This document shows positions 1 through 64,000 of a stretch of 64,000 nt of DNA, one piece after another (position 1 is the stretch's first letter; the number at the start of each line of letters is the position of its first letter). A program made the translations under genes and the position numbers. Origin of the DNA: Candidatus Magnetocorallium paracelense (GTDB taxonomy: Bacteria; Nitrospirota; Thermodesulfovibrionia; Thermodesulfovibrionales; Magnetobacteriaceae); NCBI GenBank assembly GCA_029001845.1, contig JAREWP010000036.1, positions 1-64,000 of the forward strand, read 5' to 3'. The notes under the pieces are model-generated. The model saw only the letters and a program-made list of their open reading frames with translations. It did not search any database and had not been told where the DNA came from.

Positions 1-184
1 TCTTAATATCTCCTACAAATCCTAACGCTATCTCTGCAAGGTTTACTGTCTTGACCTTTATCAGAGCTATTATAAATTGAGCCAAAAAATTTATACGTGC
101 TCCGTGCCAATTTATTTTGTTCTCCTTCAGTATCTTCTCTAATTTCTTTACTCTTTTCATGGCGTTAGCTGTTGCTGACGCCAT
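1..184 (-). CDS. IS4-type transposase, N-terminal part (runs off the window)
   Basis: Reading the minus strand from an ATG at 184 gives about 61 residues without a stop up to the window edge. The stretch NWHGARINFLAQFIIALIKV, followed by KTVNLAEIALGF, resembles the N-terminal region of IS4-superfamily DDE transposases. A second in-frame ATG at 160 could also be the start; neither has a strong ribosome binding site. The catalytic DDE part would lie left of the window. The short palindrome CTATACaaaTGTATAG-like stretch near 216-232 may belong to the element end. Its position right beside a truncated gene suggests the element inserted there. Family assignment is by eye from the N-terminal motif only. 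Confidence 0.55.
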   Translation of the reverse strand, partial: MASATANAMKRVKKLEKILKENKINWHGARINFLAQFIIALIKVKTVNLAEIALGFVGDIK

Positions 185-250
185 ATTTTCTACCAGTTTA
201 CTATAAAATGTCTAGTCTATACATTTGTATAGTATTTTTTTGTCCTGTAC

Positions 251-979
251 TTAGAATTCATTTATTCTTTTCTCATCTATTAAAAATCTATCTTCATCTA
301 AAAATGGGTTATCGCTGGTTATAAGATCATTTAATATATATTTCCAATCTGGAGCATTTTTGTTTAAGTCTTCACTATTGATATCATCAAATAATTTTGT
401 AGAAGATTTTGCCAAGCTGTCCAGTATCCAATCTTTTTGTTGTTTTTTAGATATAGGACGAGGGTATTGTTCTGCTACTTTTTTCCAAGATTCAAACAAT
501 TGCACATACTGTAAAATATCCTTATCAGGATGCTCTGTATCAGTATCAGGTTCATGAATTTTCGTCCCATCTGATAATTCAGTAAATTTTCCGCTATCAA
601 ATGTATACGCTCTCTCACCAACAACTATATTTCCCAATCTCGTTGAATTTTTTTTTCCTGCACAAACTCCTGTCATGGCAATGAATCTTGGATTAAATTC
701 TTCGAGTATGGATTTGAGGTGCAAACTCATGTCAACAGGGCCATACTTTGGTGGCCAAGAGATATGGATTTTAAGTAAATCACCTTTTGAATTGTATAAT
801 TTTCCTCTTTTATATTCTCTTTTATTTTTTGCGAAATCTTTTGAGAATTTTACAATCTCAGTCTCATCAAAAACTTCGATTAAGGCCTTAACCTCTTCAG
901 CCATCGCACATACTATACAAACATCAAAAAAAACTTCGCTTTCATTTTCATTATCCGGAGTAATATCTATTTTACCCAT
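251..979 (-). pseudogene. nucleoside phosphorylase-like protein, apparently 3'-truncated
   Basis: 242 residues. Residues about 18-35 (VCIVCAMAEEVKALIEVF) and about 100-130 (MTGVCAGKK, LGNIVVGERAYTFDSGKF) match the first half of the PNP/MTA-SAH nucleosidase fold, which cleaves N-glycosidic bonds of nucleosides. The family normally continues with a Met-Glu motif near an acidic active-site residue; here the reading frame ends at INEF before any such motif. The stop lies about 65 bases from a transposase start, so loss of the 3' end by insertion is the simplest reading. Related PNP domains occur in phage-defence effectors, which would fit the neighbouring cassettes. No strong ribosome binding site precedes the ATG. 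An intact but divergent short protein is the alternative. Confidence 0.55.
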
Positions 980-1208
980 ATGTGGTAACCCTTTTTCCTA
1001 TCAGTCCGTGAGAGTTCCATATCCGTTACTGTCCACGTTTACCTCTGATGATATCCTTCAGTTTTCAACTAATCTTTTTCTGGAATGATTACTTATCCTG
1101 CGCTTGCCGATTTGCATCCGTTATAAGGAATCAAATTCGTGTATATTTTCTTATCTTTGTCCCTGATAATTTCTTTCCGTTTTCACGGTCATGGTCGTGC
1201 AGTATAGC

Positions 1209-1258
1209 GGCTAACATGAAAATCAGCAGCGATAGTCTGCTGCATTTTCTGGTTATCT
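1209..1258 (-). other. attC site (integron cassette recombination site)
   Basis: On the plus strand GGCTAAC opens the site and GTTATCT closes it. Inside, GAAAATCAGCAG pairs with CTGCTGCATTTTC, leaving one unpaired base, as expected of an attC stem with an extrahelical base. This is the site that ends the MazF-type cassette and opens the phosphorylase-like cassette. The 229 bases between it and the phosphorylase start (980-1208), and the stretch 1259-1366, show no convincing gene on either strand. Confidence 0.75.
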
Positions 1259-1366
1259 TTAACTTTAAATTGATTACATATTTTCCATTTAATTTTCGAA
1301 TTCTGTTTTAGTTGACTCATTGTTCTATATGGTAAGCATTGGGTTTTGATTCTCTCATCTTATTTA

Positions 1367-1713
1367 TTATGCTCCCATTATCCATTTTGTTATTTTCTCT
1401 TTGATTCTTTGTAGTCTTTCTTGAGAGATTTGACCTAATTTTCCTAATAAAATTTCCTTTTCTACTACTGCAAGTCTACTGGAACGAAAATACTTCGAGT
1501 TTTCAACCCCGATTCCTTAAAGTCATAATCCTCCGGACTAATAACTTCATCAATTCCTATCTGATGTTGATGAAGGCGAGTTGAAATCATACAGATGAGC
1601 CAATCATCATAGTCTCCCGGCACTTCTCTTATCACTAAGGCAGGACGTAACTTACCTTCTTCGAAATCCGTCTGCGGAAAACGGAACAAAATAATTTGTC
1701 CCTCTTTTATCAT
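1367..1713 (-). pseudogene. MazF/PemK-type toxin with a one-base frameshift
   Basis: The open frame from the ATG at 1713 begins IKEGQIILFRFPQTDFEEGK and continues RPALVIREVPG, typical of the MazF/PemK endoribonuclease fold, and stops after 82 residues. Just before that stop another frame continues the family's C-terminal part: SSRLAVVEKEILLGKLGQ, then ISQERLQRI, ending at a stop at 1367-1369. Adding one base to the T run near 1490-1500 restores a single frame of about 115 residues, the family's usual length. The toxin is thus probably inactive, unless the missing base is a sequencing error. Its start overlaps the antitoxin stop by 4 bases, so the two are co-translated. Confidence 0.7.
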
Positions 1714-1922
1714 AAAAATGTTTCCTTTAAATCATTTAAGGTATAAAAAGTCTCCTCATCCTCTATCCCTCGCATTGCTGATTCAAGAGCAAACTTGCTC
1801 CATTCTCTATTTTCCCTTTCTTTAATTTTTATTTCTATAAAATTTATAAAATCAAAAACCTCTGCTTGTTTTTCTTTTGGTAATGACTTAATTTTTTCAA
1901 CTATCTTATCACCTAAACCCAT
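1710..1922 (-). CDS. antitoxin of the MazF-type pair (DUF2281-like)
   Basis: 70 residues. The N-terminal half (DKIVEKIKSLPKEKQAEVF, then DFINFI) is an amphipathic helical segment like DUF2281 proteins. The C-terminal half (EWSKFALESAMRGIEDEE then TLNDLKETF) resembles the toxin-binding tail that occurs beside PemK-like toxins. It precedes the frameshifted toxin and overlaps it by 4 bases, the usual antitoxin-first order. If the toxin is dead, this antitoxin may persist as an orphan or protect against related toxins elsewhere. Family naming rests on motif resemblance and context. Confidence 0.65.
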   Translation of the reverse strand: MGLGDKIVEKIKSLPKEKQAEVFDFINFIEIKIKERENREWSKFALESAMRGIEDEETFYTLNDLKETFL

Positions 1923-1973
1923 TTTGCCTCCATTTGTGCAAGTGATAGTGTTTTTATTATTTTAGCATAATGC

Positions 1974-2017
1974 TTAAAACCAGCCGACTGCGAAGTAAAG
2001 CAGCTGTTTAGTTAATA
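1974..2017 (-). other. attC site, short
   Basis: Plus-strand boundaries are TTAAAAC and GTTAATA. Inside, CAGCcgaCTGC pairs with GCAGCTG across an eight-base loop, with three unpaired bases. It separates the MazF-type cassette from the DUF4062 cassette. The left core box is degenerate, so confidence is lower than for neighbouring sites. Confidence 0.55.
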
Positions 2018-2064
2018 GGCTTCTGACCATCTTTTTTAACATAGCTTCCTTTATATTATAAGAA

Positions 2065-3372
2065 CTAATCAGCACCGCAAATATGCTCAATTGATTTGTG
2101 AGCTTTTTCAGCTAAATCAGCCCATGCACCTGCATCATTAATGAAATCCTGAGAATAAAATGTTTTCTTTTCTTCTTCGTTTTTCCATGAATAATGACTA
2201 ATAAATTCACCTAATATCTCTGTAAGCTTACGTTCTTTTTTCAGTCTTAATTTCTCTATTGTGTTAACATCAAAGATACCAATCTCTAGTAATTTGTCTA
2301 ATCGCTTTACAAGAATCTCCTTTTTATCTTTATGTAATGTGAAAACATCCATAGGATTACATTGATCAAGCATTGGATATACTGTAGCCAACAAAGGGGT
2401 CGGATCTACATATTGCTCTATTATGTAATCCGAATGTCCGTCTTCTCTTTGTCTTTCATGAGTTACTCGTTCAACAGTAATAAGGCCTAAAGCAGAAAAT
2501 TGTCCCAAGATTGAATTGTACATACCAGTGAAACTGAGTTTGTTCATTTCATCACCTAAGTAATCATGCAAAAAGTGATTTACAGAGTTTTGTAAGCTGT
2601 TCCCATTTGTTTTTACTGATAATAAAGGGTCGAAAATACTAATATATTGGATACCATTCATTGGATATTTACTTACATAGAAAGTTCTGTCTCTAAGAGT
2701 CTTTACAAACTCATCTGCTTTAATTTTCAAGGTCTCATACTCTTTAATACGAGAATTAAGCCGTTCATTCAACTCTTGTAATTCTTTTACTTGCTCTCTT
2801 AATTTATAATTCTCCTGGAATAAAATATCAAATTGTCCTTTTGAAACTTCCCTTGCTGAACTTGCTCTCACCCATCCTTCCATTGGATACATTTTTATAG
2901 TTTTTGACATGGAAAGTGCCACTAATCCAGGCAGCTCTGATGCATTTTCCCAAAATTTCACTAAACGATTTCTACTAACCTTTTCTTTGAATTGTTTAAG
3001 TTTTTTTTGCGCTTCCTCTGATGATTCAACTAAGTTGAAAGGTAGAAATTCTGGTTTATTATGTATAAAAGCAACTACCTTAATTCCTATTGTTACTGCA
3101 TAATCGTATTCTTTTTCTGTGTAGCTTATGCCATCATTATCTGTTGTGCCATATCGTCCAGCTATGATTAAGAGGTAATAGTCGCAATCATCAATAACTT
3201 TCTTAATGAACTTCCATTGCTCTTCATCAGCCGCTGGAAACAGTTCCATGCCTGCAGGGATGCAGTCCATTTCCATTAGTGTTTGTACTACAGCCTGACG
3301 TTCATCTTTTAAGTCAGCAAATGTTGAACTTACAAAGACTTGATACCTTTTTTTACTTGAATTATCCTTCAT
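2065..3372 (-). CDS. DUF4062 (TIR-like fold) protein with coiled coil
   Basis: 435 residues. The N-terminal domain (about residues 8-110) has [19 protein letters not shown] and the later [20 protein letters not shown], the hallmarks of DUF4062, a domain related in fold to TIR and often fused to defence or STAND proteins. Residues about 180-245 are a charged coiled coil ([20 protein letters not shown]). The C-terminal 190 residues are mostly helical and I do not recognise them. There are no membrane segments or nuclease motifs. It is the only gene between two attC sites, so it forms a single-gene cassette. A role in defence is inferred from the domain and the company it keeps; the activity is unknown. 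Confidence 0.7.
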
Positions 3373-3402
3373 AAAGATTTTCTATTCTTTCTTTTTACCC
3401 AG

Positions 3403-3452
3403 GGATAACAACAAGATAACTTGCGATAGTCAAGTTAATCGTCTTGTTAGAC
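3403..3452 (-). other. attC site
   Basis: Plus-strand GGATAAC and GTTAGAC are the outer boxes. Inside, AACAAGATAACTTG and CAAGTTAATCGTCTTGTT pair around a seven-base loop with unpaired bases on one arm, the standard attC geometry. The stop codon of the CopG-type antitoxin (TAA) lies inside the right box, a common integron-cassette arrangement. Confidence 0.85.
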
Positions 3453-3731
3453 TGCTTCAGTCAGTTTTTCATTTATTTTTTCTTTAAGCCATAAATTTAC
3501 TAATGTTTCAGGTAAAATACCTTTAGCATGAGCTAACTTATCAATGCTATCAGACAATTCTTTTTCAATAGCAAAATAGTTTTTCTCTGATTTCAGTTCT
3601 ACCTCAAACTCTATATCTGTTTGTAGATCTTCGTAATCAGCTAAACTATGAGTGTCCCAAAAGTTCGCAGCTTCTTCTATACTTTTAAATTCTTCAGGTA
3701 ATGAATCTCTTTCTACTTTACTTTTTGCCAT
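3447..3731 (-). CDS. CopG-type antitoxin of a BrnT-like pair
   Basis: 94 residues. FKSIEEAANFWDTHSLADYE is the signature of the CopG_antitoxin family (PF12441). The C-terminal part (LSDSIDKLAHAKGILPETLV, then NLWLKEKINEKL) resembles a ribbon-helix-helix segment used for DNA binding and autoregulation. It lies downstream of the toxin and overlaps it by 14 bases; toxin-first order is typical of BrnT/BrnA modules. Its stop codon is inside the attC site, so the pair forms the end of a cassette. Confidence 0.8.
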   Translation of the reverse strand: MAKSKVERDSLPEEFKSIEEAANFWDTHSLADYEDLQTDIEFEVELKSEKNYFAIEKELSDSIDKLAHAKGILPETLVNLWLKEKINEKLTEAV

Positions 3732-4002
3732 AGCTTTTCCTTTCTTTTGAATCCATATCTCGTGCAGTAACTATTAATGCTTCTTTTGTTAGTTTATAGA
3801 TAAATAACACAGTTAAATATCTACCAGCATTTGTCTGTCCACGAGCAGAATATAAATTCTCCTTCTTAACTTTTCCTTTTTCAATAAATTTTAATTTAGG
3901 TCTATTTTGAAAAACTTCCTCTACTTCTTCTCTGGTTACATTATGTTTCCATAGTAGCTTATCTGTAATGTCTCTATACCATATAAAACTTTCAATTCTC
4001 AA
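3718..4002 (-). CDS. BrnT-like toxin (DUF497 family)
   Basis: 94 residues. WKHNVTREEVEEVFQNRPKL and ARGQTNAGRYLTVLFIYK followed by ITARDMDSKERKSY-like residues (VTARDMDSKERKSYGKK) match the BrnT ribonuclease family, which folds like RelE. The start used is TTG at 4002, preceded by AAGGA at good spacing; no ATG fits. It overlaps its antitoxin by 14 bases. The gene looks intact. A sequence GTTAGTT directly at the start may be the end of a cassette site, but I could not find its partner box upstream. Confidence 0.8.
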   Translation of the reverse strand: MRIESFIWYRDITDKLLWKHNVTREEVEEVFQNRPKLKFIEKGKVKKENLYSARGQTNAGRYLTVLFIYKLTKEALIVTARDMDSKERKSYGKK

Positions 4003-4051
4003 CTAACTATCCTTGGAAATCTTTTTCTTCAATTCTACGTATTTATTTCAC

Positions 4052-4231
4052 ACCTAAAAGTGACAATTAGGTCGAGGACCGAGGATGTAAAAGCAAGTGC
4101 TTAGGCAAGGAGGCAAGGCGGTTTAGGCGCAGGCGTAGCAGAGCTACGTTGAGCACTAAATCGGTGAAGTCCGACGCAGCATAAGTGCTTGATTTTACAG
4201 CCGAATCCCGATCTAATTGTCACTTTAAGGT
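4052..4231. repeat. 180-bp palindromic element with terminal inverted repeats
   Basis: The ends are inverted repeats of about 20 bases (ACCTAAAAGTGACAATTAG at the left; the right end is its complement with one mismatch). A second inner pair (GTAAAAGCAAGTGCTTA near 4088 and its complement near 4180) makes the whole unit a large cruciform. It lies between gajB and the BrnT-like gene where a cassette boundary is expected. It has no coding capacity and looks like a MITE or a REP-type element. The rest of 4003-4262 holds nothing recognisable. Confidence 0.65.
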
Positions 4232-4262
4232 CACATGCAAAATCTGTCTATTATACATCTTT

Positions 4263-6116
4263 TTACCTTAAGTCTGTCTCATACACAAGGTTTGACGATT
4301 TAAGTATTTTATATAAATCCTGAATGGAATTTATACTTTGTGATTCTGGGAGTCCATTACGTCCGGTATTCCTTACCTTACAGTAGGTAAAAATGACACG
4401 TCTTTTTGCCCTTGAAAGAGCTACAAAAAAACCACAAGTTTCCTCTTCAGGTTGCTTTCTAAAATTCCAAAAGGCGCTATCCTCTAAACCGATAAATATC
4501 ACGGTATCATATTCCAATCCTTTACTTTTATGAGTGGTCATAATAGGCACAGCATCTTTACCCATTAAGGATTCAACAGTATCAGCCCAATTTTGCTTTT
4601 TTTCAAAATAATTCCAAAGTTCATCATTTAAAGATTGTAAAGTTTTTGTAAAATAATCTTGATTTCTATACTGTTGATAATATGCTGATAGTTCACTGGC
4701 GCCAAAGAATTCTACAATTTGACAAACAACCTTTTCCATATCCGTTTTATTTTGAATTTTATTAAATGAATCTCTAAATGAATGCAAACTATCTTGCAAA
4801 TCGTTTTCAATTTTTTTTATATCATCTATATCGTCTTCATTTTCATGATAGACTCCACGCAAAATTTTTAAGGCATTCATAATCTCGTTCCATTCATTAG
4901 TTCCTTTGTCTGAAAATATAATATAGATATAGGCACAAATAAGTCTTACAATATCTTCTGTGAGGAAATCTTGTAGCCTGCTTTCATCACGGGCTTCTAT
5001 ACCTAATTCATTGAGATATTCTATTAACTTAGCTCCGTACTTATCTGACTTCATTCTGACCAATATACATATATCATTAGGTTTTAAATTTTCATTTTTG
5101 ATCCAATTATGTATATTTTTAGAAACAACTTCTCCTTCTTGTAAATGGCCATTACAGTACCAAATTTCACAAATCCCTTCATTGTTAAGACAGTTCGTAG
5201 ATTCTTTACATTCTGATTCATCTCCTTCAATATGTTTTGCTAAGATTTGCTGTATCGTAACCAACCTTGGCGCTGAGCGATAATTGACCAGCAAGGTTGC
5301 TTTTTGTGCAGTGAAATCTTGTTCAAAATTCGTAAAGGCATTTTTATCAGCTCCAGCCCAAAGCATAATTCTTTGTTTTTGGTCGCCTACGGCTGTAATA
5401 ATAGTATCTGATTTCAAGAAACATGTTTTTAAAAGATCATATTGAAGGGTAGTTGTGTCTTGATACTCATCTAAAAAAACATGGCTATAGGTTAGTATAA
5501 GGCATTTTCTTAATATTGGATTTACTCGAATAAGATACTCAGCGAGTCTAGTTATCATCTGAAATGTAATAGTGTTTCTCTTAAGCAAATTCTTCCAAAC
5601 TGCGTTTACAACCTGTTCTTTTTTTGAATCTGGGTTAACGCTAAAAAGCAATTTGCTTTCAGTAAGACAGCGATTATGATCGCTGATACTACTACTAAAC
5701 TTTTTATCAACAAGATCAAATTCATACTTTATCTCGTTCATATTTGTAAGTATATTGAAATTTGGCAATGGTTGATAATTTTCAGGTAATGCCCTGTAAA
5801 ACCTATCAATTAAGCCTTTTGCAAATGCGTCATAAGTCAAAGACACAAACCTACTTGATAGTTCTTTTCTGCATCGTTTTCTAACTCGTTCTCCTAAATT
5901 TTTTGCAGCATCTTTCTTAAAGCTGATAGCAAGAATTTTTCGTGGAAATAGACATATTCCTGCCTCAAGTAAATACGAAGCCTTTTGAGCCAGAAGTTCT
6001 GTTTTTCCGGCACCAGGTCCTGCAATGACATATATATTGCTTGTGGCTTTTATTGCATCCAGTGCCTCTGATTCTAAAGTAAATCCATCAACAGGCTGCC
6101 ACTCAAATTCAATCAT
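4263..6116 (-). CDS. gajB: Gabija GajB, UvrD/Rep-family helicase
   Basis: 617 residues, a superfamily 1A helicase. Motif I is VIAGPGAGKTELLA (about residues 31-44), motif II DEYQDTTT (about 216), motif III GDQKQRIMLWAGA (about 243), motif IV NYRSAPRLV (about 277), motif V TTHKSKGLEYDTVIF (about 525), and motif VI VALSRAKRRVIF (about 567). It follows gajA on the same strand with an 8-base overlap, the order found in Gabija. In that system GajA and GajB form a complex; GajB senses or processes DNA ends and nucleotides while GajA nicks DNA. The length is slightly above the roughly 500 residues usual for GajB. The gene looks intact. A solitary UvrD-like helicase is the alternative, but the overlap argues against it. 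Confidence 0.85.
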   Translation of the reverse strand: MIEFEWQPVDGFTLESEALDAIKATSNIYVIAGPGAGKTELLAQKASYLLEAGICLFPRKILAISFKKDAAKNLGERVRKRCRKELSSRFVSLTYDAFAKGLIDRFYRALPENYQPLPNFNILTNMNEIKYEFDLVDKKFSSSISDHNRCLTESKLLFSVNPDSKKEQVVNAVWKNLLKRNTITFQMITRLAEYLIRVNPILRKCLILTYSHVFLDEYQDTTTLQYDLLKTCFLKSDTIITAVGDQKQRIMLWAGADKNAFTNFEQDFTAQKATLLVNYRSAPRLVTIQQILAKHIEGDESECKESTNCLNNEGICEIWYCNGHLQEGEVVSKNIHNWIKNENLKPNDICILVRMKSDKYGAKLIEYLNELGIEARDESRLQDFLTEDIVRLICAYIYIIFSDKGTNEWNEIMNALKILRGVYHENEDDIDDIKKIENDLQDSLHSFRDSFNKIQNKTDMEKVVCQIVEFFGASELSAYYQQYRNQDYFTKTLQSLNDELWNYFEKKQNWADTVESLMGKDAVPIMTTHKSKGLEYDTVIFIGLEDSAFWNFRKQPEEETCGFFVALSRAKRRVIFTYCKVRNTGRNGLPESQSINSIQDLYKILKSSNLVYETDLR

Positions 6117-8172
6117 TATTATCCTCTATATCTCTATTTATTGCTTCAGTTGCCCCTGAATAAGGATCATCTTTCAGTATTTCCCTTACTTTCTCTATAA
6201 GGTCTTTTAGGAAGAGTGGTAAGCTTTTTTTGAATTTCTCGTTATCAATTTTCGATACAGCCATTATATGTGTGCCTGGCTTTCCACGATTCAGAAAAAG
6301 ATACCTATACCACGGCATTAGTAATTTATCATCCTCAGAATAGGTATAGCCTTCACCTCCTTTTTCTCCCAAGACAGAGCTAATAGCTTTTTTTATATAT
6401 TCAGTCTTTTTGTTTTCATCGTTTGGAATATTAGGGCCTTTTGAATCTATTATTTTTTTATATTCCTCAGAAAAAGCTTTGAGCATTGCAAAGTCTAAAT
6501 CAAGCGGCGCTGCAAAAAAAACATTATAACGCTTCATATATTCAACACACGAGGTTAAGCGCTCCATATCTTCTGCGTTGTTTAATTGGCAGTTATTAGA
6601 CATAGCTTCGAGACAATCTTTTCCCCGTGATTCATTTAAAAGAATTTTTCTATCAACGCCATTTTCAATAAGTTGTGTACAAGCATATTTTATTCGTCCC
6701 CATCCACCGCCATCTCTTTCTGAATCCAAATCGAGTAAGGTTAAATATGGGATATTAAGTTGGTTAAGCAGCTTCCAGAAATGATTCACATATCGACCGC
6801 CTAAAGGAACGATACTGACTCCACTATAATCAACGTCATATCCATATGCTTCCATTGCCTTTGAAATGATAATTTCCTCAGTGTCGCCTTCCCCCAATAT
6901 AACAAGTCTGGCAAAATATATTTCAGGATAAGCTTTTACCGCTTCTTTGACAAACTTATGCGCCTCATCATTTGCTTCAGGCAATTTGATATGGCTTACA
7001 ATAGTAGAGTGATTCTCTTTAGATATTCGCAGATGACGTATTGCTGCTGGATCAATTCGTTTTACAATGGCAGGCGTATGGGAAGTAATCAAAACTTGGG
7101 TATTGTCTCCATTAGCTAAGGACTTAAGTCGCTCGATTATCCTTCCAAGAAGTTGAGGAGCAATATGATTCTCAGGTTCTTCAACAGCCAGAATAGTTAA
7201 TGATGGTGGATTATAATTCTCTTTCCAAAAATTAACGTCTTCTCCTTTTTGAAATAAACCCTCAAGATGAAGAAGAGTATTAACCAAAGAAAAATAAAAC
7301 AACGAACGAAGTCCCTCTCCTAAATGATCAATTTCATAACTCCGCTCTGTTTCTGTGGGATAAAATTCGACTTCCACTTTTTGTAAAATAGAAGAAAGAT
7401 CGCTACTGCTAAATTTGACTTTGGCCTCTGTATACCGAATATCGCTATGCAAACGTTTCCATTGATCTGCAAGAACTTGTCTGAGTGATTTAACGCCTCG
7501 CTCGTTATCGAAGATTTTGTCTATCTCATCTGATTTGCTCTTTAGTTCGGAAGCAATTTCATCACTCCACTTTATACCATTTAGGATGCGCCAAAGAATT
7601 GTACCTGAAGCATTTCTAAGCTGCCTGGATGGTTCTCTAATTGCAGGCACGTACATTAATTGAATTTGAGCTCGATGCTCTGGCTGCAAGGGAATTTTGT
7701 GCTCATCTTTAATTTCTTCATTTTCTTCTTCTGGATGATTAATAAACCATAGTTTTGTTTCTATTTCTCCCTCAGGAGTATTTCCTTTTTTCCATGTTGC
7801 TTCCAGACGTATGCGAATATAAGGCGGCTGCCCATTGCCATCTATTAATAATCTTTCAAAAAAGGGAGGTATGGTACGCTTAGCAACATGCTCTTTCCCA
7901 CTTTTCGTCTCTGGAAAATCAATAACTGACTCTATGTGTAGATCGCTCTCTTCTATGTCTTCTGGAGTCTTGTTTGATGGCACATGGAAATCAGAGCGAT
8001 ATAACATACGATCTCCACGGGCAGTTCCGAATAACTTTTGAAGAGCTTGGAGTACAGCAGTCTTTCCAGCGCTGTTTGCTCCGATAAATGCAGTTAAATC
8101 TTTTAGAGCAATGTTTGATTTTTCAGGGCCGAAGCACCTGAAATTTTTTATCTTGATATTTCGAATTCTCAT
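6109..8172 (-). CDS. gajA: Gabija GajA, OLD-family ATPase-Toprim nuclease
   Basis: 687 residues. The N-terminal ATPase has IKNFRCFGPEK (residues 9-19), Walker A GANSAGKTAVLQAL (about 31-44) and Walker B LAVEEPENHIAPQLLG (about 336). The C-terminal Toprim domain shows VILGEGDTEEIIISKAMEAY (about 424) and LLDLDSERDGG (about 478), with the glutamate and paired aspartates that bind metal. GajA is a sequence-specific nicking enzyme held in check by nucleotides and released when phage replication depletes them. The ATG lies four bases after the attC site, with almost no leader, as in integron cassettes. It overlaps gajB by 8 bases. No truncation is visible. Confidence 0.87.
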   Translation of the reverse strand: MRIRNIKIKNFRCFGPEKSNIALKDLTAFIGANSAGKTAVLQALQKLFGTARGDRMLYRSDFHVPSNKTPEDIEESDLHIESVIDFPETKSGKEHVAKRTIPPFFERLLIDGNGQPPYIRIRLEATWKKGNTPEGEIETKLWFINHPEEENEEIKDEHKIPLQPEHRAQIQLMYVPAIREPSRQLRNASGTILWRILNGIKWSDEIASELKSKSDEIDKIFDNERGVKSLRQVLADQWKRLHSDIRYTEAKVKFSSSDLSSILQKVEVEFYPTETERSYEIDHLGEGLRSLFYFSLVNTLLHLEGLFQKGEDVNFWKENYNPPSLTILAVEEPENHIAPQLLGRIIERLKSLANGDNTQVLITSHTPAIVKRIDPAAIRHLRISKENHSTIVSHIKLPEANDEAHKFVKEAVKAYPEIYFARLVILGEGDTEEIIISKAMEAYGYDVDYSGVSIVPLGGRYVNHFWKLLNQLNIPYLTLLDLDSERDGGGWGRIKYACTQLIENGVDRKILLNESRGKDCLEAMSNNCQLNNAEDMERLTSCVEYMKRYNVFFAAPLDLDFAMLKAFSEEYKKIIDSKGPNIPNDENKKTEYIKKAISSVLGEKGGEGYTYSEDDKLLMPWYRYLFLNRGKPGTHIMAVSKIDNEKFKKSLPLFLKDLIEKVREILKDDPYSGATEAINRDIEDNND

Positions 8173-8175
8173 GTA

Positions 8176-8235
8176 CTTTAACGAGGAGTTGAGCAGTGGA
8201 GCGAATGCGGAATCTGCTCAAACGATTTGTTATCT
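8176..8235 (-). other. attC site
   Basis: A clear 60-bp site. Plus-strand outer boxes are CTTTAAC and GTTATCT, with perfectly complementary inner boxes TTGAGCAG and CTGCTCAA and a central loop. The gajA start codon follows almost at once. Nearly the same inner boxes recur at 17819-17878, so the two sites share ancestry. The 210 bases 8236-8447 downstream of the membrane-protein gene hold no gene I can see. Confidence 0.88.
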
Positions 8236-8852
8236 CTGATTCTCTTAGAGTTTATGCAGCTCTTATTTATTTTTCTTTTCTGATATATTTTTCTACAATA
8301 CCATCTACTGTTTATTTATTATAAGCCATTGATGTCTTTCTTTTGAGTAATCTAATGTGTCAATTCTATACTGAAGTAAGAATCGTATCATTGCTACTGG
8401 CCATAATTCATGATTTAAAAACTTCTATCCCTAATTGACGCAATATGTTAAAATATACTAATTATCAAGATAAAAACTATTCCGAATAAACCACTCAGCT
8501 TCAAATAACCGATAGCATTGATAATATCCAAATACTTAGTTGAGGCTACGACAGCATTATTATATGATTGATCATTCAACTCATCAATAATTTTTTCTTC
8601 ACCCATCTCTGCTATTGCTTGTTTAAAGTTCTGGATTTCCATATCCTTTATTGTTTCAAAAAACAGCACTGATTTTCTAGAAGATTTAGGAATTAATTTT
8701 GGCGTAATTACTCTAATTAGTTTGATAATTCCCATAATAGCAAAGATAAAATAAAATAAAAATATAATGATTAGAATGACAGCTAATAACCAATGTAATT
8801 TATTGATAGCAGTGAAATATTTGTAAATATCATTTGATGCACTAGTGTAATG

Positions 8853-9515
8853 TCAACTATCAAGTGTCGGATAAAGCCTGGATAGTTTTATTCGAGCATC
8901 TTCTGTAGTAAATTGCCAGTTGACTTTTGCATTTTTGTTATTTCTGCATTCCTGCCATGCAAGAACTTCTCGCCTGACTACAGAGATGTCATCAATCCTT
9001 CTGTTTAAGCACTGTGCAGTGAGCACATTCAACTCTATTTCAGCCATGTTTAACCAACTGCCATGCTTAGGGGTATATACAAATTCAAACCTGTCCCATA
9101 TGGCTTTTGCCTTGTTTGCCTCAAACGCTTCATAGAGAGAACCGGGATTATGAGTATTCAGATTATCCATAACCAGCGTTATTTTTTCAGCACTTTTGTA
9201 TTGTCCGGCAATCTCTTCAAGAAAACAAGCCCAGTCCCTTTTGGCTTTTTTTTCTGTAATTGTTACCATTCGTTTCCCGGCTAATGGCTCACAGGCAAGG
9301 AATATATTATATACACCGCAACGCCTATACTCATAGTCATACTTAACAGGCTGCCCGGGTGATGCAGGAACAGGAGACTTTGTCTCTGCTATAAGCTGCT
9401 TTGGTGATTCGTCCATACATACTACCGGATAGTTTGAATCATATGGTCGCTTATATACATCAAGCACCATTTCCATATTTGCTACAAAACTGCCGTTTTC
9501 TTTCGGTGGAATCAC
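8853..9515 (-). CDS. IS630 transposase, catalytic part
   Basis: 220 residues as an open frame. It carries the DDE triad: Asp in VVCMDESPKQ (about residue 34), Asp in LVMDNLNTHNPGSL (about 116) and Glu in SWLNMAEIELNVL (about 155). The segment starting IPPKENGSFVANMEMVLDVY matches the middle of IS630 transposases, so this is not a separate protein: its N-terminal part lies in the preceding frame and the product is expected by frameshifting at the A run (9547-9554). The ATG-like start overlapping the first frame by 4 bases is unlikely to be the functional start. Confidence 0.85.
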   Translation of the reverse strand: MIPPKENGSFVANMEMVLDVYKRPYDSNYPVVCMDESPKQLIAETKSPVPASPGQPVKYDYEYRRCGVYNIFLACEPLAGKRMVTITEKKAKRDWACFLEEIAGQYKSAEKITLVMDNLNTHNPGSLYEAFEANKAKAIWDRFEFVYTPKHGSWLNMAEIELNVLTAQCLNRRIDDISVVRREVLAWQECRNNKNAKVNWQFTTEDARIKLSRLYPTLDS

Positions 9516-9991
9516 CCATCCCTTTCTTTGCCAGGGCTTAATTTCGTTTTTTTTAGTATGCGACGTATCGCTTCATGGGATATACTATCAATATACTCAA
9601 GTTCAATTGCCTTATCTGCTAATAACCTCAATGACCATCTTGCAAAACCTTCAGGTGGTTCACTACAACTTAATGCAACTAAATGGGCTTCAAATTCTCC
9701 ATCCGGCTTTTTTCCATATATACGACTGCCCTTCCTCCCATTAAGTGCAACATCAATACCTCCTTCCACAAATCGCTTCTTAACACGGTCAATCTTTTTC
9801 ATACTTATATTAAGCACTTTGGATATCTCTTCGTTGATTGAACGGCTTTTTTGATATTCACCCTCATCACAAGCCAATAAAATCAAGGCATTAAGTATTT
9901 TCTGCGACCTATGTTTACCTTTGCTTGTTAATGTAACTAAACCATTACGCTCATCCTCAGTAAGTGTTACAGTATAAATTTTCATAACCAA
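9512..9991 (-). CDS. IS630 transposase, DNA-binding part
   Basis: 159 residues. The N-terminal half has paired helix-turn-helix features (SRSINEEISKVLNISMKKID), followed by RVKKRFVEGGIDVALNGRKG, typical of IS630 DNA-binding regions. Near residue 145 the codons read CTA AAA AAA ACG; slipping back one base on the eight-A run (plus-strand T run 9547-9554) gives LKKNEIKPWQRKGWVIPP, which continues in the catalytic frame. The family norm is one fused protein of about 350 residues, so a -1 programmed frameshift is inferred. Without the slip the frame ends at KERDG. Confidence 0.85.
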   Translation of the reverse strand: MVMKIYTVTLTEDERNGLVTLTSKGKHRSQKILNALILLACDEGEYQKSRSINEEISKVLNISMKKIDRVKKRFVEGGIDVALNGRKGSRIYGKKPDGEFEAHLVALSCSEPPEGFARWSLRLLADKAIELEYIDSISHEAIRRILKKTKLSPGKERDG

Positions 9992-10288
9992 AGACTCCTT
10001 TTGCTTGATTATGAAAATATTTTAACATATATTATACGACATTATATAGTTGACATGACACTAGGTATTACTGTAAAAAATGCTGAAAAGAGAGCTAATG
10101 CTATAGTTAAGATAAAACTGGCTTTCCTATCAGCAAAAAATATCCAATCTATTATTGTTTTGAGATTAAATTGAGCAAGCTCAATATTATATGATTTGCT
10201 CATAGAATGCCCCTTAAATTTTGGAATTCTCTACTTTGCCTTGACTTTGTGGTTTTTCATTAACCATTGCCTAATGAAAATGTGATGC

Positions 10289-13009
10289 TTACTTTTTCGT
10301 CACATTACTTTCTTTTTTTATAATATGATCTGAATTGATTCTATTAGACAATGCCATCATTAGCTCTGGTGGCCAGAATCTGAAGAGATCTATAACTTTG
10401 TCCCAGTCATCTCCGAGATTTTTATCTAGCCATTTCTGTGCATCATTTTCATTCAACCATTTTGGAAATGTGAGCTTGACAAGACCTAATTTTGCTGCTG
10501 AATTCTTCTTTTCTAGTTCCTTACATTTTTTAATAGCATCGGACTTATCTTTAATAAGCGATGTTAATTCATGAACATCAACAAATAAGGCTAAAGCTCT
10601 TGACGATGCAGGACTAACTTGAAGTGCTTTTGTAAAGCACTCCTTAGCTTGTTGAGGCATCCCAAACGTCATGTACATATCACCAAGGTAAAAATAAGCG
10701 TCTTCTCTATTAGGGTTCAAGCGAGTGGCTTTCTGATACCATGATATAGATTTTTCTATTTGTGAGATAGCATGCTTTTCATTTGAAATATTTACATTTA
10801 TTTTTAAGATACGTCCAAGATTTAACATATATTCATAACAAAGATCTGAATACTTGACCACAAAACGATCACTATTAATAATTGATACCATTTTTCCATA
10901 CAAAATGTAGGATTTCTGCACTAATTCATTTCCCACCAACGCTGTGAGCTTGGTACCATACATTGCAAGAGTACCAGCCAAAGTGTCTATTGTCTGCACA
11001 ATCTTCTCCTCAAGCCACTCTGGATTAGAGCGATTCAGGACATGAGCAATAAGCTGATTATTGGTATAAAGAATATCTACTACTGTCTTTTTTATACGAT
11101 CTTTTTCATATGAACCACATATTTGGAACAAGTCATATACAGAGCCACCTGTTTTAGGATCATAACCAAGGTAAAACCAGGCGCAACGTTCGAGAATACC
11201 AATCACATTTTCAATCGTATCCACATCATAAATCTGATCTTCTGTAATTCCTTTTTCTTTTAAATATGACAAATCTCTATTCAAATAGTCACGAATCTCG
11301 GGAATAAAGACTGTCAGAATCATGGGATTGATGTCACGGTCAGCTAGAGACCTGACTAGATTGGGAAGTGTTCTCTCCCAGTAAAACTCACGTACTCCTG
11401 GTTTAAATGGCACATGAATATATCCCTTCCTTGAGTAGATAAAGTGCTCTTTCATTCCAATTGTTGATGAAAATAGATTTGCTATGGGTGCCACAGCCGT
11501 TATTTCTGGATTGGCTAACACAAAAGGCATAAGGTTAGCTGTTGAACAGAGAAGCGTCCTCTCTAAAAGAACTTTAGCTCTATATGCATTGTCGGCTAAC
11601 TCAGTCATTCTGTCATCTAATGAATATCGTTCAAGAGCCCAATCCCGGATGCCTTTATATGTATTGATAGGTCGACCAGTCTCCAGTAGCTCTTTAGCAT
11701 AGAACATACGTAAAACGGCCTTTCCTATTAGATTTTCTCCACGTTTTATCAACTTCTCCCCATCTAACTTCCCTTGATGGACAGATTTCCAGCCGTCAGC
11801 CCTTTTGCTAAAGCCAATTGATAGATCACGCGAAGCTACCAGAGCCAACTCGAACCATTCGTGTCGATGAATTGTTTCAGGGAGTTTCATTTCCTTGAAT
11901 ACATCTTTACCCTCTAAAAGGACAGCTGTTGCCTTTTCATAGTGCAGTAGAGTATCACTTGCCAAACCACTCCAACCATCAAGAGCAAGTAGATCGTACG
12001 GAGTCGATGAGGAATAATAGTTCTCTCGCTCGTCTTTGTGCTTATATAGCCACAGAAAATCAGATAGATCCCCTTTCATGAAAGGCCGAATATTCTCATA
12101 CCACTCAATAGGCTTAGGCCAGAGATGTATATCGGAGCCTGTTTCATAGGTTTTTATTACTTCTCTTTCAATGTCCTGAAGAAGGTGTATAATTTGTTGG
12201 TGTATATTAATATCTTTAAATAGAGATAGTGGAATTAGAACGACAAGGTCTATATCAGAGTAATCATTACATTCATCCAAATTGGTGTAACTGCCTATGA
12301 CATAGAGTGAGCATATGAAATGCATGTTGTCAGGAGAAGTATTGTCAAGAAGGAGGAATCTATGTAACCGATTAACCACACAAGAGATTTTGGGCTCAGC
12401 TAGCAATTGAGACCTACTTTTTTTAGGCATACTTATAGGGATTTCATTGTTTGTCTTACTCTTTCCAGCAAAAAATTTTATTATCGCGCCAGTTTTTTCA
12501 TCATACACATTCCAACCACCTGCAATCATCTCTCTGACAACTTCCAGATTTTTTTTTGCACTATAATATGTTGAATCAATTTCTAAAGCTTTTCTAAAAT
12601 TTTCTTCCGCTTTTTCTAAATCATCTTCTTCACTATAATAAGACTCTTTTCGTTGTGTTTTACTTAATAATGCAGATCCTAGGTTATTATGTGCTTTCAT
12701 AGCAATATCTGATCTTATGTCTTCCTTTGCTTTTAATTTAGGTAAATCCTGTATTGTGTGTTCAAATTCTTTGATTGCCTCTTCTATTCTATTATTATTA
12801 TAATGGAAAGTTCCTAAATTATAGTGAACAATCGCTGTGTAATCTCTATTTACGTCTAATTTCAATGCTTTGTTATAAGCATCCATTGCTTCATCATTTC
12901 TCCCTATTCCTTGTAGAGTATCTCCTAAATTATAGCATGCTAAAATATCTTGAGGATTTTCTCTAATCTGTTTTTGAAACTCCTCAATTTGTATATCATC
13001 ACTTGACAT
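10289..13009 (-). CDS. TPR protein with an internal nucleotidyltransferase domain
   Basis: About 906 residues. The start chosen is the ATG at 13009, which has GAGAGGTGAT at good spacing; a GTG at 13018 is the alternative. Residues about 1-170 hold TPR repeats (ILACYNLGDTLQGIGRNDEA, IVHYNLGTFHYNNNRIEEA). At about 235-265 lies YVIGSYTNLDECNDYSDIDL, the GS...DxD motif of Pol-beta-type nucleotidyltransferases. The central part is helical and unassigned. TPR units return near residues 750-830 (REDAYFYLGDMYMTFGMPQQ). The arrangement suggests a sensor scaffold around an NMP-transferring enzyme; a defence or toxin role is inferred from cassette context. Its last part abuts the interrupted membrane-protein gene and no clear attC separates them (10204-10288), so the two may share one cassette. 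Confidence 0.7.
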   Translation of the reverse strand: MSSDDIQIEEFQKQIRENPQDILACYNLGDTLQGIGRNDEAMDAYNKALKLDVNRDYTAIVHYNLGTFHYNNNRIEEAIKEFEHTIQDLPKLKAKEDIRSDIAMKAHNNLGSALLSKTQRKESYYSEEDDLEKAEENFRKALEIDSTYYSAKKNLEVVREMIAGGWNVYDEKTGAIIKFFAGKSKTNNEIPISMPKKSRSQLLAEPKISCVVNRLHRFLLLDNTSPDNMHFICSLYVIGSYTNLDECNDYSDIDLVVLIPLSLFKDINIHQQIIHLLQDIEREVIKTYETGSDIHLWPKPIEWYENIRPFMKGDLSDFLWLYKHKDERENYYSSSTPYDLLALDGWSGLASDTLLHYEKATAVLLEGKDVFKEMKLPETIHRHEWFELALVASRDLSIGFSKRADGWKSVHQGKLDGEKLIKRGENLIGKAVLRMFYAKELLETGRPINTYKGIRDWALERYSLDDRMTELADNAYRAKVLLERTLLCSTANLMPFVLANPEITAVAPIANLFSSTIGMKEHFIYSRKGYIHVPFKPGVREFYWERTLPNLVRSLADRDINPMILTVFIPEIRDYLNRDLSYLKEKGITEDQIYDVDTIENVIGILERCAWFYLGYDPKTGGSVYDLFQICGSYEKDRIKKTVVDILYTNNQLIAHVLNRSNPEWLEEKIVQTIDTLAGTLAMYGTKLTALVGNELVQKSYILYGKMVSIINSDRFVVKYSDLCYEYMLNLGRILKINVNISNEKHAISQIEKSISWYQKATRLNPNREDAYFYLGDMYMTFGMPQQAKECFTKALQVSPASSRALALFVDVHELTSLIKDKSDAIKKCKELEKKNSAAKLGLVKLTFPKWLNENDAQKWLDKNLGDDWDKVIDLFRFWPPELMMALSNRINSDHIIKKESNVTKK

Positions 13010-13019
13010 TTCTATCACC

Positions 13020-13130
13020 TCTCAACAGGAATTGCGAGCCTAATGCCGACTTAGAGTGGGATCCACTCAGTTCGGCGTTGTCCACGGAGCAAAGCTGTGG
13101 GAAAAAGTTAGGTGCATTGATTTGTTATGC
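13020..13130 (-). other. attC site, long form
   Basis: The plus-strand outer boxes are TCTCAAC and GTTATGC, with an imperfectly paired 111-bp stem between them (GCACCTAA-type box near 13113 against TTAGGCTCGCA near 13033 when read on the minus strand). The stop codon of the HEPN gene (TAA) lies inside the right box, and the downstream gene starts 10 bases past the left box. The size matches long attC sites such as those of Vibrio superintegrons. Confidence 0.75.
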
Positions 13131-14279
13131 GCTTTTACCATTTTTATATTCGATTTCTATCTGTTTTAATGACTCAATCTTGATTTTACAGGTTTGCTTG
13201 GTTAAAGATAATAATTTCTCCACCTCAGATTTCCAATAATCAATTTCATACGGTTCAACGGTGAAGCTTCTGACATATCTTGCTCCGATATAAGCCAAAT
13301 TCAATTTGTCAAAACGTTTTTGTTGTTCTTCGTTTTCAAGCAGGAAGATCTCCTTCAAAAGAGGCTCGTATTTTTCTGCCTCATTTCGTAGTGAATACAA
13401 ATCATGCTCATCAGCAGCGTAATGAGTGTAAACCAACAAAATACATTTATAGCACATTTCACAAACTTGCTCTAAATCAAAAGATGCCATTTTAAGTTCA
13501 TTATCATTCTCAGCATGTTTGGCCTGCTTCCAAAAGCTTTGTGCTTGTTTAAACCATCCTTCAAACTCATCTTCAGCATGTTGTCTGCGGATTGTGGGAT
13601 TAATTTCGTCAGGGGGATTAGAAAGATTGTATTTGCCAGTGTCGTACAAAACAATACCTTCTCGTTTAATATCAGAGTAGAAATACTGATTTTCTTCCAA
13701 TCGTTTGTTGATTTCACCTATTTGTTCTACAATAATTTGCACAGGCAAGTTTAACTCTCTTACTCTTTTACGTATTTTGATCTCGGCACTGCCGGTTATT
13801 TTAGGAGGAGCAAATCCTCTCTAAGATTTCTCTATCTTATGTTTTTCATCAGGTTGATTTATTACGGGTCAACCGGAACTGGTGTGGTGATTTAATCAGA
13901 AGAAACTTATGCCATCCAGGTCTGTGCTGAGATGTTGAATATCGAATATCGAACAAGGAATGTCGAATTATGAAGTATTATATTCCTTCCTTCTATATTC
14001 ATCATTCCTTGTTCGATATTCGATATTTTAAACCTTACATCACCACAGCAGTTCCGGTTGATCCTTTATTACTACTAAAATATCATAATCACTTCTGCGT
14101 TGTACTATAGAGTCTCCAATATCAACAATTTGTCCGTTTTTAAAGTCTCCCCGCGCATATGAGCCATACAATATGATCATCTCAGCTAATTTTGTTTTGA
14201 CAATCCTATCCTTGATCAAATCCAATTCGACAATTTTATCTTGCAGCAATTTGCTTAATTTTTCATTGAGATGTATCAT
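13125..14279 (-). pseudogene. nucleotidyltransferase-HEPN fusion gene, split by a MITE and carrying a stop
   Basis: The N-terminal part, from the ATG at 14279 (AAAGG upstream), has IILYGSYARGDFKNG and RRSDYDILVVI, the GSxxRG...DxD motif of a minimal nucleotidyltransferase. The C-terminal part (NKRLEENQYFYSDIKREG, then a HEPN domain with SFWKQAKHAENDNELKMASF and CILLVYTHYAAD) is typical of MNT-HEPN fusions, here about 300 residues in all. A 199-bp element interrupts it at 13866-14064; removal restores the frame (VVINQPDEKHKIEKS), but a TAG follows near 13822. MNT-HEPN proteins act as toxin and NMP-transferring antitoxin, usually as two genes. This copy is dead twice over. A TTG at 13748 could allow translation of the HEPN part alone. 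Confidence 0.8.
13866..14064. mobile_element. 199-bp MITE with 8-bp target duplication
   Basis: Terminal inverted repeats GGGTCAACCGGAACTGGTGT (left) and the complement of GGATCAACCGGAACTGCTGT (right). Both sides carry TTTATTAC (13858-13865 and 14065-14072), an 8-bp target duplication. The inner part is a second palindrome around 13935-14030 (GAATATCGAATATCGAACAA against its complement). No coding capacity. A short stretch with the same terminus lies near 40720-40742, so a parent element probably exists in the genome. Confidence 0.85.
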
Positions 14280-14434
14280 TTTTACCTTTTAAAAACTGGA
14301 CTACTTAAATTCACTCATTTGATAAGCCTTAAGTTTTCTTTTTTTTAATGAAGAATTCTATCGTTTTATTCTTTCAAATACATATAGAGTTTTATTTTCC
14401 AATATCACCAATCAACGCTGCAAAATTGAAAGAT

Positions 14435-14628
14435 CGATAACGCCGAGGATGAGGAGCAGTTGAACTGCCTGCTCCATTCGTTGGTTGGCTGACGGTGGAG
14501 TATTGATGATGGAGGTAATGCTACGCTCCTCATCCTCGGCGTTGGCTGGCGTCAGCCAGCCAACATTAAGCTCACCTGCGGCAATGGAGCGCAGTGGAAT
14601 TGCCGTCTGGTGCAGCGCCTTGTTAGAT
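14435..14628 (-). other. two adjoining attC sites
   Basis: The right site (14558-14628) has plus-strand boxes AGCCAAC and GTTAGAT, inner boxes AGCTCACCTGC and GTGCAGCGCC, and a GGCAAT/ATTGCC stem. The left one (14435-14547) has CGATAAC and GTTGGCT with a 19-bp perfect stem (ACGCCGAGGATGAGGAGC against its complement). Only about 10 bases separate them, so any cassette between them is gone or empty. Bases 14280-14434 upstream of the nucleotidyltransferase-HEPN gene hold nothing recognisable. Confidence 0.75.
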
Positions 14629-14648
14629 TGTCTGTTTGTTCTTATTTA

Positions 14649-15641
14649 TCAATAGTTCGCCACATGTAGGGCTTCAAGAAATAATTGTGCTCGGTGCTCG
14701 TCACTAACTCCATCCCATGTTGATTTGAAAATTTCAAATGCTCTTCGATTAAGTTGAATCGGTTTTGCCAACTCCTCATCTTTCGTGATCGCAGCATCTT
14801 CAATAGAAGGCAATTTTGCGGTACCAATAATCGCATTACTTATACTTTCCTTTTCCAAGGTACCGAGTTGTTTTTCCAATGCCTTTGCGGTTGTTGAGGA
14901 TACCCAAATTTGTACAGTATCGTAATCAATTGTTTCACTTTGAACCCGAAAATAATATAAATTTTCATCTGAAGGTGCTGGCACATCAAAGTATGGTTGT
15001 ATCTTGATTCCAGCACTAGTAGTTACTGAATACCTCTTTTTGTTAGTATTCCGTTCGTAAATCCATAGACTCTTGCTACCTTTTCTTGCACCCTTGGGTG
15101 GAGTTTCATTCCATTCCGCAAAATATTCAGTTGGCTGCGGTGCAATTAATGGCTCTTCAAAATATAGGAACTCGGTCAATGAATCCTCCCACAAAAGCCA
15201 TCCGATTCGCATATCAGGTTCTATACCCTCAAAGCTTTCCCTCACCTTTTCAGTTCGAAGATCGATTAATTCTGCATATTGTAGAAATACATCCTCCATT
15301 ACCTTCTCAGCAGGTAGGTTAGTATTTTCTATTCTGATTGATCTTGTTGCTGCTGGATGCATCATTGTTGTACCGCATACGGTTTTAATTGGACGCCCCC
15401 TAAGTGCAGACACGCGTAATAGTTTTTGTTCAACTCCTAAGCCTGCATGGTTAACATCAATGTTTAGGTTACTCCAGCCATAGTGTGGGATGTCCTTTGC
15501 GCCACAATAGACCTTGTTCCAGTCATCTTCTTCAAGTTTTCGACCCATCATATGAGCTACTTGGGTTGCAAGAAGTATTTTTGCTTTCTTATATTCTTCG
15601 GGTGAAAAAGCATTTAATGTTGCATTATACTTATTCGACAT
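14649..15641 (-). CDS. probable restriction endonuclease paired with the methyltransferase
   Basis: 330 residues, starting one base after the methyltransferase stop, so the two are translationally linked. I do not recognise a family motif with certainty. Visible features are an N-terminal helical segment (FSPEEYKKAKILLATQVAHM), a stretch with conserved-looking Trp/Tyr residues (PHYGWSNLNIDVNHAGLGVE, where ExK follows in VEQKLL), and a central beta-rich region. The DVNHAGLGVEQKLL stretch could be a PD-(D/E)xK-like active site. The size and position match type II enzymes. The call rests on context; a modification-dependent accessory protein cannot be excluded. The stop codon lies about 20 bases from the attC site. 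Confidence 0.55.
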   Translation of the reverse strand: MSNKYNATLNAFSPEEYKKAKILLATQVAHMMGRKLEEDDWNKVYCGAKDIPHYGWSNLNIDVNHAGLGVEQKLLRVSALRGRPIKTVCGTTMMHPAATRSIRIENTNLPAEKVMEDVFLQYAELIDLRTEKVRESFEGIEPDMRIGWLLWEDSLTEFLYFEEPLIAPQPTEYFAEWNETPPKGARKGSKSLWIYERNTNKKRYSVTTSAGIKIQPYFDVPAPSDENLYYFRVQSETIDYDTVQIWVSSTTAKALEKQLGTLEKESISNAIIGTAKLPSIEDAAITKDEELAKPIQLNRRAFEIFKSTWDGVSDEHRAQLFLEALHVANY

Positions 15642-15642
15642 T

Positions 15643-17796
15643 TTATTGAAACCCTAACTTGATATGTTTTTCCATCAGTTTCTTAAAACTTAAGAAATCT
15701 ACGAGTTTATGTTCTTTTGGTAGCGCATATGCTAACCACTCGCTATATAGCCTGCGGAGATCTATTTCATTTTTACGTTTTACATGTAAATATTCTATTG
15801 TTGGTATGCTTTGTTCTCTACTTTTTATGAACTCTGAAATAGACTTGCTATACGATAAACATTTTGTTTTTCTATCTATACTCTCATCTGGTAGTGGTTT
15901 CCGGCAGTGCAGTACCAAATCACAGCCAGCAGTGTTATTACTAACAAACTGCTTGAAGGTTCCATGCTGTTTATCAAAAATGTCGAGACGCTCTGTAATG
16001 AACCCAGCCTGTCTTACCGCTGCCTTTAATGCATCCCAAACTTTTCCTGAAGAGTTCATGAACACCAATAGCATCCAATTTCCTGGCCGTAAAACACGGT
16101 AACATTCACGAAGGCTTTCCAGCATAAGTTTCTCATACTCAACAAGGCCTTTGCCTTGTGCTCTATTTACAATTGCCTCATTTTTATCATCTGTAAATTC
16201 ACCAAGCCAAGATTCCCAAAGAATATTCATCTCTGAATAATTAATATTTGCCCCAAATGGAGGGTCTGTAAATATAAAGTCAATGGAACTATTTGGCAGG
16301 TAACTTAATTCAGTAGCAGAATTGCAAAAAACTGCCTTTTTCCCACTGTAGTTAATAGCTGTGGTCTCCAAGTGATCTAAAATACTAGCTGCCTTCCGTT
16401 CAAAAGTAACAAACACATTGGCTTCGTTAAATATAAATGGCACATTAAATCGAGCGGTGTTTCCACTGCCACCCCAAAATCTGAATTCAGAAAGACGGGT
16501 AACCCGCTGATACAAAGATGTAAAAACAAAAGCTACAGCAGATGAAAGGTGGACATCATCTAATCTATGAATTTCCCGCCATAGCAAGCTCATGGCTGAT
16601 AGATTTCGGCAAGTATAGAACTTATCTATTGAATTCAGACCGTGCTTGATTGGCTGATTAAGATTGACTCCTTTTTTCAACTTTGTGGTTGGGTAGAAGC
16701 CTTTTTGCAAGTATTGTCCAGATTCCGCCTCTTCAATTCTTTTAAGATCTGCTTGATTTAAGGAGTGTTCTATTTGTTTTTTTTCGCAACACTTGTAACC
16801 TAGTATTACTGGCTCAACAGTTGTACGAGAAAGTTGACGTTTCTTAAGAGTCTCTCCGCATGAGGGACAGGAAAACTCTTTTAGTATTTTATGCTCTCGA
16901 ACTGTTTTTCCGTATTCCCTGCAATGCTCCCAAAGCAAAAATTCAAAATCACAAATCGGACAAATTACACGATACGACCAAACTGTATACAGTATTTCTG
17001 TAGTTTTACCACATTCACGACATTCAGTTGCATAAAGACGGTTCCTTGTCTCGTTGACACCAGCTAATACCATCTTAACTGCTGCCCAAAATTCAGCAGG
17101 GGAAACAGACTCAGTGAAATTATGACTGATAAAACTAGCGGCTGGTGAAAGTTCATTCAATATTACATCTACGTCTGCAATACGAGCAGCAACCCCTGTC
17201 ATCCCACTACCAGAAAATGGATCGAATACTACACCACCTTCAGGCAAATAATTCTCAATAAATTCAACTATCCCTTGTGGAGGGACCTTTGTGTGGTAAG
17301 TATGTGCATCATATGTATATGTATTTTTACCTGCTGATACTTCTATATGTCTTGCTGTTTTTACCGTTTTCGCAGGTTTTGAGTGTGCTTTTAGAATTTC
17401 ATTTAAAGATTGGTGAGCATTAGAAATAGCGTTACCATCTTTAATTATCGAGAGGATAGGTTTCGAGGGAGCTATGTTAATAGTTACTACAGGTGGTGGT
17501 GATGAAAATAGGTTAGCTTGGTTATTGTTTAGTGCATTTCTAGTTGAACCTCTTGAAGCAAACGAACCGTTTTGCAGAACCAATGAACTTTTCTTAAATT
17601 TTAAGCCACGATTAGATTTTTCAAACAACTCCGAGATAATTTTCTGTTGCTTTGAGGATGGAACCGCACTACTACGCTCCCACTGTTCTATAGCAACAAG
17701 AGATGTACCAATTAACTGTGCCAGTTCTGGTTTTGTAATTCTAGCTTTCTCTCGTATTGCTCTAAGTAAATCTACTGTTGATTTTTCTGTATGCAT
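15643..17796 (-). CDS. DNA methyltransferase with N-terminal helix-turn-helix and zinc-ribbon insert
   Basis: 717 residues. Residues about 8-55 form a Xre-type helix-turn-helix (KARITKPELAQLIGTSLVAI). The SAM-binding motif is FDPFSGSGMTG (Asp about 192) and the catalytic motif TDPPFGANINYSEMN (Asp about 511), as in N6-adenine/N4-cytosine methylases of the SAM-motif-first order. Between them lie paired CxxC knuckles (CRECG, CPICD, CPSCG; about 250-330), probably part of target recognition. The protein would protect host DNA from the nuclease gene just downstream. The fused helix-turn-helix may repress its own promoter, like controller proteins in R-M systems. Together the two genes fill one 3.2-kb cassette. 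Confidence 0.82.
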   Translation of the reverse strand: MHTEKSTVDLLRAIREKARITKPELAQLIGTSLVAIEQWERSSAVPSSKQQKIISELFEKSNRGLKFKKSSLVLQNGSFASRGSTRNALNNNQANLFSSPPPVVTINIAPSKPILSIIKDGNAISNAHQSLNEILKAHSKPAKTVKTARHIEVSAGKNTYTYDAHTYHTKVPPQGIVEFIENYLPEGGVVFDPFSGSGMTGVAARIADVDVILNELSPAASFISHNFTESVSPAEFWAAVKMVLAGVNETRNRLYATECRECGKTTEILYTVWSYRVICPICDFEFLLWEHCREYGKTVREHKILKEFSCPSCGETLKKRQLSRTTVEPVILGYKCCEKKQIEHSLNQADLKRIEEAESGQYLQKGFYPTTKLKKGVNLNQPIKHGLNSIDKFYTCRNLSAMSLLWREIHRLDDVHLSSAVAFVFTSLYQRVTRLSEFRFWGGSGNTARFNVPFIFNEANVFVTFERKAASILDHLETTAINYSGKKAVFCNSATELSYLPNSSIDFIFTDPPFGANINYSEMNILWESWLGEFTDDKNEAIVNRAQGKGLVEYEKLMLESLRECYRVLRPGNWMLLVFMNSSGKVWDALKAAVRQAGFITERLDIFDKQHGTFKQFVSNNTAGCDLVLHCRKPLPDESIDRKTKCLSYSKSISEFIKSREQSIPTIEYLHVKRKNEIDLRRLYSEWLAYALPKEHKLVDFLSFKKLMEKHIKLGFQ

Positions 17797-17818
17797 AGGC
17801 CCAGATATGAGTATTTTG

Positions 17819-17878
17819 CTCTAACAATGAGTTGAGCGGTGTAGCGATAGCGGAGTCCGCTCAAACGACTGGTTATCT
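17819..17878 (-). other. attC site
   Basis: Plus-strand boxes CTCTAAC and GTTATCT; inner boxes TTGAGCGG and CCGCTCAA are exact complements around a 19-base centre that is itself partly paired. It resembles the site at 8176-8235 closely. It ends the PIN-toxin cassette and opens the restriction-modification cassette. Confidence 0.88.
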
Positions 17879-17912
17879 TGCTTCTTGAATAGCTTTGCAA
17901 TGTCTATTTTTC

Positions 17913-18407
17913 TTATTTATTACATTCATCAGCTTCTGTCAAAAATCTATTTATTAAATTTGTTTTAATGTGGAAACCTGTGGTAACTAAATGCTCAAGT
18001 ACTTGTTTAAAAGATTCAATTTTATTTTCTTTTTTGGCACGCAATAGGATACCAACTGTTCCAGTAATTTTGAGATTGTAAATTCTTGCTTTTTGTCTGG
18101 CATCAGCATCATCAAGTAATAATAAATCAGACTTTCTTTCTAAAGATAGGACTATTGCTTCTGATTCGCCTTTGTCTAATTCTGATTCAAGAAGTCGTAA
18201 TAATTTCTGATCACTAACGCTGTGGACTTTTAACCAGTCTGCCTTTCTAATTAGCTCAACCTCTTCATGTTCTTTGCCGTGAATTACGCACTCTTCATAA
18301 ACAGCATTAGGAATTGATATTTTATCGAAAAATTCCTGTAGCAGATGTAGCTTACCAATTTTGGATAGATGAATTATTGGTGAAGAATTACTTACAACTT
18401 CTTGCAT
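17913..18407 (-). CDS. PIN-domain toxin (DUF3368 family)
   Basis: 164 residues. It opens VVSNSSPIIHLSKIGKLHLL with the first acidic-pocket position as in DUF3368 PIN proteins (Asn where many have Asp). Glu in DKGESEAIVLSLE (about 98) and the LLLLDDADARQKARIYNLKI stretch (about 115) give the remaining acidic residues, and GTVGILLRAKKENKI follows. PIN toxins cleave RNA. The start overlaps the antitoxin gene by 20 bases. The pair lies between an attC site and the TIR protein gene. Confidence 0.82.
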   Translation of the reverse strand: MQEVVSNSSPIIHLSKIGKLHLLQEFFDKISIPNAVYEECVIHGKEHEEVELIRKADWLKVHSVSDQKLLRLLESELDKGESEAIVLSLERKSDLLLLDDADARQKARIYNLKITGTVGILLRAKKENKIESFKQVLEHLVTTGFHIKTNLINRFLTEADECNK

Positions 18408-18645
18408 AGCTTATATCTTCATCTGCTTCGCTGTCATAATAATGTCTTGTAATACCACGTTCTGCTAGTCCCTCAATAAATGACCATTTGTTCATATTAG
18501 CAAGTCGTCTGGCAGCTCCCATTGAGAGCATTCCTCTAGCATATAACGTAAATGCAATTTCTTTAGTCAGTTCACTCTCAATTTGTTCTCTAGGAAATTT
18601 TATTGTTCCGAGGATTTCATCAGAAATAGTTACTGTGAGTGACAT
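18388..18645 (-). CDS. UPF0175-type antitoxin
   Basis: 85 residues. EQIESELTKEIAFTLYARGM followed by LSMGAARRLANMNKWSFIEG matches UPF0175, the small helix-turn-helix antitoxins that precede DUF3368 PIN toxins. AAGGAG sits at ideal spacing before the ATG at 18645, stronger than most start sites here. It overlaps the toxin start by 20 bases. The 143 bases upstream (18646-18788) contain no attC I can see and may hold the pair's own promoter. Confidence 0.8.
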   Translation of the reverse strand: MSLTVTISDEILGTIKFPREQIESELTKEIAFTLYARGMLSMGAARRLANMNKWSFIEGLAERGITRHYYDSEADEDISYARSCK

Positions 18646-18788
18646 ATATACTCCTTATTTCAATGCCCTATAAACTTTGTTTCCATTTAGTTTGGTATAT
18701 AAGTAGAAAAAAACTATTTTTTACTTGTTCATTTTTCTTAATATTATTAAATTGATATAACTTTATAAATAATTTTCATAATCAAAGA

Positions 18789-20864
18789 TTAGCCTGATTC
18801 TTTAAAACAATCTCTTATTATTCTAGAAATTTCAACTAATGATTTATTAAGTGCTGGCTCAGATAATGAAGCCAACGGGGTTGATGGGTTTAAGGCTGCT
18901 TGGAACTGCCCAATATCAGTTTCAGAATATAAGCAATAATTAATAGGAATCCATATAATCTTAAGGCCATCCTCTTCAGCGGCCTTAAGAATGGGGGGCA
19001 ATTCGTTTTCAGCTATAAAATCCGATGCTAAAAAGTTTGCACTTACTAGTAGAATAGCTACTTTTGCTCTCGATATTGCTTTAATAATTTCTTCTCGCCA
19101 TTTTAAACCAGCTCTAATTTGGCTATCAACCCAGATACTTATTTCTCTTTTACGAACCAAAGGTTGTAAATGAATTTTTAATATTTCCATCCATTTTTGA
19201 TCCTCGTGACTATAGCTTATAAATATATCATCTCTATATGTCCTTGTTTCATCTTTTGGAAGAGTATTAAAATGCTTACCTTTTGATTCATTTAAAATAT
19301 CAATAATATTTGAACATTCTTCATATGTTAATCCTACTGACTGTATGAATGCTTTAAAGTCTATATGGTTTAAATAATACCTAAATATTGGATCTTCAAT
19401 AGAAAATAATTCAGCACTACCTTCATAATATAAGATCTTTCCAAGTTTACCATCTTTGCCACAGGAATTTATGGTTTTAGTGATTTTTTCCTTATTTGCT
19501 CTGATAGCCAAACCATATTCTTTAGATATTGATGAAATTTCAGAGATAGTAAATTGAAACTTGGGAGAACTTGATATCGATGCTATAATTGCTAAAAAAG
19601 GATACCATTCATCTTTGGTTAAACCTGAATTATGGACAAAAGATGTTAAAAAGGGCAAAAATTGCTCTGATAATTGCTGAATTAAATGCTTTCTAATGTC
19701 CTCAATTCTATACTTCAGGATAGTCAAAGTATCCATCGTTTTTGTAACTTGAGACTCAATGCATATTCTTTGACAAAGATATTGGCATATAAAAAAACTA
19801 TTTGATGAATCATCAATAATTTTTTCTTTATTTAAAATTTCAACAGTCAGCTTCTTTTCTCCTCTCTCTATCAAGTTTTTTAAATCGCTAGGCCTGGGAA
19901 ATGGTATTTTATATATGCCTAACCTTCTACCTAAGTCCGTTGCATTAAAAAGAAGTGCCTGTGCAGAAGTAGATATACCTAACAATATAAAGGAGGAAAC
20001 TTTTTCTCTAGTTCTAAAAACTTTATCTGATAACTGTTTTAATTTTTTACCTAGATTTATCCTGGTTTCAAAGTCAAGTGTATGGAAGTCATCAACAACT
20101 ATAGGAATTTCAATTTTTTTATTTAAAGCTAAATCTAATAGTTCATTAACTCTCTCATTGCTTTCATCATCTAATGAAGAAACAAACAAATAATCTTCAT
20201 CTTCCTTGAAGTTTAGTGAATTCAAAATTTTAGTTAAAAGGCATGTTTTGCCAGAACCTGAGGGGCCAATTATGAGTACATGTTTACCAGGTTGAAGTAT
20301 ATCGCTTTCTACATCACGATAAATTGATGGTTCGATGTATGTATAATCTGGAAAACCAGTATTGCTAAAAACTTCATAGAGCATTGCAGGTCTGGGCGCA
20401 TAACTGGATACTGATTCATCTTCCTTATCTTCCTCTTTAATCCCAGTTTTTACTCTTTGTCCTGTTATACCCCATATCAACCTATTAAGCCCGGAATCTG
20501 AAAATCCTTTACGAAAATCTACCCAACTCATTCCTCTCAAAAAAACTGGTAATTCAACAGTCGAAGGAGAATTTGGCAACAAAACTGGAATAACTGGAAA
20601 CTTTCTTTTTATAAATTCACGTAAAAATGCTTCTAATTCTAAGCTTTGCCATGGTCCAACTCCGCTGCTACCGACGAAAACAGCAGCAGCTTTGATATTT
20701 TCAATTTGATTTTCTAGTTCATTTTGCCACGGTGAACCAGGACGCAACTCCCATTCATCTAACCAAGGTATAATACCTTGCGATTTCAGCTCGGATCCAA
20801 TCTTCTTTACACTTGGTTTATCTTCACTATTATGGCAGAAAAACACATCATATTGTTTATTCAT
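18789..20864 (-). CDS. TIR-ATPase-TIR protein, probable NADase-type defence effector
   Basis: 691 residues. TIR domain 1 covers about 1-125 (YDVFFCHNSEDKPSVKKIGS; IPWLDEWELRPGSPWQNELE; GPWQSLELEAFL with the Glu expected for NAD cleavage). A STAND-like ATPase follows, with Walker A GPSGSGKTCLLTKI (about 200) and Walker B IPIVVDDFHTLDF (about 260), then a winged-helix-like part. A second TIR domain covers about 545-690 (RDDIFISYSHEDQKWMEILK; SIWVDSQIRAGLKWREEII; LASDFIAENELP). Two TIR domains flanking one ATPase is unusual. In bacterial defence, TIR domains destroy NAD+ or make signalling cyclic ADP-ribose forms when the sensor oligomerises. The gene seems intact. Confidence 0.82.
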   Translation of the reverse strand: MNKQYDVFFCHNSEDKPSVKKIGSELKSQGIIPWLDEWELRPGSPWQNELENQIENIKAAAVFVGSSGVGPWQSLELEAFLREFIKRKFPVIPVLLPNSPSTVELPVFLRGMSWVDFRKGFSDSGLNRLIWGITGQRVKTGIKEEDKEDESVSSYAPRPAMLYEVFSNTGFPDYTYIEPSIYRDVESDILQPGKHVLIIGPSGSGKTCLLTKILNSLNFKEDEDYLFVSSLDDESNERVNELLDLALNKKIEIPIVVDDFHTLDFETRINLGKKLKQLSDKVFRTREKVSSFILLGISTSAQALLFNATDLGRRLGIYKIPFPRPSDLKNLIERGEKKLTVEILNKEKIIDDSSNSFFICQYLCQRICIESQVTKTMDTLTILKYRIEDIRKHLIQQLSEQFLPFLTSFVHNSGLTKDEWYPFLAIIASISSSPKFQFTISEISSISKEYGLAIRANKEKITKTINSCGKDGKLGKILYYEGSAELFSIEDPIFRYYLNHIDFKAFIQSVGLTYEECSNIIDILNESKGKHFNTLPKDETRTYRDDIFISYSHEDQKWMEILKIHLQPLVRKREISIWVDSQIRAGLKWREEIIKAISRAKVAILLVSANFLASDFIAENELPPILKAAEEDGLKIIWIPINYCLYSETDIGQFQAALNPSTPLASLSEPALNKSLVEISRIIRDCFKESG

Positions 20865-20887
20865 AGCATTTACCAGTTATTAAATGG

Positions 20888-20936
20888 GTATAACGAGAAC
20901 GTTGAGCAGCTTTGCCTCTCCAACGCCTGGTTATCC
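20888..20936 (-). other. attC site, short
   Basis: Plus-strand boxes GTATAAC and GTTATCC, with inner CGTTG and CAACG boxes around a 16-base loop. It opens the TIR-protein cassette, whose start codon lies about 24 bases away. Confidence 0.65.
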
Positions 20937-21281
20937 TTTATTTTAATGACCACAGCCTTTGTTTTTTTGGCTTGTTATTTTTTTTGTGAAAAAGAACTTG
21001 CTATTTTTGTGTGTAATTCCGTTAGCCAACCCTTTTTATTAGCAACCACCATACGACTTATCAAAGCTCCGAACTTTCACTTACAGCTTAATATAATTCT
21101 GTTGTTTTTTAATTTCTGCCGTTGTCTTTTTCTGTCGTTGTCGTTTTGGTCATTTGTCGTTTACAGTCGTTTGTCTTTTTCAGTTTTTGATTTATTATTT
21201 TTTTTGCCGTTGTTGTTTTAAATTTTTTCTTTTTGTTTTTGTCTGTCAAAGTACAAACAGATCGATTCATCGACTCGCCAC
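20937..21281. other. cassette body without a convincing gene
   Basis: This 345-base stretch lies between two attC sites. The minus strand can be read as a short Lys/Thr-rich frame (TDKNKKKKFKTTTAKKI and similar), but its upstream residues are translated attC and the composition is low-complexity, so I do not call a gene. TTGACA occurs on the minus strand near 21246-21251, which could be a promoter -35 box firing into the TIR cassette. Promoter-bearing or gene-less cassettes are known in large integrons. Confidence 0.4.
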
Positions 21282-21347
21282 TGATAACGGCTGGCTTAAC
21301 CAGAGCCGCGTTTTTCAGCGGCGTCTGCGTTAAAGCCATGGTTAGCT
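21282..21347 (-). other. attC site, classical
   Basis: The best-formed site of the array: plus-strand TGATAAC and GTTAGCT outer boxes, inner GGCTGGCTTAAC and GTTAAAGCCATG, with a GCCGC/GCGGC hairpin at the centre. Inner boxes pair with one unpaired base on one arm. The stop codon of the membrane-protein gene lies inside the right box. Confidence 0.92.
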
Positions 21348-21743
21348 CTTCTTCGGTTCATTTTTTGCAACTTTGAATATGAAAAACAATGCAACAGCAT
21401 CTGCAATAAGATGCAAAATTATATGTATATACCATGCTCCTGCATTTAGTCTTTTTGCTGCAATGTTGAACGCACCCTTTGACACCTCTTTGCCTATTTC
21501 ATAATTTTCATTGTTTAATAGGAACGTCAGTTCACTCAGTGCGCTTGTTGTTTTAAATAGCGCTGACATGTTTATTAATGAAAATAATATAAATGTAACG
21601 CCAATCCCCATTCTCTTATCAGTTGACCATGAGTGTTCCCTTGAAAATATCCACCCAACAACACCAATTAACCCACCGACATAAAATTGCCAGAAGATGA
21701 TCATTTGATCAAAAAGTTTAAATCCAATTTCAATATCTGACAT
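21342..21743 (-). CDS. small integral membrane protein of unknown function
   Basis: 133 residues with three to four predicted membrane helices: about 13-32 (IIFWQFYVGGLIGVVGWIF), 45-64 (MGIGVTFILFSLINMSALF), and 105-125 (IHIILHLIADAVALFFIFKV). The C-terminus is basic (KNEPKKS). I do not recognise a family. Small multi-helix membrane proteins are common in integron cassettes and some act in defence by membrane disruption, but nothing here shows that. It is the only gene between two attC sites; its TAA stop is inside the downstream attC. Confidence 0.65.
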   Translation of the reverse strand: MSDIEIGFKLFDQMIIFWQFYVGGLIGVVGWIFSREHSWSTDKRMGIGVTFILFSLINMSALFKTTSALSELTFLLNNENYEIGKEVSKGAFNIAAKRLNAGAWYIHIILHLIADAVALFFIFKVAKNEPKKS

Positions 21744-21756
21744 TCGATTCTCTGTG

Positions 21757-21846
21757 GGCTAACGATCAGCTCACCGACCGCAGAAAAGCAAAGTGAGCGG
21801 AAGCTAACACCGCTTTTATGCAGTCCGGTGTAGCGCTATGTTATGA
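21757..21846 (-). other. attC site
   Basis: Plus-strand boxes GGCTAAC and GTTATGA, with AGCTCACCG and CGGTGTAGCGCT inner boxes and a 90-bp imperfect hairpin with GTGAGCGG-type internal pairing. It ends the HNH cassette and opens the membrane-protein cassette. Confidence 0.78.
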
Positions 21847-21859
21847 CTTTTTTTGTATT

Positions 21860-23119
21860 TCAAAAAATAGCCATAATTTCACTAAGTTGGCGATGATTTA
21901 TTCTACGAAAAAACGAATTGATTTCACGTATTCCATTATGAAGATTATTTCTTCTCCAATATTGAATATCTTTTCTTAATAAATCTAAATCTATTCGTTC
22001 TGACTTTAAAGCTTTCAGATACCACCACCTTCTTCTTAAATTTATAGGTTTTGTTATATCTGAATCTGTTCCATAACCATTTATAGCAATAAAATTATTT
22101 GTAACTTCCTCCATTTCTTCTATCAAACCAAATGGGAGATTCTCTTGGATAGCAATGATGTCAATTAAATATGATAAGCTTGTATCGGTTTCATACGTTA
22201 ATTTCTCTAGACAACTTCTTGCTAAGTCTAATAATACACTATCTGGTAAATCAATTTTATAAAATTTATTTTTAACTGAAAAACCTCTCATGTTCTTTTC
22301 TAATTCTGAATAATTAGTATAATCTAAACTGTTCTTTTGTTTCTCTTTCATTTGATGTAGAAAGGATTCTTTCTGATCTACTAAAGCTCCTTTAATATCA
22401 CCTTTTATATATTTTTCTGTCGCACGTTGTTGGTACAGCACAGATAAAGCACTTTTAATTTCTTTTAAATAATATGGACTACTTTGGTATTTTTTTAATA
22501 AAGTGTTTGCATACCTGATACCTCTGGCTAAATCAACAAAAGTTGCTCTTGTAAAGCATAATTCTAAAAATAAATTTTCTTTCACATACTCAACTTGAGT
22601 ATTATAATGATCATCCCAGTCAATTATTGGGTTCACAAGCAAATCTTCAAGAAGATTAAACTTGTTCTGTAAACGATAGAATTTCAAATGGTTAAGATGA
22701 ATATAGAGACTCTTGTCATCTACTTGCTGTAATTTTTCCCATTTTAAATCGGGTGGAATATATTGAGAAGTTGCTTTAAATAAAAGTGATGCTGTAGCTC
22801 TTCCTTTTTCAGTAAGCCCAAAAATATTTCCTTTTCCACTCCTTTTTTCTTTGAAATGTTTTTCCCAATCATCTTTTCTAGGATTAAATAATGATACATG
22901 ACTTCCTGAATATGGGTCATACCATTTCGTATGAGATGATTTATTTCTGTTACATCTTGAACAACTTATAGCTAAATTATTAAATTCATCACTTCCACTT
23001 GCTGCCTTTGGAATAATGTGCTCTATCTCATAAGGTAAGCCATATAATAGCCCCTTACAATATTCACAAGAATACTTTGCTCTTAACAAGAGGTAATGTT
23101 TACTTCTTTCAGATAACAT
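21860..23119 (-). CDS. HNH endonuclease-like protein with a long helical C-terminus
   Basis: 419 residues. The N-terminal 70 residues are an HNH domain with zinc-binding CxxC pairs: SCEYCKGLLYGLPYEIEHII (Cys about 18 and 21, catalytic His about 35) and ISCSRCNRNKSSHTKW. The remaining 350 residues are charged and mostly helical, of unknown family; LLVNPIIDWDDHYNTQVEY is a segment seen in other long HNH proteins. The architecture suggests a DNA-cleaving domain steered by a sensor region, as in several defence nucleases, but the target is unknown. It is the first cassette next to the presumed attI side of the integron, the position most recently acquired in active integrons. No strong ribosome binding site is visible. 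Confidence 0.72.
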   Translation of the reverse strand: MLSERSKHYLLLRAKYSCEYCKGLLYGLPYEIEHIIPKAASGSDEFNNLAISCSRCNRNKSSHTKWYDPYSGSHVSLFNPRKDDWEKHFKEKRSGKGNIFGLTEKGRATASLLFKATSQYIPPDLKWEKLQQVDDKSLYIHLNHLKFYRLQNKFNLLEDLLVNPIIDWDDHYNTQVEYVKENLFLELCFTRATFVDLARGIRYANTLLKKYQSSPYYLKEIKSALSVLYQQRATEKYIKGDIKGALVDQKESFLHQMKEKQKNSLDYTNYSELEKNMRGFSVKNKFYKIDLPDSVLLDLARSCLEKLTYETDTSLSYLIDIIAIQENLPFGLIEEMEEVTNNFIAINGYGTDSDITKPINLRRRWWYLKALKSERIDLDLLRKDIQYWRRNNLHNGIREINSFFRRINHRQLSEIMAIF

Positions 23120-23137
23120 ATTTGTTAATCTTAGATT

Positions 23138-23144
23138 TCATAAC
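23138..23144 (-). other. candidate attI/attC crossover box
   Basis: GTTATGA on the minus strand, 18 bases before the HNH start codon, is the core box expected at the border of the first cassette. Its partner boxes are not convincing, so whether this is attI or the remnant of an attC cannot be settled by eye. Apart from this box, 23120-23417 holds nothing recognisable. Confidence 0.3.
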
Positions 23145-23417
23145 AGTTAAGTATGCAGAATCCATGTACATCACAATAGACTGATTCTGTATATTATTTT
23201 TTCATTTACACGCGATACCATATCCTTTTAAGACTTCTTCTTTTTCTAAACATTGATACACAGATTTCTGACCTAGCATTTTGAAACTCATTTTCTTTGA
23301 GTGTGCCATACTGTTGAGATTATGCGCTCATTAGTTTCTCAACTCCGTATTCGCAGTTTTCCTACATAAATTTCTTTATAACAAGTTATTATACGGAAAG
23401 ATAACTACTCATTTGTG

Positions 23418-23679
23418 TTTCTAATATTAGACATTTATGTCTATATACAGAAACTTATTTCTAATAATAGAAACAATGGAAATGTCTAATATTAGAAATT
23501 TCCATGATTTTATGGCTTAGCTGTTCTTTATTTCTATTATTAGAAACTTATGTCTATATATAGAAATTATTTGTATTATTAAAAATTCTTTGAACTTTCC
23601 AATATTAGAAAGTTTTATGATTGCCTGCCTCAATCACCTTTTATTTCTGATATTAGACATTTATTTCTATATTTAGAAA
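23418..23679. repeat. ordered array of ten 16-bp palindromes
   Basis: Ten matches to TTTCTAATATTAGAAA or variants with one to five changes begin at 23418, 23438, 23458, 23483, 23531, 23551, 23571, 23596, 23644 and 23664. Spacing runs 20, 20, 25, 48 and repeats, giving a 113-bp higher-order unit in about 2.4 copies. The sequence between units has drifted (ATGATT is shared), but the spacing has not. The 20-bp pitch puts three sites per unit on nearly one face of the helix. The best reading is a protein-binding array, either an operator or an iteron- or centromere-like site. No protein in the window is an obvious partner. Confidence 0.8.
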
Positions 23680-23681
23680 TT

Positions 23682-23730
23682 AACTCCTGAGCTAAGCCTC
23701 CAGCATAGTTGGGGGCTTAGCTCAGGAGTT
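23682..23730. other. perfect 17-bp hairpin with attC-like ends
   Basis: AACTCCTGAGCTAAGCC and its exact complement enclose a 15-base loop. The outer bases read ATTAAC on the left and GTTATAA on the right, like attC outer boxes. True attC stems have unpaired bases; this one has none, so it may be a transcription terminator (no U tract follows), a structural element, or a modified attC. It lies between the palindrome array and the integrase stub. Confidence 0.5.
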
Positions 23731-23877
23731 ATAAGTTTATGGCGATGATCTTTTTCACTCCTCTCAGGTAAAGGCTGTATGAAGACAGTAAGAGTAAATT
23801 TATCTCCTCAGATTGCAGATAGCCTGACCGGATTCAATTGACTTGATTATTAGTCTGTGTTTTATGGATATTTTTAC

Positions 23878-24168
23878 ATGATTAATATTCCTCAGTACAT
23901 TATCAACAGCTTTGATGATATGTTAGTTAAACGGTCTATATAGCAGCAATATCATAGACACTATAAGAAATGGTTGCGTTATTATCTTGATTTTTGCGGG
24001 AAATATAATCATCAGAACGTTGATAAAACTACTCTACCCTATTTCATCAAAAAAATGCAAGAAAAAAATCAAAATAAATACATGCAAAATCAGGCTGTTC
24101 ATCCTATATATCTTTATTATGAGCAAACAGAGATTATAATTACTCAGGTATTTAAGGCTGAAGACTGA
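23878..24168 (+). pseudogene. intI: integron-type tyrosine recombinase, N-terminal remnant
   Basis: From the ATG at 23878 the frame reads INIPQYIINSFDDMLVKRSI, a TAG at 23941-23943, then QQYHRHYKKWLRYYLDFCGK and YNHQNVDKTTLPYFIKKMQE, ending ...QAVHPIYLYYEQTE before a stop at 24166-24168. The KWLRYYLDFC block and the Gln-Ala...Ile-Tyr-Tyr-Glu block are typical of the N-terminal core-binding domain of integron integrases in environmental bacteria. The catalytic domain with the R-H-R-Y residues is absent. The stub points away from the cassette array with its start facing it, as intI does relative to attI. It is clearly nonfunctional. Confidence 0.75.
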
Positions 24169-24192
24169 GGGCTGAAACAAACAATCAAATGA
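24143..24192. repeat. dispersed repeat B, copy 1 (partial)
   Basis: ACTCAGGTATTTAAGGCTGA followed by a GAAACAAACAATCAAATGAC-like tail. The same order of blocks occurs at 35436-35485, 40256-40350 and 62955-63060. It lies where the integrase remnant loses homology, so the element may have replaced the missing 3' part. The rest of 24193-24383 has no gene. Confidence 0.5.
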
Positions 24193-24383
24193 CTGGGGAG
24201 TGTTGTACAATAAGAACTGACTAAAAGCTTTCGCATGATACAAATAGCCGCCACACAAATTATGCAAATTTTGTTATAATTCTTGAATGTTTTTAAATAT
24301 CCTTTTAACACCAACCGTTAATACCTGCCGAGTGTGAAACATTAGATTAATTCATTCTCTTATTCCATGGAGTCAAATAACCT

Positions 24384-27300
24384 ATGAGCAAAGAAACAGA
24401 TACATTAAAGAACCTTTATAAGACTTTAAAGATAACACAATTAAAACTAAAGAAGTATGAAGAGGACCGGAAAGCGTTGAAAGAGGGGATTGCTATTGTC
24501 GGGATTGGTTGCCGTTTTCCCGGTGGAGCGGATGGGCCGGACAGGTTTTGGGAGCTCCTGATAAATGGCATAGACGCTACGACCGAGTTTCCTCCCGGCA
24601 GGTGGGACCATTCAAAATACTATGATCCCGATCCTGACGCACCGGGTAAACTCTATACATCGGCAGGCGGTTTTTTGGAAGATATCAACTCCTTTGACAG
24701 CGGCTTTTTTAATCTTTCGCCTATTGAGGTGAGAAGTCTCGATCCGCAGCATCGCCTGCTCCTTGAAGTGGTTTGGGAATCGGTGGAAAACGCAGGAATG
24801 AATATAAAGAACCTTAAGGGAAGCAAAACCGGGGTGTTTTGCGGCGTTGCAAATAATGATTACGCTTCCGCCCATCTCAGATCGGGTGATCTTACAAAGA
24901 TAGACGCCTATTCAATAACCGGCATTGCAGACAGCACGCTTACGGGACGTATCTCCTACCTGTTCGGATTTCAGGGGCCCAGCATGGCGGTAGACACTGC
25001 CTGCTCGTCTTCATTGGTGGCAGTGCACCTGGCCTGCCAAAGTCTCAGAGAGGGGGAGTCTGATCTTGCTCTTGCAGGGGGAACGCAGTTGAATCTTACG
25101 CCTGAGGGACATATCGGATTTTGTAAATTGAGGATACTCTCAGGAGAGGGAAAGTGTAAGAGTTTTGACGCCGATGCAGACGGCATCTCCAGGGGAGAGG
25201 GATGCGGAGTAGTGGTATTAAAGAGGCTTTCCGATGCGGTAAGGGATCATGACAATATCCTTGCCGTAATCAAAGGAAGCGCAGTGAATCAGGACGGGTC
25301 CAGTAACGGATTGACCGCTCCAAACGGGCTTGCTCAGGAGCGGGTAATCAGAAGAGCGTTGGATACAGCGGAAATTGCTCCAGAAGAGGTGGATTATATA
25401 GAGGCCCACGGTACAGGAACACAGCTTGGAGACCCCATAGAGGCGGAATCCCTTGGCAGGATATTCAACAACGGCCGTTCTGCCGACAATCCTCTGTATG
25501 TGGGATCGGTAAAGGCCAACATCGGTCATCTCGAAGCAGCCGCAGGAGTGGCCGGGCTGATTAAAGCTGTACTCATCATAAACAGAGGGGCCATTCCGGG
25601 GCAGGTGAATTTTAACAACGCCAATCCCAAAATTCCCTGGGACAGGATACCCCTTGCGATTCCCAAAGAACTGACAGAATTGAGGGAATCGTTAAAGACC
25701 AGAACTGCCGGCGTAAGCTCTTTTAGTTTTAGCGGCACAAACTCTCATCTGATCATACAGGAACCCCCAGCCGACAACCGGGAGCAGGCGGAAGTGAATC
25801 GTTCGCACCACATATTGAATTTGTCAGCCAAAAACAAAGAGGCCCTAAACGAGCTGGCCGGCCGATATGGGGAATATCTTGAGAAAACCGAAGATAACGA
25901 GACAATAGGCGATATCTGTTACAGTGCCAACACAGGCAGAAGCGGATTCCACCACAGGCTCTGCCTGGTGGGAGAATCGCTCCGGGATATGAGAGACTCT
26001 TTGAACAATTACCTCTCCGGCGAGTCAGACAGCAATATCGCCCTTAATAGGGAAGAGAAAGATTTCAATAAGAAAATCGTATTTATGTTTACCGGTCAGG
26101 GTTCGCAGTACAGCGGCATGGGCGCCGATCTCTATGAAAGTTCGCCTCTGTTCAGAGAGACGATGGATAAGTGCGACAAATTGTTCGAACCATTTCTGGA
26201 TAGATCGATTGTAGATATTATTTATAATGAAGAATTTTCCGATGATCTGAATATGACTGTCTATACTCAGCCCGTTATATTCTCGGTGGAATATGCTCTT
26301 TATAAAATTTGGGAGTCCTGGGGTGTTACGCCCTCCGTTGTGATGGGGCACAGTATCGGCGAGTATGTGGCCGCCTGTGTGGCGGGAATCTTCACTCTTG
26401 AAGACGCTGTTAAGCTCGTTGCCGTCAGAGGGCGGTTAATGCAGTCCCTGCCGGCCAACGGGGCCATGGCGGTAATTATTGCAGATGAGGAAACCGTAAA
26501 AAAGAGTATTGCCAATTATAAAGATAGCATATCCATTGCCGCTGTCAATGCACCTGAAAATGTGGTGATTTCAGGGGAGAGTGAAGCGATCGTGGCGTTG
26601 ATGGTTACATTGACGGACCTCGATATTCCTTCTCAGTTTTTGCAGATATCTCACGCCATTCACTCCCAGCTTATGTACCCCATTGTCGAGGAGTTCCGTC
26701 AACGGGCATCTGAAATTAATTATGCCACGCCTGTTCTGCCGATTATTTCCAATGAAACAGGCAGACGCGGAGGAAGCGATATGGCCTGTGCGGATTATTG
26801 GACAGACCATATCAGGCGGCCTGTTCGTTTTTATGAAACCATGGTTACTCTGGATCAGGAGGGATTCGAGATATTTCTCGAACTTGGGGCGACGACAACG
26901 CTTATGAGTCTTGGGATGCAGTGCATTCCCGATAACAGTGGCCTCTGGTTGTACACGTTGGGAATGGACAACTCCTTTTTTAATATGCGCCCTTCCCGCA
27001 TAGAGGGTAAAAGCGATTGGGAGCAGGTGCTAAAGAGCGTTGCTCTCCTCTATGTGCACGGCGTAGATATCGATTGGGAGGCATTTAACTCCCCCTATGG
27101 CTTTAAAAAAACGATGCTTCCCAATTATCCGTTCCAAAGAGAGAAACAGTGGATTGAGCCTGTATATAACTACTTCCATTCCAATGGAGCAGAGACCGGG
27201 AGCGCGCTAATTGAAACGCAGGCAATTCCGGAGCGTGAGATATCTGAAAAAACAACGGCTTCCGATAATGACTCCGAATTATCCATTCATGGTGCAAAAC

Positions 27301-30300
27301 AGAGAGAGAGGCTGATCGATGAGGTACTCTCTCTTATGTTCGATGTATCGAAAATCAGGATAACAAAGGAGTATTACAATACAAATCTCTTTCAACTCGG
27401 TTTTGTTTCGCTCATGATCACCAGGCTCAGGGAATCGATCAGACGCAAGTACGGCATCGAGATTTCAATGAGGTCTTTTTTTAACAAGACTGAAAATTTA
27501 AATAAACTGGTCGATTATTTACTGGAAAATCTGCCTGATCAAAGCAGTCGGTCGGACAATAGTGTTTCCGATAAGTTGCTCTCTCCGGCCGAATCGTCTC
27601 CAAAGGGAGAACCGTCGCTCCTTGAATCCACAATTAGCAGGCAGATGGAACTGATGTCAAAACAGATGGAAATTATGTCCTCCCAGCTCGATGTATTGCG
27701 AAAGGGGGATGGCCTGTTGCCGGAGATTCCTTTAGCCAGGGAAAGTGCAGAGAACAGGCAAAAAGAAATCAAATCGGAAACAAAGGGAATGGGCCCCTGG
27801 AGAAGCATCTCTTCCAAAGGGAATCTGACATCGGACCGTGCAATAAGGAAACATCTCAATTCTCTTATAGATAACTACACCTCCTTTACAGGAGAATCCA
27901 AAAAGCTGACTCAGAAATACAGGCCGGTTTTCGCCAATATCAGAAATATCTCCGGATTCCGTCCTGAATGGAAAGAGATGGTCTATCAGATTATCGCAGA
28001 TCGTGCAAAGGGTTCGAGGTTTCATGATATCGAGGGCAGGGAGTATCTTGATATGACAATGGGTTTCGGCGTATATCTCTTTGGTCACAATCCGGATTTT
28101 ATAAAAGAAACCCTTGAAAAGGAAGTACGCGCCGGATATCCCATAGGGCCTATGTCATATCGTGCAGGCAGAGTCGCAGAGATGATATGCAAAATGACCG
28201 GAACGGAGAGGGCAGCTTTTTTTAATACAGGGACCGAAGCGGTAATGTCCGCTATCAGAATCGCACGGGCGGTAACGGGACGGTTCAAGATCGTGGTGTT
28301 CTCAGGCTCATACCACGGTCACAGTGACGGCGTGCTGGCAATCAGGGGAATGGAAGAGAATTTCGAGGCAATACCATTTGCCCCGGGAACGCCCGGCGGA
28401 ATGGTGAGCGATGTCTATGTGCTTGAATACGGTGATAATGAATCGTTGGAGTTTATAGAAGCAAAAGGTGAGGAACTGGCGGCAGTGGTTGTTGAACCGG
28501 TTCAGAGCAGAAACCCTTCATTACAACCCCGTGAATTTCTTGTGGAATTACGAAGGATTACTGAAAAATCGGCAACCGCCCTCTTATTTGACGAAATGAT
28601 TACGGGATTCAGGCTCTGTCCGGGAGGCGCCCAGGCCTGGGCCGGAGTGGAGGCCGATATCGTTACCTATGGAAAAGTCATCGGCGGTGGCATCCCCATC
28701 GGAGTGGTTGCAGGAAAATCTCGCTTTCTCGATGCCGTTGACGGAGGTATGTGGGCCTATGGGGATTCTTCCTGTCCTGAAAAAGAAAATACTCTTATCG
28801 CAGGGACTTTTAATCATCATCCCCTTGCCATGGCGACGGCAGAGGCGGTTTTGACTCATCTCGCAGATAAAGGCGCTGCCCTTCAGGACGAACTCAATTC
28901 AAAGACCGCCGGCCTTTGCGCCAGGCTGAACGACTTTTTCGGAAAGGAAAATATTCCCCTTGAAACAGCTCACTTCAGCTCTCTCTTCCGCTTTGTTTTA
29001 AAAGGCGATCACGAACTGCTCAACTATCATCTTATTGAAAAGGGAATCTATATCTGGGAAGGAAGGAGCTGTTTTCTCTCTACAGCTCACAGTGACGACG
29101 ATATCGAGTTATTCATTCAAAAGGTAAAGGAGAGTATTTTTAAAATGAGAGAGGGCGGGCTCTTTCCCGTGAAAGGAGAAGTACCTACCGCTTTCACAGA
29201 AGGGGAGGGTGTTTCCACGGATCAGAGAAGGATTTATATTTTAAGCCGGATGGATGGAGGCGAGTCGGCCTATCACATCAGCGTACCATTTATTGTAGAG
29301 GGCAGTCTTCATATCAAGAGGTGCGAAGAGATTTTCAGAGAACTTGTCCAACGCCATGAAAGTCTGCGACAATCTTTTGCAATGAGAGAGGGAGATGTCG
29401 TCAGCACCATTGTCGACAGCGTGGAGTTCCATGTCGAATATAAAGAGACAAACGAAGAGGATAAAGATTCTCTTATTAAAGAGTTTATAAGGCCCTTTGA
29501 TTTGTCAAAGGCCCCGTTAATCAGAGTTTGTATTGCAAAGATAAGTGAAATCCGTTTTCTTGTAATCATCGATACACACCATATCATTTCAGACGGAATC
29601 TCCTGCGACATATTGATTGGCGAGTTTATGGGACTCTATAACAGGGAAAGCCTCGATCCGTTACCGGCGAAATACGGGGATTACATTACGATGGAGAGGG
29701 AGTATCTCATATCGGAAAAGTTCCTTATAGATGAGGAACTCCGGCTGGCCGGCCTGTCAGGGAACCTGCCTCTTCTCAACCTGCCCCTCGATCGTCCCAG
29801 ACCTCAGGTAAGGGAGTTTAAGGGGGGCAACATTTATATTACGCTTGACAGAGATATCACGTCCAAGTTGAAAGAGGTTGCTTCCAACACAGGGTCATCT
29901 CTTTATATGGTGCTCCTTGCAGCCCACTATATAATGCTTCATAAGCTTACCGGTCAGGAGGACATGATTACAGGTACGAATTTTGACGGAAGAAAGGACG
30001 AGAAGTTTTCAGGTATCGTGGGTATGTTTGTAAAGACCCTGGCTCTGAGGAATGGTCCTTGTGCAGCAAAAAGTTTCAGCGCCTTTGTCAATGAAGTGAA
30101 AATGAGCGTCCTGGACGCCTATGACTCAATGGACTATCCCTTTGAGATGTTGGTAAACAAACTTCTTCCTCAGAGAGATATAAGCAGAAATCCCCTGTTC
30201 GACACGATGTTTGTCTATGAAATCGTTGACTTGAAACCGCAGGACGCCGGAGAGTTGAAGGTGGAAAAATATGAATACACCGGCAACCGATCCATGTTTG

Positions 30301-33300
30301 ATATGACTCATGAAATTCTTGAGATGAACGGTACGCTGAGCATTAATCTTCAGTATAACAGTGCAATCTTTAACAGAGACAGCGCGGAACGATTTTCCGC
30401 CTATTATGAAAATATACTCTGCGATATCGCCTTGGATCATAACAAAAGGATATCTGATATAAACATTCTTCCTCAATGGGAAAGGAAGCGCCTTTTTACG
30501 GATTTCAACAATACGTCCAAATATTATCCCCTCCACAAGACGATCGTTGATCTCTTTGAGGCTCAGGTAAATAAAACGCCTGATAATACAGCCATCATAA
30601 CCGAAGAGAGTACGATGACCTACCGCGCGCTCAATGAAGGCGCCAATATCGTGGCCCACTATCTGAGAGATAATCTCAATATTATAGAGGGAGATATTGT
30701 CGGGATAAAGGTGGATCGATCGAAATGGGCGATTATCGGTATTATGGGGATTTTAAAGGCGGGAGGGGCCTTTTTACCGATCGATCCTCTATATCCGCCC
30801 GACAGAATCAATTACATGGTTGAAGACAGCCGGTGTAAGGCCATCTTGTCGGAAAGGAAGTATATGAAGGAAGGGCTGACTGCCATAGATATATCGGAAA
30901 TGGATCACCATAAGAGACACAACCCCGATATCCCTCTCACATCTTCCGATCTTGCTTACGTTATATATACATCGGGCTCTACGGGCAAGCCCAAAGGCGT
31001 GATGGTGGAGCATAAAAGCCCGATAAATATGGCGCTTTCACATATAGACTTCTTTGGTATTAACAGGGAAGACCGTTTTTTGCAATTTTCTTCCCTGTCG
31101 TCGGACAGCTCTCTCTTTGAGATATTTCTCTCCTTGTTCGCCGGGGCCTCGGTTGTCATTATTGATAAGGATACGATTTTCAACACAGAAAAGTTTATCG
31201 CATACATAGAGGAAAGGGGAGTAACCGTTATGTTTCTGCCTCCTGTGTACCTAAACAGCCTGAACAAACGTTCCCTCAAAGGAGTAAGGACCATCATAAC
31301 CGGCGGCGCGCCTGCCGTTAGGGGCGATGTGCTTCACTATTGTAAGAGTAAAAACTACTTCAACTCCTATGGCCCCACGGAAACCACAGTGGCAATGACT
31401 TATTTCAAAGCAGACCCCCACAGAGAGTACGGAAACCACATTCCCATTGGTACACCTATAGCCAATACATCGGTTTTTATTCTCGATGACAATCTTACTC
31501 CCCTGCCCACAGGCGTGACAGGCGAGATATGTATTGCAGGGGAGTGTCTGGCCAGGGGCTATCTGAACAAACCGGAGATGACATCAGAAAAATTTGTCCC
31601 CCATCCCCTGGCGGAAGGAGGGCTGATTTACAGAAGCGGTGATCTGGGAAGATGGCTTTCCGACGGGAATCTCGAATGCCTTGGCAGAAAGGACGACCAG
31701 GTAAAGATAAGAAGCTACAGAGTGGAATTGAATGAAATCAGCCATCTCCTGTCAGAGCATCCTTCTATTCAATCCGCCGTTGTGACAGCCAGGAGACTGG
31801 GCGGCGAGACCTTGGACCTTATTGCCTATTTTATAGAGAGGGAACCTGTCGATTTCAGCGATCTCCGCAATTATCTGGCGAAATCTCTGCCGGAATATAT
31901 GGTCCCCGGCTATTATGTGAGAATGGATAAATTCCCGATTACACCAAATAATAAAATAGATAAAGAGGCTCTTCCCGATCCCGGAGAGAAAGAGGGCTCA
32001 GATTCGGAAAGAGTACACATCCCCCCTCGCACGGACCAGGAAAGAATCCTTGCAAATATCTGGAGCGAAGTTCTGAATATAAAAGATATCGGAATCGAGG
32101 ACAATTTTTTTGTTATGGGAGGGGATTCGATAAAGGCAATACAGATAGTTTCCCGTCTGAGCGAAGTGAATATGAAAGTAACGGTACGGCAGATTTTCGA
32201 AAATCCCGCCATATCGGCTCTTGCTGCTTTTGTAACGGAATCTTCCAACAATAAAAAAGTTAATGATCCGGTAACCGGGAGGGCGCCTCTTTCTCCCATC
32301 CAGTCATGGTTTTTCGAAACACAGCTTTTTGAGCAAAATCACTATACCCAGGCAGTATTACTCACTGTCAGGGGAGAGACGGAAGAGACCGCCCTTAAAG
32401 AAGTGCTTCAAAAATTACAGGAACATCACGACATGCTCCGTGCTCGTTTCTTTTTCGATTCAGGGGAAATCATACAGGAGATCATGGGAACGGATTTGAC
32501 TGTTGATTTCGATGTTCTCGATTTCAGGGGAAAGGATAATCCTGAAGTGGAGATATTGAAGCACAGCGCAACTCTTCCAGGTTTACTCAATATAAAACAT
32601 GGTCCCCTGATGAAAAGCGTATTGTTTAGAAGTGATAAAAAAGACTTCCTCGTGATCGTTATACACCATCTTGTCATTGACGGCGTTTCCTGGCGTATTT
32701 TGATAGAGGATTTAAACAGCGCTTACAATCAATACATGAAAGGCAACCCCCTTATTTTGCCTTTTAAGGGAGAATCTTTTAAGAGCCTGTCAGAGATACT
32801 CGCCGATTATGCGAACAGAGATGAATTACTCGATGAGAAATCTTACTGGAATTACATAGACACCGTTAAAGTAAAACCATTGCCTGTGGATTTTGAAAGT
32901 AAAACCAATTTCCACGGAGACTTCGATACCCTGACCGCCATATTGTCGGAAAAAGAGACAACCGATTTACTAAAAAATACGAATAGCGCCTATCATACGG
33001 AAACAAGGGATATCCTGATGACCGCACTTGCAAGGACATTAAAAGCCTGGACAGGTGAAAACGTAACTCTTATTGATCTGGAAGGCCACGGGAGAGAGAA
33101 TATGTTTTCTGACAGAGACGTCTCCGGTACTGTCGGATGGTTTACATCGGTTTATCCCGTACTTCTTTTGCTGCCGGTGTCGGAAGATGAAGGGCAGCAG
33201 ATAAACTATATAAGGGACTCCCTTAAAAGGATACCGAATAACGGCGCAGGCTATGGAATACTGAGATATCTTACATCATCTGAAAATAAAAGGGATATCT

Positions 33301-35072
33301 CTCTGAACAGGAATCCTGTTCTCGGTTTTAACTACCTCGGCGAGTTTCAAAGTATGCCGGGAGATCGGACTTTCGAATACGCCGGCAAGGCGGTGCCCAA
33401 TACGATTGGCCACAGAATTATCAACTCTCATTATATAGACATTGACATCATCATAGTAAAGGGACGCCTGGAAATCCATGTCCATTACAACACAACCCTA
33501 TATAAGATGGAGACAATGGAGAGATTCCCGGATATGTACCGTAAGGAGCTGACGGTCTTGATAAAACACTGCATCGGAAAAATCAACGGGACCTTTATAC
33601 TGCCTGAGCTGACATATAAGTCACTTGGCGCTGACCGGTTATCCGCCCTCCTTGAAAGAGAAGGTATAGAAAAAAGCAACGTAAAAGACATATATACCCT
33701 CTCTCCCATGCAGGAGGGAATGCTTTTTCACAAAATTTACGACCGGGAGTCAACAGCGTATTTCGAGCAGGTTACTTTTACAGCAGAAGGTCGCCTCGAT
33801 ATCGAGGCCTTTAAGAAGAGCTGGAAGGAACTTCTAAAACTCTATGACATATTCAGGACTCTTTTTATACACAAAGAGACTGAAGAACCGTTGCAGATCG
33901 TATTAAAAGAACGGGACCTCGACTTTACTTTTATGGATCTGAGCGACTTAACCGATAAAATCAGGAAAGATGTGATAAATAAGTTCAGACAGCAGGACAG
34001 AGAGAGGGGATTCGATCTTGCAAAGGACGTATTAATAAGAGTGGCTGTTCTGAAAGTAAGCGAAAGCACCTTTGTTGTGGTCTGGAGTCATCACCATATT
34101 ATTATGGACGGATGGTGTCTCGGTATTGTAATTAAAAAATTATTCACTGCATACTCTGCCTATATAACCGGCGAAAAACCCCCATCCGTTAATGTTCCTC
34201 AATACGGCAAATATATTGCCCGGCTAAAGAATATGGACAGGGAAGAAACCAAGAGATATTGGGAGGAGTATCTTTCCGAGTATGACCATTCCATAACGGT
34301 AACGGGCAAACAGAAGCAAGAGAGTCGTGTCGAAGAGTACAAGGTCGAGCTTATATCTTTGGAATTAAACGAGGAAATAACCAAAGAGCTTCGCCATATG
34401 GCAGTAAAAAACAGGGTCTCCCTGAACACTGTCATACAGGCGGCCTGGGCGACTCTTCTCTGCAAATATAACGGAACTGACGACATTGTTTTCGGCGCGA
34501 CCGTATCGGGCCGTCCTGTTGACGTACAGGGGGTTGGAGATATGGTTGGTTTGTTTATTAACACAGTGCCTGTCAGAGTTCGTTTTAAGGGAGACGCCGG
34601 TTTTGAAGAAGTGATGTCCAGGTTACAGAACGAAGCATTTGACAGCGAACGTCACCACTACTACTCCCTGGCGGATATTCAGTCCCAAAGCCCTCTTAAA
34701 CAGGATTTAATAGAACATGTCGTTGTTTTTGAAAACTACCCGCTAAGCGGAGAACTCCACAAGCTCCACGAAGAATTCGATACAGGTTTCACCGTTAAAA
34801 ATATCGACGTAGTGGAAAGAACAAACTATGATTTTATCCTCATTGTATATCCTGCCGAAAGAATTGTGTTCAATCTCTCTTATAACTCTTCTGCCTATTC
34901 CGGAGAAGAGATGGAAAAGGTGAAGAACGATCTTGCCGTTGTTTTTGAGTCGTTGATCCAATCTACTGAAAAGAGAATCGACGAAATCAGGGAGTCCTTA
35001 ATGAGCGATGACGAGAAGAGGGAGCATGAGAACTTTCTCATGGCAATGGACAATATAGGCGAAGATTTTTGA
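24384..35072 (+). CDS. hybrid PKS-NRPS megasynthase: KS-AT-ACP-AMT-C-A-PCP-E-C
   Basis: 3562 residues. N-terminal docking-like helix (1-30). KS about 35-460: Cys207 in DTACSSSLV, His342 in EAHGTGT, His382 in NIGHLEAAAG. AT about 565-860: Ser657 in GHSIGE, and HAIHS at 757-761, closest to the malonyl-type motif. ACP about 975-1050: Ser1009 in LGFVSL, where DSL is usual. Class III aminotransferase about 1180-1590: PLP Lys1431 in TYGKVIGGG. C domain about 1610-2035: HHIISDG at 1732. A domain about 2055-2540: YTSGSTGKPKG at 2195. PCP: Ser2582 in GGDSI. E domain about 2634-3060: HHLVIDG at 2761, EGHGRE at 2900. Second C domain about 3100-3540: HHHIIMDG at 3236. No loading domain, TE or reductase. 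It resembles mycosubtilin-type synthases and predicts a beta-amino acyl unit joined to a residue epimerised to D. The A-domain code (about D-S-F-F-I-G-S-V) matches none I know. Confidence 0.9.
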   Translation: MSKETDTLKNLYKTLKITQLKLKKYEEDRKALKEGIAIVGIGCRFPGGADGPDRFWELLINGIDATTEFPPGRWDHSKYYDPDPDAPGKLYTSAGGFLEDINSFDSGFFNLSPIEVRSLDPQHRLLLEVVWESVENAGMNIKNLKGSKTGVFCGVANNDYASAHLRSGDLTKIDAYSITGIADSTLTGRISYLFGFQGPSMAVDTACSSSLVAVHLACQSLREGESDLALAGGTQLNLTPEGHIGFCKLRILSGEGKCKSFDADADGISRGEGCGVVVLKRLSDAVRDHDNILAVIKGSAVNQDGSSNGLTAPNGLAQERVIRRALDTAEIAPEEVDYIEAHGTGTQLGDPIEAESLGRIFNNGRSADNPLYVGSVKANIGHLEAAAGVAGLIKAVLIINRGAIPGQVNFNNANPKIPWDRIPLAIPKELTELRESLKTRTAGVSSFSFSGTNSHLIIQEPPADNREQAEVNRSHHILNLSAKNKEALNELAGRYGEYLEKTEDNETIGDICYSANTGRSGFHHRLCLVGESLRDMRDSLNNYLSGESDSNIALNREEKDFNKKIVFMFTGQGSQYSGMGADLYESSPLFRETMDKCDKLFEPFLDRSIVDIIYNEEFSDDLNMTVYTQPVIFSVEYALYKIWESWGVTPSVVMGHSIGEYVAACVAGIFTLEDAVKLVAVRGRLMQSLPANGAMAVIIADEETVKKSIANYKDSISIAAVNAPENVVISGESEAIVALMVTLTDLDIPSQFLQISHAIHSQLMYPIVEEFRQRASEINYATPVLPIISNETGRRGGSDMACADYWTDHIRRPVRFYETMVTLDQEGFEIFLELGATTTLMSLGMQCIPDNSGLWLYTLGMDNSFFNMRPSRIEGKSDWEQVLKSVALLYVHGVDIDWEAFNSPYGFKKTMLPNYPFQREKQWIEPVYNYFHSNGAETGSALIETQAIPEREISEKTTASDNDSELSIHGAKQRERLIDEVLSLMFDVSKIRITKEYYNTNLFQLGFVSLMITRLRESIRRKYGIEISMRSFFNKTENLNKLVDYLLENLPDQSSRSDNSVSDKLLSPAESSPKGEPSLLESTISRQMELMSKQMEIMSSQLDVLRKGDGLLPEIPLARESAENRQKEIKSETKGMGPWRSISSKGNLTSDRAIRKHLNSLIDNYTSFTGESKKLTQKYRPVFANIRNISGFRPEWKEMVYQIIADRAKGSRFHDIEGREYLDMTMGFGVYLFGHNPDFIKETLEKEVRAGYPIGPMSYRAGRVAEMICKMTGTERAAFFNTGTEAVMSAIRIARAVTGRFKIVVFSGSYHGHSDGVLAIRGMEENFEAIPFAPGTPGGMVSDVYVLEYGDNESLEFIEAKGEELAAVVVEPVQSRNPSLQPREFLVELRRITEKSATALLFDEMITGFRLCPGGAQAWAGVEADIVTYGKVIGGGIPIGVVAGKSRFLDAVDGGMWAYGDSSCPEKENTLIAGTFNHHPLAMATAEAVLTHLADKGAALQDELNSKTAGLCARLNDFFGKENIPLETAHFSSLFRFVLKGDHELLNYHLIEKGIYIWEGRSCFLSTAHSDDDIELFIQKVKESIFKMREGGLFPVKGEVPTAFTEGEGVSTDQRRIYILSRMDGGESAYHISVPFIVEGSLHIKRCEEIFRELVQRHESLRQSFAMREGDVVSTIVDSVEFHVEYKETNEEDKDSLIKEFIRPFDLSKAPLIRVCIAKISEIRFLVIIDTHHIISDGISCDILIGEFMGLYNRESLDPLPAKYGDYITMEREYLISEKFLIDEELRLAGLSGNLPLLNLPLDRPRPQVREFKGGNIYITLDRDITSKLKEVASNTGSSLYMVLLAAHYIMLHKLTGQEDMITGTNFDGRKDEKFSGIVGMFVKTLALRNGPCAAKSFSAFVNEVKMSVLDAYDSMDYPFEMLVNKLLPQRDISRNPLFDTMFVYEIVDLKPQDAGELKVEKYEYTGNRSMFDMTHEILEMNGTLSINLQYNSAIFNRDSAERFSAYYENILCDIALDHNKRISDINILPQWERKRLFTDFNNTSKYYPLHKTIVDLFEAQVNKTPDNTAIITEESTMTYRALNEGANIVAHYLRDNLNIIEGDIVGIKVDRSKWAIIGIMGILKAGGAFLPIDPLYPPDRINYMVEDSRCKAILSERKYMKEGLTAIDISEMDHHKRHNPDIPLTSSDLAYVIYTSGSTGKPKGVMVEHKSPINMALSHIDFFGINREDRFLQFSSLSSDSSLFEIFLSLFAGASVVIIDKDTIFNTEKFIAYIEERGVTVMFLPPVYLNSLNKRSLKGVRTIITGGAPAVRGDVLHYCKSKNYFNSYGPTETTVAMTYFKADPHREYGNHIPIGTPIANTSVFILDDNLTPLPTGVTGEICIAGECLARGYLNKPEMTSEKFVPHPLAEGGLIYRSGDLGRWLSDGNLECLGRKDDQVKIRSYRVELNEISHLLSEHPSIQSAVVTARRLGGETLDLIAYFIEREPVDFSDLRNYLAKSLPEYMVPGYYVRMDKFPITPNNKIDKEALPDPGEKEGSDSERVHIPPRTDQERILANIWSEVLNIKDIGIEDNFFVMGGDSIKAIQIVSRLSEVNMKVTVRQIFENPAISALAAFVTESSNNKKVNDPVTGRAPLSPIQSWFFETQLFEQNHYTQAVLLTVRGETEETALKEVLQKLQEHHDMLRARFFFDSGEIIQEIMGTDLTVDFDVLDFRGKDNPEVEILKHSATLPGLLNIKHGPLMKSVLFRSDKKDFLVIVIHHLVIDGVSWRILIEDLNSAYNQYMKGNPLILPFKGESFKSLSEILADYANRDELLDEKSYWNYIDTVKVKPLPVDFESKTNFHGDFDTLTAILSEKETTDLLKNTNSAYHTETRDILMTALARTLKAWTGENVTLIDLEGHGRENMFSDRDVSGTVGWFTSVYPVLLLLPVSEDEGQQINYIRDSLKRIPNNGAGYGILRYLTSSENKRDISLNRNPVLGFNYLGEFQSMPGDRTFEYAGKAVPNTIGHRIINSHYIDIDIIIVKGRLEIHVHYNTTLYKMETMERFPDMYRKELTVLIKHCIGKINGTFILPELTYKSLGADRLSALLEREGIEKSNVKDIYTLSPMQEGMLFHKIYDRESTAYFEQVTFTAEGRLDIEAFKKSWKELLKLYDIFRTLFIHKETEEPLQIVLKERDLDFTFMDLSDLTDKIRKDVINKFRQQDRERGFDLAKDVLIRVAVLKVSESTFVVVWSHHHIIMDGWCLGIVIKKLFTAYSAYITGEKPPSVNVPQYGKYIARLKNMDREETKRYWEEYLSEYDHSITVTGKQKQESRVEEYKVELISLELNEEITKELRHMAVKNRVSLNTVIQAAWATLLCKYNGTDDIVFGATVSGRPVDVQGVGDMVGLFINTVPVRVRFKGDAGFEEVMSRLQNEAFDSERHHYYSLADIQSQSPLKQDLIEHVVVFENYPLSGELHKLHEEFDTGFTVKNIDVVERTNYDFILIVYPAERIVFNLSYNSSAYSGEEMEKVKNDLAVVFESLIQSTEKRIDEIRESLMSDDEKREHENFLMAMDNIGEDF

Positions 35073-35262
35073 ACTCCACGGTGGATCATGTGGCCATGCA
35101 ATTGTGCCATACAATGACTTTACCTCTTTGAAATCGTTTTTATATATGCCTCTCCTTCCCTTTCAGGGACTTAATAAACGACTTGAGGATTGATAAAATC
35201 CGGAAGATATATTATCATATTGCCTCTATTAAATTAGCGTCCGTCAGAGGGAGTCTTAAAAA

Positions 35263-35341
35263 GTAGCTGCAGACTTTAGCCTGCATAGCCCGCCGGTTCA
35301 CCGAACACAGGCGCAGGCTAAAGCCTGGGGCTACATTTTTT
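35263..35341 (+). terminator. stem-loop with T run after the megasynthase
   Basis: GTAGCTGCAGACTTTAGCCTGC pairs with GCAGGCTAAAGCCTGGGGCTAC over a long loop and is followed by six T bases. It could terminate the synthase transcript, although it starts 190 bases after the stop codon; it also looks like a dispersed REP sequence. Of the rest of 35073-35515, only the repeat B copy is recognisable. Confidence 0.5.
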
Positions 35342-35435
35342 GCCGGCGCCCCGCAACCTGCATAAAAAAATGAGAATTCCTATCCAATTTAATGATGGCG
35401 AATAGAGTTATTGGCAAGGTGTGAAATAAAACAAT

Positions 35436-35485
35436 ATCGTAACTACTCAGTCATTATTTAGGCTGAAGCAAAATATCAAATGAAT
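35436..35485. repeat. dispersed repeat B, copy 2
   Basis: GTAACTACTCAGTCATTATT then TAGGCTGAAGCAAAATATCA then AATGA; the same blocks as at 24143, 40256 and 62955. It ends about 30 bases before the radical SAM gene and contains no reading frame. Confidence 0.55.
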
Positions 35486-35515
35486 TTACACAATATCTGT
35501 TTGGAAAGGTAGAAA

Positions 35516-36973
35516 ATGGATTTTAAGGTTACATTTCTAAATCCTCCGTTTCATAAAAATTACTCCAGACCTCAGCGAAGTCCCGCCGTTACCAAAAGCG
35601 GCACCCTTTATTATCCTTTGTGGCTCGCATCTGCAGCGTCTCTGGCTGCCGAGGAGGGGTTCGAAATCGATTTTATCGATGCACCGGCTGACGGCTGTTC
35701 CCTGGAGGAAGTCATAAAGAGGATAAACGATTTTTCTCCTGAGATGGTTGTACTGGAAACAAGTACTCCCAGTATTTATAACGATGTAAACACGGCAGCG
35801 GAAATAAAAAAGGCTGTTCCCAAGGCATTTACTCTCCTGGTAGGAACTCATGTTTCTGCATTACCGGAGGAGAGTCTGAAACTGAACGACTCCGTAGACG
35901 CCGTTGCAATCGGAGAGTTCGACGATACAGTAGCAGAAACAGCTCTGGCTCTCACAAAGGGCGGTAAGCTGAGTAAAATAAAGGGACTCTGTTTTAAGGA
36001 ATCGGGGAAAACAATCCGCACCAGGGAAAGACCTCCTGTCCGTGACCTCGACGCCCTTCCTTTTGTAAGCAAAATATACAAGAGATTTCTGGATACAGGC
36101 AACTATTTTAATCCCAACGCCCTTTATCCAATGGTAACGATTACCACATCCAGGGGGTGTCCCTATCAATGCACTTTTTGTGTCTATCCTCAAACTATGA
36201 TGGGCAATAAACTGAGAATCAGAAGTGTCTCCAATGTCGTGGACGAGATCGAGTATATTGTCAACAACTTCAGGAATGTGAAAGCCCTTTTTTTTGAAGA
36301 CGACACCTTTACTGCCATTAAGAAAAGGTGCGCCGACATATCGAATGAGATATTGAGACGTGGGATAGATATCTCATGGACAGCCAATGCCAGGGCGGAC
36401 CTGGATTTTAAAACAATGACAATAATGAAAAAAGCCGGATGCAGGTGCCTTTGCGCAGGCTTTGAAAGCGGCAGTACTCATCTGCTGGATAATATAAAGA
36501 AGAAAATAAAAAGAGACGATATGTTGCGTTTTATGGAAAACGCAAGAACAGCGGGCATACTTATCCACGGCTGTTTCATGGTCGGCCTCCCGGGAGAGAC
36601 AAAAGAAACAATGAACGAAACCCTCACCCTTGCAAAGCGTCTGAACCCGGACACTGTCCAGTTTTATCCTATAATGGTCTATCCCGGAACAGAGGCTTAC
36701 CGCTGGTATAAGGAGCGTAATCTTATCGCTACAGACGATTTTTCGAAATGGCTCACTCACGGAGGCCTTCATAACACTGTCATTGCTACTCAGGAGTTAT
36801 CGTCTGAGGAACTCGTTAATTTTTGCGACTATGCAAGACGATCTTTTTATCTCAGACCACAATATCTTTTTTACAAACTGAGACAGACGCTTAATAACAG
36901 GGAAGAGAGAAAAAGAAATCTCAAGTCTGCAAAAACTTTTATAAAATACCTCATGAAGGGGTCGGATGTATAG
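35516..36973 (+). CDS. radical SAM enzyme with N-terminal cobalamin-binding-like domain
   Basis: 485 residues. The start has GGAAAGG nine bases upstream. Residues about 5-150 form a Rossmann-like domain as in B12-dependent class B radical SAM proteins (MVVLETSTPSIYNDV, LLVGTHVSALPEES); the classical DxHxxG cobalamin ligand is not visible. The [4Fe-4S] motif is SRGCPYQCTFC with Cys215, Cys219 and Cys222. Later parts (FFEDDTF, GFESGSTHLLDNIKK, GCFMVGLPGETKETM) are typical of the BchE/HpnJ group. The likely role is methylation or rearrangement of the product or its precursor. It is the first gene after the megasynthase on the same strand, 443 bases away, so operon membership is possible but not shown. 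Confidence 0.82.
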   Translation: MDFKVTFLNPPFHKNYSRPQRSPAVTKSGTLYYPLWLASAASLAAEEGFEIDFIDAPADGCSLEEVIKRINDFSPEMVVLETSTPSIYNDVNTAAEIKKAVPKAFTLLVGTHVSALPEESLKLNDSVDAVAIGEFDDTVAETALALTKGGKLSKIKGLCFKESGKTIRTRERPPVRDLDALPFVSKIYKRFLDTGNYFNPNALYPMVTITTSRGCPYQCTFCVYPQTMMGNKLRIRSVSNVVDEIEYIVNNFRNVKALFFEDDTFTAIKKRCADISNEILRRGIDISWTANARADLDFKTMTIMKKAGCRCLCAGFESGSTHLLDNIKKKIKRDDMLRFMENARTAGILIHGCFMVGLPGETKETMNETLTLAKRLNPDTVQFYPIMVYPGTEAYRWYKERNLIATDDFSKWLTHGGLHNTVIATQELSSEELVNFCDYARRSFYLRPQYLFYKLRQTLNNREERKRNLKSAKTFIKYLMKGSDV

Positions 36974-37034
36974 GAAAAGGAGTTTTCACAGGACAAACAG
37001 CCATGACCCTTCGGGTCGCCACAAACAATGAACT

Positions 37035-37193
37035 AAAAAAAGCATTTAGCAGTCAGCCATCAGCTGTCAGTTTTTAAATTGCAATACTTTATGGTTCAAA
37101 ATACATTCACCCATAAGGTGAAGCTTATTTTAGCATAACATCAATACTTTCCATGGCTGAAGGCTGACCGCTGATAGCTGGCTGCTGTTTTTT
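37035..37193. repeat. ~150-bp palindromic repeat A, copy 1
   Basis: The ends are AGCAGTCAGCCATCAGCTGT and its near complement at the right (GACCGCTGATAGCTGGCTGC-like). The inside carries CATTCACCCATAAGGTGAAG. Four more copies occur at 40572, 49852, 53824 and 61880. It fills most of the gap between the radical SAM gene and the glycosyltransferase gene. Palindromic, without coding capacity, so a MITE- or REP-like element. Confidence 0.8.
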
Positions 37194-37251
37194 AGATGAA
37201 AAATTAACGGTACAAACAGCCGCCGTGGGCTTATTTTCGGAGCAAATACAT

Positions 37252-38256
37252 ATGAAAGTGTCCGTCGTTATCCCGGTTTTTAATTCAGCAGATTTTATTG
37301 AACGCTGTCTGGAGGCGATACTTAATCAGACCTTTCAAAGTGATGAGTACGAGGTTATCGTTGTTGACGACGGTTCTGTTGACAGCTCTGCAGAGAAAAT
37401 CAATCGATTCCCTGTTCGATATTTTTATCAGAAAAACAGAGGGCCTGCAGCAGCCAGAAACCTCGGTGTAAAAGAGGCCGCCGGTGAAATAATTTTGTTT
37501 ACCGACTCAGATTGTATCGTTTCTCATAACTGGATCGAGACAATGCTGCAATCTTTTAACCAGGAAGGAGTAATCGGCGTTAAAGGCGCCTACTCCGGCG
37601 GTTCGGAGACATTAACCGCCAGATTCACGCAAATCGAGTTCGAAGAGAGGTATGAATTGCTGAAAAGAGCTGAACGAACCGATATGCTCGACACCTACGC
37701 CGCAGCTATAAAGAGAGATATCTTCCTGGAATTGGGAGGTTTTGACGAATCCTTTCCCGAAGCGAGCAACGAAGACACCGAACTCTCATATAAACTCTCT
37801 TCTCTGAATTATAAACTCATATTCAATCCTCACGCCCTTGTTCATCACCTCGGTCATCCTGAGACCATATTAAAATACTTCAGGCAAAAATTTCAAAGAG
37901 GATATTGGAGAACAGCGGTTTACCGCAGATTTCCCGGGAAGGTATTCAAAGAGACTTACACCCCGAAAAGCCTTAAAGTTCAGGGGCTGACGATTTTTGG
38001 TGGATTGTTTTTTTTATTGCTTTCCCCTCTTTACCCCTTCACTGCCAATATCTCGGTTTTTCTGTTTCTTATATTTCTTTTAACAACTCTCCCCTTTTGT
38101 GTTTTCGCCATGAAAAGAGATTTTACAACAGCTGTCTTTTCCCCCTTTTTTTTGACCCTGAGAGCACTGGCTATAGGATCGGGAGTTATGACTTTTCTTA
38201 TGAAACAGGTTTTAAAAAACAAAACCGAAGGAAAATCCGAGAATAGTCCCCTTTGA
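37252..38256 (+). CDS. membrane-anchored family 2 glycosyltransferase
   Basis: About 334 residues. The ATG at 37252 is preferred over one 27 bases upstream because GGAG precedes it at good spacing and the family's start MKVSVVIPVFNSADFIERCL follows. The GT-A nucleotide-binding region has VVDDGSVDSS (about 44) and the metal-binding DSD motif is LFTDSDCIVS (about 90). FDESFPEASNEDTELSYKLS is the acceptor-side ED motif. Two or three hydrophobic segments end the protein (about 245-265, 268-290, 300-325). It sits between two radical SAM genes and may glycosylate the nonribosomal product or an envelope polymer; no sequence evidence separates these. Confidence 0.85.
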   Translation: MKVSVVIPVFNSADFIERCLEAILNQTFQSDEYEVIVVDDGSVDSSAEKINRFPVRYFYQKNRGPAAARNLGVKEAAGEIILFTDSDCIVSHNWIETMLQSFNQEGVIGVKGAYSGGSETLTARFTQIEFEERYELLKRAERTDMLDTYAAAIKRDIFLELGGFDESFPEASNEDTELSYKLSSLNYKLIFNPHALVHHLGHPETILKYFRQKFQRGYWRTAVYRRFPGKVFKETYTPKSLKVQGLTIFGGLFFLLLSPLYPFTANISVFLFLIFLLTTLPFCVFAMKRDFTTAVFSPFFLTLRALAIGSGVMTFLMKQVLKNKTEGKSENSPL

Positions 38257-38332
38257 AACAACGAACGCAACCGGGATGAGCGAGGGAGAGCTTGAGGCTC
38301 AGAGGCAAAGAAGAGGGGAGAAAAGAGAGTAT

Positions 38333-39814
38333 ATGATAAAAGTCGCCTGCCTCATTATTGTACCCGGGATAAAATCGCTTGCCCGAAGAGAGAGATTTAC
38401 GACAACTTATGAGTTTCCCAGAGGAGCGCTAAGTCTGGCGAGTTTTCTTAATTCAAGAGACTGCCGTACAATGATCTTACCTTTAGACTATTACCTGCAA
38501 GCATCGGACTCTCCCCTGAACATTGAAAAACAGACATTTTCGATTCTGCAAGAGGCTCTCAACGAGTATGCCCCCTCTGTTGTAGGCGTAAGTGCGCCTT
38601 ACACACTATTATATCCTGCATCACTCAAAATAGTTGAATATTGTAAAAAAATAAAGCCCGATCTTTTTACAATAATGGGAGGCCCCCATGTAACTTATCT
38701 TCATAAGCATGCATTGAGGGATTCTGACTCTATAGACATTGTTGTCAGAGGAGAGGGTGAGTGGACTCTTCTTGAAACAGTCGATTCTTTAATAAAGGGA
38801 AACGACATTTCACACATAAAGGGTATTGCATACAGAAGCAATAATGATACAGTTGTAACGCCTGACAGGCCATTTGGTCCGGTCTCCGAGCTTCCTGTAT
38901 TGGAATACGGATTGCTTCCGGAAAATTTTGTTCGCAATATGTCGATTTCTCTTGTTGCAAGCAGGGGGTGCGTCTACAGGTGTGCTTATTGCAGCGAATC
39001 GCTTTTTTGGGGAAATAAGGTAAGAAGAATACCTGTCGAAAATATTTTTGAGGAGCTGAAGCAGTTATCCGATAAATATGATAACTTACCTGTCGGACTG
39101 GAAGATAGCATGTTCCATATGAAATCGTCCTATTTTTATGAACTCTGCTCAAAGTTGACTGATATAAAGCTAAACCCCAATATTTATCTCCTTTCCCGAG
39201 TAGATACAGTTAATGACGATGGTTTTAACGCAATGATCAAGGCCGGAATAAGAAATATTATTCTCGGCGTAGAAAGCGCTTCGCCCAAAGTCCTGGGTAT
39301 GATGAGCAAGCATATCACTCCCTACAAAGCTGAAAATGCCTGCGAAAAAGCAACAAAAAAAGGACTTGTAACAGGCACTTTCTGGATAATCGGTCATCCC
39401 GGAGACGATCCGCAGGAAGCTGAAATGACAATACATGCGATCGATACGTTCTATGAAAAAGGAGTTATCGGGAGTGCGGAAATAGCACTCTTTGTTCCCT
39501 ATCCCGGTACGCCTATGTTTAACGATCCGCAAAAATATGGTATTGAAATACTTACATATGAGTGGGAAAAATGGGGCAGATTTAATACTGAACCTGTTAT
39601 ACAGTTAAAGGGGTTTTCTAAAAAAGAAATACTTACATCATGGACCAGGGCCAGAGCCGTTTCGGAAAAGTGGAGACTGAATCTGATAAATAAACGTTTA
39701 CATACTGTTTCCGATCCAAACGAATACAGTATCGGTGAGTCAAGGAAAATCGGAAGAAATGAACCGTGCCCCTGTGGAAGCGGGAAGAAATATAAAAAGT
39801 GTTGTATAAGGTGA
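38333..39814 (+). CDS. radical SAM enzyme with cobalamin-type domain and C-terminal SEC-C motif
   Basis: About 493 residues from the ATG at 38333, where the family homology begins (IKVACLIIVPGIKSLARR); an upstream ATG at 38276 would add 19 charged residues with a poor ribosome site. Residues about 60-130 are B12-binding-like (VGVSAPYTLLYPASLKIV, IMGGPHVTYLHKHALRD). The iron-sulphur motif is SRGCVYRCAYC near residues 210-220. GVESASPKVLGMMSKH and GTFWIIGHPGDDPQEAEM are core strands of the barrel. The last 20 residues, GRNEPCPCGSGKKYKKCC, form a SEC-C zinc motif, seen on SecA and scattered proteins; on a radical SAM enzyme it is uncommon and may bind a protein partner. It follows the glycosyltransferase gene by 76 bases, or 19 from the upstream ATG. 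Confidence 0.82.
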   Translation: MIKVACLIIVPGIKSLARRERFTTTYEFPRGALSLASFLNSRDCRTMILPLDYYLQASDSPLNIEKQTFSILQEALNEYAPSVVGVSAPYTLLYPASLKIVEYCKKIKPDLFTIMGGPHVTYLHKHALRDSDSIDIVVRGEGEWTLLETVDSLIKGNDISHIKGIAYRSNNDTVVTPDRPFGPVSELPVLEYGLLPENFVRNMSISLVASRGCVYRCAYCSESLFWGNKVRRIPVENIFEELKQLSDKYDNLPVGLEDSMFHMKSSYFYELCSKLTDIKLNPNIYLLSRVDTVNDDGFNAMIKAGIRNIILGVESASPKVLGMMSKHITPYKAENACEKATKKGLVTGTFWIIGHPGDDPQEAEMTIHAIDTFYEKGVIGSAEIALFVPYPGTPMFNDPQKYGIEILTYEWEKWGRFNTEPVIQLKGFSKKEILTSWTRARAVSEKWRLNLINKRLHTVSDPNEYSIGESRKIGRNEPCPCGSGKKYKKCCIR

Positions 39815-39822
39815 TGTCCGGT

Positions 39823-40227
39823 TCAGGCGCGGGATTTTAAAAAAGCAGCCAGATTTTTATCGGTTCTCATTATGTGGTCATAGAGCCAGCTAATAACTTT
39901 ATTCTGGGTGTCGTTAATCATCGCAGGCGTGGCGCCCTTTTTTTTATACTCTTTCATCAACACCTTATAACTTTTAAGGAACTGCATGTGCTCCTCTTTG
40001 TGAAAGTCATATTCAGGATAATTGAAATCGATCATATATTCCTCTTCTGCGCTGAAGTGCTCCACAACGTAACCTCCCAGAAACCGTAACATCTTCTCTA
40101 TCTCTTTCTTTTTTTTCTCTTCCGAAAGATTAACGAGAGTGTCCACTCTGCTGAAAATCTCTTTATGCTGATCGTCTATTATTTCCACACCTGTTTCCAA
40201 CGAATCATTCCACTCGATATTTACCAT
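39823..40227 (-). CDS. bacteriohemerythrin
   Basis: 134 residues, a complete single-domain hemerythrin. The diiron ligands are visible: His in IDDQHKEIFSRVD (about 21), His and Glu in VVEHFSAEEEYM (about 57 and 61), HKEEH (about 76 and 80) and His plus Asp in WLYDHIMRTDKN (about 116 and 121). It binds O2, for storage, delivery or sensing, in the cytoplasm. It is convergent with the radical SAM gene, only 8 bases from its stop. The 3' end lacks an obvious terminator. Confidence 0.92.
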   Translation of the reverse strand: MVNIEWNDSLETGVEIIDDQHKEIFSRVDTLVNLSEEKKKKEIEKMLRFLGGYVVEHFSAEEEYMIDFNYPEYDFHKEEHMQFLKSYKVLMKEYKKKGATPAMINDTQNKVISWLYDHIMRTDKNLAAFLKSRA

Positions 40228-40255
40228 TATTTCCCTCTAAATTAGATAGTTATAA

Positions 40256-40350
40256 TTTGTAGCTACTCAGGCATTTAGGCTGAAATAAAATACCAAATGA
40301 TATATGAATGTCAGCCAATAAAAACCCTGAAGTTTTATAGATTACCCATG
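40256..40350. repeat. dispersed repeat B, copy 3
   Basis: GTAGCTACTCAGGCATTTAG, GCTGAAATAAAATACCAAAT, and a second block GTCAGCCAATAAAAACCCTG with AAGTTTTATAGATTACC. The copy at 62955-63060 has both blocks in the same order. It lies upstream of the hemerythrin gene. The 843 bases 40228-41071 contain no gene, only this element and repeats A and C. Confidence 0.6.
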
Positions 40351-40571
40351 TTTTAATTAAGAGTCTTCAGTCTATACACCGAAGTAGTTACAATTATTCT
40401 TCTGTTTATTATACAAAATTTTGAGCAATTTGAACACTAATAATTTTGTAAGAATTCAGTAAAAGTCGTCAGAGATGCAGGAAGCTAAGATTTTAAACCC
40501 CTAACTCGGTACAGCCGGAAGCAAACACGTTTTAAGTCGCAAGGCAACAGGCATAAGGCATAAGTTAAAAG

Positions 40572-40705
40572 AACAGCAGTCAGCTACCAGCCTTCAGCTA
40601 AGGACAGTATTAATATTCCACTAATAATAAGCTTCACCTTACGGATGAATTTGTTTTGAAACATAAAGTGTTGTAATGAAAGAGCTGACAGCTGACTGCT
40701 GTTTA
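40572..40705. repeat. ~150-bp palindromic repeat A, copy 2
   Basis: AACAGCAGTCAGCTACCAGC at the left and AGCTGACAGCTGACTGCTGT at the right are near complements. The inside has AAGCTTCACCTTACGGATGA, the shared core block. About 10-30 bases right of it, near 40720-40742, lies CCATTCCGGTTGACCC, matching the end of the 199-bp MITE at 13866. Confidence 0.75.
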
Positions 40706-40921
40706 GGATAATACCCAAAAAGTTCCACATCCATTCCGGTTGACCCATTTTTAAACATCAACATCGACAATTTTTTATCAATCCCGATGCCCTACGGGCC
40801 TGATGTTTTGTTATTTTACAACACTTATATAAATGCTATATACTAGCTGAATTTCTCAACAATTACCGAATGGAGACGTAAGTACACGTTACGGAAGAAG
40901 AAATAGAGAGTTAAAATCACT

Positions 40922-41050
40922 GTCATTCACTTAAGGAGCAAAGCACCATCCGCCTTCATCGGCTAAACTCGAAGGCTCCGATCCGCTTCGCTGCGCCTTC
41001 TCAAACATGACCCGCTTCCGTCGGAAGGTGCTTCACCCCTTAAGTGAATG
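40922..41050. repeat. ~125-bp palindromic repeat C, copy 1
   Basis: CATTCACTTAAGGAGCAAAG and its near complement GTGCTTCACCCCTTAAGTGAATG are the ends. The unit is nearly identical to the reverse complement of 57826-57950. It lies directly upstream of the CHASE2 gene start at 41072, so it may influence its transcription or simply use that site. Confidence 0.8.
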
Positions 41051-41071
41051 GTATTAGAGTTTAAATAACGA

Positions 41072-44000
41072 ATGAAAAACTTATTTCGAAACAGGTTGTT
41101 CTTAGGTTTGTTTATAGGGCTTATATCCTCTGTCATTGCAATGTCGATCAGTTCTTTTAATTTGGTTAAAAAAGTTGAGCTATCCACATTGGATATGAGA
41201 TACAAATTAAGGCCGACAATCGAGACTCATGACGATATCGGATTCATTGACTTTGATGACTCATCCCTTGCTCTTTGCGGCGAATGGCCCTGGCCTCGTT
41301 ACAGGCACCTGGCCCTTGTAAAGACTCTTGATTTTTATGATGCTCTGGCAATGGGTTACGACGTCTTTTTTGTAGAGAGAGAGCTCAATACTTTTTTTTT
41401 CGAAAAACTTGAATCCCTGTTCAAAGAAAACGGAAAAGACGGCAAAGGACCCCCTCCCGATCTTATAGATCAGGTATTTCGTAATTATGATCTCGAACTG
41501 ACAGAAGCAATAAAAAAGGCGAGCAATGTTTATCTTGCTTATTTTACCGAGGAGTCCGGGAAATCGATTACCAATGATATCTCCAATCTAAAGAGAGAGG
41601 CAATGGATGAGATTAAAAAATCCTTTCTTGCCCTTCCACATAACATCGGGAAACAGATTGGCAGTGTAAATGATATTGATCCTCCTCTACCTGAATTTAT
41701 CAAAGCATCGGAAGGGCTGGGTTTTGCGCAGCCGGGATATGACTTTGATTCGGTTGTGAGAAATTATATTCTCTATCGTAAATTCCAGGACTTTATGCTT
41801 TACACAATCACATTAAAAATGCTTTCCCAAATATCGGATTTCGATCTGAAAGATATCGAAATTCACCGAGGTGAGAAAATAGTCATTAGAGAGAGTGTTG
41901 TCAATAAATCAGGTGAGAGAAGGGATATTGTAATTCCCGTTGACAACCGTCTCCAGATGCTTCTTAACTGGGCAGGCCCTTTTAAGGAGACATTCCTCCA
42001 TGTACCGTTCAGAACGGTTTCTTATTATTATGCCTACAATACAGCAAAAGAGATAGCAAGAGACGGGTTAAATAGCAGGCCGAAAGATTTTATGAAGTTA
42101 AAAACAGATATCCACGAAGCTTTGACGATAGAAAAGATGGTGATGCCTGAAGAAGCCGAAAGAATTTCAATGGAGATTTCTTCGGCTCTTTTTATTACAT
42201 CGCTTTTAAAAGAAGGAAAAGATGAAGAATATATATTTGATTTTATGGAGAGATGTGGAACCGGCGATTTTACTAAAGAGGTGCTCTCTGTAGTCGTTAC
42301 TTCACTAAAGGCAGAGAAGTTGTTAAGTGTGAATCCCTCCTTACGTTATGATGAATTTCTTGAAAAACATGACGGGGGCGGACTTACAGGCAAAAAGAGG
42401 AGTCAGGAAATATTTCGAAATATAAGTGTTTTCATGAAAAAGGGAAGACTCGATGAGATAAAACCCTATTATTTCCCTCCGCCGGGCCGGATTATGAACG
42501 ACGGCAGGCCGGTCAGTTTCTCACCACTTGATTTTGAGGGGAAAATTTTTATGGCCGGTCTTACTGCTACAGGGACAATAGATATGAGACCTACGCCCTT
42601 TGAGGAATCCTGCCCTATGGTGGCTTATCATGTAAATGCGTTAAATACAATATTAACAGAACAGTTTCTCCATTATCCGACAGAGGGATTAAAATATCCG
42701 GTAACAATCATACTCTCTCTCTTTACAGGCGCCATCGCAGGGTCCGTGGCTTTGTTGAACTCTTTTGTAATTTTTCTGATTATAACTGGAAGTTACATCT
42801 TTGCTGTCTTTACAATTTGGGTCCATAAAGCATATTGGATTGAGGTTGTAACACCGCTTTCAGGCATATTTTTAACTTACGCCTTTACAATAATAGTTAA
42901 TTTTATGAGGATTTACAAGGAAAAGAGAGTGGTAAGAGGACTTTTTTCCTCAATGGTTTCTCCCTCTGTTCTTAAAGTAATGGAGGAGAATCCCAATCTC
43001 TTTTCTTTGACAGGAGAGCGTAAGGCTGTTACAACCTTTTTTTCTTCCCTCTCAGGATTAGAAAAAATTGCAGATACGGTAAGTCCCGGAGAAATGACGA
43101 CATTATTGAATAAATATCTGGTGCCTTGCAGCGAGATTATTATGGAGTATGACGGATACATTGATAAGTATGAAGGTAACGTTATTATGGCCGATTTCGG
43201 AGTGCCTGTAAACAACAGCGACAATCCCTGGAAATGCGCCTTTGCCTCTATTGAGCAAAGTCTGGACTTTGCCGTATTCAGACGTTTTTTTGCTGTCGCC
43301 TTTGGCTTTGACATTATACAGTCGATGGGTTTTAATTTCGGATATGTATCGGCAGGAAATATGGGATCAAAGAGAAGATTCCAGTACACAGTTATGGGAG
43401 ACCCCGTAAATACGGCTGCTCGCTTTATGGCGGCTAATTATATATATAACTCATTTTATCCCATAACAGGGGAAGATACATTTGGAGAAATTGGAGAGTA
43501 TGTTTATTTGAGACGTCTTGACAAGGTGCTGTTAAAGGGCAAAACCACTCCGACGCTCATTGCTGACGTTATAGGATGGAAGCCCGATGCTTACCTGAAG
43601 TTATGCGGAAAAAGAGGAACTCCGGATTTTTTATTGGCGCTGTGGAAAGATGCTCCACCTGAAAAGATACTCGGTTATCATGATTTCTGGCTGGAAAAAG
43701 CGCAAACTACAATGTCTCCGATGGCCATGGAAATTAGAGATTTTTTCGAGAAGTTAGTGGAACCGGTTGTGGATATCTTTGTAAATCTGCGAAAGAGAGA
43801 TATACTGTTATTCAGAGAGGTTCTGGGGGGATTACCTCAGGGGAAAAGAACCTTACTATTGTCAAATATAGAGGCTTCAGATAATTGGATTGCAGGTGAT
43901 ATGGGCGGAAACAATATCGAAAATATCGACCATGAATCGCCTGAGGCCACTGAGGCTGTTATGTACGGGAATAAGATCACTGCTTTGAATGCACTGATTT

Positions 44001-44428
44001 GCAGTAAACAAATAAAGCATGAGAGGCTCACCGAGGGATTGAGGGATATCCGGGAATTCGATCCGAACAGGATGAATACTTCTCTTAAGGAGTTAAACAA
44101 AGCGATCGATGAGGGTGCCGATAATTATAGAGCAAGAGTTGACAGTTTTTTTAAATCCATAAAACGACGCTCTGAGGAGTATCATGAAATGATGTCCGTT
44201 GTCGGTGCTCCTGCTGAAAGCGAGCTCAAAGCAAAAAGATTGTTTGAAGAAGGATTGGACCTGTACTGGAAAAGACAATGGGAGCGCGCGGCCGAAAAAT
44301 TCAATACTGCTGCAGAAATGACAGAAAACAAAGGTCCGGCAATGTCACTTCTTGAAAGAACAGGATTATATAAAAATAATCCTCCCGGTGAAGGCTGGCA
44401 GGGCGAATTTATCCAGGTTAAGAAGTAA
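41072..44428 (+). CDS. CHASE2 sensor protein with a degenerate class III cyclase domain
   Basis: 1118 residues. One N-terminal membrane helix (LFLGLFIGLISSVIAMSI), a long extracytoplasmic CHASE2 region (TLDMRYKLRP, IGFIDFDDSSLALCGEWPWP, FMAGLTATGTIDMRPTPF), then three membrane helices near residues 545-625. A cyclase domain follows at about 650-850. Its two metal-binding aspartates are missing: the usual FSDI is FFSSLSG, and the usual GD is YEGNVIMADFG. GDPVNTAARFM, with the transition-state Asn and Arg, is kept. It is therefore probably not an active adenylate cyclase but a ligand-binding or scaffold remnant. The last 250 residues are helical with a TPR-like end (GLDYWKRQWERAAEKFNTA-type stretch). 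Promoter not visible. Confidence 0.85.
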   Translation: MKNLFRNRLFLGLFIGLISSVIAMSISSFNLVKKVELSTLDMRYKLRPTIETHDDIGFIDFDDSSLALCGEWPWPRYRHLALVKTLDFYDALAMGYDVFFVERELNTFFFEKLESLFKENGKDGKGPPPDLIDQVFRNYDLELTEAIKKASNVYLAYFTEESGKSITNDISNLKREAMDEIKKSFLALPHNIGKQIGSVNDIDPPLPEFIKASEGLGFAQPGYDFDSVVRNYILYRKFQDFMLYTITLKMLSQISDFDLKDIEIHRGEKIVIRESVVNKSGERRDIVIPVDNRLQMLLNWAGPFKETFLHVPFRTVSYYYAYNTAKEIARDGLNSRPKDFMKLKTDIHEALTIEKMVMPEEAERISMEISSALFITSLLKEGKDEEYIFDFMERCGTGDFTKEVLSVVVTSLKAEKLLSVNPSLRYDEFLEKHDGGGLTGKKRSQEIFRNISVFMKKGRLDEIKPYYFPPPGRIMNDGRPVSFSPLDFEGKIFMAGLTATGTIDMRPTPFEESCPMVAYHVNALNTILTEQFLHYPTEGLKYPVTIILSLFTGAIAGSVALLNSFVIFLIITGSYIFAVFTIWVHKAYWIEVVTPLSGIFLTYAFTIIVNFMRIYKEKRVVRGLFSSMVSPSVLKVMEENPNLFSLTGERKAVTTFFSSLSGLEKIADTVSPGEMTTLLNKYLVPCSEIIMEYDGYIDKYEGNVIMADFGVPVNNSDNPWKCAFASIEQSLDFAVFRRFFAVAFGFDIIQSMGFNFGYVSAGNMGSKRRFQYTVMGDPVNTAARFMAANYIYNSFYPITGEDTFGEIGEYVYLRRLDKVLLKGKTTPTLIADVIGWKPDAYLKLCGKRGTPDFLLALWKDAPPEKILGYHDFWLEKAQTTMSPMAMEIRDFFEKLVEPVVDIFVNLRKRDILLFREVLGGLPQGKRTLLLSNIEASDNWIAGDMGGNNIENIDHESPEATEAVMYGNKITALNALICSKQIKHERLTEGLRDIREFDPNRMNTSLKELNKAIDEGADNYRARVDSFFKSIKRRSEEYHEMMSVVGAPAESELKAKRLFEEGLDLYWKRQWERAAEKFNTAAEMTENKGPAMSLLERTGLYKNNPPGEGWQGEFIQVKK

Positions 44429-44521
44429 GGGAGATTGACCTCTTTGTAACAATTGAATTTCAGTTCACCCTTTACCGAAAAACTCATGCCATAAAGCTCA
44501 GGGTGTGAACGATCTCTTTGT

Positions 44522-44606
44522 GTCCTCTGCGTCTCTACGTTAAAGTCCCTTTGGTACGTATATCGATGTCCGTCACGCTTTTTTTTAACGCAGAGACGCA
44601 GAGGAC
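44522..44606. repeat. inverted repeat of 22 bp
   Basis: TCCTCTGCGTCTCTACGTTAAA and, 40 bases on, its complement with one change. No T run follows. It looks like a REP-type palindrome between the CHASE2 gene and the ATPase gene. A 32-codon frame at 44631-44729 (YRELELQNGSRIFKEEAESL) has no supporting homology I can recognise. Nothing else is visible in 44429-44821. Confidence 0.6.
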
Positions 44607-44821
44607 GCAGAGAAAGGAAACTGACAAGCAATGTATAGAGAATTAGAGTTACAGAACGGATCAAGGATTTTTAAGGAAGAGGCCGAATCCCTAAGCTTAG
44701 AAAAAATAGAAGAGCTTGTATATGCCTAATGACGTGCTAATAGTTTTCCTGTCCCCGCTTCCTCTTAGAGTGCCATGACCTGAGAAAAATATGATCCCCC
44801 GTTCATCTTCATCGTTTTCTT

Positions 44822-44883
44822 TTGCGATTTAAATCTAAAAAAAAACGTTTTTATTGCGATTTAAATCGCAAATTATCTATAAT
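44822..44883 (+). promoter_or_regulatory. promoter with palindromic operator before the ATPase gene
   Basis: TTGCGATTTAAATCGCAA at 44854-44871 is a perfect 18-bp palindrome. A 14-base copy of its first part sits at 44822-44835. Within it, TTGCGA (44854-44859) lies 18 bases before TATAAT (44878-44883), so the palindrome covers the -35 box of a good promoter. A hairpin with ATCGGA and TCCGAT arms follows near 44891-44913 in the leader. This layout suggests repression by a dimeric regulator. Confidence 0.6.
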
Positions 44884-44983
44884 TAATTATATCGGAATTT
44901 CAAAAAATCCGATACAGGAGTCAGGAAGCAGCTTGCTGTCTCCTGATTTCTTTTCATGAATCAATCTGCCTGGCTATGTTCCT

Positions 44984-46129
44984 ATGGAAAATACTTCAAA
45001 TAATTTTATAGCTCGTGCATTAGAAAAAACAATCCTGCAAAAGATAGGCAAAGGAAAAGCAATTGTAATCCTGGGAGCAAGGCAAACCGGAAAAACTACA
45101 CTACTAAAAAAGATCTACCATCAAATTGAAAACACTCTATGGTTAAACGCTGATGAGCCTGACACACAATCTATTTTTGAAAATAGTTCATCCAGTCGTT
45201 TGAGATATCTATTTAAGGGATACAAAACACTGATTGTAGATGAGGCGCAGAGAATCAAAGACGTGGGACTGAAGTTCAAACTCATTACAGATCAAATCCC
45301 TTCCCTTCAATTAATCGCAACCGGTTCATCGGCATTTGAATTGGCAAACAGAACCAATGAGCCCCTTACCGGTAGAAAGTGGGAATACTATCTATACCCT
45401 TTATCCTTCGCTGAATTAGCCGACAATTATGGCATCTTGGAGGAAACCAGACTTCTTTCACATCGATTAGTGTATGGAACTTACCCTGAAGTTGTCACTT
45501 CACAGGGAGAAGAAAAGGAGATTCTAAAGCAACTGTCAGATAGTTATTTATACAAAGATATACTCATGTGGGAGGGAATCAAAAAGCCGGAAAAACTATT
45601 AAAATTAATGCAGGCCCTTTCATTTCAATTAGGTAATGAGGTTTCCTATCATGAACTGGGAAAATTGGTTGGTCTGGATAATCAAACGACAGAAAAATAC
45701 ATTCAATTGCTGGAAAAAACCTTTGTGATTTTCCGATTAGGGACTTTTAGACGAAATTTAAGAAAAGAACTCAAAAAAAGCAAAAAAATCTATTTTTATG
45801 ACAACGGTATTAGAAACTCATTAATCGCGAATTTCCAAATACCGGAATTACGTCCTGATATAGGGGCTTTATGGGAGAATTATTTGATTAGCGAAAGGAT
45901 TAAATTAATTCATAATAATAATTTATGGTTAAATTTCTGGTTTTGGAGAACACAGGATCAGCAGGAGATCGATTATCTTGAAGAGCTGGATGGAACATTA
46001 TATGCCTGGGAATTCAAATGGAATCCGAAAGCAAATGTCCGTGTATCTAAGACATTTTCAAAAGCCTACCCGGAGCATACATTTAAAGTAATTACCCCCA
46101 ATAATTATTATGATGAGTTTCTCAAATAA
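44984..46129 (+). CDS. AAA-type ATPase with C-terminal DUF4143 domain
   Basis: 381 residues. Walker A GARQTGKTTLLKKI (about 30-43), Walker B TLIVDEAQRIKD (about 86), arginine-sensor region SAFELANRTNEPLTGRKWEY. The C-terminal DUF4143 part holds WRTQDQQEIDYLEELDGTLY followed by AWEFKWNPKA, which resembles the E...D...ExK pattern of nuclease-like folds. The family is widespread and of unknown role, often with toxin-like or mobile features. The gene has its own palindromic operator. The family's usual length is 380-400, so the gene looks complete. Confidence 0.82.
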   Translation: MENTSNNFIARALEKTILQKIGKGKAIVILGARQTGKTTLLKKIYHQIENTLWLNADEPDTQSIFENSSSSRLRYLFKGYKTLIVDEAQRIKDVGLKFKLITDQIPSLQLIATGSSAFELANRTNEPLTGRKWEYYLYPLSFAELADNYGILEETRLLSHRLVYGTYPEVVTSQGEEKEILKQLSDSYLYKDILMWEGIKKPEKLLKLMQALSFQLGNEVSYHELGKLVGLDNQTTEKYIQLLEKTFVIFRLGTFRRNLRKELKKSKKIYFYDNGIRNSLIANFQIPELRPDIGALWENYLISERIKLIHNNNLWLNFWFWRTQDQQEIDYLEELDGTLYAWEFKWNPKANVRVSKTFSKAYPEHTFKVITPNNYYDEFLK

Positions 46130-46152
46130 AAATTTTTGTTTCCTCAATTCAA

Positions 46153-46790
46153 TTAAGCATTTATAAGACGCACCGGTCGAGTAAACAGCAGCCAGCGAAT
46201 CTCCTGAGTCAAGTCAGTCGGCAACTCCGGAAGTGTTTTCTGAGTTTCCACGAATTTATGAAGCTTGTTGATATGCTCCTGTATTAAATAGGTATCTTCC
46301 AGATAGATCCGGGACAGCAGTATCTTCGCGTCTGCTTCGGAACCGATCTCTCCATCGATCTCTGCCTGACGCAGGCGCAGTTTGATATCACGCAGGTGAG
46401 GACCGTTTGTTGGGGATTCCTGAGTTTCGTATCAAACGATTGAAATCGATTTGCGAAGGGGGATAATCATCCAGTTTACCAAGGAAATCGACGGCATTGA
46501 GGTTGACAGCCATTTGGCAAGCCGTATAAAAGGAGTTAAGATGGTCTGCCTGTTCGTACCTGCTAAAGATATCGATAAGCTCGGCGTCCTGATTTTTCAA
46601 CATATCAAAATAGATTATTGAAAGAGTATCACTGCAAAGTTTGGTGTGTCGACAAGAGTGATAATTCCTTTACGCTCCAGCTTCAAAAACGCTACACGAC
46701 AACTCATCTCTTTCAATTGCCCGTTGCTGTTCTTCCAGTTAAATTGTTAATGGCTTCACATACATTGTGCGACAGTTGAGTGTGAGATAT
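46153..46790 (-). pseudogene. decayed DUF4338 (DruA-like) gene and following fragments
   Basis: Reading the minus strand leftwards, 46790-46625 gives HTQLSHNVCEAINN, a frameshift, then NWKNSNGQLKEMSCRVAFLK and LERKGIITL. That is the N-terminal block of DUF4338 proteins, the family of Druantia DruA and of related transposon-linked proteins. After a stop, 46603-46400 reads KNQDAELIDIFSRYEQADHL and further residues, and in a third frame 46390-46153 reads RDIKLRLRQAEIDGEIGSEA to a stop. These two may form one separate protein with a frameshift near 46390, which I do not recognise. None is functional. There is no further gene in 46130-47296. Confidence 0.55.
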
Positions 46791-47042
46791 TCGCCTTTTT
46801 TCTGCTATCATATTCTCTATCAATCTTATTTCCTCTGTCGTAAATTCTTTGCCGCATACTTTCATGCGGGTAACTTATCATATGCTTACCCGCAGTGTTC
46901 AGTAAAAAATGTGGGACACGATAAGCTTCAAAGGGGGAGAGGGAGTAAGAGAAAAAAGTCAAAACAATTAACCGATATCGAGTGAATCGTTACGTTGGGT
47001 TGGATTTAGAGATTGTTATAACATAATCGAAAAGAAAAAATC

Positions 47043-47085
47043 TGTAGGTAAAACACCTACACGCTTTGCAGGTAGTTTACCTACA
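47043..47085. terminator. hairpin, possible terminator
   Basis: TGTAGGTAAA and its complement TTTACCTACA flank an inner CACCTAC/GGTAG pairing. It stands between the decayed DUF4338 region and the ATPase-TIR gene, downstream of the latter by about 210 bases. No T run is adjacent, so terminator function is uncertain. Confidence 0.35.
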
Positions 47086-47296
47086 AAGCTATAGTTTCAT
47101 TAACATTTTAGTCATAGCAATGAAATATATCATCGCAGAAAAGCCTTGTTTGGAAAGAATTCGTGAATTATATTCAGAATTATATTTGTGTGACACTTTT
47201 TGGCATTGCAGGAATAAACATAAGGGCAGGAAAAAATAAAAAATCTCGGAATTAAAAATTTTTTTAGAAAAAGCTTTCTGCATTGCTTTTCCGACG

Positions 47297-48862
47297 TCAA
47301 CTGTATAGCCTTAAAAAACTCACGTTCTCCCCAATCTCCCCAACGATATCCATCAACTTGTCCTCCCGCTCCTCTTCATTGCTTTGCGAAAGAGGAATTC
47401 CGTCTCCGGGGTAGATTTGAAGTTTGGCAAGCCACGGAACTTTTTTCCAAAGACACTTTTCTATAAGTATGGGAATGACGGTCATCCCCTGTTCCGCCTG
47501 CTTAAGTAGTCCGGGGATTTCATGCTTGCGAATATAGGTGGAACGTAAGAACGATTTAGATATGAGACATATGGCTGTATTTGACCTTTTGATGGCTGAC
47601 TCGATCTCTTCATTCCACAAATCACCGGTTCTGATGTTTCTGTCATCCCAATAATCGACCCCCATGTATTTAAGACTTTCTAAATAAGGGATCAAGCGAT
47701 CTACCCATGCACTGTCCTCTCGGGCGTAGCTAATGAATATTCGCCTGACTTTAGTTAAGTGGATGGGCGGACTCTCAACTCCGGTTTCCATTGAGAATCT
47801 TTTCCTGTATACAAAATTACTGACGACTGCCAGATTATCCTGCTTTTTAATTAATCCATACTGTTTAAGCCAGGCCTGATCCTTATCTCTTGGATTGTAA
47901 TCCACCAGGTTATGTAAAATGTTCATAAATGTCTCGCTGTATGAATCAACTTTTTCGTCCAGATTATCAAAATGGGCATTTTCTTCATTTATCAAAATCT
48001 CTATGGCTTTATCTACATCCTCTTCAGTTATGGAGTCTGTGGTTTTGGGTTTTACATTAACTGTCAAAATGGAGCCCAGCCTGTTTACAAGCCATGGTTG
48101 GCCGCAAGTCTCTTCATGTACTTTTTTTACAGCTTCTACAGAAAACGACTGGTTCGTCTCCTCACTGTACTGCTTGTAAAGCTCTAAAATATTGTGGAAA
48201 GTAAATGGAGGGATATTCACCTGCTCCGCTATATTAAAGGGTGAAACGCCACCTACCACAAGCTTGGTTATATCCCGAATACCAACTAATCCTACCGAGT
48301 AGAGGGCCTTGTTATTTACTTCTTTATACTTTTGGTAGAGCTCTCTCAAAGTGTAGAGAAAATTATAGAGTTCATCTAATGGGATACCGTCGAACTCATC
48401 AATGAAGATGATTATCTTTTTATGTTCGATCAACCTGTTTAAATTTACAAAGAGGTTTTGAAAATTGATGTGGTTTATGAGATTATGACTATAGAGAAAC
48501 TTTTTGACCTGTTCCCTGGCATGGCAGTTGACTTCATTTAGTCTATCCATTAATTGAGGATAGAGGTCTTCCTGTATACATCTGTAAAATTCCTCAATAG
48601 ACAAACTCCGAAAAGTCTGAAAACTGAGCATAATGGCGATATAGGTATCGTCTTTCTCGATCTCCTCACAAAAGCGCCTGAAAAAAGTGGTTTTCCCGCT
48701 CTGACGAGGGGCGAATATAGAAAAAAAACGCCCCCTGTCCACCATAGCTTTTATGTCGTGACCATCTGAGCTTGTCACACCTTCAAAGGGGACATAATAT
48801 GCGCTCTCAGGATTTACCAAGCCGGAGTTTTCAAATTGTCGTATTGGTTTTCTATATTCCAT
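47297..48862 (-). CDS. ATPase-TIR protein (AAA-like domain plus C-terminal TIR)
   Basis: 521 residues. The N-terminal ATPase belongs to the AAA-like group: NPESAYYVPFEGVTSSDG, Walker A IFAPRQSGKTTFFRRF (about 49-64), Walker B IIIFIDEFDGIPLDEL (about 149). A C-terminal TIR domain covers about 375-520 (RRIFISYAREDSAWVDRLIP, YWDDRNIRTGDLWNEEIESA, with Glu in IRKHEIPGLL). Such proteins are probable sensors that trigger NAD+ loss or signalling, and resemble the TIR-ATPase-TIR protein of the integron only in parts. The gene is outside the cassette array and has no attC nearby. It looks intact. Confidence 0.82.
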   Translation of the reverse strand: MEYRKPIRQFENSGLVNPESAYYVPFEGVTSSDGHDIKAMVDRGRFFSIFAPRQSGKTTFFRRFCEEIEKDDTYIAIMLSFQTFRSLSIEEFYRCIQEDLYPQLMDRLNEVNCHAREQVKKFLYSHNLINHINFQNLFVNLNRLIEHKKIIIFIDEFDGIPLDELYNFLYTLRELYQKYKEVNNKALYSVGLVGIRDITKLVVGGVSPFNIAEQVNIPPFTFHNILELYKQYSEETNQSFSVEAVKKVHEETCGQPWLVNRLGSILTVNVKPKTTDSITEEDVDKAIEILINEENAHFDNLDEKVDSYSETFMNILHNLVDYNPRDKDQAWLKQYGLIKKQDNLAVVSNFVYRKRFSMETGVESPPIHLTKVRRIFISYAREDSAWVDRLIPYLESLKYMGVDYWDDRNIRTGDLWNEEIESAIKRSNTAICLISKSFLRSTYIRKHEIPGLLKQAEQGMTVIPILIEKCLWKKVPWLAKLQIYPGDGIPLSQSNEEEREDKLMDIVGEIGENVSFLRLYS

Positions 48863-49190
48863 AAGTAAAGATTTGGTTAATTATCTATACAAGATTAGAG
48901 GACAAATTAATAAAAAAATCATGTAGAACACAGATTGAAACCGGAACATCAGAGAAATAGAATATGTAAAATTGAATATAATAACATAAAATCTATCTAA
49001 CGATTCAGGCAGAATGACAGAATAAAAAAAATCGATATCCTTACCCGATATAGCCGGAACCGAACAGGAGCATGAAATATGACGCCAAATACAAGACATT
49101 GGGTTTGAAATAAATTTGCTCTATTTTTACTTATATGGGCCCATATTAGTGTTCAGAAATGAAAATGATCTATGTTATACTGTCAGAGCC

Positions 49191-49283
49191 GTAAGTTCTC
49201 AATAAGCTGAGATCAGCAACCTCATTATCTACTTATTAATAAGAACAGAGGGAACTTTTTTCATTACCTTATTGAGTACTTGC
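49191..49283. repeat. inverted repeat before the single-receiver gene
   Basis: GTAAGTTCTCAATAAG and CTTATTGAGTACTTGC are near complements about 60 bases apart. They lie 73 bases upstream of the receiver gene. TATACT (about 49176) on the plus strand could be a -10 box. The remainder of 48863-49355 has no gene. Confidence 0.4.
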
Positions 49284-49355
49284 AAAACACCCGGACGATT
49301 CTACTATGCAATTGCCTTTATGCAGTTGACTACTAATTCGCTATGGAGCAGATGA

Positions 49356-49721
49356 ATGGATGGTGCAAAAAAAATCTTAATTGTTGACGACGACTCAATG
49401 GTAAGGGAGATGATGGGCATGATACTCGAGGAGGAGGGATATGAGATGACCGGGGCCGATGACGGTGTCGAGGCGCTGGAGACATATCGGGCAGACGGAA
49501 GTTTCGACATTATAATAACCGATCTGAACATGCCCCGAATGGACGGACTGGAGCTGATCAATGAGATAAGGGGCATAACTAAGTCCATTCCCATAATTGT
49601 CCTGACTGGAGGAGATGCTGTTTCCGATCATCCCGATTTGAGTAACGATAAGCACATCCTTTTCCTGGCAAAAGACGAAAACATTGAGGACACCATCGTA
49701 GAGACAGTTAAAAAGCTATAG
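49356..49721 (+). CDS. single-domain response regulator (CheY-like)
   Basis: 121 residues, only a receiver domain. The acidic pocket is LIVDDDSMV (about 8-16), the phosphorylation Asp is in IIITDLNMPRMDG (about 54), Thr in IVLTGGDAV (about 84) and Lys in LAKDENIEDT (about 106). GGAG precedes the ATG. It heads the chemosensory gene set on the same strand, 340 bases before the next gene, so it may be the diffusible receiver for the CheA kinase. The segment between holds repeat A copy 3. Confidence 0.88.
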   Translation: MDGAKKILIVDDDSMVREMMGMILEEEGYEMTGADDGVEALETYRADGSFDIIITDLNMPRMDGLELINEIRGITKSIPIIVLTGGDAVSDHPDLSNDKHILFLAKDENIEDTIVETVKKL

Positions 49722-49851
49722 AATTTAAAATCAAATTTCATAGTTCGACCCTGCAACATAGAATATAACTACCGCAGAAACATCATATTTATTAATGCTT
49801 TCATGCCATTGTATCGGAAACAATAGTTTTTTTACTGACTATTACAATTTT

Positions 49852-50010
49852 AAAAAAAGCAGTCAGCATTTAGCTGTCAGCCTTCAGCCAGGGAAAAAAT
49901 TGATATTATGCCAATAACAGGCTTCACCTTACAGGTGAATATGTTTTGAACTGTAAAGTAGTGCAATTATAAAGCTGATGGCTGATTGCTGACAGCTAAA
50001 TGCTGTTTTT
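49852..50010. repeat. ~150-bp palindromic repeat A, copy 3
   Basis: AGCAGTCAGCATTTAGCTGT at the left and its near complement TGACAGCTAAATGCTGTTTT at the right; core AGGCTTCACCTTACAGGTGA. It fills the gap between the receiver gene and the Hpt-REC-REC-GGDEF gene. Nothing else is visible in 49722-50060. Confidence 0.8.
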
Positions 50011-50060
50011 AGTTTTAATTTCACTGAGAACCCAAATATGTACAGGAGACCGCAGGTAAA

Positions 50061-51842
50061 ATGAAAGCCGGCTTAGAAAAAAAGCTTGTTAAGCTCAGGG
50101 AAAAGTTTGCGCAGCAGTTGCCTGACAGAATAGGAGATATCGAAAACCGGTTGAAAGAGTTGGAACAGGAACAGTGGGACATTAACTCTCTCAATGCGCT
50201 CAAACGATCTGTCCATACACTGGCCGGAAGCGCTTCTACATTCGGATATACACGCCTTGGAGCAACTGCGTCGAGCCTGGAAAGACTTATTAAACAGGCA
50301 TTAAACGATATTGTAGACAGAGAGGGATTCATGGACAATTTAAAAAAAGAAGTCCAAACCCTAAAGAATTTTTATTCCGGCATGGACCCTCTTGATCACC
50401 GAGTCAGTGAAAAACTGGACAACTTCTATGAGCCGGACAAACCTGAACTCCCTGCCAGGGTTGCTACGGAAGGCAAGCGTTTAGGTAAAAAAAACATATT
50501 TATAGTAGACGACGACAAGCTTCAAATCGAATCCCTTGCCGATCCGATAAAACAGGCAGGTTATAATGTGTTTGGTTTCACGACTCTTTCCGAGATGGAG
50601 CAGGCTGTTAAGGAAAATCCTCCATCCGTGGTTATAATGGATGTTATATTCTCCGATACAGACATGTCAGGTCCAAAGGCCATATCGTTATTAAAGGAAG
50701 GGAACAAACTTGATGTACCTGTTATTTACATATCTCACTCCAATAAGATAGAAGACAGGCTGGATGCCGTGCGTTCCCAGGGGAACGCCTATCTGCTTAA
50801 GCCTATAAACACGGAACTGCTCGTTAAAAAAGTACATGACCTCACTACAAATAAGAAAGCCGAACCTTACCGTATCCTTATAATAGACGACGAGCCCGAT
50901 GTCGCGGATTACTACTCGACGGTTTTATCCCACAACGGCATGAACACCTCTATTGAGCACGATCCCCTTAGAGTTCTGGACAGACTTGAGACATTCCGCC
51001 CGGACTTGATTTTAATGGATATGTATATGCCTGCCTGCAGCGGCCAGGAACTTGCCGGAGCAATTCGCCAATTAGATGAATATATTAATATCCCCATCGT
51101 GTTTCTCTCGGGCGAATCGGACATTAGCAAACAGCTTCATGCAATGAGTCACGGGGCCGACGATTTCCTACAGAAATCGATCTCCACGGAACACCTGATT
51201 TCCTCTGTGACAATCCGGGCGGAACGAATGAGAATTGTCAGCCGATTGAATGAGCTGAAGGATCATAATGTGGAGCTCGAGCGGAAAGTGTTGGAAAGAA
51301 CCGCCGAGTTAAATGAAAAAAACAGTGTTCTCGGTGATTTGAACAGAGAACTTCAGAAGATGGCGACAACCGACTTTCTCACCAGTGCCTTTAACAGGGC
51401 CAAATTCAATCAGGTTGTGAATGCTGATGTAGATCGATTCAACAGATACCATATAATGATATCAATCATCCTCTTTGATATAGACCATTTTAAAAAAATA
51501 AACGACACCTGCGGACACGAAATGGGAGATTACGTGCTAAAGGAGACGGTCTCGATAATCCAACGGAACCTGAGAAAATGCGATGTACTTGCCAGATGGG
51601 GAGGGGAGGAGTTCATCATACTTTTGCCCGAGACCTCCCTGGATGACGCCTCCAAAGCGGCTGAAAAACTCAGGCTCATAGTAGAAAATTATGAATTCCC
51701 TTGCGCATCACAAGTTACGATAAGCTTTGGCCTTTCTCAAATAAGAGAGGGCGACAATTCAAAAACATTGATAAAAAGAGCTGACGACGCTTTATACAAT
51801 GCGAAAAGAACCGGAAGAAATAAAGTTGTAGCGCTTCGATGA
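50061..51842 (+). CDS. diguanylate cyclase with Hpt and two receiver domains
   Basis: 593 residues. Hpt domain about 1-120 with His52 in KRSVHTLAGSASTFG. Receiver 1 about 147-265 (IFIVDDDKLQIESLADPI, Asp in VVIMDVIFSDTDMSG). Receiver 2 about 273-395 (ILIIDDEPDVADYYSTVL, Asp in LILMDMYMPACSGQEL). Coiled coil about 395-435, then GGDEF about 435-590: TDFLTSAFNRAKFNQVVNAD, active site RWGGEEFIILLPE, and the inhibitory RxxD motif as RKCD five residues before GGEEF. It makes cyclic-di-GMP and is feedback-inhibited through the I-site. It is the likely output of the downstream kinase set, analogous to WspR but with extra phosphorelay domains. It is followed by cheW genes 14 bases later. Confidence 0.9.
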   Translation: MKAGLEKKLVKLREKFAQQLPDRIGDIENRLKELEQEQWDINSLNALKRSVHTLAGSASTFGYTRLGATASSLERLIKQALNDIVDREGFMDNLKKEVQTLKNFYSGMDPLDHRVSEKLDNFYEPDKPELPARVATEGKRLGKKNIFIVDDDKLQIESLADPIKQAGYNVFGFTTLSEMEQAVKENPPSVVIMDVIFSDTDMSGPKAISLLKEGNKLDVPVIYISHSNKIEDRLDAVRSQGNAYLLKPINTELLVKKVHDLTTNKKAEPYRILIIDDEPDVADYYSTVLSHNGMNTSIEHDPLRVLDRLETFRPDLILMDMYMPACSGQELAGAIRQLDEYINIPIVFLSGESDISKQLHAMSHGADDFLQKSISTEHLISSVTIRAERMRIVSRLNELKDHNVELERKVLERTAELNEKNSVLGDLNRELQKMATTDFLTSAFNRAKFNQVVNADVDRFNRYHIMISIILFDIDHFKKINDTCGHEMGDYVLKETVSIIQRNLRKCDVLARWGGEEFIILLPETSLDDASKAAEKLRLIVENYEFPCASQVTISFGLSQIREGDNSKTLIKRADDALYNAKRTGRNKVVALR

Positions 51843-51855
51843 GAGAGAGGAGAAT

Positions 51856-52380
51856 ATGCCTTCCCCGGCAGAGAGAGATAAAACCGACAGAATTTTAAAC
51901 ACAATTAATGAATTGAGAGCCGACTCCATGGAGATAGAGATAGAGGAGGAAAAGATCAAGCTCGTCGTCTTCACTCTCTCTGACAAATTATTCGCCTTTT
52001 ACGGCGATATGGTGAAAGAGATTTTCTACCCTCAAAACGTAACCTCCGTCCCGGGAGCATCCGATTTCATTGCAGGCATAATGAATATCAGGGGCGATAT
52101 AGAATCGGTGTTAAACATCCACAAACTACTTGGCATAGAGGAATCAAAACAGACAGATGAGACAAGGATAATCATGGCGGCTACAAATAACATACGATCG
52201 GGCATACTGGTCGATTCCGTTCAGGACGTACTCGATGTGCCTGAGGAGTCAGTAACCGATCCTGTACTGACCATAACGGGACCGCTTAAGGATTTCTCCG
52301 CCGGTCAGACTTTTTATAAAGATAAGACAGTTATTGTCCTCGATATAGGCAAACTGTTTAACAAATTCTCCCATGAGTAG
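51856..52380 (+). CDS. cheW: CheW-like coupling protein 1
   Basis: 174 residues, a CheW fold from about residue 32: IKLVVFTLSDKLFAFYGDMV, then IAGIMNIRGDIESVLNIHKL, the segment that contacts CheA and receptors, and SGILVDSVQDVLDVPEES. An N-terminal extension of 30 charged residues is added. AGGAG precedes the ATG. It overlaps the next cheW gene by 8 bases, an operon sign. Couples receptor and kinase. Confidence 0.88.
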   Translation: MPSPAERDKTDRILNTINELRADSMEIEIEEEKIKLVVFTLSDKLFAFYGDMVKEIFYPQNVTSVPGASDFIAGIMNIRGDIESVLNIHKLLGIEESKQTDETRIIMAATNNIRSGILVDSVQDVLDVPEESVTDPVLTITGPLKDFSAGQTFYKDKTVIVLDIGKLFNKFSHE

Positions 52381-52792
52381 CGAGATTACAAAATTCTGTG
52401 ACTGTTTATCACCTGATACGGAACTAAAGATTCTGCTATTCAGGCAGATGGGATATAAATTTGCTGTGGAGATGAGTCAGGTAACGAATATGGTCTTACC
52501 TGAGTCCCTTACGGACAGGGAAGTCAATATCTTTTACCTGCACGATAAGGTATCTTTTAAAAAAGATGTTACCTATCAAGAACCTTTCGCCCTCATAGTA
52601 AGAGACGAAACAGATAATGCTATAATTGTGGACTCTCCTCAGGAAGTGTTTACAACGGAAGTTCGCTTCATACACCCCATGCCTTTGATAACACTGCCGC
52701 CAAGGCATCCCATATGGGGAGCTATCGTGAAAAAGGAAGAACTTATTTTTTTAATTGACTGCTACAGGTTTTTAGAGTATGAAAAGAATTAA
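52373..52792 (+). CDS. cheW: CheW-like coupling protein 2, divergent
   Basis: 139 residues. LKILLFRQMGYKFAVEMSQV, the later FALIVRDETDNAIIVDSPQE, and WGAIVKKEELIFLIDCYRF give the beta-barrel pattern of CheW, but the central RG motif is missing. It overlaps the preceding cheW by 8 bases and cheB by 14. Wsp-type sets also have two CheW proteins with different roles. Its divergence leaves open whether it binds CheA, the receptor or CheB. Confidence 0.78.
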   Translation: MSSEITKFCDCLSPDTELKILLFRQMGYKFAVEMSQVTNMVLPESLTDREVNIFYLHDKVSFKKDVTYQEPFALIVRDETDNAIIVDSPQEVFTTEVRFIHPMPLITLPPRHPIWGAIVKKEELIFLIDCYRFLEYEKN

Positions 52793-53801
52793 AGCATTGA
52801 TAGTGGACGATAGTCCCGTCATCAGGATGATGCTCAACGAGATATTGTCATCATCAGGAGAGATCGAAATCATCGGAGAGGTCGGGGACGGTCGAAGGGC
52901 ATTGGATAAAGTCAAATCCGGGAGACCGGATATCGTTCTGATGGACATCGAAATGCCTGTTATGGACGGTCTCACTGCAATTGAGCATATAATGTCAGAA
53001 AACCCTGTCCCCATACTTGTCATTACAGGAAGGGAAGACGCTCAAACAGCTTATAACGCCATAAGCAGAGGCGCGCTGGAGGTAATCACCAAACCTGAAG
53101 TGGATACAGATGCAGAAAACTTCGTAAGACAAGTGAAGATACTCGCCGGCGTCAAAGTAATAAGACATATGAAAATCAGAGCGACAGCGATAAAGGAATC
53201 TTTTTTTTCACCCAAAGAAGAGAGGAGTCCGTCGAACTCTGACAGGATTATCGCAGTTGCATCTTCCACAGGCGGGCCAAAGGCCCTGTCCCTTCTGCTT
53301 TCAGGTCTGCCGGCTGCATTACCATGCCCGATAGTGATTGCACAACATATAACAGACGGCTTCCTTCCCGGAATGGTCAAATGGCTGACAGGGTTGACCG
53401 CATTGAAAGTAAAGACAGCAGTAAGAGGAGAACAACTCATTCCCGGAGTGGTCTATTTCTCCCCCACGAATTATCATATGGAGATCAATACGGACAAGCG
53501 CGTATCCCTGGTCAAAATAGAATCCGCAGATATATACCGCCCCTCCTGCGACAAACTGCTTCTATCGGTAGCAAAGGTATACAAGTCAGCCGCACTTGGG
53601 ATTATCCTGACAGGTATGGGCTATGACGGTGCGAAAGGCATAAAAAAGATTAAATCCTCAGGGGGCGTGACCATAGCACAGGACGAAGAAACATCCGTGG
53701 TATTCGGTATGAACGCTGAAGCGATAAAACTGAAATGTATAGATCAGGTGCTGCCGGTTCAGTCCATCGCTTCCACGGCGGCAAGTATTTTATGTTTGTA
53801 A
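52779..53801 (+). CDS. cheB: CheB-type receptor methylesterase/deamidase
   Basis: 340 residues. Receiver about 1-120 (IKALIVDDSPVIRMMLNEIL; Asp in IVLMDIEMPVMDG), linker to about 155, then the esterase: Ser in IAVASSTGGPKAL, His in IAQHITDGFLPGMVKW and Asp in LTGMGYDGAKGIKK, the catalytic triad. It removes methyl groups from receptor glutamates after phosphorylation by CheA. It overlaps the cheW gene by 14 bases. The length is normal. Confidence 0.92.
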   Translation: MKRIKALIVDDSPVIRMMLNEILSSSGEIEIIGEVGDGRRALDKVKSGRPDIVLMDIEMPVMDGLTAIEHIMSENPVPILVITGREDAQTAYNAISRGALEVITKPEVDTDAENFVRQVKILAGVKVIRHMKIRATAIKESFFSPKEERSPSNSDRIIAVASSTGGPKALSLLLSGLPAALPCPIVIAQHITDGFLPGMVKWLTGLTALKVKTAVRGEQLIPGVVYFSPTNYHMEINTDKRVSLVKIESADIYRPSCDKLLLSVAKVYKSAALGIILTGMGYDGAKGIKKIKSSGGVTIAQDEETSVVFGMNAEAIKLKCIDQVLPVQSIASTAASILCL

Positions 53802-53823
53802 ATGTTAATTTCATTTATTTTCA

Positions 53824-53968
53824 AAAAAAAGCATTTAGCAGTCAGCTATCAGCTGTCGGCTTTTTAATTGCAACAACTCGCAGCTTAAATTATACTCACC
53901 TGCCGGGTGTTGTTTATTTTATAGCTTAATACCAGATGTTCCCTCATCTGAAGGCTGACTGCTTTTTT
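53824..53968. repeat. ~150-bp palindromic repeat A, copy 4
   Basis: AGCATTTAGCAGTCAGCTAT at the left; the right end is GAAGGCTGACTGCTTTTTTA, its partial complement. Core TATACTCACCTGCCGGGTGT. It separates cheB from cheR, and the extra codons upstream of the true cheR start come from it. Confidence 0.75.
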
Positions 53969-53995
53969 AAGAATTATTTCTTACATATCAACACG

Positions 53996-55552
53996 ATGAA
54001 TTATGAAATCTTTATTGATTTAATCAATGAAAAAACAGGTTTGACCTTTGCCGAAAGCAGAGTCAGGATACTGAGAGACGGCATTGACTCAAGGCGGAAG
54101 ACACTGGGGATGACTTCTGTGGAGGACTACTTTGTTCTTTTAAATGACAGCACCAATGAAATGGAAGAGCTGACCACACTTCTTACAATCAATGAGACCT
54201 ATTTTTTCAGAGAACCAAAACACCTGCAGGTATTTACCGAAACAATCATACCCATTCTTCTGAGAGTAAAACCCACTGACGAACCGATAAATATACTGAG
54301 TGTCGGATGCGCGACAGGAGAGGAGCCCTTTTCCATAGCTATTAAATTGCATAAAAAATATGGCGGTGCAGTTATGGATCGTTTCCGAATCACCGCTGTC
54401 GATATCGATGCAAAGGCCATTGAAAGAGCTGAGAAAGGTGTCTTTCGGAAAAACTCCTTCCGCTCCTCTCACGAGGAATCGACAGATGATTTTATATGGA
54501 CCTATTTTAAAGAATTCGAACCGGGAAAATATAAACTCGACGATTTTATTCTGAAACAGATCAGGTTCAAACAATACAATGTCCTGGACAATGAAGGGAT
54601 CAATCGTCTTTTTGAGGCGGATGTGATTTTTTTCAGAAACGTATCCATATATTTCGATAAGGAAACCCGTAAAAAAGCGTTAACTGCACTAAAAAAAATA
54701 CTCAAACCATGGGGATTCCTGATACTGGGCGCCTCTGAGACAAACTCCAATGACATTGGCCTCTTTGAATTAACGGAGATAGACGGCGTATTTGTATTTA
54801 AAAATTCCGGGAGTTTAGAGGAATACAACGGGGTCTCATCTGTTTTCCAAGGACTGACAGGAAAAGTTTTGGAACAAGTTGAATTAATAAGTGATTCGAC
54901 CGACCATGACCTGCCAGAAGAAAAAATAGTAGACAAGGCTCTGCAAAGGGAAGCCTCCCTGTTTTTCGAAGCGCCCCTCTATACCGGCACAAATAAAGAT
55001 TCTCCCGACGAAGAGGAAATCAGTGAAACAGAGCTGTACGAAAAAGCGCATTTTTTCTTTTCAGTGAAGCGATATAACAAAGCCTTGGAGGCTGTCGATA
55101 TACTGATAAAAAAAGAGAGTGACTCTATAAGGGGATATATACTCAAAGCGGCAATATTGATAAACACAGGTAAATTAGACAGTGCCAAAGAGGCATGTGA
55201 AAGGGCGCTTGAGATAGATATGTGGAATTTTAACGCCACTTTATATCTCGGTATCGCAGCCAGGCATAAGGATGATGAAACAGAAGCCTTACGTCACTTC
55301 AAGAGAGCGATTTACATAGATCCCTCCTCATGGATCGCCCACTACTATATGGCTGAAAGCTATATGTCAACAGGTGAATTGAATAAGGCGCTCAGGGAAT
55401 ACACACTGGTCAAAAGACTTATACAGCGGCGCGAATCCGTCGCCTCAAAGGAGGCTCTTTTTTTATTTTCATTCAGTAACGAGCAAATTATAGAGATGTG
55501 TAAAGCAAAGATAAATCAATTGAGTAATGCGGCTCAGGCCGTTAACGCATAA
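53996..55552 (+). CDS. cheR: CheR-type methyltransferase with C-terminal TPR repeats
   Basis: About 518 residues from the ATG at 53996. An upstream start at 53936 would begin inside a repeat and is rejected. The CheR N-terminal domain (NYEIFIDLINEKTGLTFAES) leads to a SAM-binding domain with ILSVGCATGEEPFSIAIKL (Gly-rich loop) and ADVIFFRNVSIYFDKETRKK, the usual conserved R-N-V-x-I-Y-F. TPR units follow at about 365-490 (AHFFFSVKRYNKALEAVDIL, AAILINTGKLDSAKEACERA, HYYMAESYMSTGELNKALRE). CheR-TPR fusion is the hallmark of WspC-like proteins. It methylates the receptor; TPRs probably anchor it. cheA starts 6 bases after its stop. Confidence 0.9.
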   Translation: MNYEIFIDLINEKTGLTFAESRVRILRDGIDSRRKTLGMTSVEDYFVLLNDSTNEMEELTTLLTINETYFFREPKHLQVFTETIIPILLRVKPTDEPINILSVGCATGEEPFSIAIKLHKKYGGAVMDRFRITAVDIDAKAIERAEKGVFRKNSFRSSHEESTDDFIWTYFKEFEPGKYKLDDFILKQIRFKQYNVLDNEGINRLFEADVIFFRNVSIYFDKETRKKALTALKKILKPWGFLILGASETNSNDIGLFELTEIDGVFVFKNSGSLEEYNGVSSVFQGLTGKVLEQVELISDSTDHDLPEEKIVDKALQREASLFFEAPLYTGTNKDSPDEEEISETELYEKAHFFFSVKRYNKALEAVDILIKKESDSIRGYILKAAILINTGKLDSAKEACERALEIDMWNFNATLYLGIAARHKDDETEALRHFKRAIYIDPSSWIAHYYMAESYMSTGELNKALREYTLVKRLIQRRESVASKEALFLFSFSNEQIIEMCKAKINQLSNAAQAVNA

Positions 55553-55558
55553 CTTCAT

Positions 55559-57814
55559 ATGGCGATCGATCGTTCAAAATTCATAGCCACGTTCGTGGAA
55601 GAGGCCGGAGAACACCTTGGCAATATAACTGACCTGGTCCTCTCATTGGAAAAAAAACCTGACAACGAGGAGATACTGAATTCCGCCTTTCGCGCTGTTC
55701 ATACGGTAAAAGGATCATCGCGGATGCTCAAGTTCAAGATTATCTCTGACCTGGCCCATGCCATGGAAAATGTACTGGGAGCATTGAGAAAAAAAGAACT
55801 TACCTGGTCAGGGGAGATGACATCCCTCCTTTTAAGGGGAGTCGACATACTATCGGAGATGCTGGACAGTGTCTCTGCCGGAGAGGAGATATCAACAGAT
55901 ATCTCCGATATCGTAACAGCTCTTGGCAAGGCTCTTGAAAACAAACCCGAAACAGGTGATCCTCCATTAAAATCACCTGGTGCAACGAATTCGTTCCCTG
56001 AGAAATACAGATCGGATCAAAAAGAAAAAGAGCCCGCTCCCTCTGAGACACAAATTGAACCAAAGGGCGGAGTCAGCGAAAAAACCATAAAAAAACCTTC
56101 CCCCGGCAAACAAAAAATCAGTGATATAGAAACACTGAGAATAAAGGCTGTAAAACTTGACGGATTCATCAAACAAATCGGAGAGGTCATATCCTATCAA
56201 CTGCGTCTGAAACACATAATGAAGGACATAAAAGAGATAGCAAGAGAGGCGCAAAGAAATCTGGACGTAGTGACGGCAATCGGGCCGGATAGAGAAGGAA
56301 ACAAATCACTTTTTGAGACAGCCCTTACACTTCGAAATAAAACAAAGGAACTTTATTACTCCTACAGAGATGAGCTCAACGTACATGAAATAATTACCAG
56401 ACAACTTCAGGAGGAGTCTCTGTCTATGCGGATGGTCCCACTGTCCACTGTTCTTGACACATTTAAAAGACCTGTCAGAGACACGGCGGATTCTCTCGAT
56501 AAAAAGGCGGAGTTGATAGTCGAAGGAGCTGAAACAGAACTGGACAAAAAAATAATCGAAAAAATCGGTGATTCCCTTCTTCATATGGTCAGGAACTCAG
56601 TTGATCACGGCATAGAAGCGCCTGAAACCAGAATCAGGGCAGGCAAACCGGAGACAGGCGTCATAAAAATCACGGCCCTCCACGAAGGCGCCAATGTAAC
56701 AATATCGATCACCGACGACGGGGCAGGCATATCGACTGACAAGATTAAGGAAAGGGCCATTGCCAGGAAGTTATTCGATCATACGGCCCTTGAATACATG
56801 TCAAGAGAGGAGATACTCAACCTGATCTTCTATCCCGGTTTCAGTACAAGTAAGATAATAACCGATTATTCCGGAAGAGGCGTAGGTATGGATGTCGTGA
56901 AAAAAAATATAATTGAAGACCTGCGAGGTTCGGTAAAGATAGAAACGAGCCGAGGTAAAGGGACATCTTTCATTATCATCCTTCCGGTGACACTGGCCGT
57001 CATGGGAGTTATGCTGGTAGCGATCCGTGACAGGGTGTTTTCCATGTCTAACAGTTATATAAAGGAAATTATAACAGCCGATTCGGGCGCTCTTATAGAT
57101 GTTGCCGGCAAAAAGGCCTTGAGGTTTCGCAAGGAACTGATACCGGTGGAATACCTAGGCGCCTTATTGGGTCTCGGTGAAAATGATCGCTCCCCAGATG
57201 AACTTCTCATCGTACTCGTCCAATCGGGCAATGAAAAGATGGGCATCATCGTTGATTCTCTGGTAGACGAGGAACAAATGGTGATCAAGTCCCTGCCTGC
57301 TCACCTTAAGGGAATACGTCATGTATCGGGAGTCGCCGTATCCGGTGCAAATGAGTTATTACTACTGATAAACGTACCGGAGATTATCTCTGTTGCAAAG
57401 GAAATGAGCGTGAGACAGACAGCAGAGACAACCGGAAAACGACTGGAAGAAGAGATCAACATACTAGTCATCGACGATTCGGTCAGCACCAGAGAGATAG
57501 AAAAAAATATCCTCGAGGCATACGGTTACAAAGTCACCCTTGCAGGCGACGGACTGGAGGGAATGGAAAAGGCCGGCCAGTTCAAATACGATCTCATTGT
57601 AACGGATATAGAGATGCCTCGTTTAGACGGGTTTTCATTGACAGAGAAACTCCGTGAAGACGAGGAGTATAAGGATACGCCAATTATCATAGTAACATCC
57701 AGGGAAAGCAGAGAGGACAGGCTGAAAGGAATTCAGTGCGGCGCGTCGGCCTATATTGTCAAGGGCTCTTTCGATCAGTCAAATCTGCTGGATACCATAA
57801 GAAATCTTATTTAA
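55559..57814 (+). CDS. cheA: CheA-type hybrid histidine kinase with C-terminal receiver
   Basis: 751 residues. Hpt about 1-110 with His48 in FRAVHTVKGSSRM. A low-complexity linker of about 70 residues follows. Dimerisation about 200-310 leads to the ATPase: N box HMVRNSVDHGIEAPETR (about 341), G1 DDGAGIS, G2 YSGRGVGMDVVKKNI (about 440). A CheW-like regulatory domain covers about 485-615. The receiver at about 630-750 has ILVIDDSVSTREIEKNILEA, and Asp in LIVTDIEMPRLDG. A fused receiver is the hallmark of WspE/FrzE-type kinases. No P2 domain is evident, which agrees with signalling through the fused receiver. It lies in line with cheR. Confidence 0.92.
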   Translation: MAIDRSKFIATFVEEAGEHLGNITDLVLSLEKKPDNEEILNSAFRAVHTVKGSSRMLKFKIISDLAHAMENVLGALRKKELTWSGEMTSLLLRGVDILSEMLDSVSAGEEISTDISDIVTALGKALENKPETGDPPLKSPGATNSFPEKYRSDQKEKEPAPSETQIEPKGGVSEKTIKKPSPGKQKISDIETLRIKAVKLDGFIKQIGEVISYQLRLKHIMKDIKEIAREAQRNLDVVTAIGPDREGNKSLFETALTLRNKTKELYYSYRDELNVHEIITRQLQEESLSMRMVPLSTVLDTFKRPVRDTADSLDKKAELIVEGAETELDKKIIEKIGDSLLHMVRNSVDHGIEAPETRIRAGKPETGVIKITALHEGANVTISITDDGAGISTDKIKERAIARKLFDHTALEYMSREEILNLIFYPGFSTSKIITDYSGRGVGMDVVKKNIIEDLRGSVKIETSRGKGTSFIIILPVTLAVMGVMLVAIRDRVFSMSNSYIKEIITADSGALIDVAGKKALRFRKELIPVEYLGALLGLGENDRSPDELLIVLVQSGNEKMGIIVDSLVDEEQMVIKSLPAHLKGIRHVSGVAVSGANELLLLINVPEIISVAKEMSVRQTAETTGKRLEEEINILVIDDSVSTREIEKNILEAYGYKVTLAGDGLEGMEKAGQFKYDLIVTDIEMPRLDGFSLTEKLREDEEYKDTPIIIVTSRESREDRLKGIQCGASAYIVKGSFDQSNLLDTIRNLI

Positions 57815-57825
57815 CCGCCAATACC

Positions 57826-57950
57826 ATTAACTTAAGGGGTGAAGCACCTTCCGACGGAAGCGGGTCATGTTTGAGAAGGCGCAGCGAAGCGGAGCCTTCG
57901 AGTTTAGCCGCTGAAGGCGGAAGGTGCTTTGCTCCTTAAGTTAATGACAT
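57826..57950. repeat. ~125-bp palindromic repeat C, copy 2 (inverted)
   Basis: ATTAACTTAAGGGGTGAAGC at the left and GGTGCTTTGCTCCTTAAGTT at the right. Nearly the reverse complement of 40922-41050, so the pair stands in opposite orientation about 17 kb apart. It starts 12 bases after the cheA stop codon; an internal palindrome (CCTTCCG/CGGAAGG) could act as a terminator. Confidence 0.82.
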
Positions 57951-57991
57951 GGATTTAACCGCATCGACAAGCGGTGGAAAGGGAGCTGAAA

Positions 57992-59689
57992 ATGACATTT
58001 ACAGGTCTGCTAAAGGAATTTAAGAATCCGACACTTCTGAAAAAAATTTTAATCGCAATTATGCTGTTTATCTTTATGCTCTTTATTCAGGGTTTTTACG
58101 GTCTTACCAAGGTCAGGGAAATGGGAACGCTCTCAGCGGATATTTACAAAAAAAATTTTCTCCCTGCCGATGAGATAAAAGAGGCCTATGGAAAGCTGAC
58201 AGATACAAGAATTCTGCTTTTCCAGCTTATTTACTCACAAAACGAAAAATCTCTGGCCGGTTACGAGGAAAAACTCATAAACAATTATAATGCAATCGAT
58301 TTGTTTATTAAGAATAAAGAGTCTCTCTACCTCAGTCAGAAGGAAAGGGAGATACTCGATCAGGCGGCCGCCCGGCTTACAGTGCTTAAGGAATCCGATA
58401 AAAAGGTAATTGAATTGAGAAGAGGTTTTGAAGAGGATGAAGCCGTCATCGTACTGAATATGGAATGTCGCCCTCTATTCGACAACATTAGATATCTCCT
58501 GCAATCCCTAATAGATATAAAAATCGCTGCATCCAAATCCAACTATAAGGGTTCCATAAAGATTAACGAACAGACATTTAATAACCAACTTATAATTTTC
58601 TTAATCTCTTTGCTGGTCTCCGTGCTCATTTTAATAGGCGCCAGGTATTCCACCAGGCCGCTGAAGGACCTGCTTGGCAGCCTTACCGATATCGCAGAGG
58701 GAGGCGGCGATCTCTCTAAGAGACTGACCTGTTCATCCACTGACGAGATTGGAGAACTGGTTGGTGAATTCAATAAGTTTACCGAATCGCTGCGAGATAT
58801 GGTCAAAAAGATTTATGAAGTTACAAAAGAGGTAAACATGCACACCTCTGACATTTCCGCGGCAGTCGAGGAACAGGCGGCGATAGCGCTCGAACAATCC
58901 GGTTCAGTGGCTGAAATAACCGCAACCATGGAGGAGCTTTCCACTACGTCCACTCAAATCGCTGAAAATTCTTCATCTGTTGTAAAGGTATCCACCGGAG
59001 CTTATGAGAAAGCTAAAAACAGTGTAAAGGCGGGAGAGGCGCTGGTTGATAAAATGTCCGCCATTTTTGAAGACAACCAGAACAATATTACCGAAATATC
59101 GGATCTTGCCAAAAAGGCCAGAGAGATATCCAAAATCATGGAAATCATCAACGGAATCGCCAATCATACGAAACTGATCGCTTTCAACGCGGCCCTGGAG
59201 GCATCCAGCGCCGGGGAGTCGGGCAAAAGATTCTCCATTGTAGCCGATGAAATCAGACGTCTCGCAGACAGTGTGATGGAGTCAACCGGTGATATAGAGG
59301 GCAAGATATCGGAGATTCAGGAGGCGGCGAACCGTTTATCTATCGTGTCTGAACAGGGTTCTCACGGTATTAAAGAGGGCAAAGAGTTCTCCCTGAATTC
59401 CCTTGAACTCTTTAAAGAGATATTAAACAGCACCCAGGCCACAACCGACTCGGCCAAACAGATTTCTCTCTCCACAAACCAACAGAAAACGGCCAGCAAT
59501 CAGGTGGTTACCGCCTTAAAAGAGATAAACGAAGGCACAAGCCAGTCATCGACAGCCATGAATCAGATAACCGATATTACAGGAGAGTTACAATCTCTGG
59601 TAGACAACCTGGAGTCCCTTGTCGAAAAATTTAATATAGACGACGCGGTGGATGCTTCGACGGTGCCTGAAAACGATCAGCAGGAGTAA
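57992..59689 (+). CDS. methyl-accepting chemoreceptor protein
   Basis: About 565 residues from the ATG at 57992, which has AAAGGGAG at good spacing; a GTG at 57974 is less likely. Membrane helix 1 about 14-36 (IAIMLFIFMLFIQGFYGL), a periplasmic four-helix-bundle sensor region about 40-185 (ILLFQLIYSQNEKSLAGYEE), helix 2 about 190-212 (NQLIIFLISLLVSVLILIGA), HAMP about 213-265, and the signalling domain to the end. The hairpin tip reads INGIANHTKLIAFNAALEAS then SAGESGKRFSIVADEIRRLA, matching the conserved core that contacts CheA and CheW, with A-F-N in place of A-L-N. It is the likely input of the operon. The ligand is unknown. Confidence 0.9.
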   Translation: MTFTGLLKEFKNPTLLKKILIAIMLFIFMLFIQGFYGLTKVREMGTLSADIYKKNFLPADEIKEAYGKLTDTRILLFQLIYSQNEKSLAGYEEKLINNYNAIDLFIKNKESLYLSQKEREILDQAAARLTVLKESDKKVIELRRGFEEDEAVIVLNMECRPLFDNIRYLLQSLIDIKIAASKSNYKGSIKINEQTFNNQLIIFLISLLVSVLILIGARYSTRPLKDLLGSLTDIAEGGGDLSKRLTCSSTDEIGELVGEFNKFTESLRDMVKKIYEVTKEVNMHTSDISAAVEEQAAIALEQSGSVAEITATMEELSTTSTQIAENSSSVVKVSTGAYEKAKNSVKAGEALVDKMSAIFEDNQNNITEISDLAKKAREISKIMEIINGIANHTKLIAFNAALEASSAGESGKRFSIVADEIRRLADSVMESTGDIEGKISEIQEAANRLSIVSEQGSHGIKEGKEFSLNSLELFKEILNSTQATTDSAKQISLSTNQQKTASNQVVTALKEINEGTSQSSTAMNQITDITGELQSLVDNLESLVEKFNIDDAVDASTVPENDQQE

Positions 59690-59817
59690 GAAAACAATAA
59701 AAGTACGGTTAACAGTTGACGTTGACGGCTCTTTTAGGTTAGGCAGGAGAGTTAAGTAATAGGGAAAAGCTCTGAAAGGAATTTCAATCGAAAATCGTCA
59801 AACAAAAATCAAAACCC

Positions 59818-61878
59818 ATGGCTGATTCCGGAAAAAAATTAAAGAACAAAATTGACGCCTTGCGTGATGCTTTTGTCAGGAGAATACCGGAGAGGATCGA
59901 TGCCGTTGAGAATCTTTGTAATTCTTTGAGAGAAAAAGAACTGCAAGAAAAAGAGATCAATGAGCTTCATCGCCTTGTGCATAATCTGTCGAGTTCATGT
60001 TCCGTTTTCGGTCTTAAAAAAACAGGAACTGCCGCTCGTGAATTCGAACTCCTGCTGAAAGGCATCATGAGAAGTGAAAGGGGCACAACCATATTCAGGC
60101 CTGAAATTGACAGACACCTTGAAGCATTGAAACAGAGCTCCAAAGAACCATTTGCGCCTGAAAATTTCCCGGAAGATGCTCCAACCCTTGAGAAAGCGAA
60201 GACCGCTCAGGTTCATCCCCACAATGAAAGAAGAGATATCTTTATCCTGAACGATAGTTTTGATGACGCAGATAAATGGTCCCGACTCAGTGACTCCGGA
60301 TATCGAATTTCCCTATTCACTGAACCGACAAGTTTGGTTGAAGCAACAAGGAAACAGACCCCCTCTGCAATTATTTCGATCTATTCCAAAGGCATTCTAT
60401 CGGAATTACGATCCATACCCGAATTCAACCCCCAATCTGCGCCGCTTATATATGTTTCCCATATCGACACATTGGAAACCCGTCTCGATGCCGTAAGAGA
60501 GGGGGGAGAGGCATTTTTCCCCTGCCCGCCGGATATGGCGAAACTGACGGAAAGACTGGACGCTCTGACAACGATTGACAGGTCCGATCCCTATAGAATT
60601 CTCATCGTCGATGACGAACCGGAGGTCGCTTCCTATTACGCCGCCTTTCTTGAAGAAAAAAAAATGAGCACCCTGAGCATCGACAATCCCATGATGGTAG
60701 TCAACGTCCTTAAAGAGTTTAATCCCGATCTCATTTTAATGGATATGTACATGCCCGGATGCAATGGCATGGAACTGGCCAAAGCCATTCGTCAGATGGA
60801 TGATTATATCGGCATCCCCATCGTCTTTCTCTCTGTGGAAACGGACATTTCGAAACAGTTATACGCCATGAGCACCGGCGCCGACGATTTTATTTCAAAA
60901 TCCACTGATCTGGAACACCTCTTCTCTTCTGTCTCCATACGAGCCGAACGTATGAGAATGCTAAGAAAATTAAACAAATTAGTAGATTACAGTCATATTT
61001 TGGAAAAAAGAGTTGAAGAAAGGACATCTCACCTGCAAAAAGCGAACATGGCGCTGAAGGAGAAATCCGTGCAGCTCGAGGAGTTGAACAGGAGCCTGGA
61101 AAACAGGGTGAAGAAAGAGGTAGACAAGAGGAGAGAGAATGAGCAGCTCATGATACAGCAATCGAATATGGCGGCCATGGGAGAGATGCTGGCCCTGATA
61201 GCCCATCAGTGGAGACAACCCCTGAACGCCGTCGGTATTATTGTGCAAGATATCCTTGATTCCTTTGATTTTGGAAGTCTCGATAAAACTTACCTTGAGA
61301 AAACGGTCGATGAAATAACGAATCAGGTGACGTTTATGTCAAACACAATTGATGACTTCATGTATTTTCTGGAACCGACGAAGGAGATGTCTCTTTTTAA
61401 TGTGAAAGATGCCGTTGACAACGTACTCTCCATACTCTCCGCCTTAATCAAAAAAAATAATATCAAGGTAGTCAGGCGCTTCAAAAGATGTACGGAAGAG
61501 GATATTCCCCGGGTCAACGGCTACCCCAATGAGTTCAAACATGTTATCCTCAATATAATTAACAATTCAAAATTCGCAATACTAAGAAACAGAGAGAAAA
61601 AGGTGCTCTCCAGAAATGAGGCCGGGATGATTGAAATCACTTTTGCCAGGAGAGACAATGTTATACGAATTCAGATAGAAGATAACGGTGGAGGGGTTCC
61701 CGATGAGATCGGAGACAGGATATTTGACAGATACTTTACGACAAAAGGCAAAAAGGGCACCGGCGCAGGTCTATACATGGCAAAGACAATCATAGAAAAA
61801 AACATGGGTGGAAAACTATCCTATTCCAATACCGACAAAGGCGCAGTGTTTACCCTTGAGCTGAAGACTGAAAGCTGA
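59818..61878 (+). CDS. hybrid histidine kinase: Hpt, degenerate receiver, receiver, kinase
   Basis: 686 residues. The Hpt domain (His55 in LHRLVHNLSSSCSVFG) and two receiver domains repeat the layout of the Hpt-REC-REC-GGDEF protein. The first receiver (about 140-255; IFILNDSFDDADKWSRL, AIISIYSKGILSE) lacks the phosphorylation Asp. The second (about 260-380) is intact: ILIVDDEPEVASYYAAFL, Asp in LILMDMYMPGCNGMEL. A coiled coil leads to the dimerisation helix with His in ALIAHQWRQPLNAV, and the ATPase with NIINNSKFAI, EDNGGGVPDE, and GKKGTGAGLYMAKTII. No membrane segment, so it is cytoplasmic. It probably takes signals from the same pathway. Confidence 0.9.
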   Translation: MADSGKKLKNKIDALRDAFVRRIPERIDAVENLCNSLREKELQEKEINELHRLVHNLSSSCSVFGLKKTGTAAREFELLLKGIMRSERGTTIFRPEIDRHLEALKQSSKEPFAPENFPEDAPTLEKAKTAQVHPHNERRDIFILNDSFDDADKWSRLSDSGYRISLFTEPTSLVEATRKQTPSAIISIYSKGILSELRSIPEFNPQSAPLIYVSHIDTLETRLDAVREGGEAFFPCPPDMAKLTERLDALTTIDRSDPYRILIVDDEPEVASYYAAFLEEKKMSTLSIDNPMMVVNVLKEFNPDLILMDMYMPGCNGMELAKAIRQMDDYIGIPIVFLSVETDISKQLYAMSTGADDFISKSTDLEHLFSSVSIRAERMRMLRKLNKLVDYSHILEKRVEERTSHLQKANMALKEKSVQLEELNRSLENRVKKEVDKRRENEQLMIQQSNMAAMGEMLALIAHQWRQPLNAVGIIVQDILDSFDFGSLDKTYLEKTVDEITNQVTFMSNTIDDFMYFLEPTKEMSLFNVKDAVDNVLSILSALIKKNNIKVVRRFKRCTEEDIPRVNGYPNEFKHVILNIINNSKFAILRNREKKVLSRNEAGMIEITFARRDNVIRIQIEDNGGGVPDEIGDRIFDRYFTTKGKKGTGAGLYMAKTIIEKNMGGKLSYSNTDKGAVFTLELKTES

Positions 61879-61879
61879 A

Positions 61880-62024
61880 AAAAGAATATAGCAGTCAGCT
61901 ATCAGCGGTCAGCCTTCAGCTAAAGAAAGAATTGATATGATGCCAAAATAAGCTTCACCTTATGGGTGAATGTGTTTTGAACTGTAAAGCATTGCAATTA
62001 AAAAGCTGACAGCTAAATGCTTTT
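61880..62024. repeat. ~150-bp palindromic repeat A, copy 5
   Basis: AGCAGTCAGCTATCAGCGGT at the left and AGCTGACAGCTAAATGCTTT at the right; core AAGCTTCACCTTATGGGTGA. It overlaps the region just after the kinase stop and fills the gap to the convergent nitroreductase gene. Confidence 0.8.
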
Positions 62025-62026
62025 AA

Positions 62027-62563
62027 TTATTCCTTCCCGTAACCGTAATAATCGAAAAAGACCTTCTTATACTGGAGGCTTTCTTTTTTGTGGGCGGGCT
62101 TTTCTTCGTCGGGATACCCTATGGCAATAATCGATTCAACAACGAGACTGTCAGGAATTTTCAGGAGTTCCGATACATATTGTTCCGAGGTTTTCGTTTT
62201 ATTGTGCATCCTCTTTCTGATCTGAATCCAGCAACTCCCAAGCCCCATCGACTCGGCAGCCAGCTGAATAAAAATCGAGGCAATTGATGTATCCTCCACC
62301 CAGACATCACATTCATTCGGGTCGGCGCATACAACAATACCCAAAGGGGCGTTCTTCAAAAAAGAAGAACCATGCTCCTTTGAGCCCGAGAGCTTTACAA
62401 GCATTTCACGATCTCTTATTACAATAAAACGCCAGGGATTGAAACTCCTCGATGAAGGCGATCTCAAGGCGGCCTCTATAAGTTCATCGACCTTTTGAGG
62501 CTCTATCTCCTTATCTTTAAATCTCCTGATACTTCTTCTTTTTGTAATTAGCGGTAAAAACAT
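62027..62563 (-). CDS. nitroreductase-family FMN oxidoreductase
   Basis: 178 residues. ITKRRSIRRFKDKEIEPQKV (residues 6-25) binds the FMN phosphate; AALRSPSSRSFNPWRFIVIR is the signature of the family, and GLGSCWIQIRKRMHNK contains the usual G-L-G-S-C-W. Such enzymes reduce nitro compounds or related electron acceptors with NAD(P)H as homodimers. The last part (ESIIAIGYPDEEKPAHKKES) is the typical C-terminal signature. The family is near 170-200 residues, so the gene is complete. No neighbour suggests a specific substrate. Confidence 0.88.
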   Translation of the reverse strand: MFLPLITKRRSIRRFKDKEIEPQKVDELIEAALRSPSSRSFNPWRFIVIRDREMLVKLSGSKEHGSSFLKNAPLGIVVCADPNECDVWVEDTSIASIFIQLAAESMGLGSCWIQIRKRMHNKTKTSEQYVSELLKIPDSLVVESIIAIGYPDEEKPAHKKESLQYKKVFFDYYGYGKE

Positions 62564-62954
62564 AATATTTCACCACATCCGGCAATAGTCGGGATAGTAG
62601 CTGATAAATGAAGTTGTGCGCATAATTTTTCAATTTCAGTACTATATAATAAACCACAAAACGATAGATTAAGTCTACCCGGCCTCCTATGCAGGAATAA
62701 AAAACTTTTCTGCCTTCGGCCATTTTTTAGCGTTTGATTATAGTGACCTTACTACTCATTTATTTAAAAAAAAATATATGTTGACATTTTTATTTATTTA
62801 CAAGTATTATTTTTATAGAATCAATATCTTATTTCAATTCTATGTTGTTATTTATTATATTTATAATGAATTTTAACTAAAAAGTAAATAATGATATGAT
62901 ATTATTTACATATTATTGTATATTACTTTTTTACACCCTGTAATCATATAATAA

Positions 62955-63060
62955 ACTGTAACGACTCAGATCTTTAGGTCAAAGGCTGAAGCAAACTATT
63001 TAATAACTTGTAAGCGTTGGTCAATAAAAACTCTAAGTTTTATCGATAACCTATGTTTCA
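62955..63060. repeat. dispersed repeat B, copy 4
   Basis: CTGTAACGACTCAGATCTTT, AGGCTGAAGCAAACTATTTA, then GGTCAATAAAAACTCTAAGT and a CGATAACCTATGTTTCACC block. Block order matches copy 3. It lies in an AT-rich 640-base stretch (62564-63200) that holds no gene. Confidence 0.55.
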
Positions 63061-63271
63061 CCTAAACCGGCAATGTCGGAACCAAATAGGTTTCCTGTTG
63101 CGTTTTAATGACAAATGACAAAACCTGCTCATATCCCTTTTTTGACATTTGAGCTTTGACATTCATTTGGCATTTGTCCTTTGAAATTTGTGTCTTTTCG
63201 GTAAGCGTGCTTGGAAACGCTGAGCGGCTCTGACTATAATGAGGTTATTTTCATTTATAGGAGGATAACCG

Positions 63272-63667
63272 ATGAATAGTTTAAAAAGCCTACCCCACCA
63301 TCCCAGCCTTGAACACACGAAGAAGGAAATCCAGCAGTGGCGCAAGACGAGGAAGAGGCGATCAAGGATACCGGAGGAGATATGGGAAGCGGCCTTAAGT
63401 TTAACGACCCGTTACAGTATTAACCATGTATCGAAGGAATTGAAGCTGAATTATCGTGATTTAAGGAACAGGATGGAAGACAAGGAGTGCAGTGGTGATA
63501 ATGGATTTGTGGAGGTGGAATTAAGAGGGTGAGATTTTAAGGAATCCGGTTGTAAAGTGGAGATAGAAAAGTGTGATGGTTCAAAGCTTTTAATGTATTA
63601 CAACGGCAGAGATGTCAGTGGAATGATAGAGATAGTGAAGGTATTCTGTGCAGGACAGCGGGTATGA
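63272..63667 (+). pseudogene. tnpA: IS66 TnpA-like accessory protein, interrupted by a stop
   Basis: AGGAGG lies ahead of the ATG. The frame reads SRIPEEIWEAALSLTTRYSI and NHVSKELKLNYRDLRNRM (a helix-turn-helix-like part), then FVEVELRG, TGA at 63530-63532, and continues in the same frame with DFKESGCKVEIEKCDGSKLL to a stop at 63665-63667. In relatives the two parts are one protein of about 130 residues. A single base change of a sense codon to TGA is enough to explain it. Its final stop overlaps the tnpB start. Confidence 0.72.
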
Positions 63668-64000
63668 TCCAGATAATGCCGCAGATGAAGATATTGCTTT
63701 GTGTTGAGGCAGTGGATTTTCGAAAGGGAATAGACGGAATGAGCCAGGTATGCCGACAGAGGATGAAGAGTGATCCCTTTAGCGGTTATGTGTTTGTGTT
63801 CAGAAACAAGAGAAAGACCTCACTGAAAGTGTTGAGCTACGACGGCCAGGGGTTCTGGATTTGCCAGAAAAGACTGTCAAAGGGGAGATTCAGGTGGTGG
63901 CCGGAAAAGCAGACAGATAAGGTAAGCGAACTGGCGGTGCATGAGCTGCAAATGCTGATATGGAACGGCAGTCCTGAAAGTGCAAAAGTAGCGCCTTTGT
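63664..64000 (+). CDS. tnpB: IS66 Orf2 (TnpB) family protein, 3' end off the window
   Basis: 112 residues visible. IQIMPQMKILLCVEAVDFRK then GIDGMSQVCRQRMK and GYVFVFRNKRKTSLKVLSYD, GQGFWICQKRLSKGRFRWWP are the family's conserved blocks. It starts on the ATG overlapping the TnpA stop (ATGA), as usual. The role in transposition of IS66 is accessory and not well defined. The 3' end is cut by the window edge. Confidence 0.88.
   Translation, partial: MIQIMPQMKILLCVEAVDFRKGIDGMSQVCRQRMKSDPFSGYVFVFRNKRKTSLKVLSYDGQGFWICQKRLSKGRFRWWPEKQTDKVSELAVHELQMLIWNGSPESAKVAPL

Follow-up and report, generated by a model that had tools for sequence, protein, structure and literature searches.

Gabija systems, as represented by the PADLOC profiles for GajA and GajB and by the solved complexes 8jqb and 8sm3, consist of a gene for an AAA/TOPRIM nuclease and an adjacent gene for a UvrD-like helicase which follows it. 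The gene pair described here shares this arrangement and the preserved catalytic motifs. It differs from the known systems in the greater length of both proteins, in its likely location on an integron cassette and in the BrnT/CopG-type genes which lie downstream.

Integrons have been described as stores of defence genes (Darracq 2025, Getz 2025, Kieffer 2025, as reviewed in PMC12409362). According to this review, defence systems on cassettes are reduced in size, and those with more than two genes are absent. The array analyzed here is likewise delimited by attC sites and its defence genes are read in one direction, but in contrast to the reviewed cases Gabija is present at full length, and a unit next to it had three genes or more. 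The array also resembles a CALIN, that is, an attC cluster without an integrase gene, in that no integrase gene lies in the window (the whole 64-kb stretch of DNA that was analyzed, to which all coordinates without a contig name refer). However, the attC spacings around the Gabija site amount to 4.7 and 6.3 kb, which exceeds the limit in the usual rule, by which two or more attC sites have to lie within less than 4 kb of each other (PMC9668308). Under this rule the attC site at 8176 would stand alone, and the Gabija cassette would be missed. Excision has been reported with inserts of up to 3,060 bp and without a sharp drop at 500–800 bp (PMC5371416). This result makes large cassettes plausible, while 4.8 kb lies beyond its tested range. 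No Gabija system inside an integron was found in a limited look at the literature, and the supplements of Darracq, Getz and Kieffer 2025 may hold one. Each component of the locus and the storage of defence systems in integrons (2025) are known; the unshortened Gabija and the cassettes above the 4-kb clustering limit are new.

Identification of gajA and gajB

The gene gajA (6109–8172, minus strand, ATG at 8172) encodes an OLD-family ATPase/TOPRIM nuclease of 687 amino acids. Directly downstream lies gajB (4263–6116, minus strand) which encodes a UvrD-like helicase of 617 amino acids. Both genes overlap by 8 bp (6109–6116), in agreement with the eight bases given in an earlier reading of the DNA (hereafter the sequence-only reading). 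In the profile search which that reading had proposed, GajA matched PADLOC PDLC00090 over residues 1–668 (E 5.7e-253) and GajB matched PDLC00103 over residues 5–610 (E 8.9e-222). The Pfam domains were AAA_15 and OLD-like_TOPRIM for GajA and the N- and C-terminal UvrD helicase domains for GajB.

An alignment with six homologues revealed intact Walker A, Walker B and TOPRIM motifs in GajA, with G31, G36-K37-T38, E331-E334, E428/E432, D481/D483 and K631/H635 as invariant residues. E428 was aligned to E379 of B. cereus GajA, while the conservation of the C-terminal K631 was judged among the homologues and not by reference to the B. cereus residue. In GajB the helicase motifs GPGAGKT, DEYQD, VGD.KQ, HKSKGLE and SRA are preserved. 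Judged by its sequence, the gajA-gajB pair is a complete and apparently intact Gabija system; the claim of a complete pair holds, as both proteins matched the PADLOC profiles end to end and their motifs are intact.

Detection and placement of attC sites

Candidate attC sites were obtained by a box-and-hairpin scan, and all of them are located on the minus strand. Their orientation was assigned from the order of the boxes and from the higher model scores on this strand. Eight sites (six of the window, two of contig C30), among which 8176–8235 was not included, were aligned and turned into a covariance model that follows the attC fold. For training, the sequences were given shorter and partly masked loops, and their structure was assigned manually. 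This model found the held-out site at 8176–8235 with 34.9 bits and an E value of 7.8e-8, on the minus strand only. The site forms the attI-side end of the Gabija cassette and has its cut point between 8182 and 8181. Its R′ box GTTAAAG occupies 8182–8176 and is separated by 3 nt from the ATG of gajA. The sequence-only reading had described a well-formed attC site four bases before gajA and had named a failure of models to detect it as a refutation; the site itself was recovered, and only the gap had to be corrected.

The attC site which closes the Gabija cassette is located at 3403–3452 (minus strand, cut point between 3409 and 3408). It scored 59.9 bits as a member of the training set and its DNA hairpin showed a z value of −4.8. 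A further site at 1209–1258 (minus strand, 60.7 bits, also a training member) closes the next cassette with its DUF4062 and PemK/DUF2281 genes. The hairpin scan and the covariance model placed the other sites of the array at 14558–14628, 17819–17878, 20888–20936, 21282–21347 and 21757–21846, all on the minus strand. The site at 20888–20936 gave an E value of 0.01 when held out, and that at 21757–21846 scored weakly although it was a training member, so that the hairpin scan is its main support. A candidate noticed by eye near 1965–2030 was discarded, being without support from the covariance model.

In the whole genome the covariance model yielded 19 matches at E ≤ 0.01, compared with 0 at this threshold in 18 members of its family, whose genomes served as a specificity control. 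An Rfam search for attC matched no family and gave one chance match with an E value of 0.61. All eight attC sites of the array lie on the minus strand, as do the genes, and five of the eight are found at most 30 nt upstream of a gene start on the same strand, a position shared by 2.3% of all positions (binomial 3e-7).

The palindrome between gajB and brnT

A 180-bp palindrome at 4052–4231, to which no strand is assigned, carries 23-nt terminal inverted repeats and is flanked by GTG on both sides. Eleven other copies of at least 134 bp with 83–97% identity are present in the genome, and 3-bp direct repeats were observed at the edges of eight of the nine copies inspected, GTG/GTG being those of the window copy. 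The dispersed copies, the inverted ends and the 3-bp target duplication identify the palindrome as a MITE-like insertion. Moreover, the high identity to copies on other contigs ties this contig to the genome. Further strong palindromes at 13948–14017, 14435–14547, 23678–23734 and 57825–57946 are possibly other MITE-like elements.

The sequence-only reading had taken the palindrome for the downstream boundary of the cassette and had proposed an attC covariance search in 4000–4262. With filters off, the model found nothing in the gap between gajB and brnT, the palindrome included. As a dispersed repeat without AAC...GTT boxes and without a model match, the palindrome was ruled out as an attC or VCR-like site. 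The empty site, which is obtained by joining the flanks from the gajB stop to the brnT start (83 nt), is free of AAC and forms only a weak fold (−5.7 kcal/mol). Thus, no attC site was split by the MITE-like insertion, and the proposed boundary had to be abandoned.

Extent of the Gabija cassette

Downstream of gajB follow a brnT-like toxin gene (3718–4002, minus strand, 94 amino acids; Pfam BrnT_toxin 37.3 bits, cut-off 34.5) and a gene for a CopG-type antitoxin (3447–3731, minus strand, 94 amino acids; Pfam CopG_antitoxin 37.1 bits, cut-off 28). A second BrnT copy was not found in the genome. The stop codon of copG is located within the attC site 3403–3452, the end of the gene and the attC site overlapping by 6 nt. 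Between the cut points the unit extends from 3409 to 8181, i.e. over 4,773 bp, with the gene order gajA-gajB-brnT-copG. The attC sites at its two ends (8176–8235 and 3403–3452, minus strand) share one orientation, and its genes abut them, gajA starting 3 nt past the R′ box and copG ending inside the next attC. We therefore consider it likely that the four genes form one large integron cassette, in which a Gabija system that seems intact precedes a toxin-antitoxin pair of the BrnT/CopG type. Such a cassette would have been mobile as one unit in the past. A size far above that of usual cassettes had been noted before, but the figure of about 3.9 kb was too low. Similarly, the suspected fusion with the BrnT/CopG pair was right in so far as both pairs share one unit that ends at the distal attC 3403–3452, and wrong in drawing a boundary at the palindrome.

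Other units of the array

The array, which is a chromosomal one, comprises seven units between eight minus-strand attC sites at 1.2–21.8 kb. From low to high coordinates the units measure 2194, 4773, 6382, 3261, 3069, 394 and 475 bp. The GC content is 35% in the array versus 43% in the remaining window. Since the window begins at the end of the contig, the array is incomplete.

The 6382-bp unit at the attI side of the Gabija unit (8182–14563, minus strand) contains genes for a HEPN protein (13125–13748), for a TPR protein (10289–13018) that weakly matched a nucleotidyltransferase/cyclase and for a split PycTM protein. The C-terminal half of the latter (8448–8735, minus strand) covers profile positions 65–154, and a 53-amino-acid open reading frame at 10042–10203 may represent its N-terminal part. 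Open reading frames for an IS630-type transposase (8853–9991) lie between the two PycTM parts, so the PycTM gene appears to have been split by this element. The 3261-bp unit encodes, at 14649–17796 on the minus strand, a methyltransferase of 717 amino acids followed by a protein of 330 amino acids which matched no family and is possibly an undescribed restriction partner of the methyltransferase. The 3069-bp unit encodes a TIR-ATPase-TIR protein and a PIN-domain protein (PADLOC candidate PDC-S70). At the distal end, a nucleoside-phosphorylase-like protein (251–979, minus strand; PADLOC PDC-M60C, E 4e-21) and a DUF4062 protein (2065–3372, minus strand) are encoded in distal cassettes; both are possible defence effectors.

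Integrase genes and further attC sites of the genome

No intI gene was found in the 64-kb window, a functional intI with attI does not stand beside the array, and the draft genome has no intact integrase gene left for it. The only full-length intI found (contig C68, 1654–2595, within L036 region 1120–2600) carries one in-frame TAA upstream of the C-terminal catalytic portion with its HTFRH and Y motifs, and the attC model had no match on C68. Contig C30 holds a second array (L037, 6038–10959) in which two strong attC sites at 8108–8156 and 10901–10959 are preceded by a C-terminal integrase fragment. A shorter C-terminal fragment is located near an attC site on contig C42. Single attC sites were seen on nine further contigs, and C13 carries another two (L069, L070–L078); several of them adjoin small toxin-antitoxin-like genes.

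Relatives of gajAB

No match to gajA was obtained in 59 relatives at E ≤ 1e-20, and a phylum sample of 295 genomes contained one homologue with 37% identity. Viral contigs contained no gajAB. A plasmid search returned 54 gajAB-related records, all below 60% identity, and two Vibrionaceae plasmid loci showed no integron genes by annotation. The nearest relative found, with 54% identity, is that of Clostridium prolinivorans. It does not lie in an integron and is preceded by a large helicase-like gene which appears to resemble a restriction subunit.

The search for the same gajAB beside other attC sites, suggested by the sequence-only reading, remained without a convincing result near homologous gajAB; one weak match (E 0.04) was seen at a partial GajA relative (L032), with a model that is tuned to the attC sites of this genome and may miss other types. 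The 15 other proteins of the array had no match at the fetched GajAB loci L021–L024, L047, L067 and L068. Thus, the relatives do not share these flanks. The occurrence of gajAB outside integrons but with the same flanks, which would have spoken against a cassette, was not observed; the flanks are unrelated. Among the genomes searched no other one carries the Gabija cassette.

Proposed function and expression

By analogy with known Gabija systems, gajAB would provide Gabija-type defence. GajA would be kept inactive by nucleotides, GajB would be a helicase which is switched on by DNA ends, and the GajA-GajB complex would cleave DNA once phage replication depletes the nucleotides. The BrnT/CopG toxin-antitoxin pair may stabilize the cassette or the array. 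The MITE-like element inserted itself between the two gene pairs, probably at a time when the cassette already existed.

The start of gajA is only 9 nt away from the recombination point, which leaves no room for a promoter or a ribosome site at the 5′ end of the cassette. Therefore, expression would have to rely on sequence from the upstream neighbour. A promoter scan of 3300–8800 gave no excess over shuffled sequences (19 versus 21.2). The gene is probably expressed via the 212-nt gap upstream of the attC site or by read-through.

Alternative explanations

The strongest competitor of a single cassette is a fusion of two, in which gajAB once possessed its own attC site, since deleted to a relic, while BrnT/CopG was a separate toxin-antitoxin cassette. 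A GTTAG at 4003–4007 stands directly before the brnT start, much as gajA starts 3 nt after an attC box, and small toxin-antitoxin genes, including a BrnT-like open reading frame in L071, adjoin other attC sites of the genome. This GTTAG could be a relic R′ box or a chance occurrence. No L″, R″ or L′ box is left, however, the 83-nt empty site without AAC folds with only −5.7 kcal/mol, the attC model finds nothing in it with filters off, and by chance alone a few percent of gene starts would have a GTTA nearby. Such a fusion is rather unlikely, though it deserves to be taken seriously. Entry of gajAB into an old attC array by transposition or homologous recombination, with its place between attC sites a coincidence, is clearly less probable. 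It would fit the presence of an IS630-type element and a MITE in the array, the inactivated integrase gene and the GajAB homologues elsewhere which were not seen in integrons, but it accounts poorly for a gajA start 3 nt after an attC box and on the strand shared by the entire array. Furthermore, no transposon ends or target duplication bracket gajAB, the sole duplication found being that of the MITE.

With regard to function, the pair might be a merely Gabija-like OLD-nuclease/UvrD-helicase without Gabija action. Both proteins exceed the solved B. cereus chains in length (687 and 617 versus 578 and about 494 amino acids). As a single sequence GajA matched solved GajA weakly (E 2e-11), and by sequence GajB was closer to PcrA/Rep. 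Against this, the Gabija profiles are the full-length top matches by a wide margin, the GajA alignment profile covers positions 1–558 of the solved GajA chains (E 6e-20), and the gene order gajA-gajB is that of the known systems. We regard a pair without Gabija action as very improbable, and a Gabija system on one cassette with the BrnT/CopG pair remains the preferred reading.

Implications

The array contains units of 3.1–6.4 kb with two to four genes each, among them a full-length Gabija, which contrasts with the reviewed picture of size-reduced systems and an absence of larger ones. Tentatively, and with less than even confidence, we suggest that multi-gene defence systems of operon size, not shortened, are stored in the integron arrays of some environmental bacteria, here Gabija, nucleotidyltransferase/PycTM, restriction-modification-like and TIR/PIN. 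Such systems would have been overlooked because surveys accept an attC site only with at least one other at a distance of less than 4 kb, and would thus discard the lone site beside the Gabija cassette. If such arrays are common, a 4-kb clustering distance for attC sites would lead surveys to count too few of these cassettes, and integrons could move whole defence operons.
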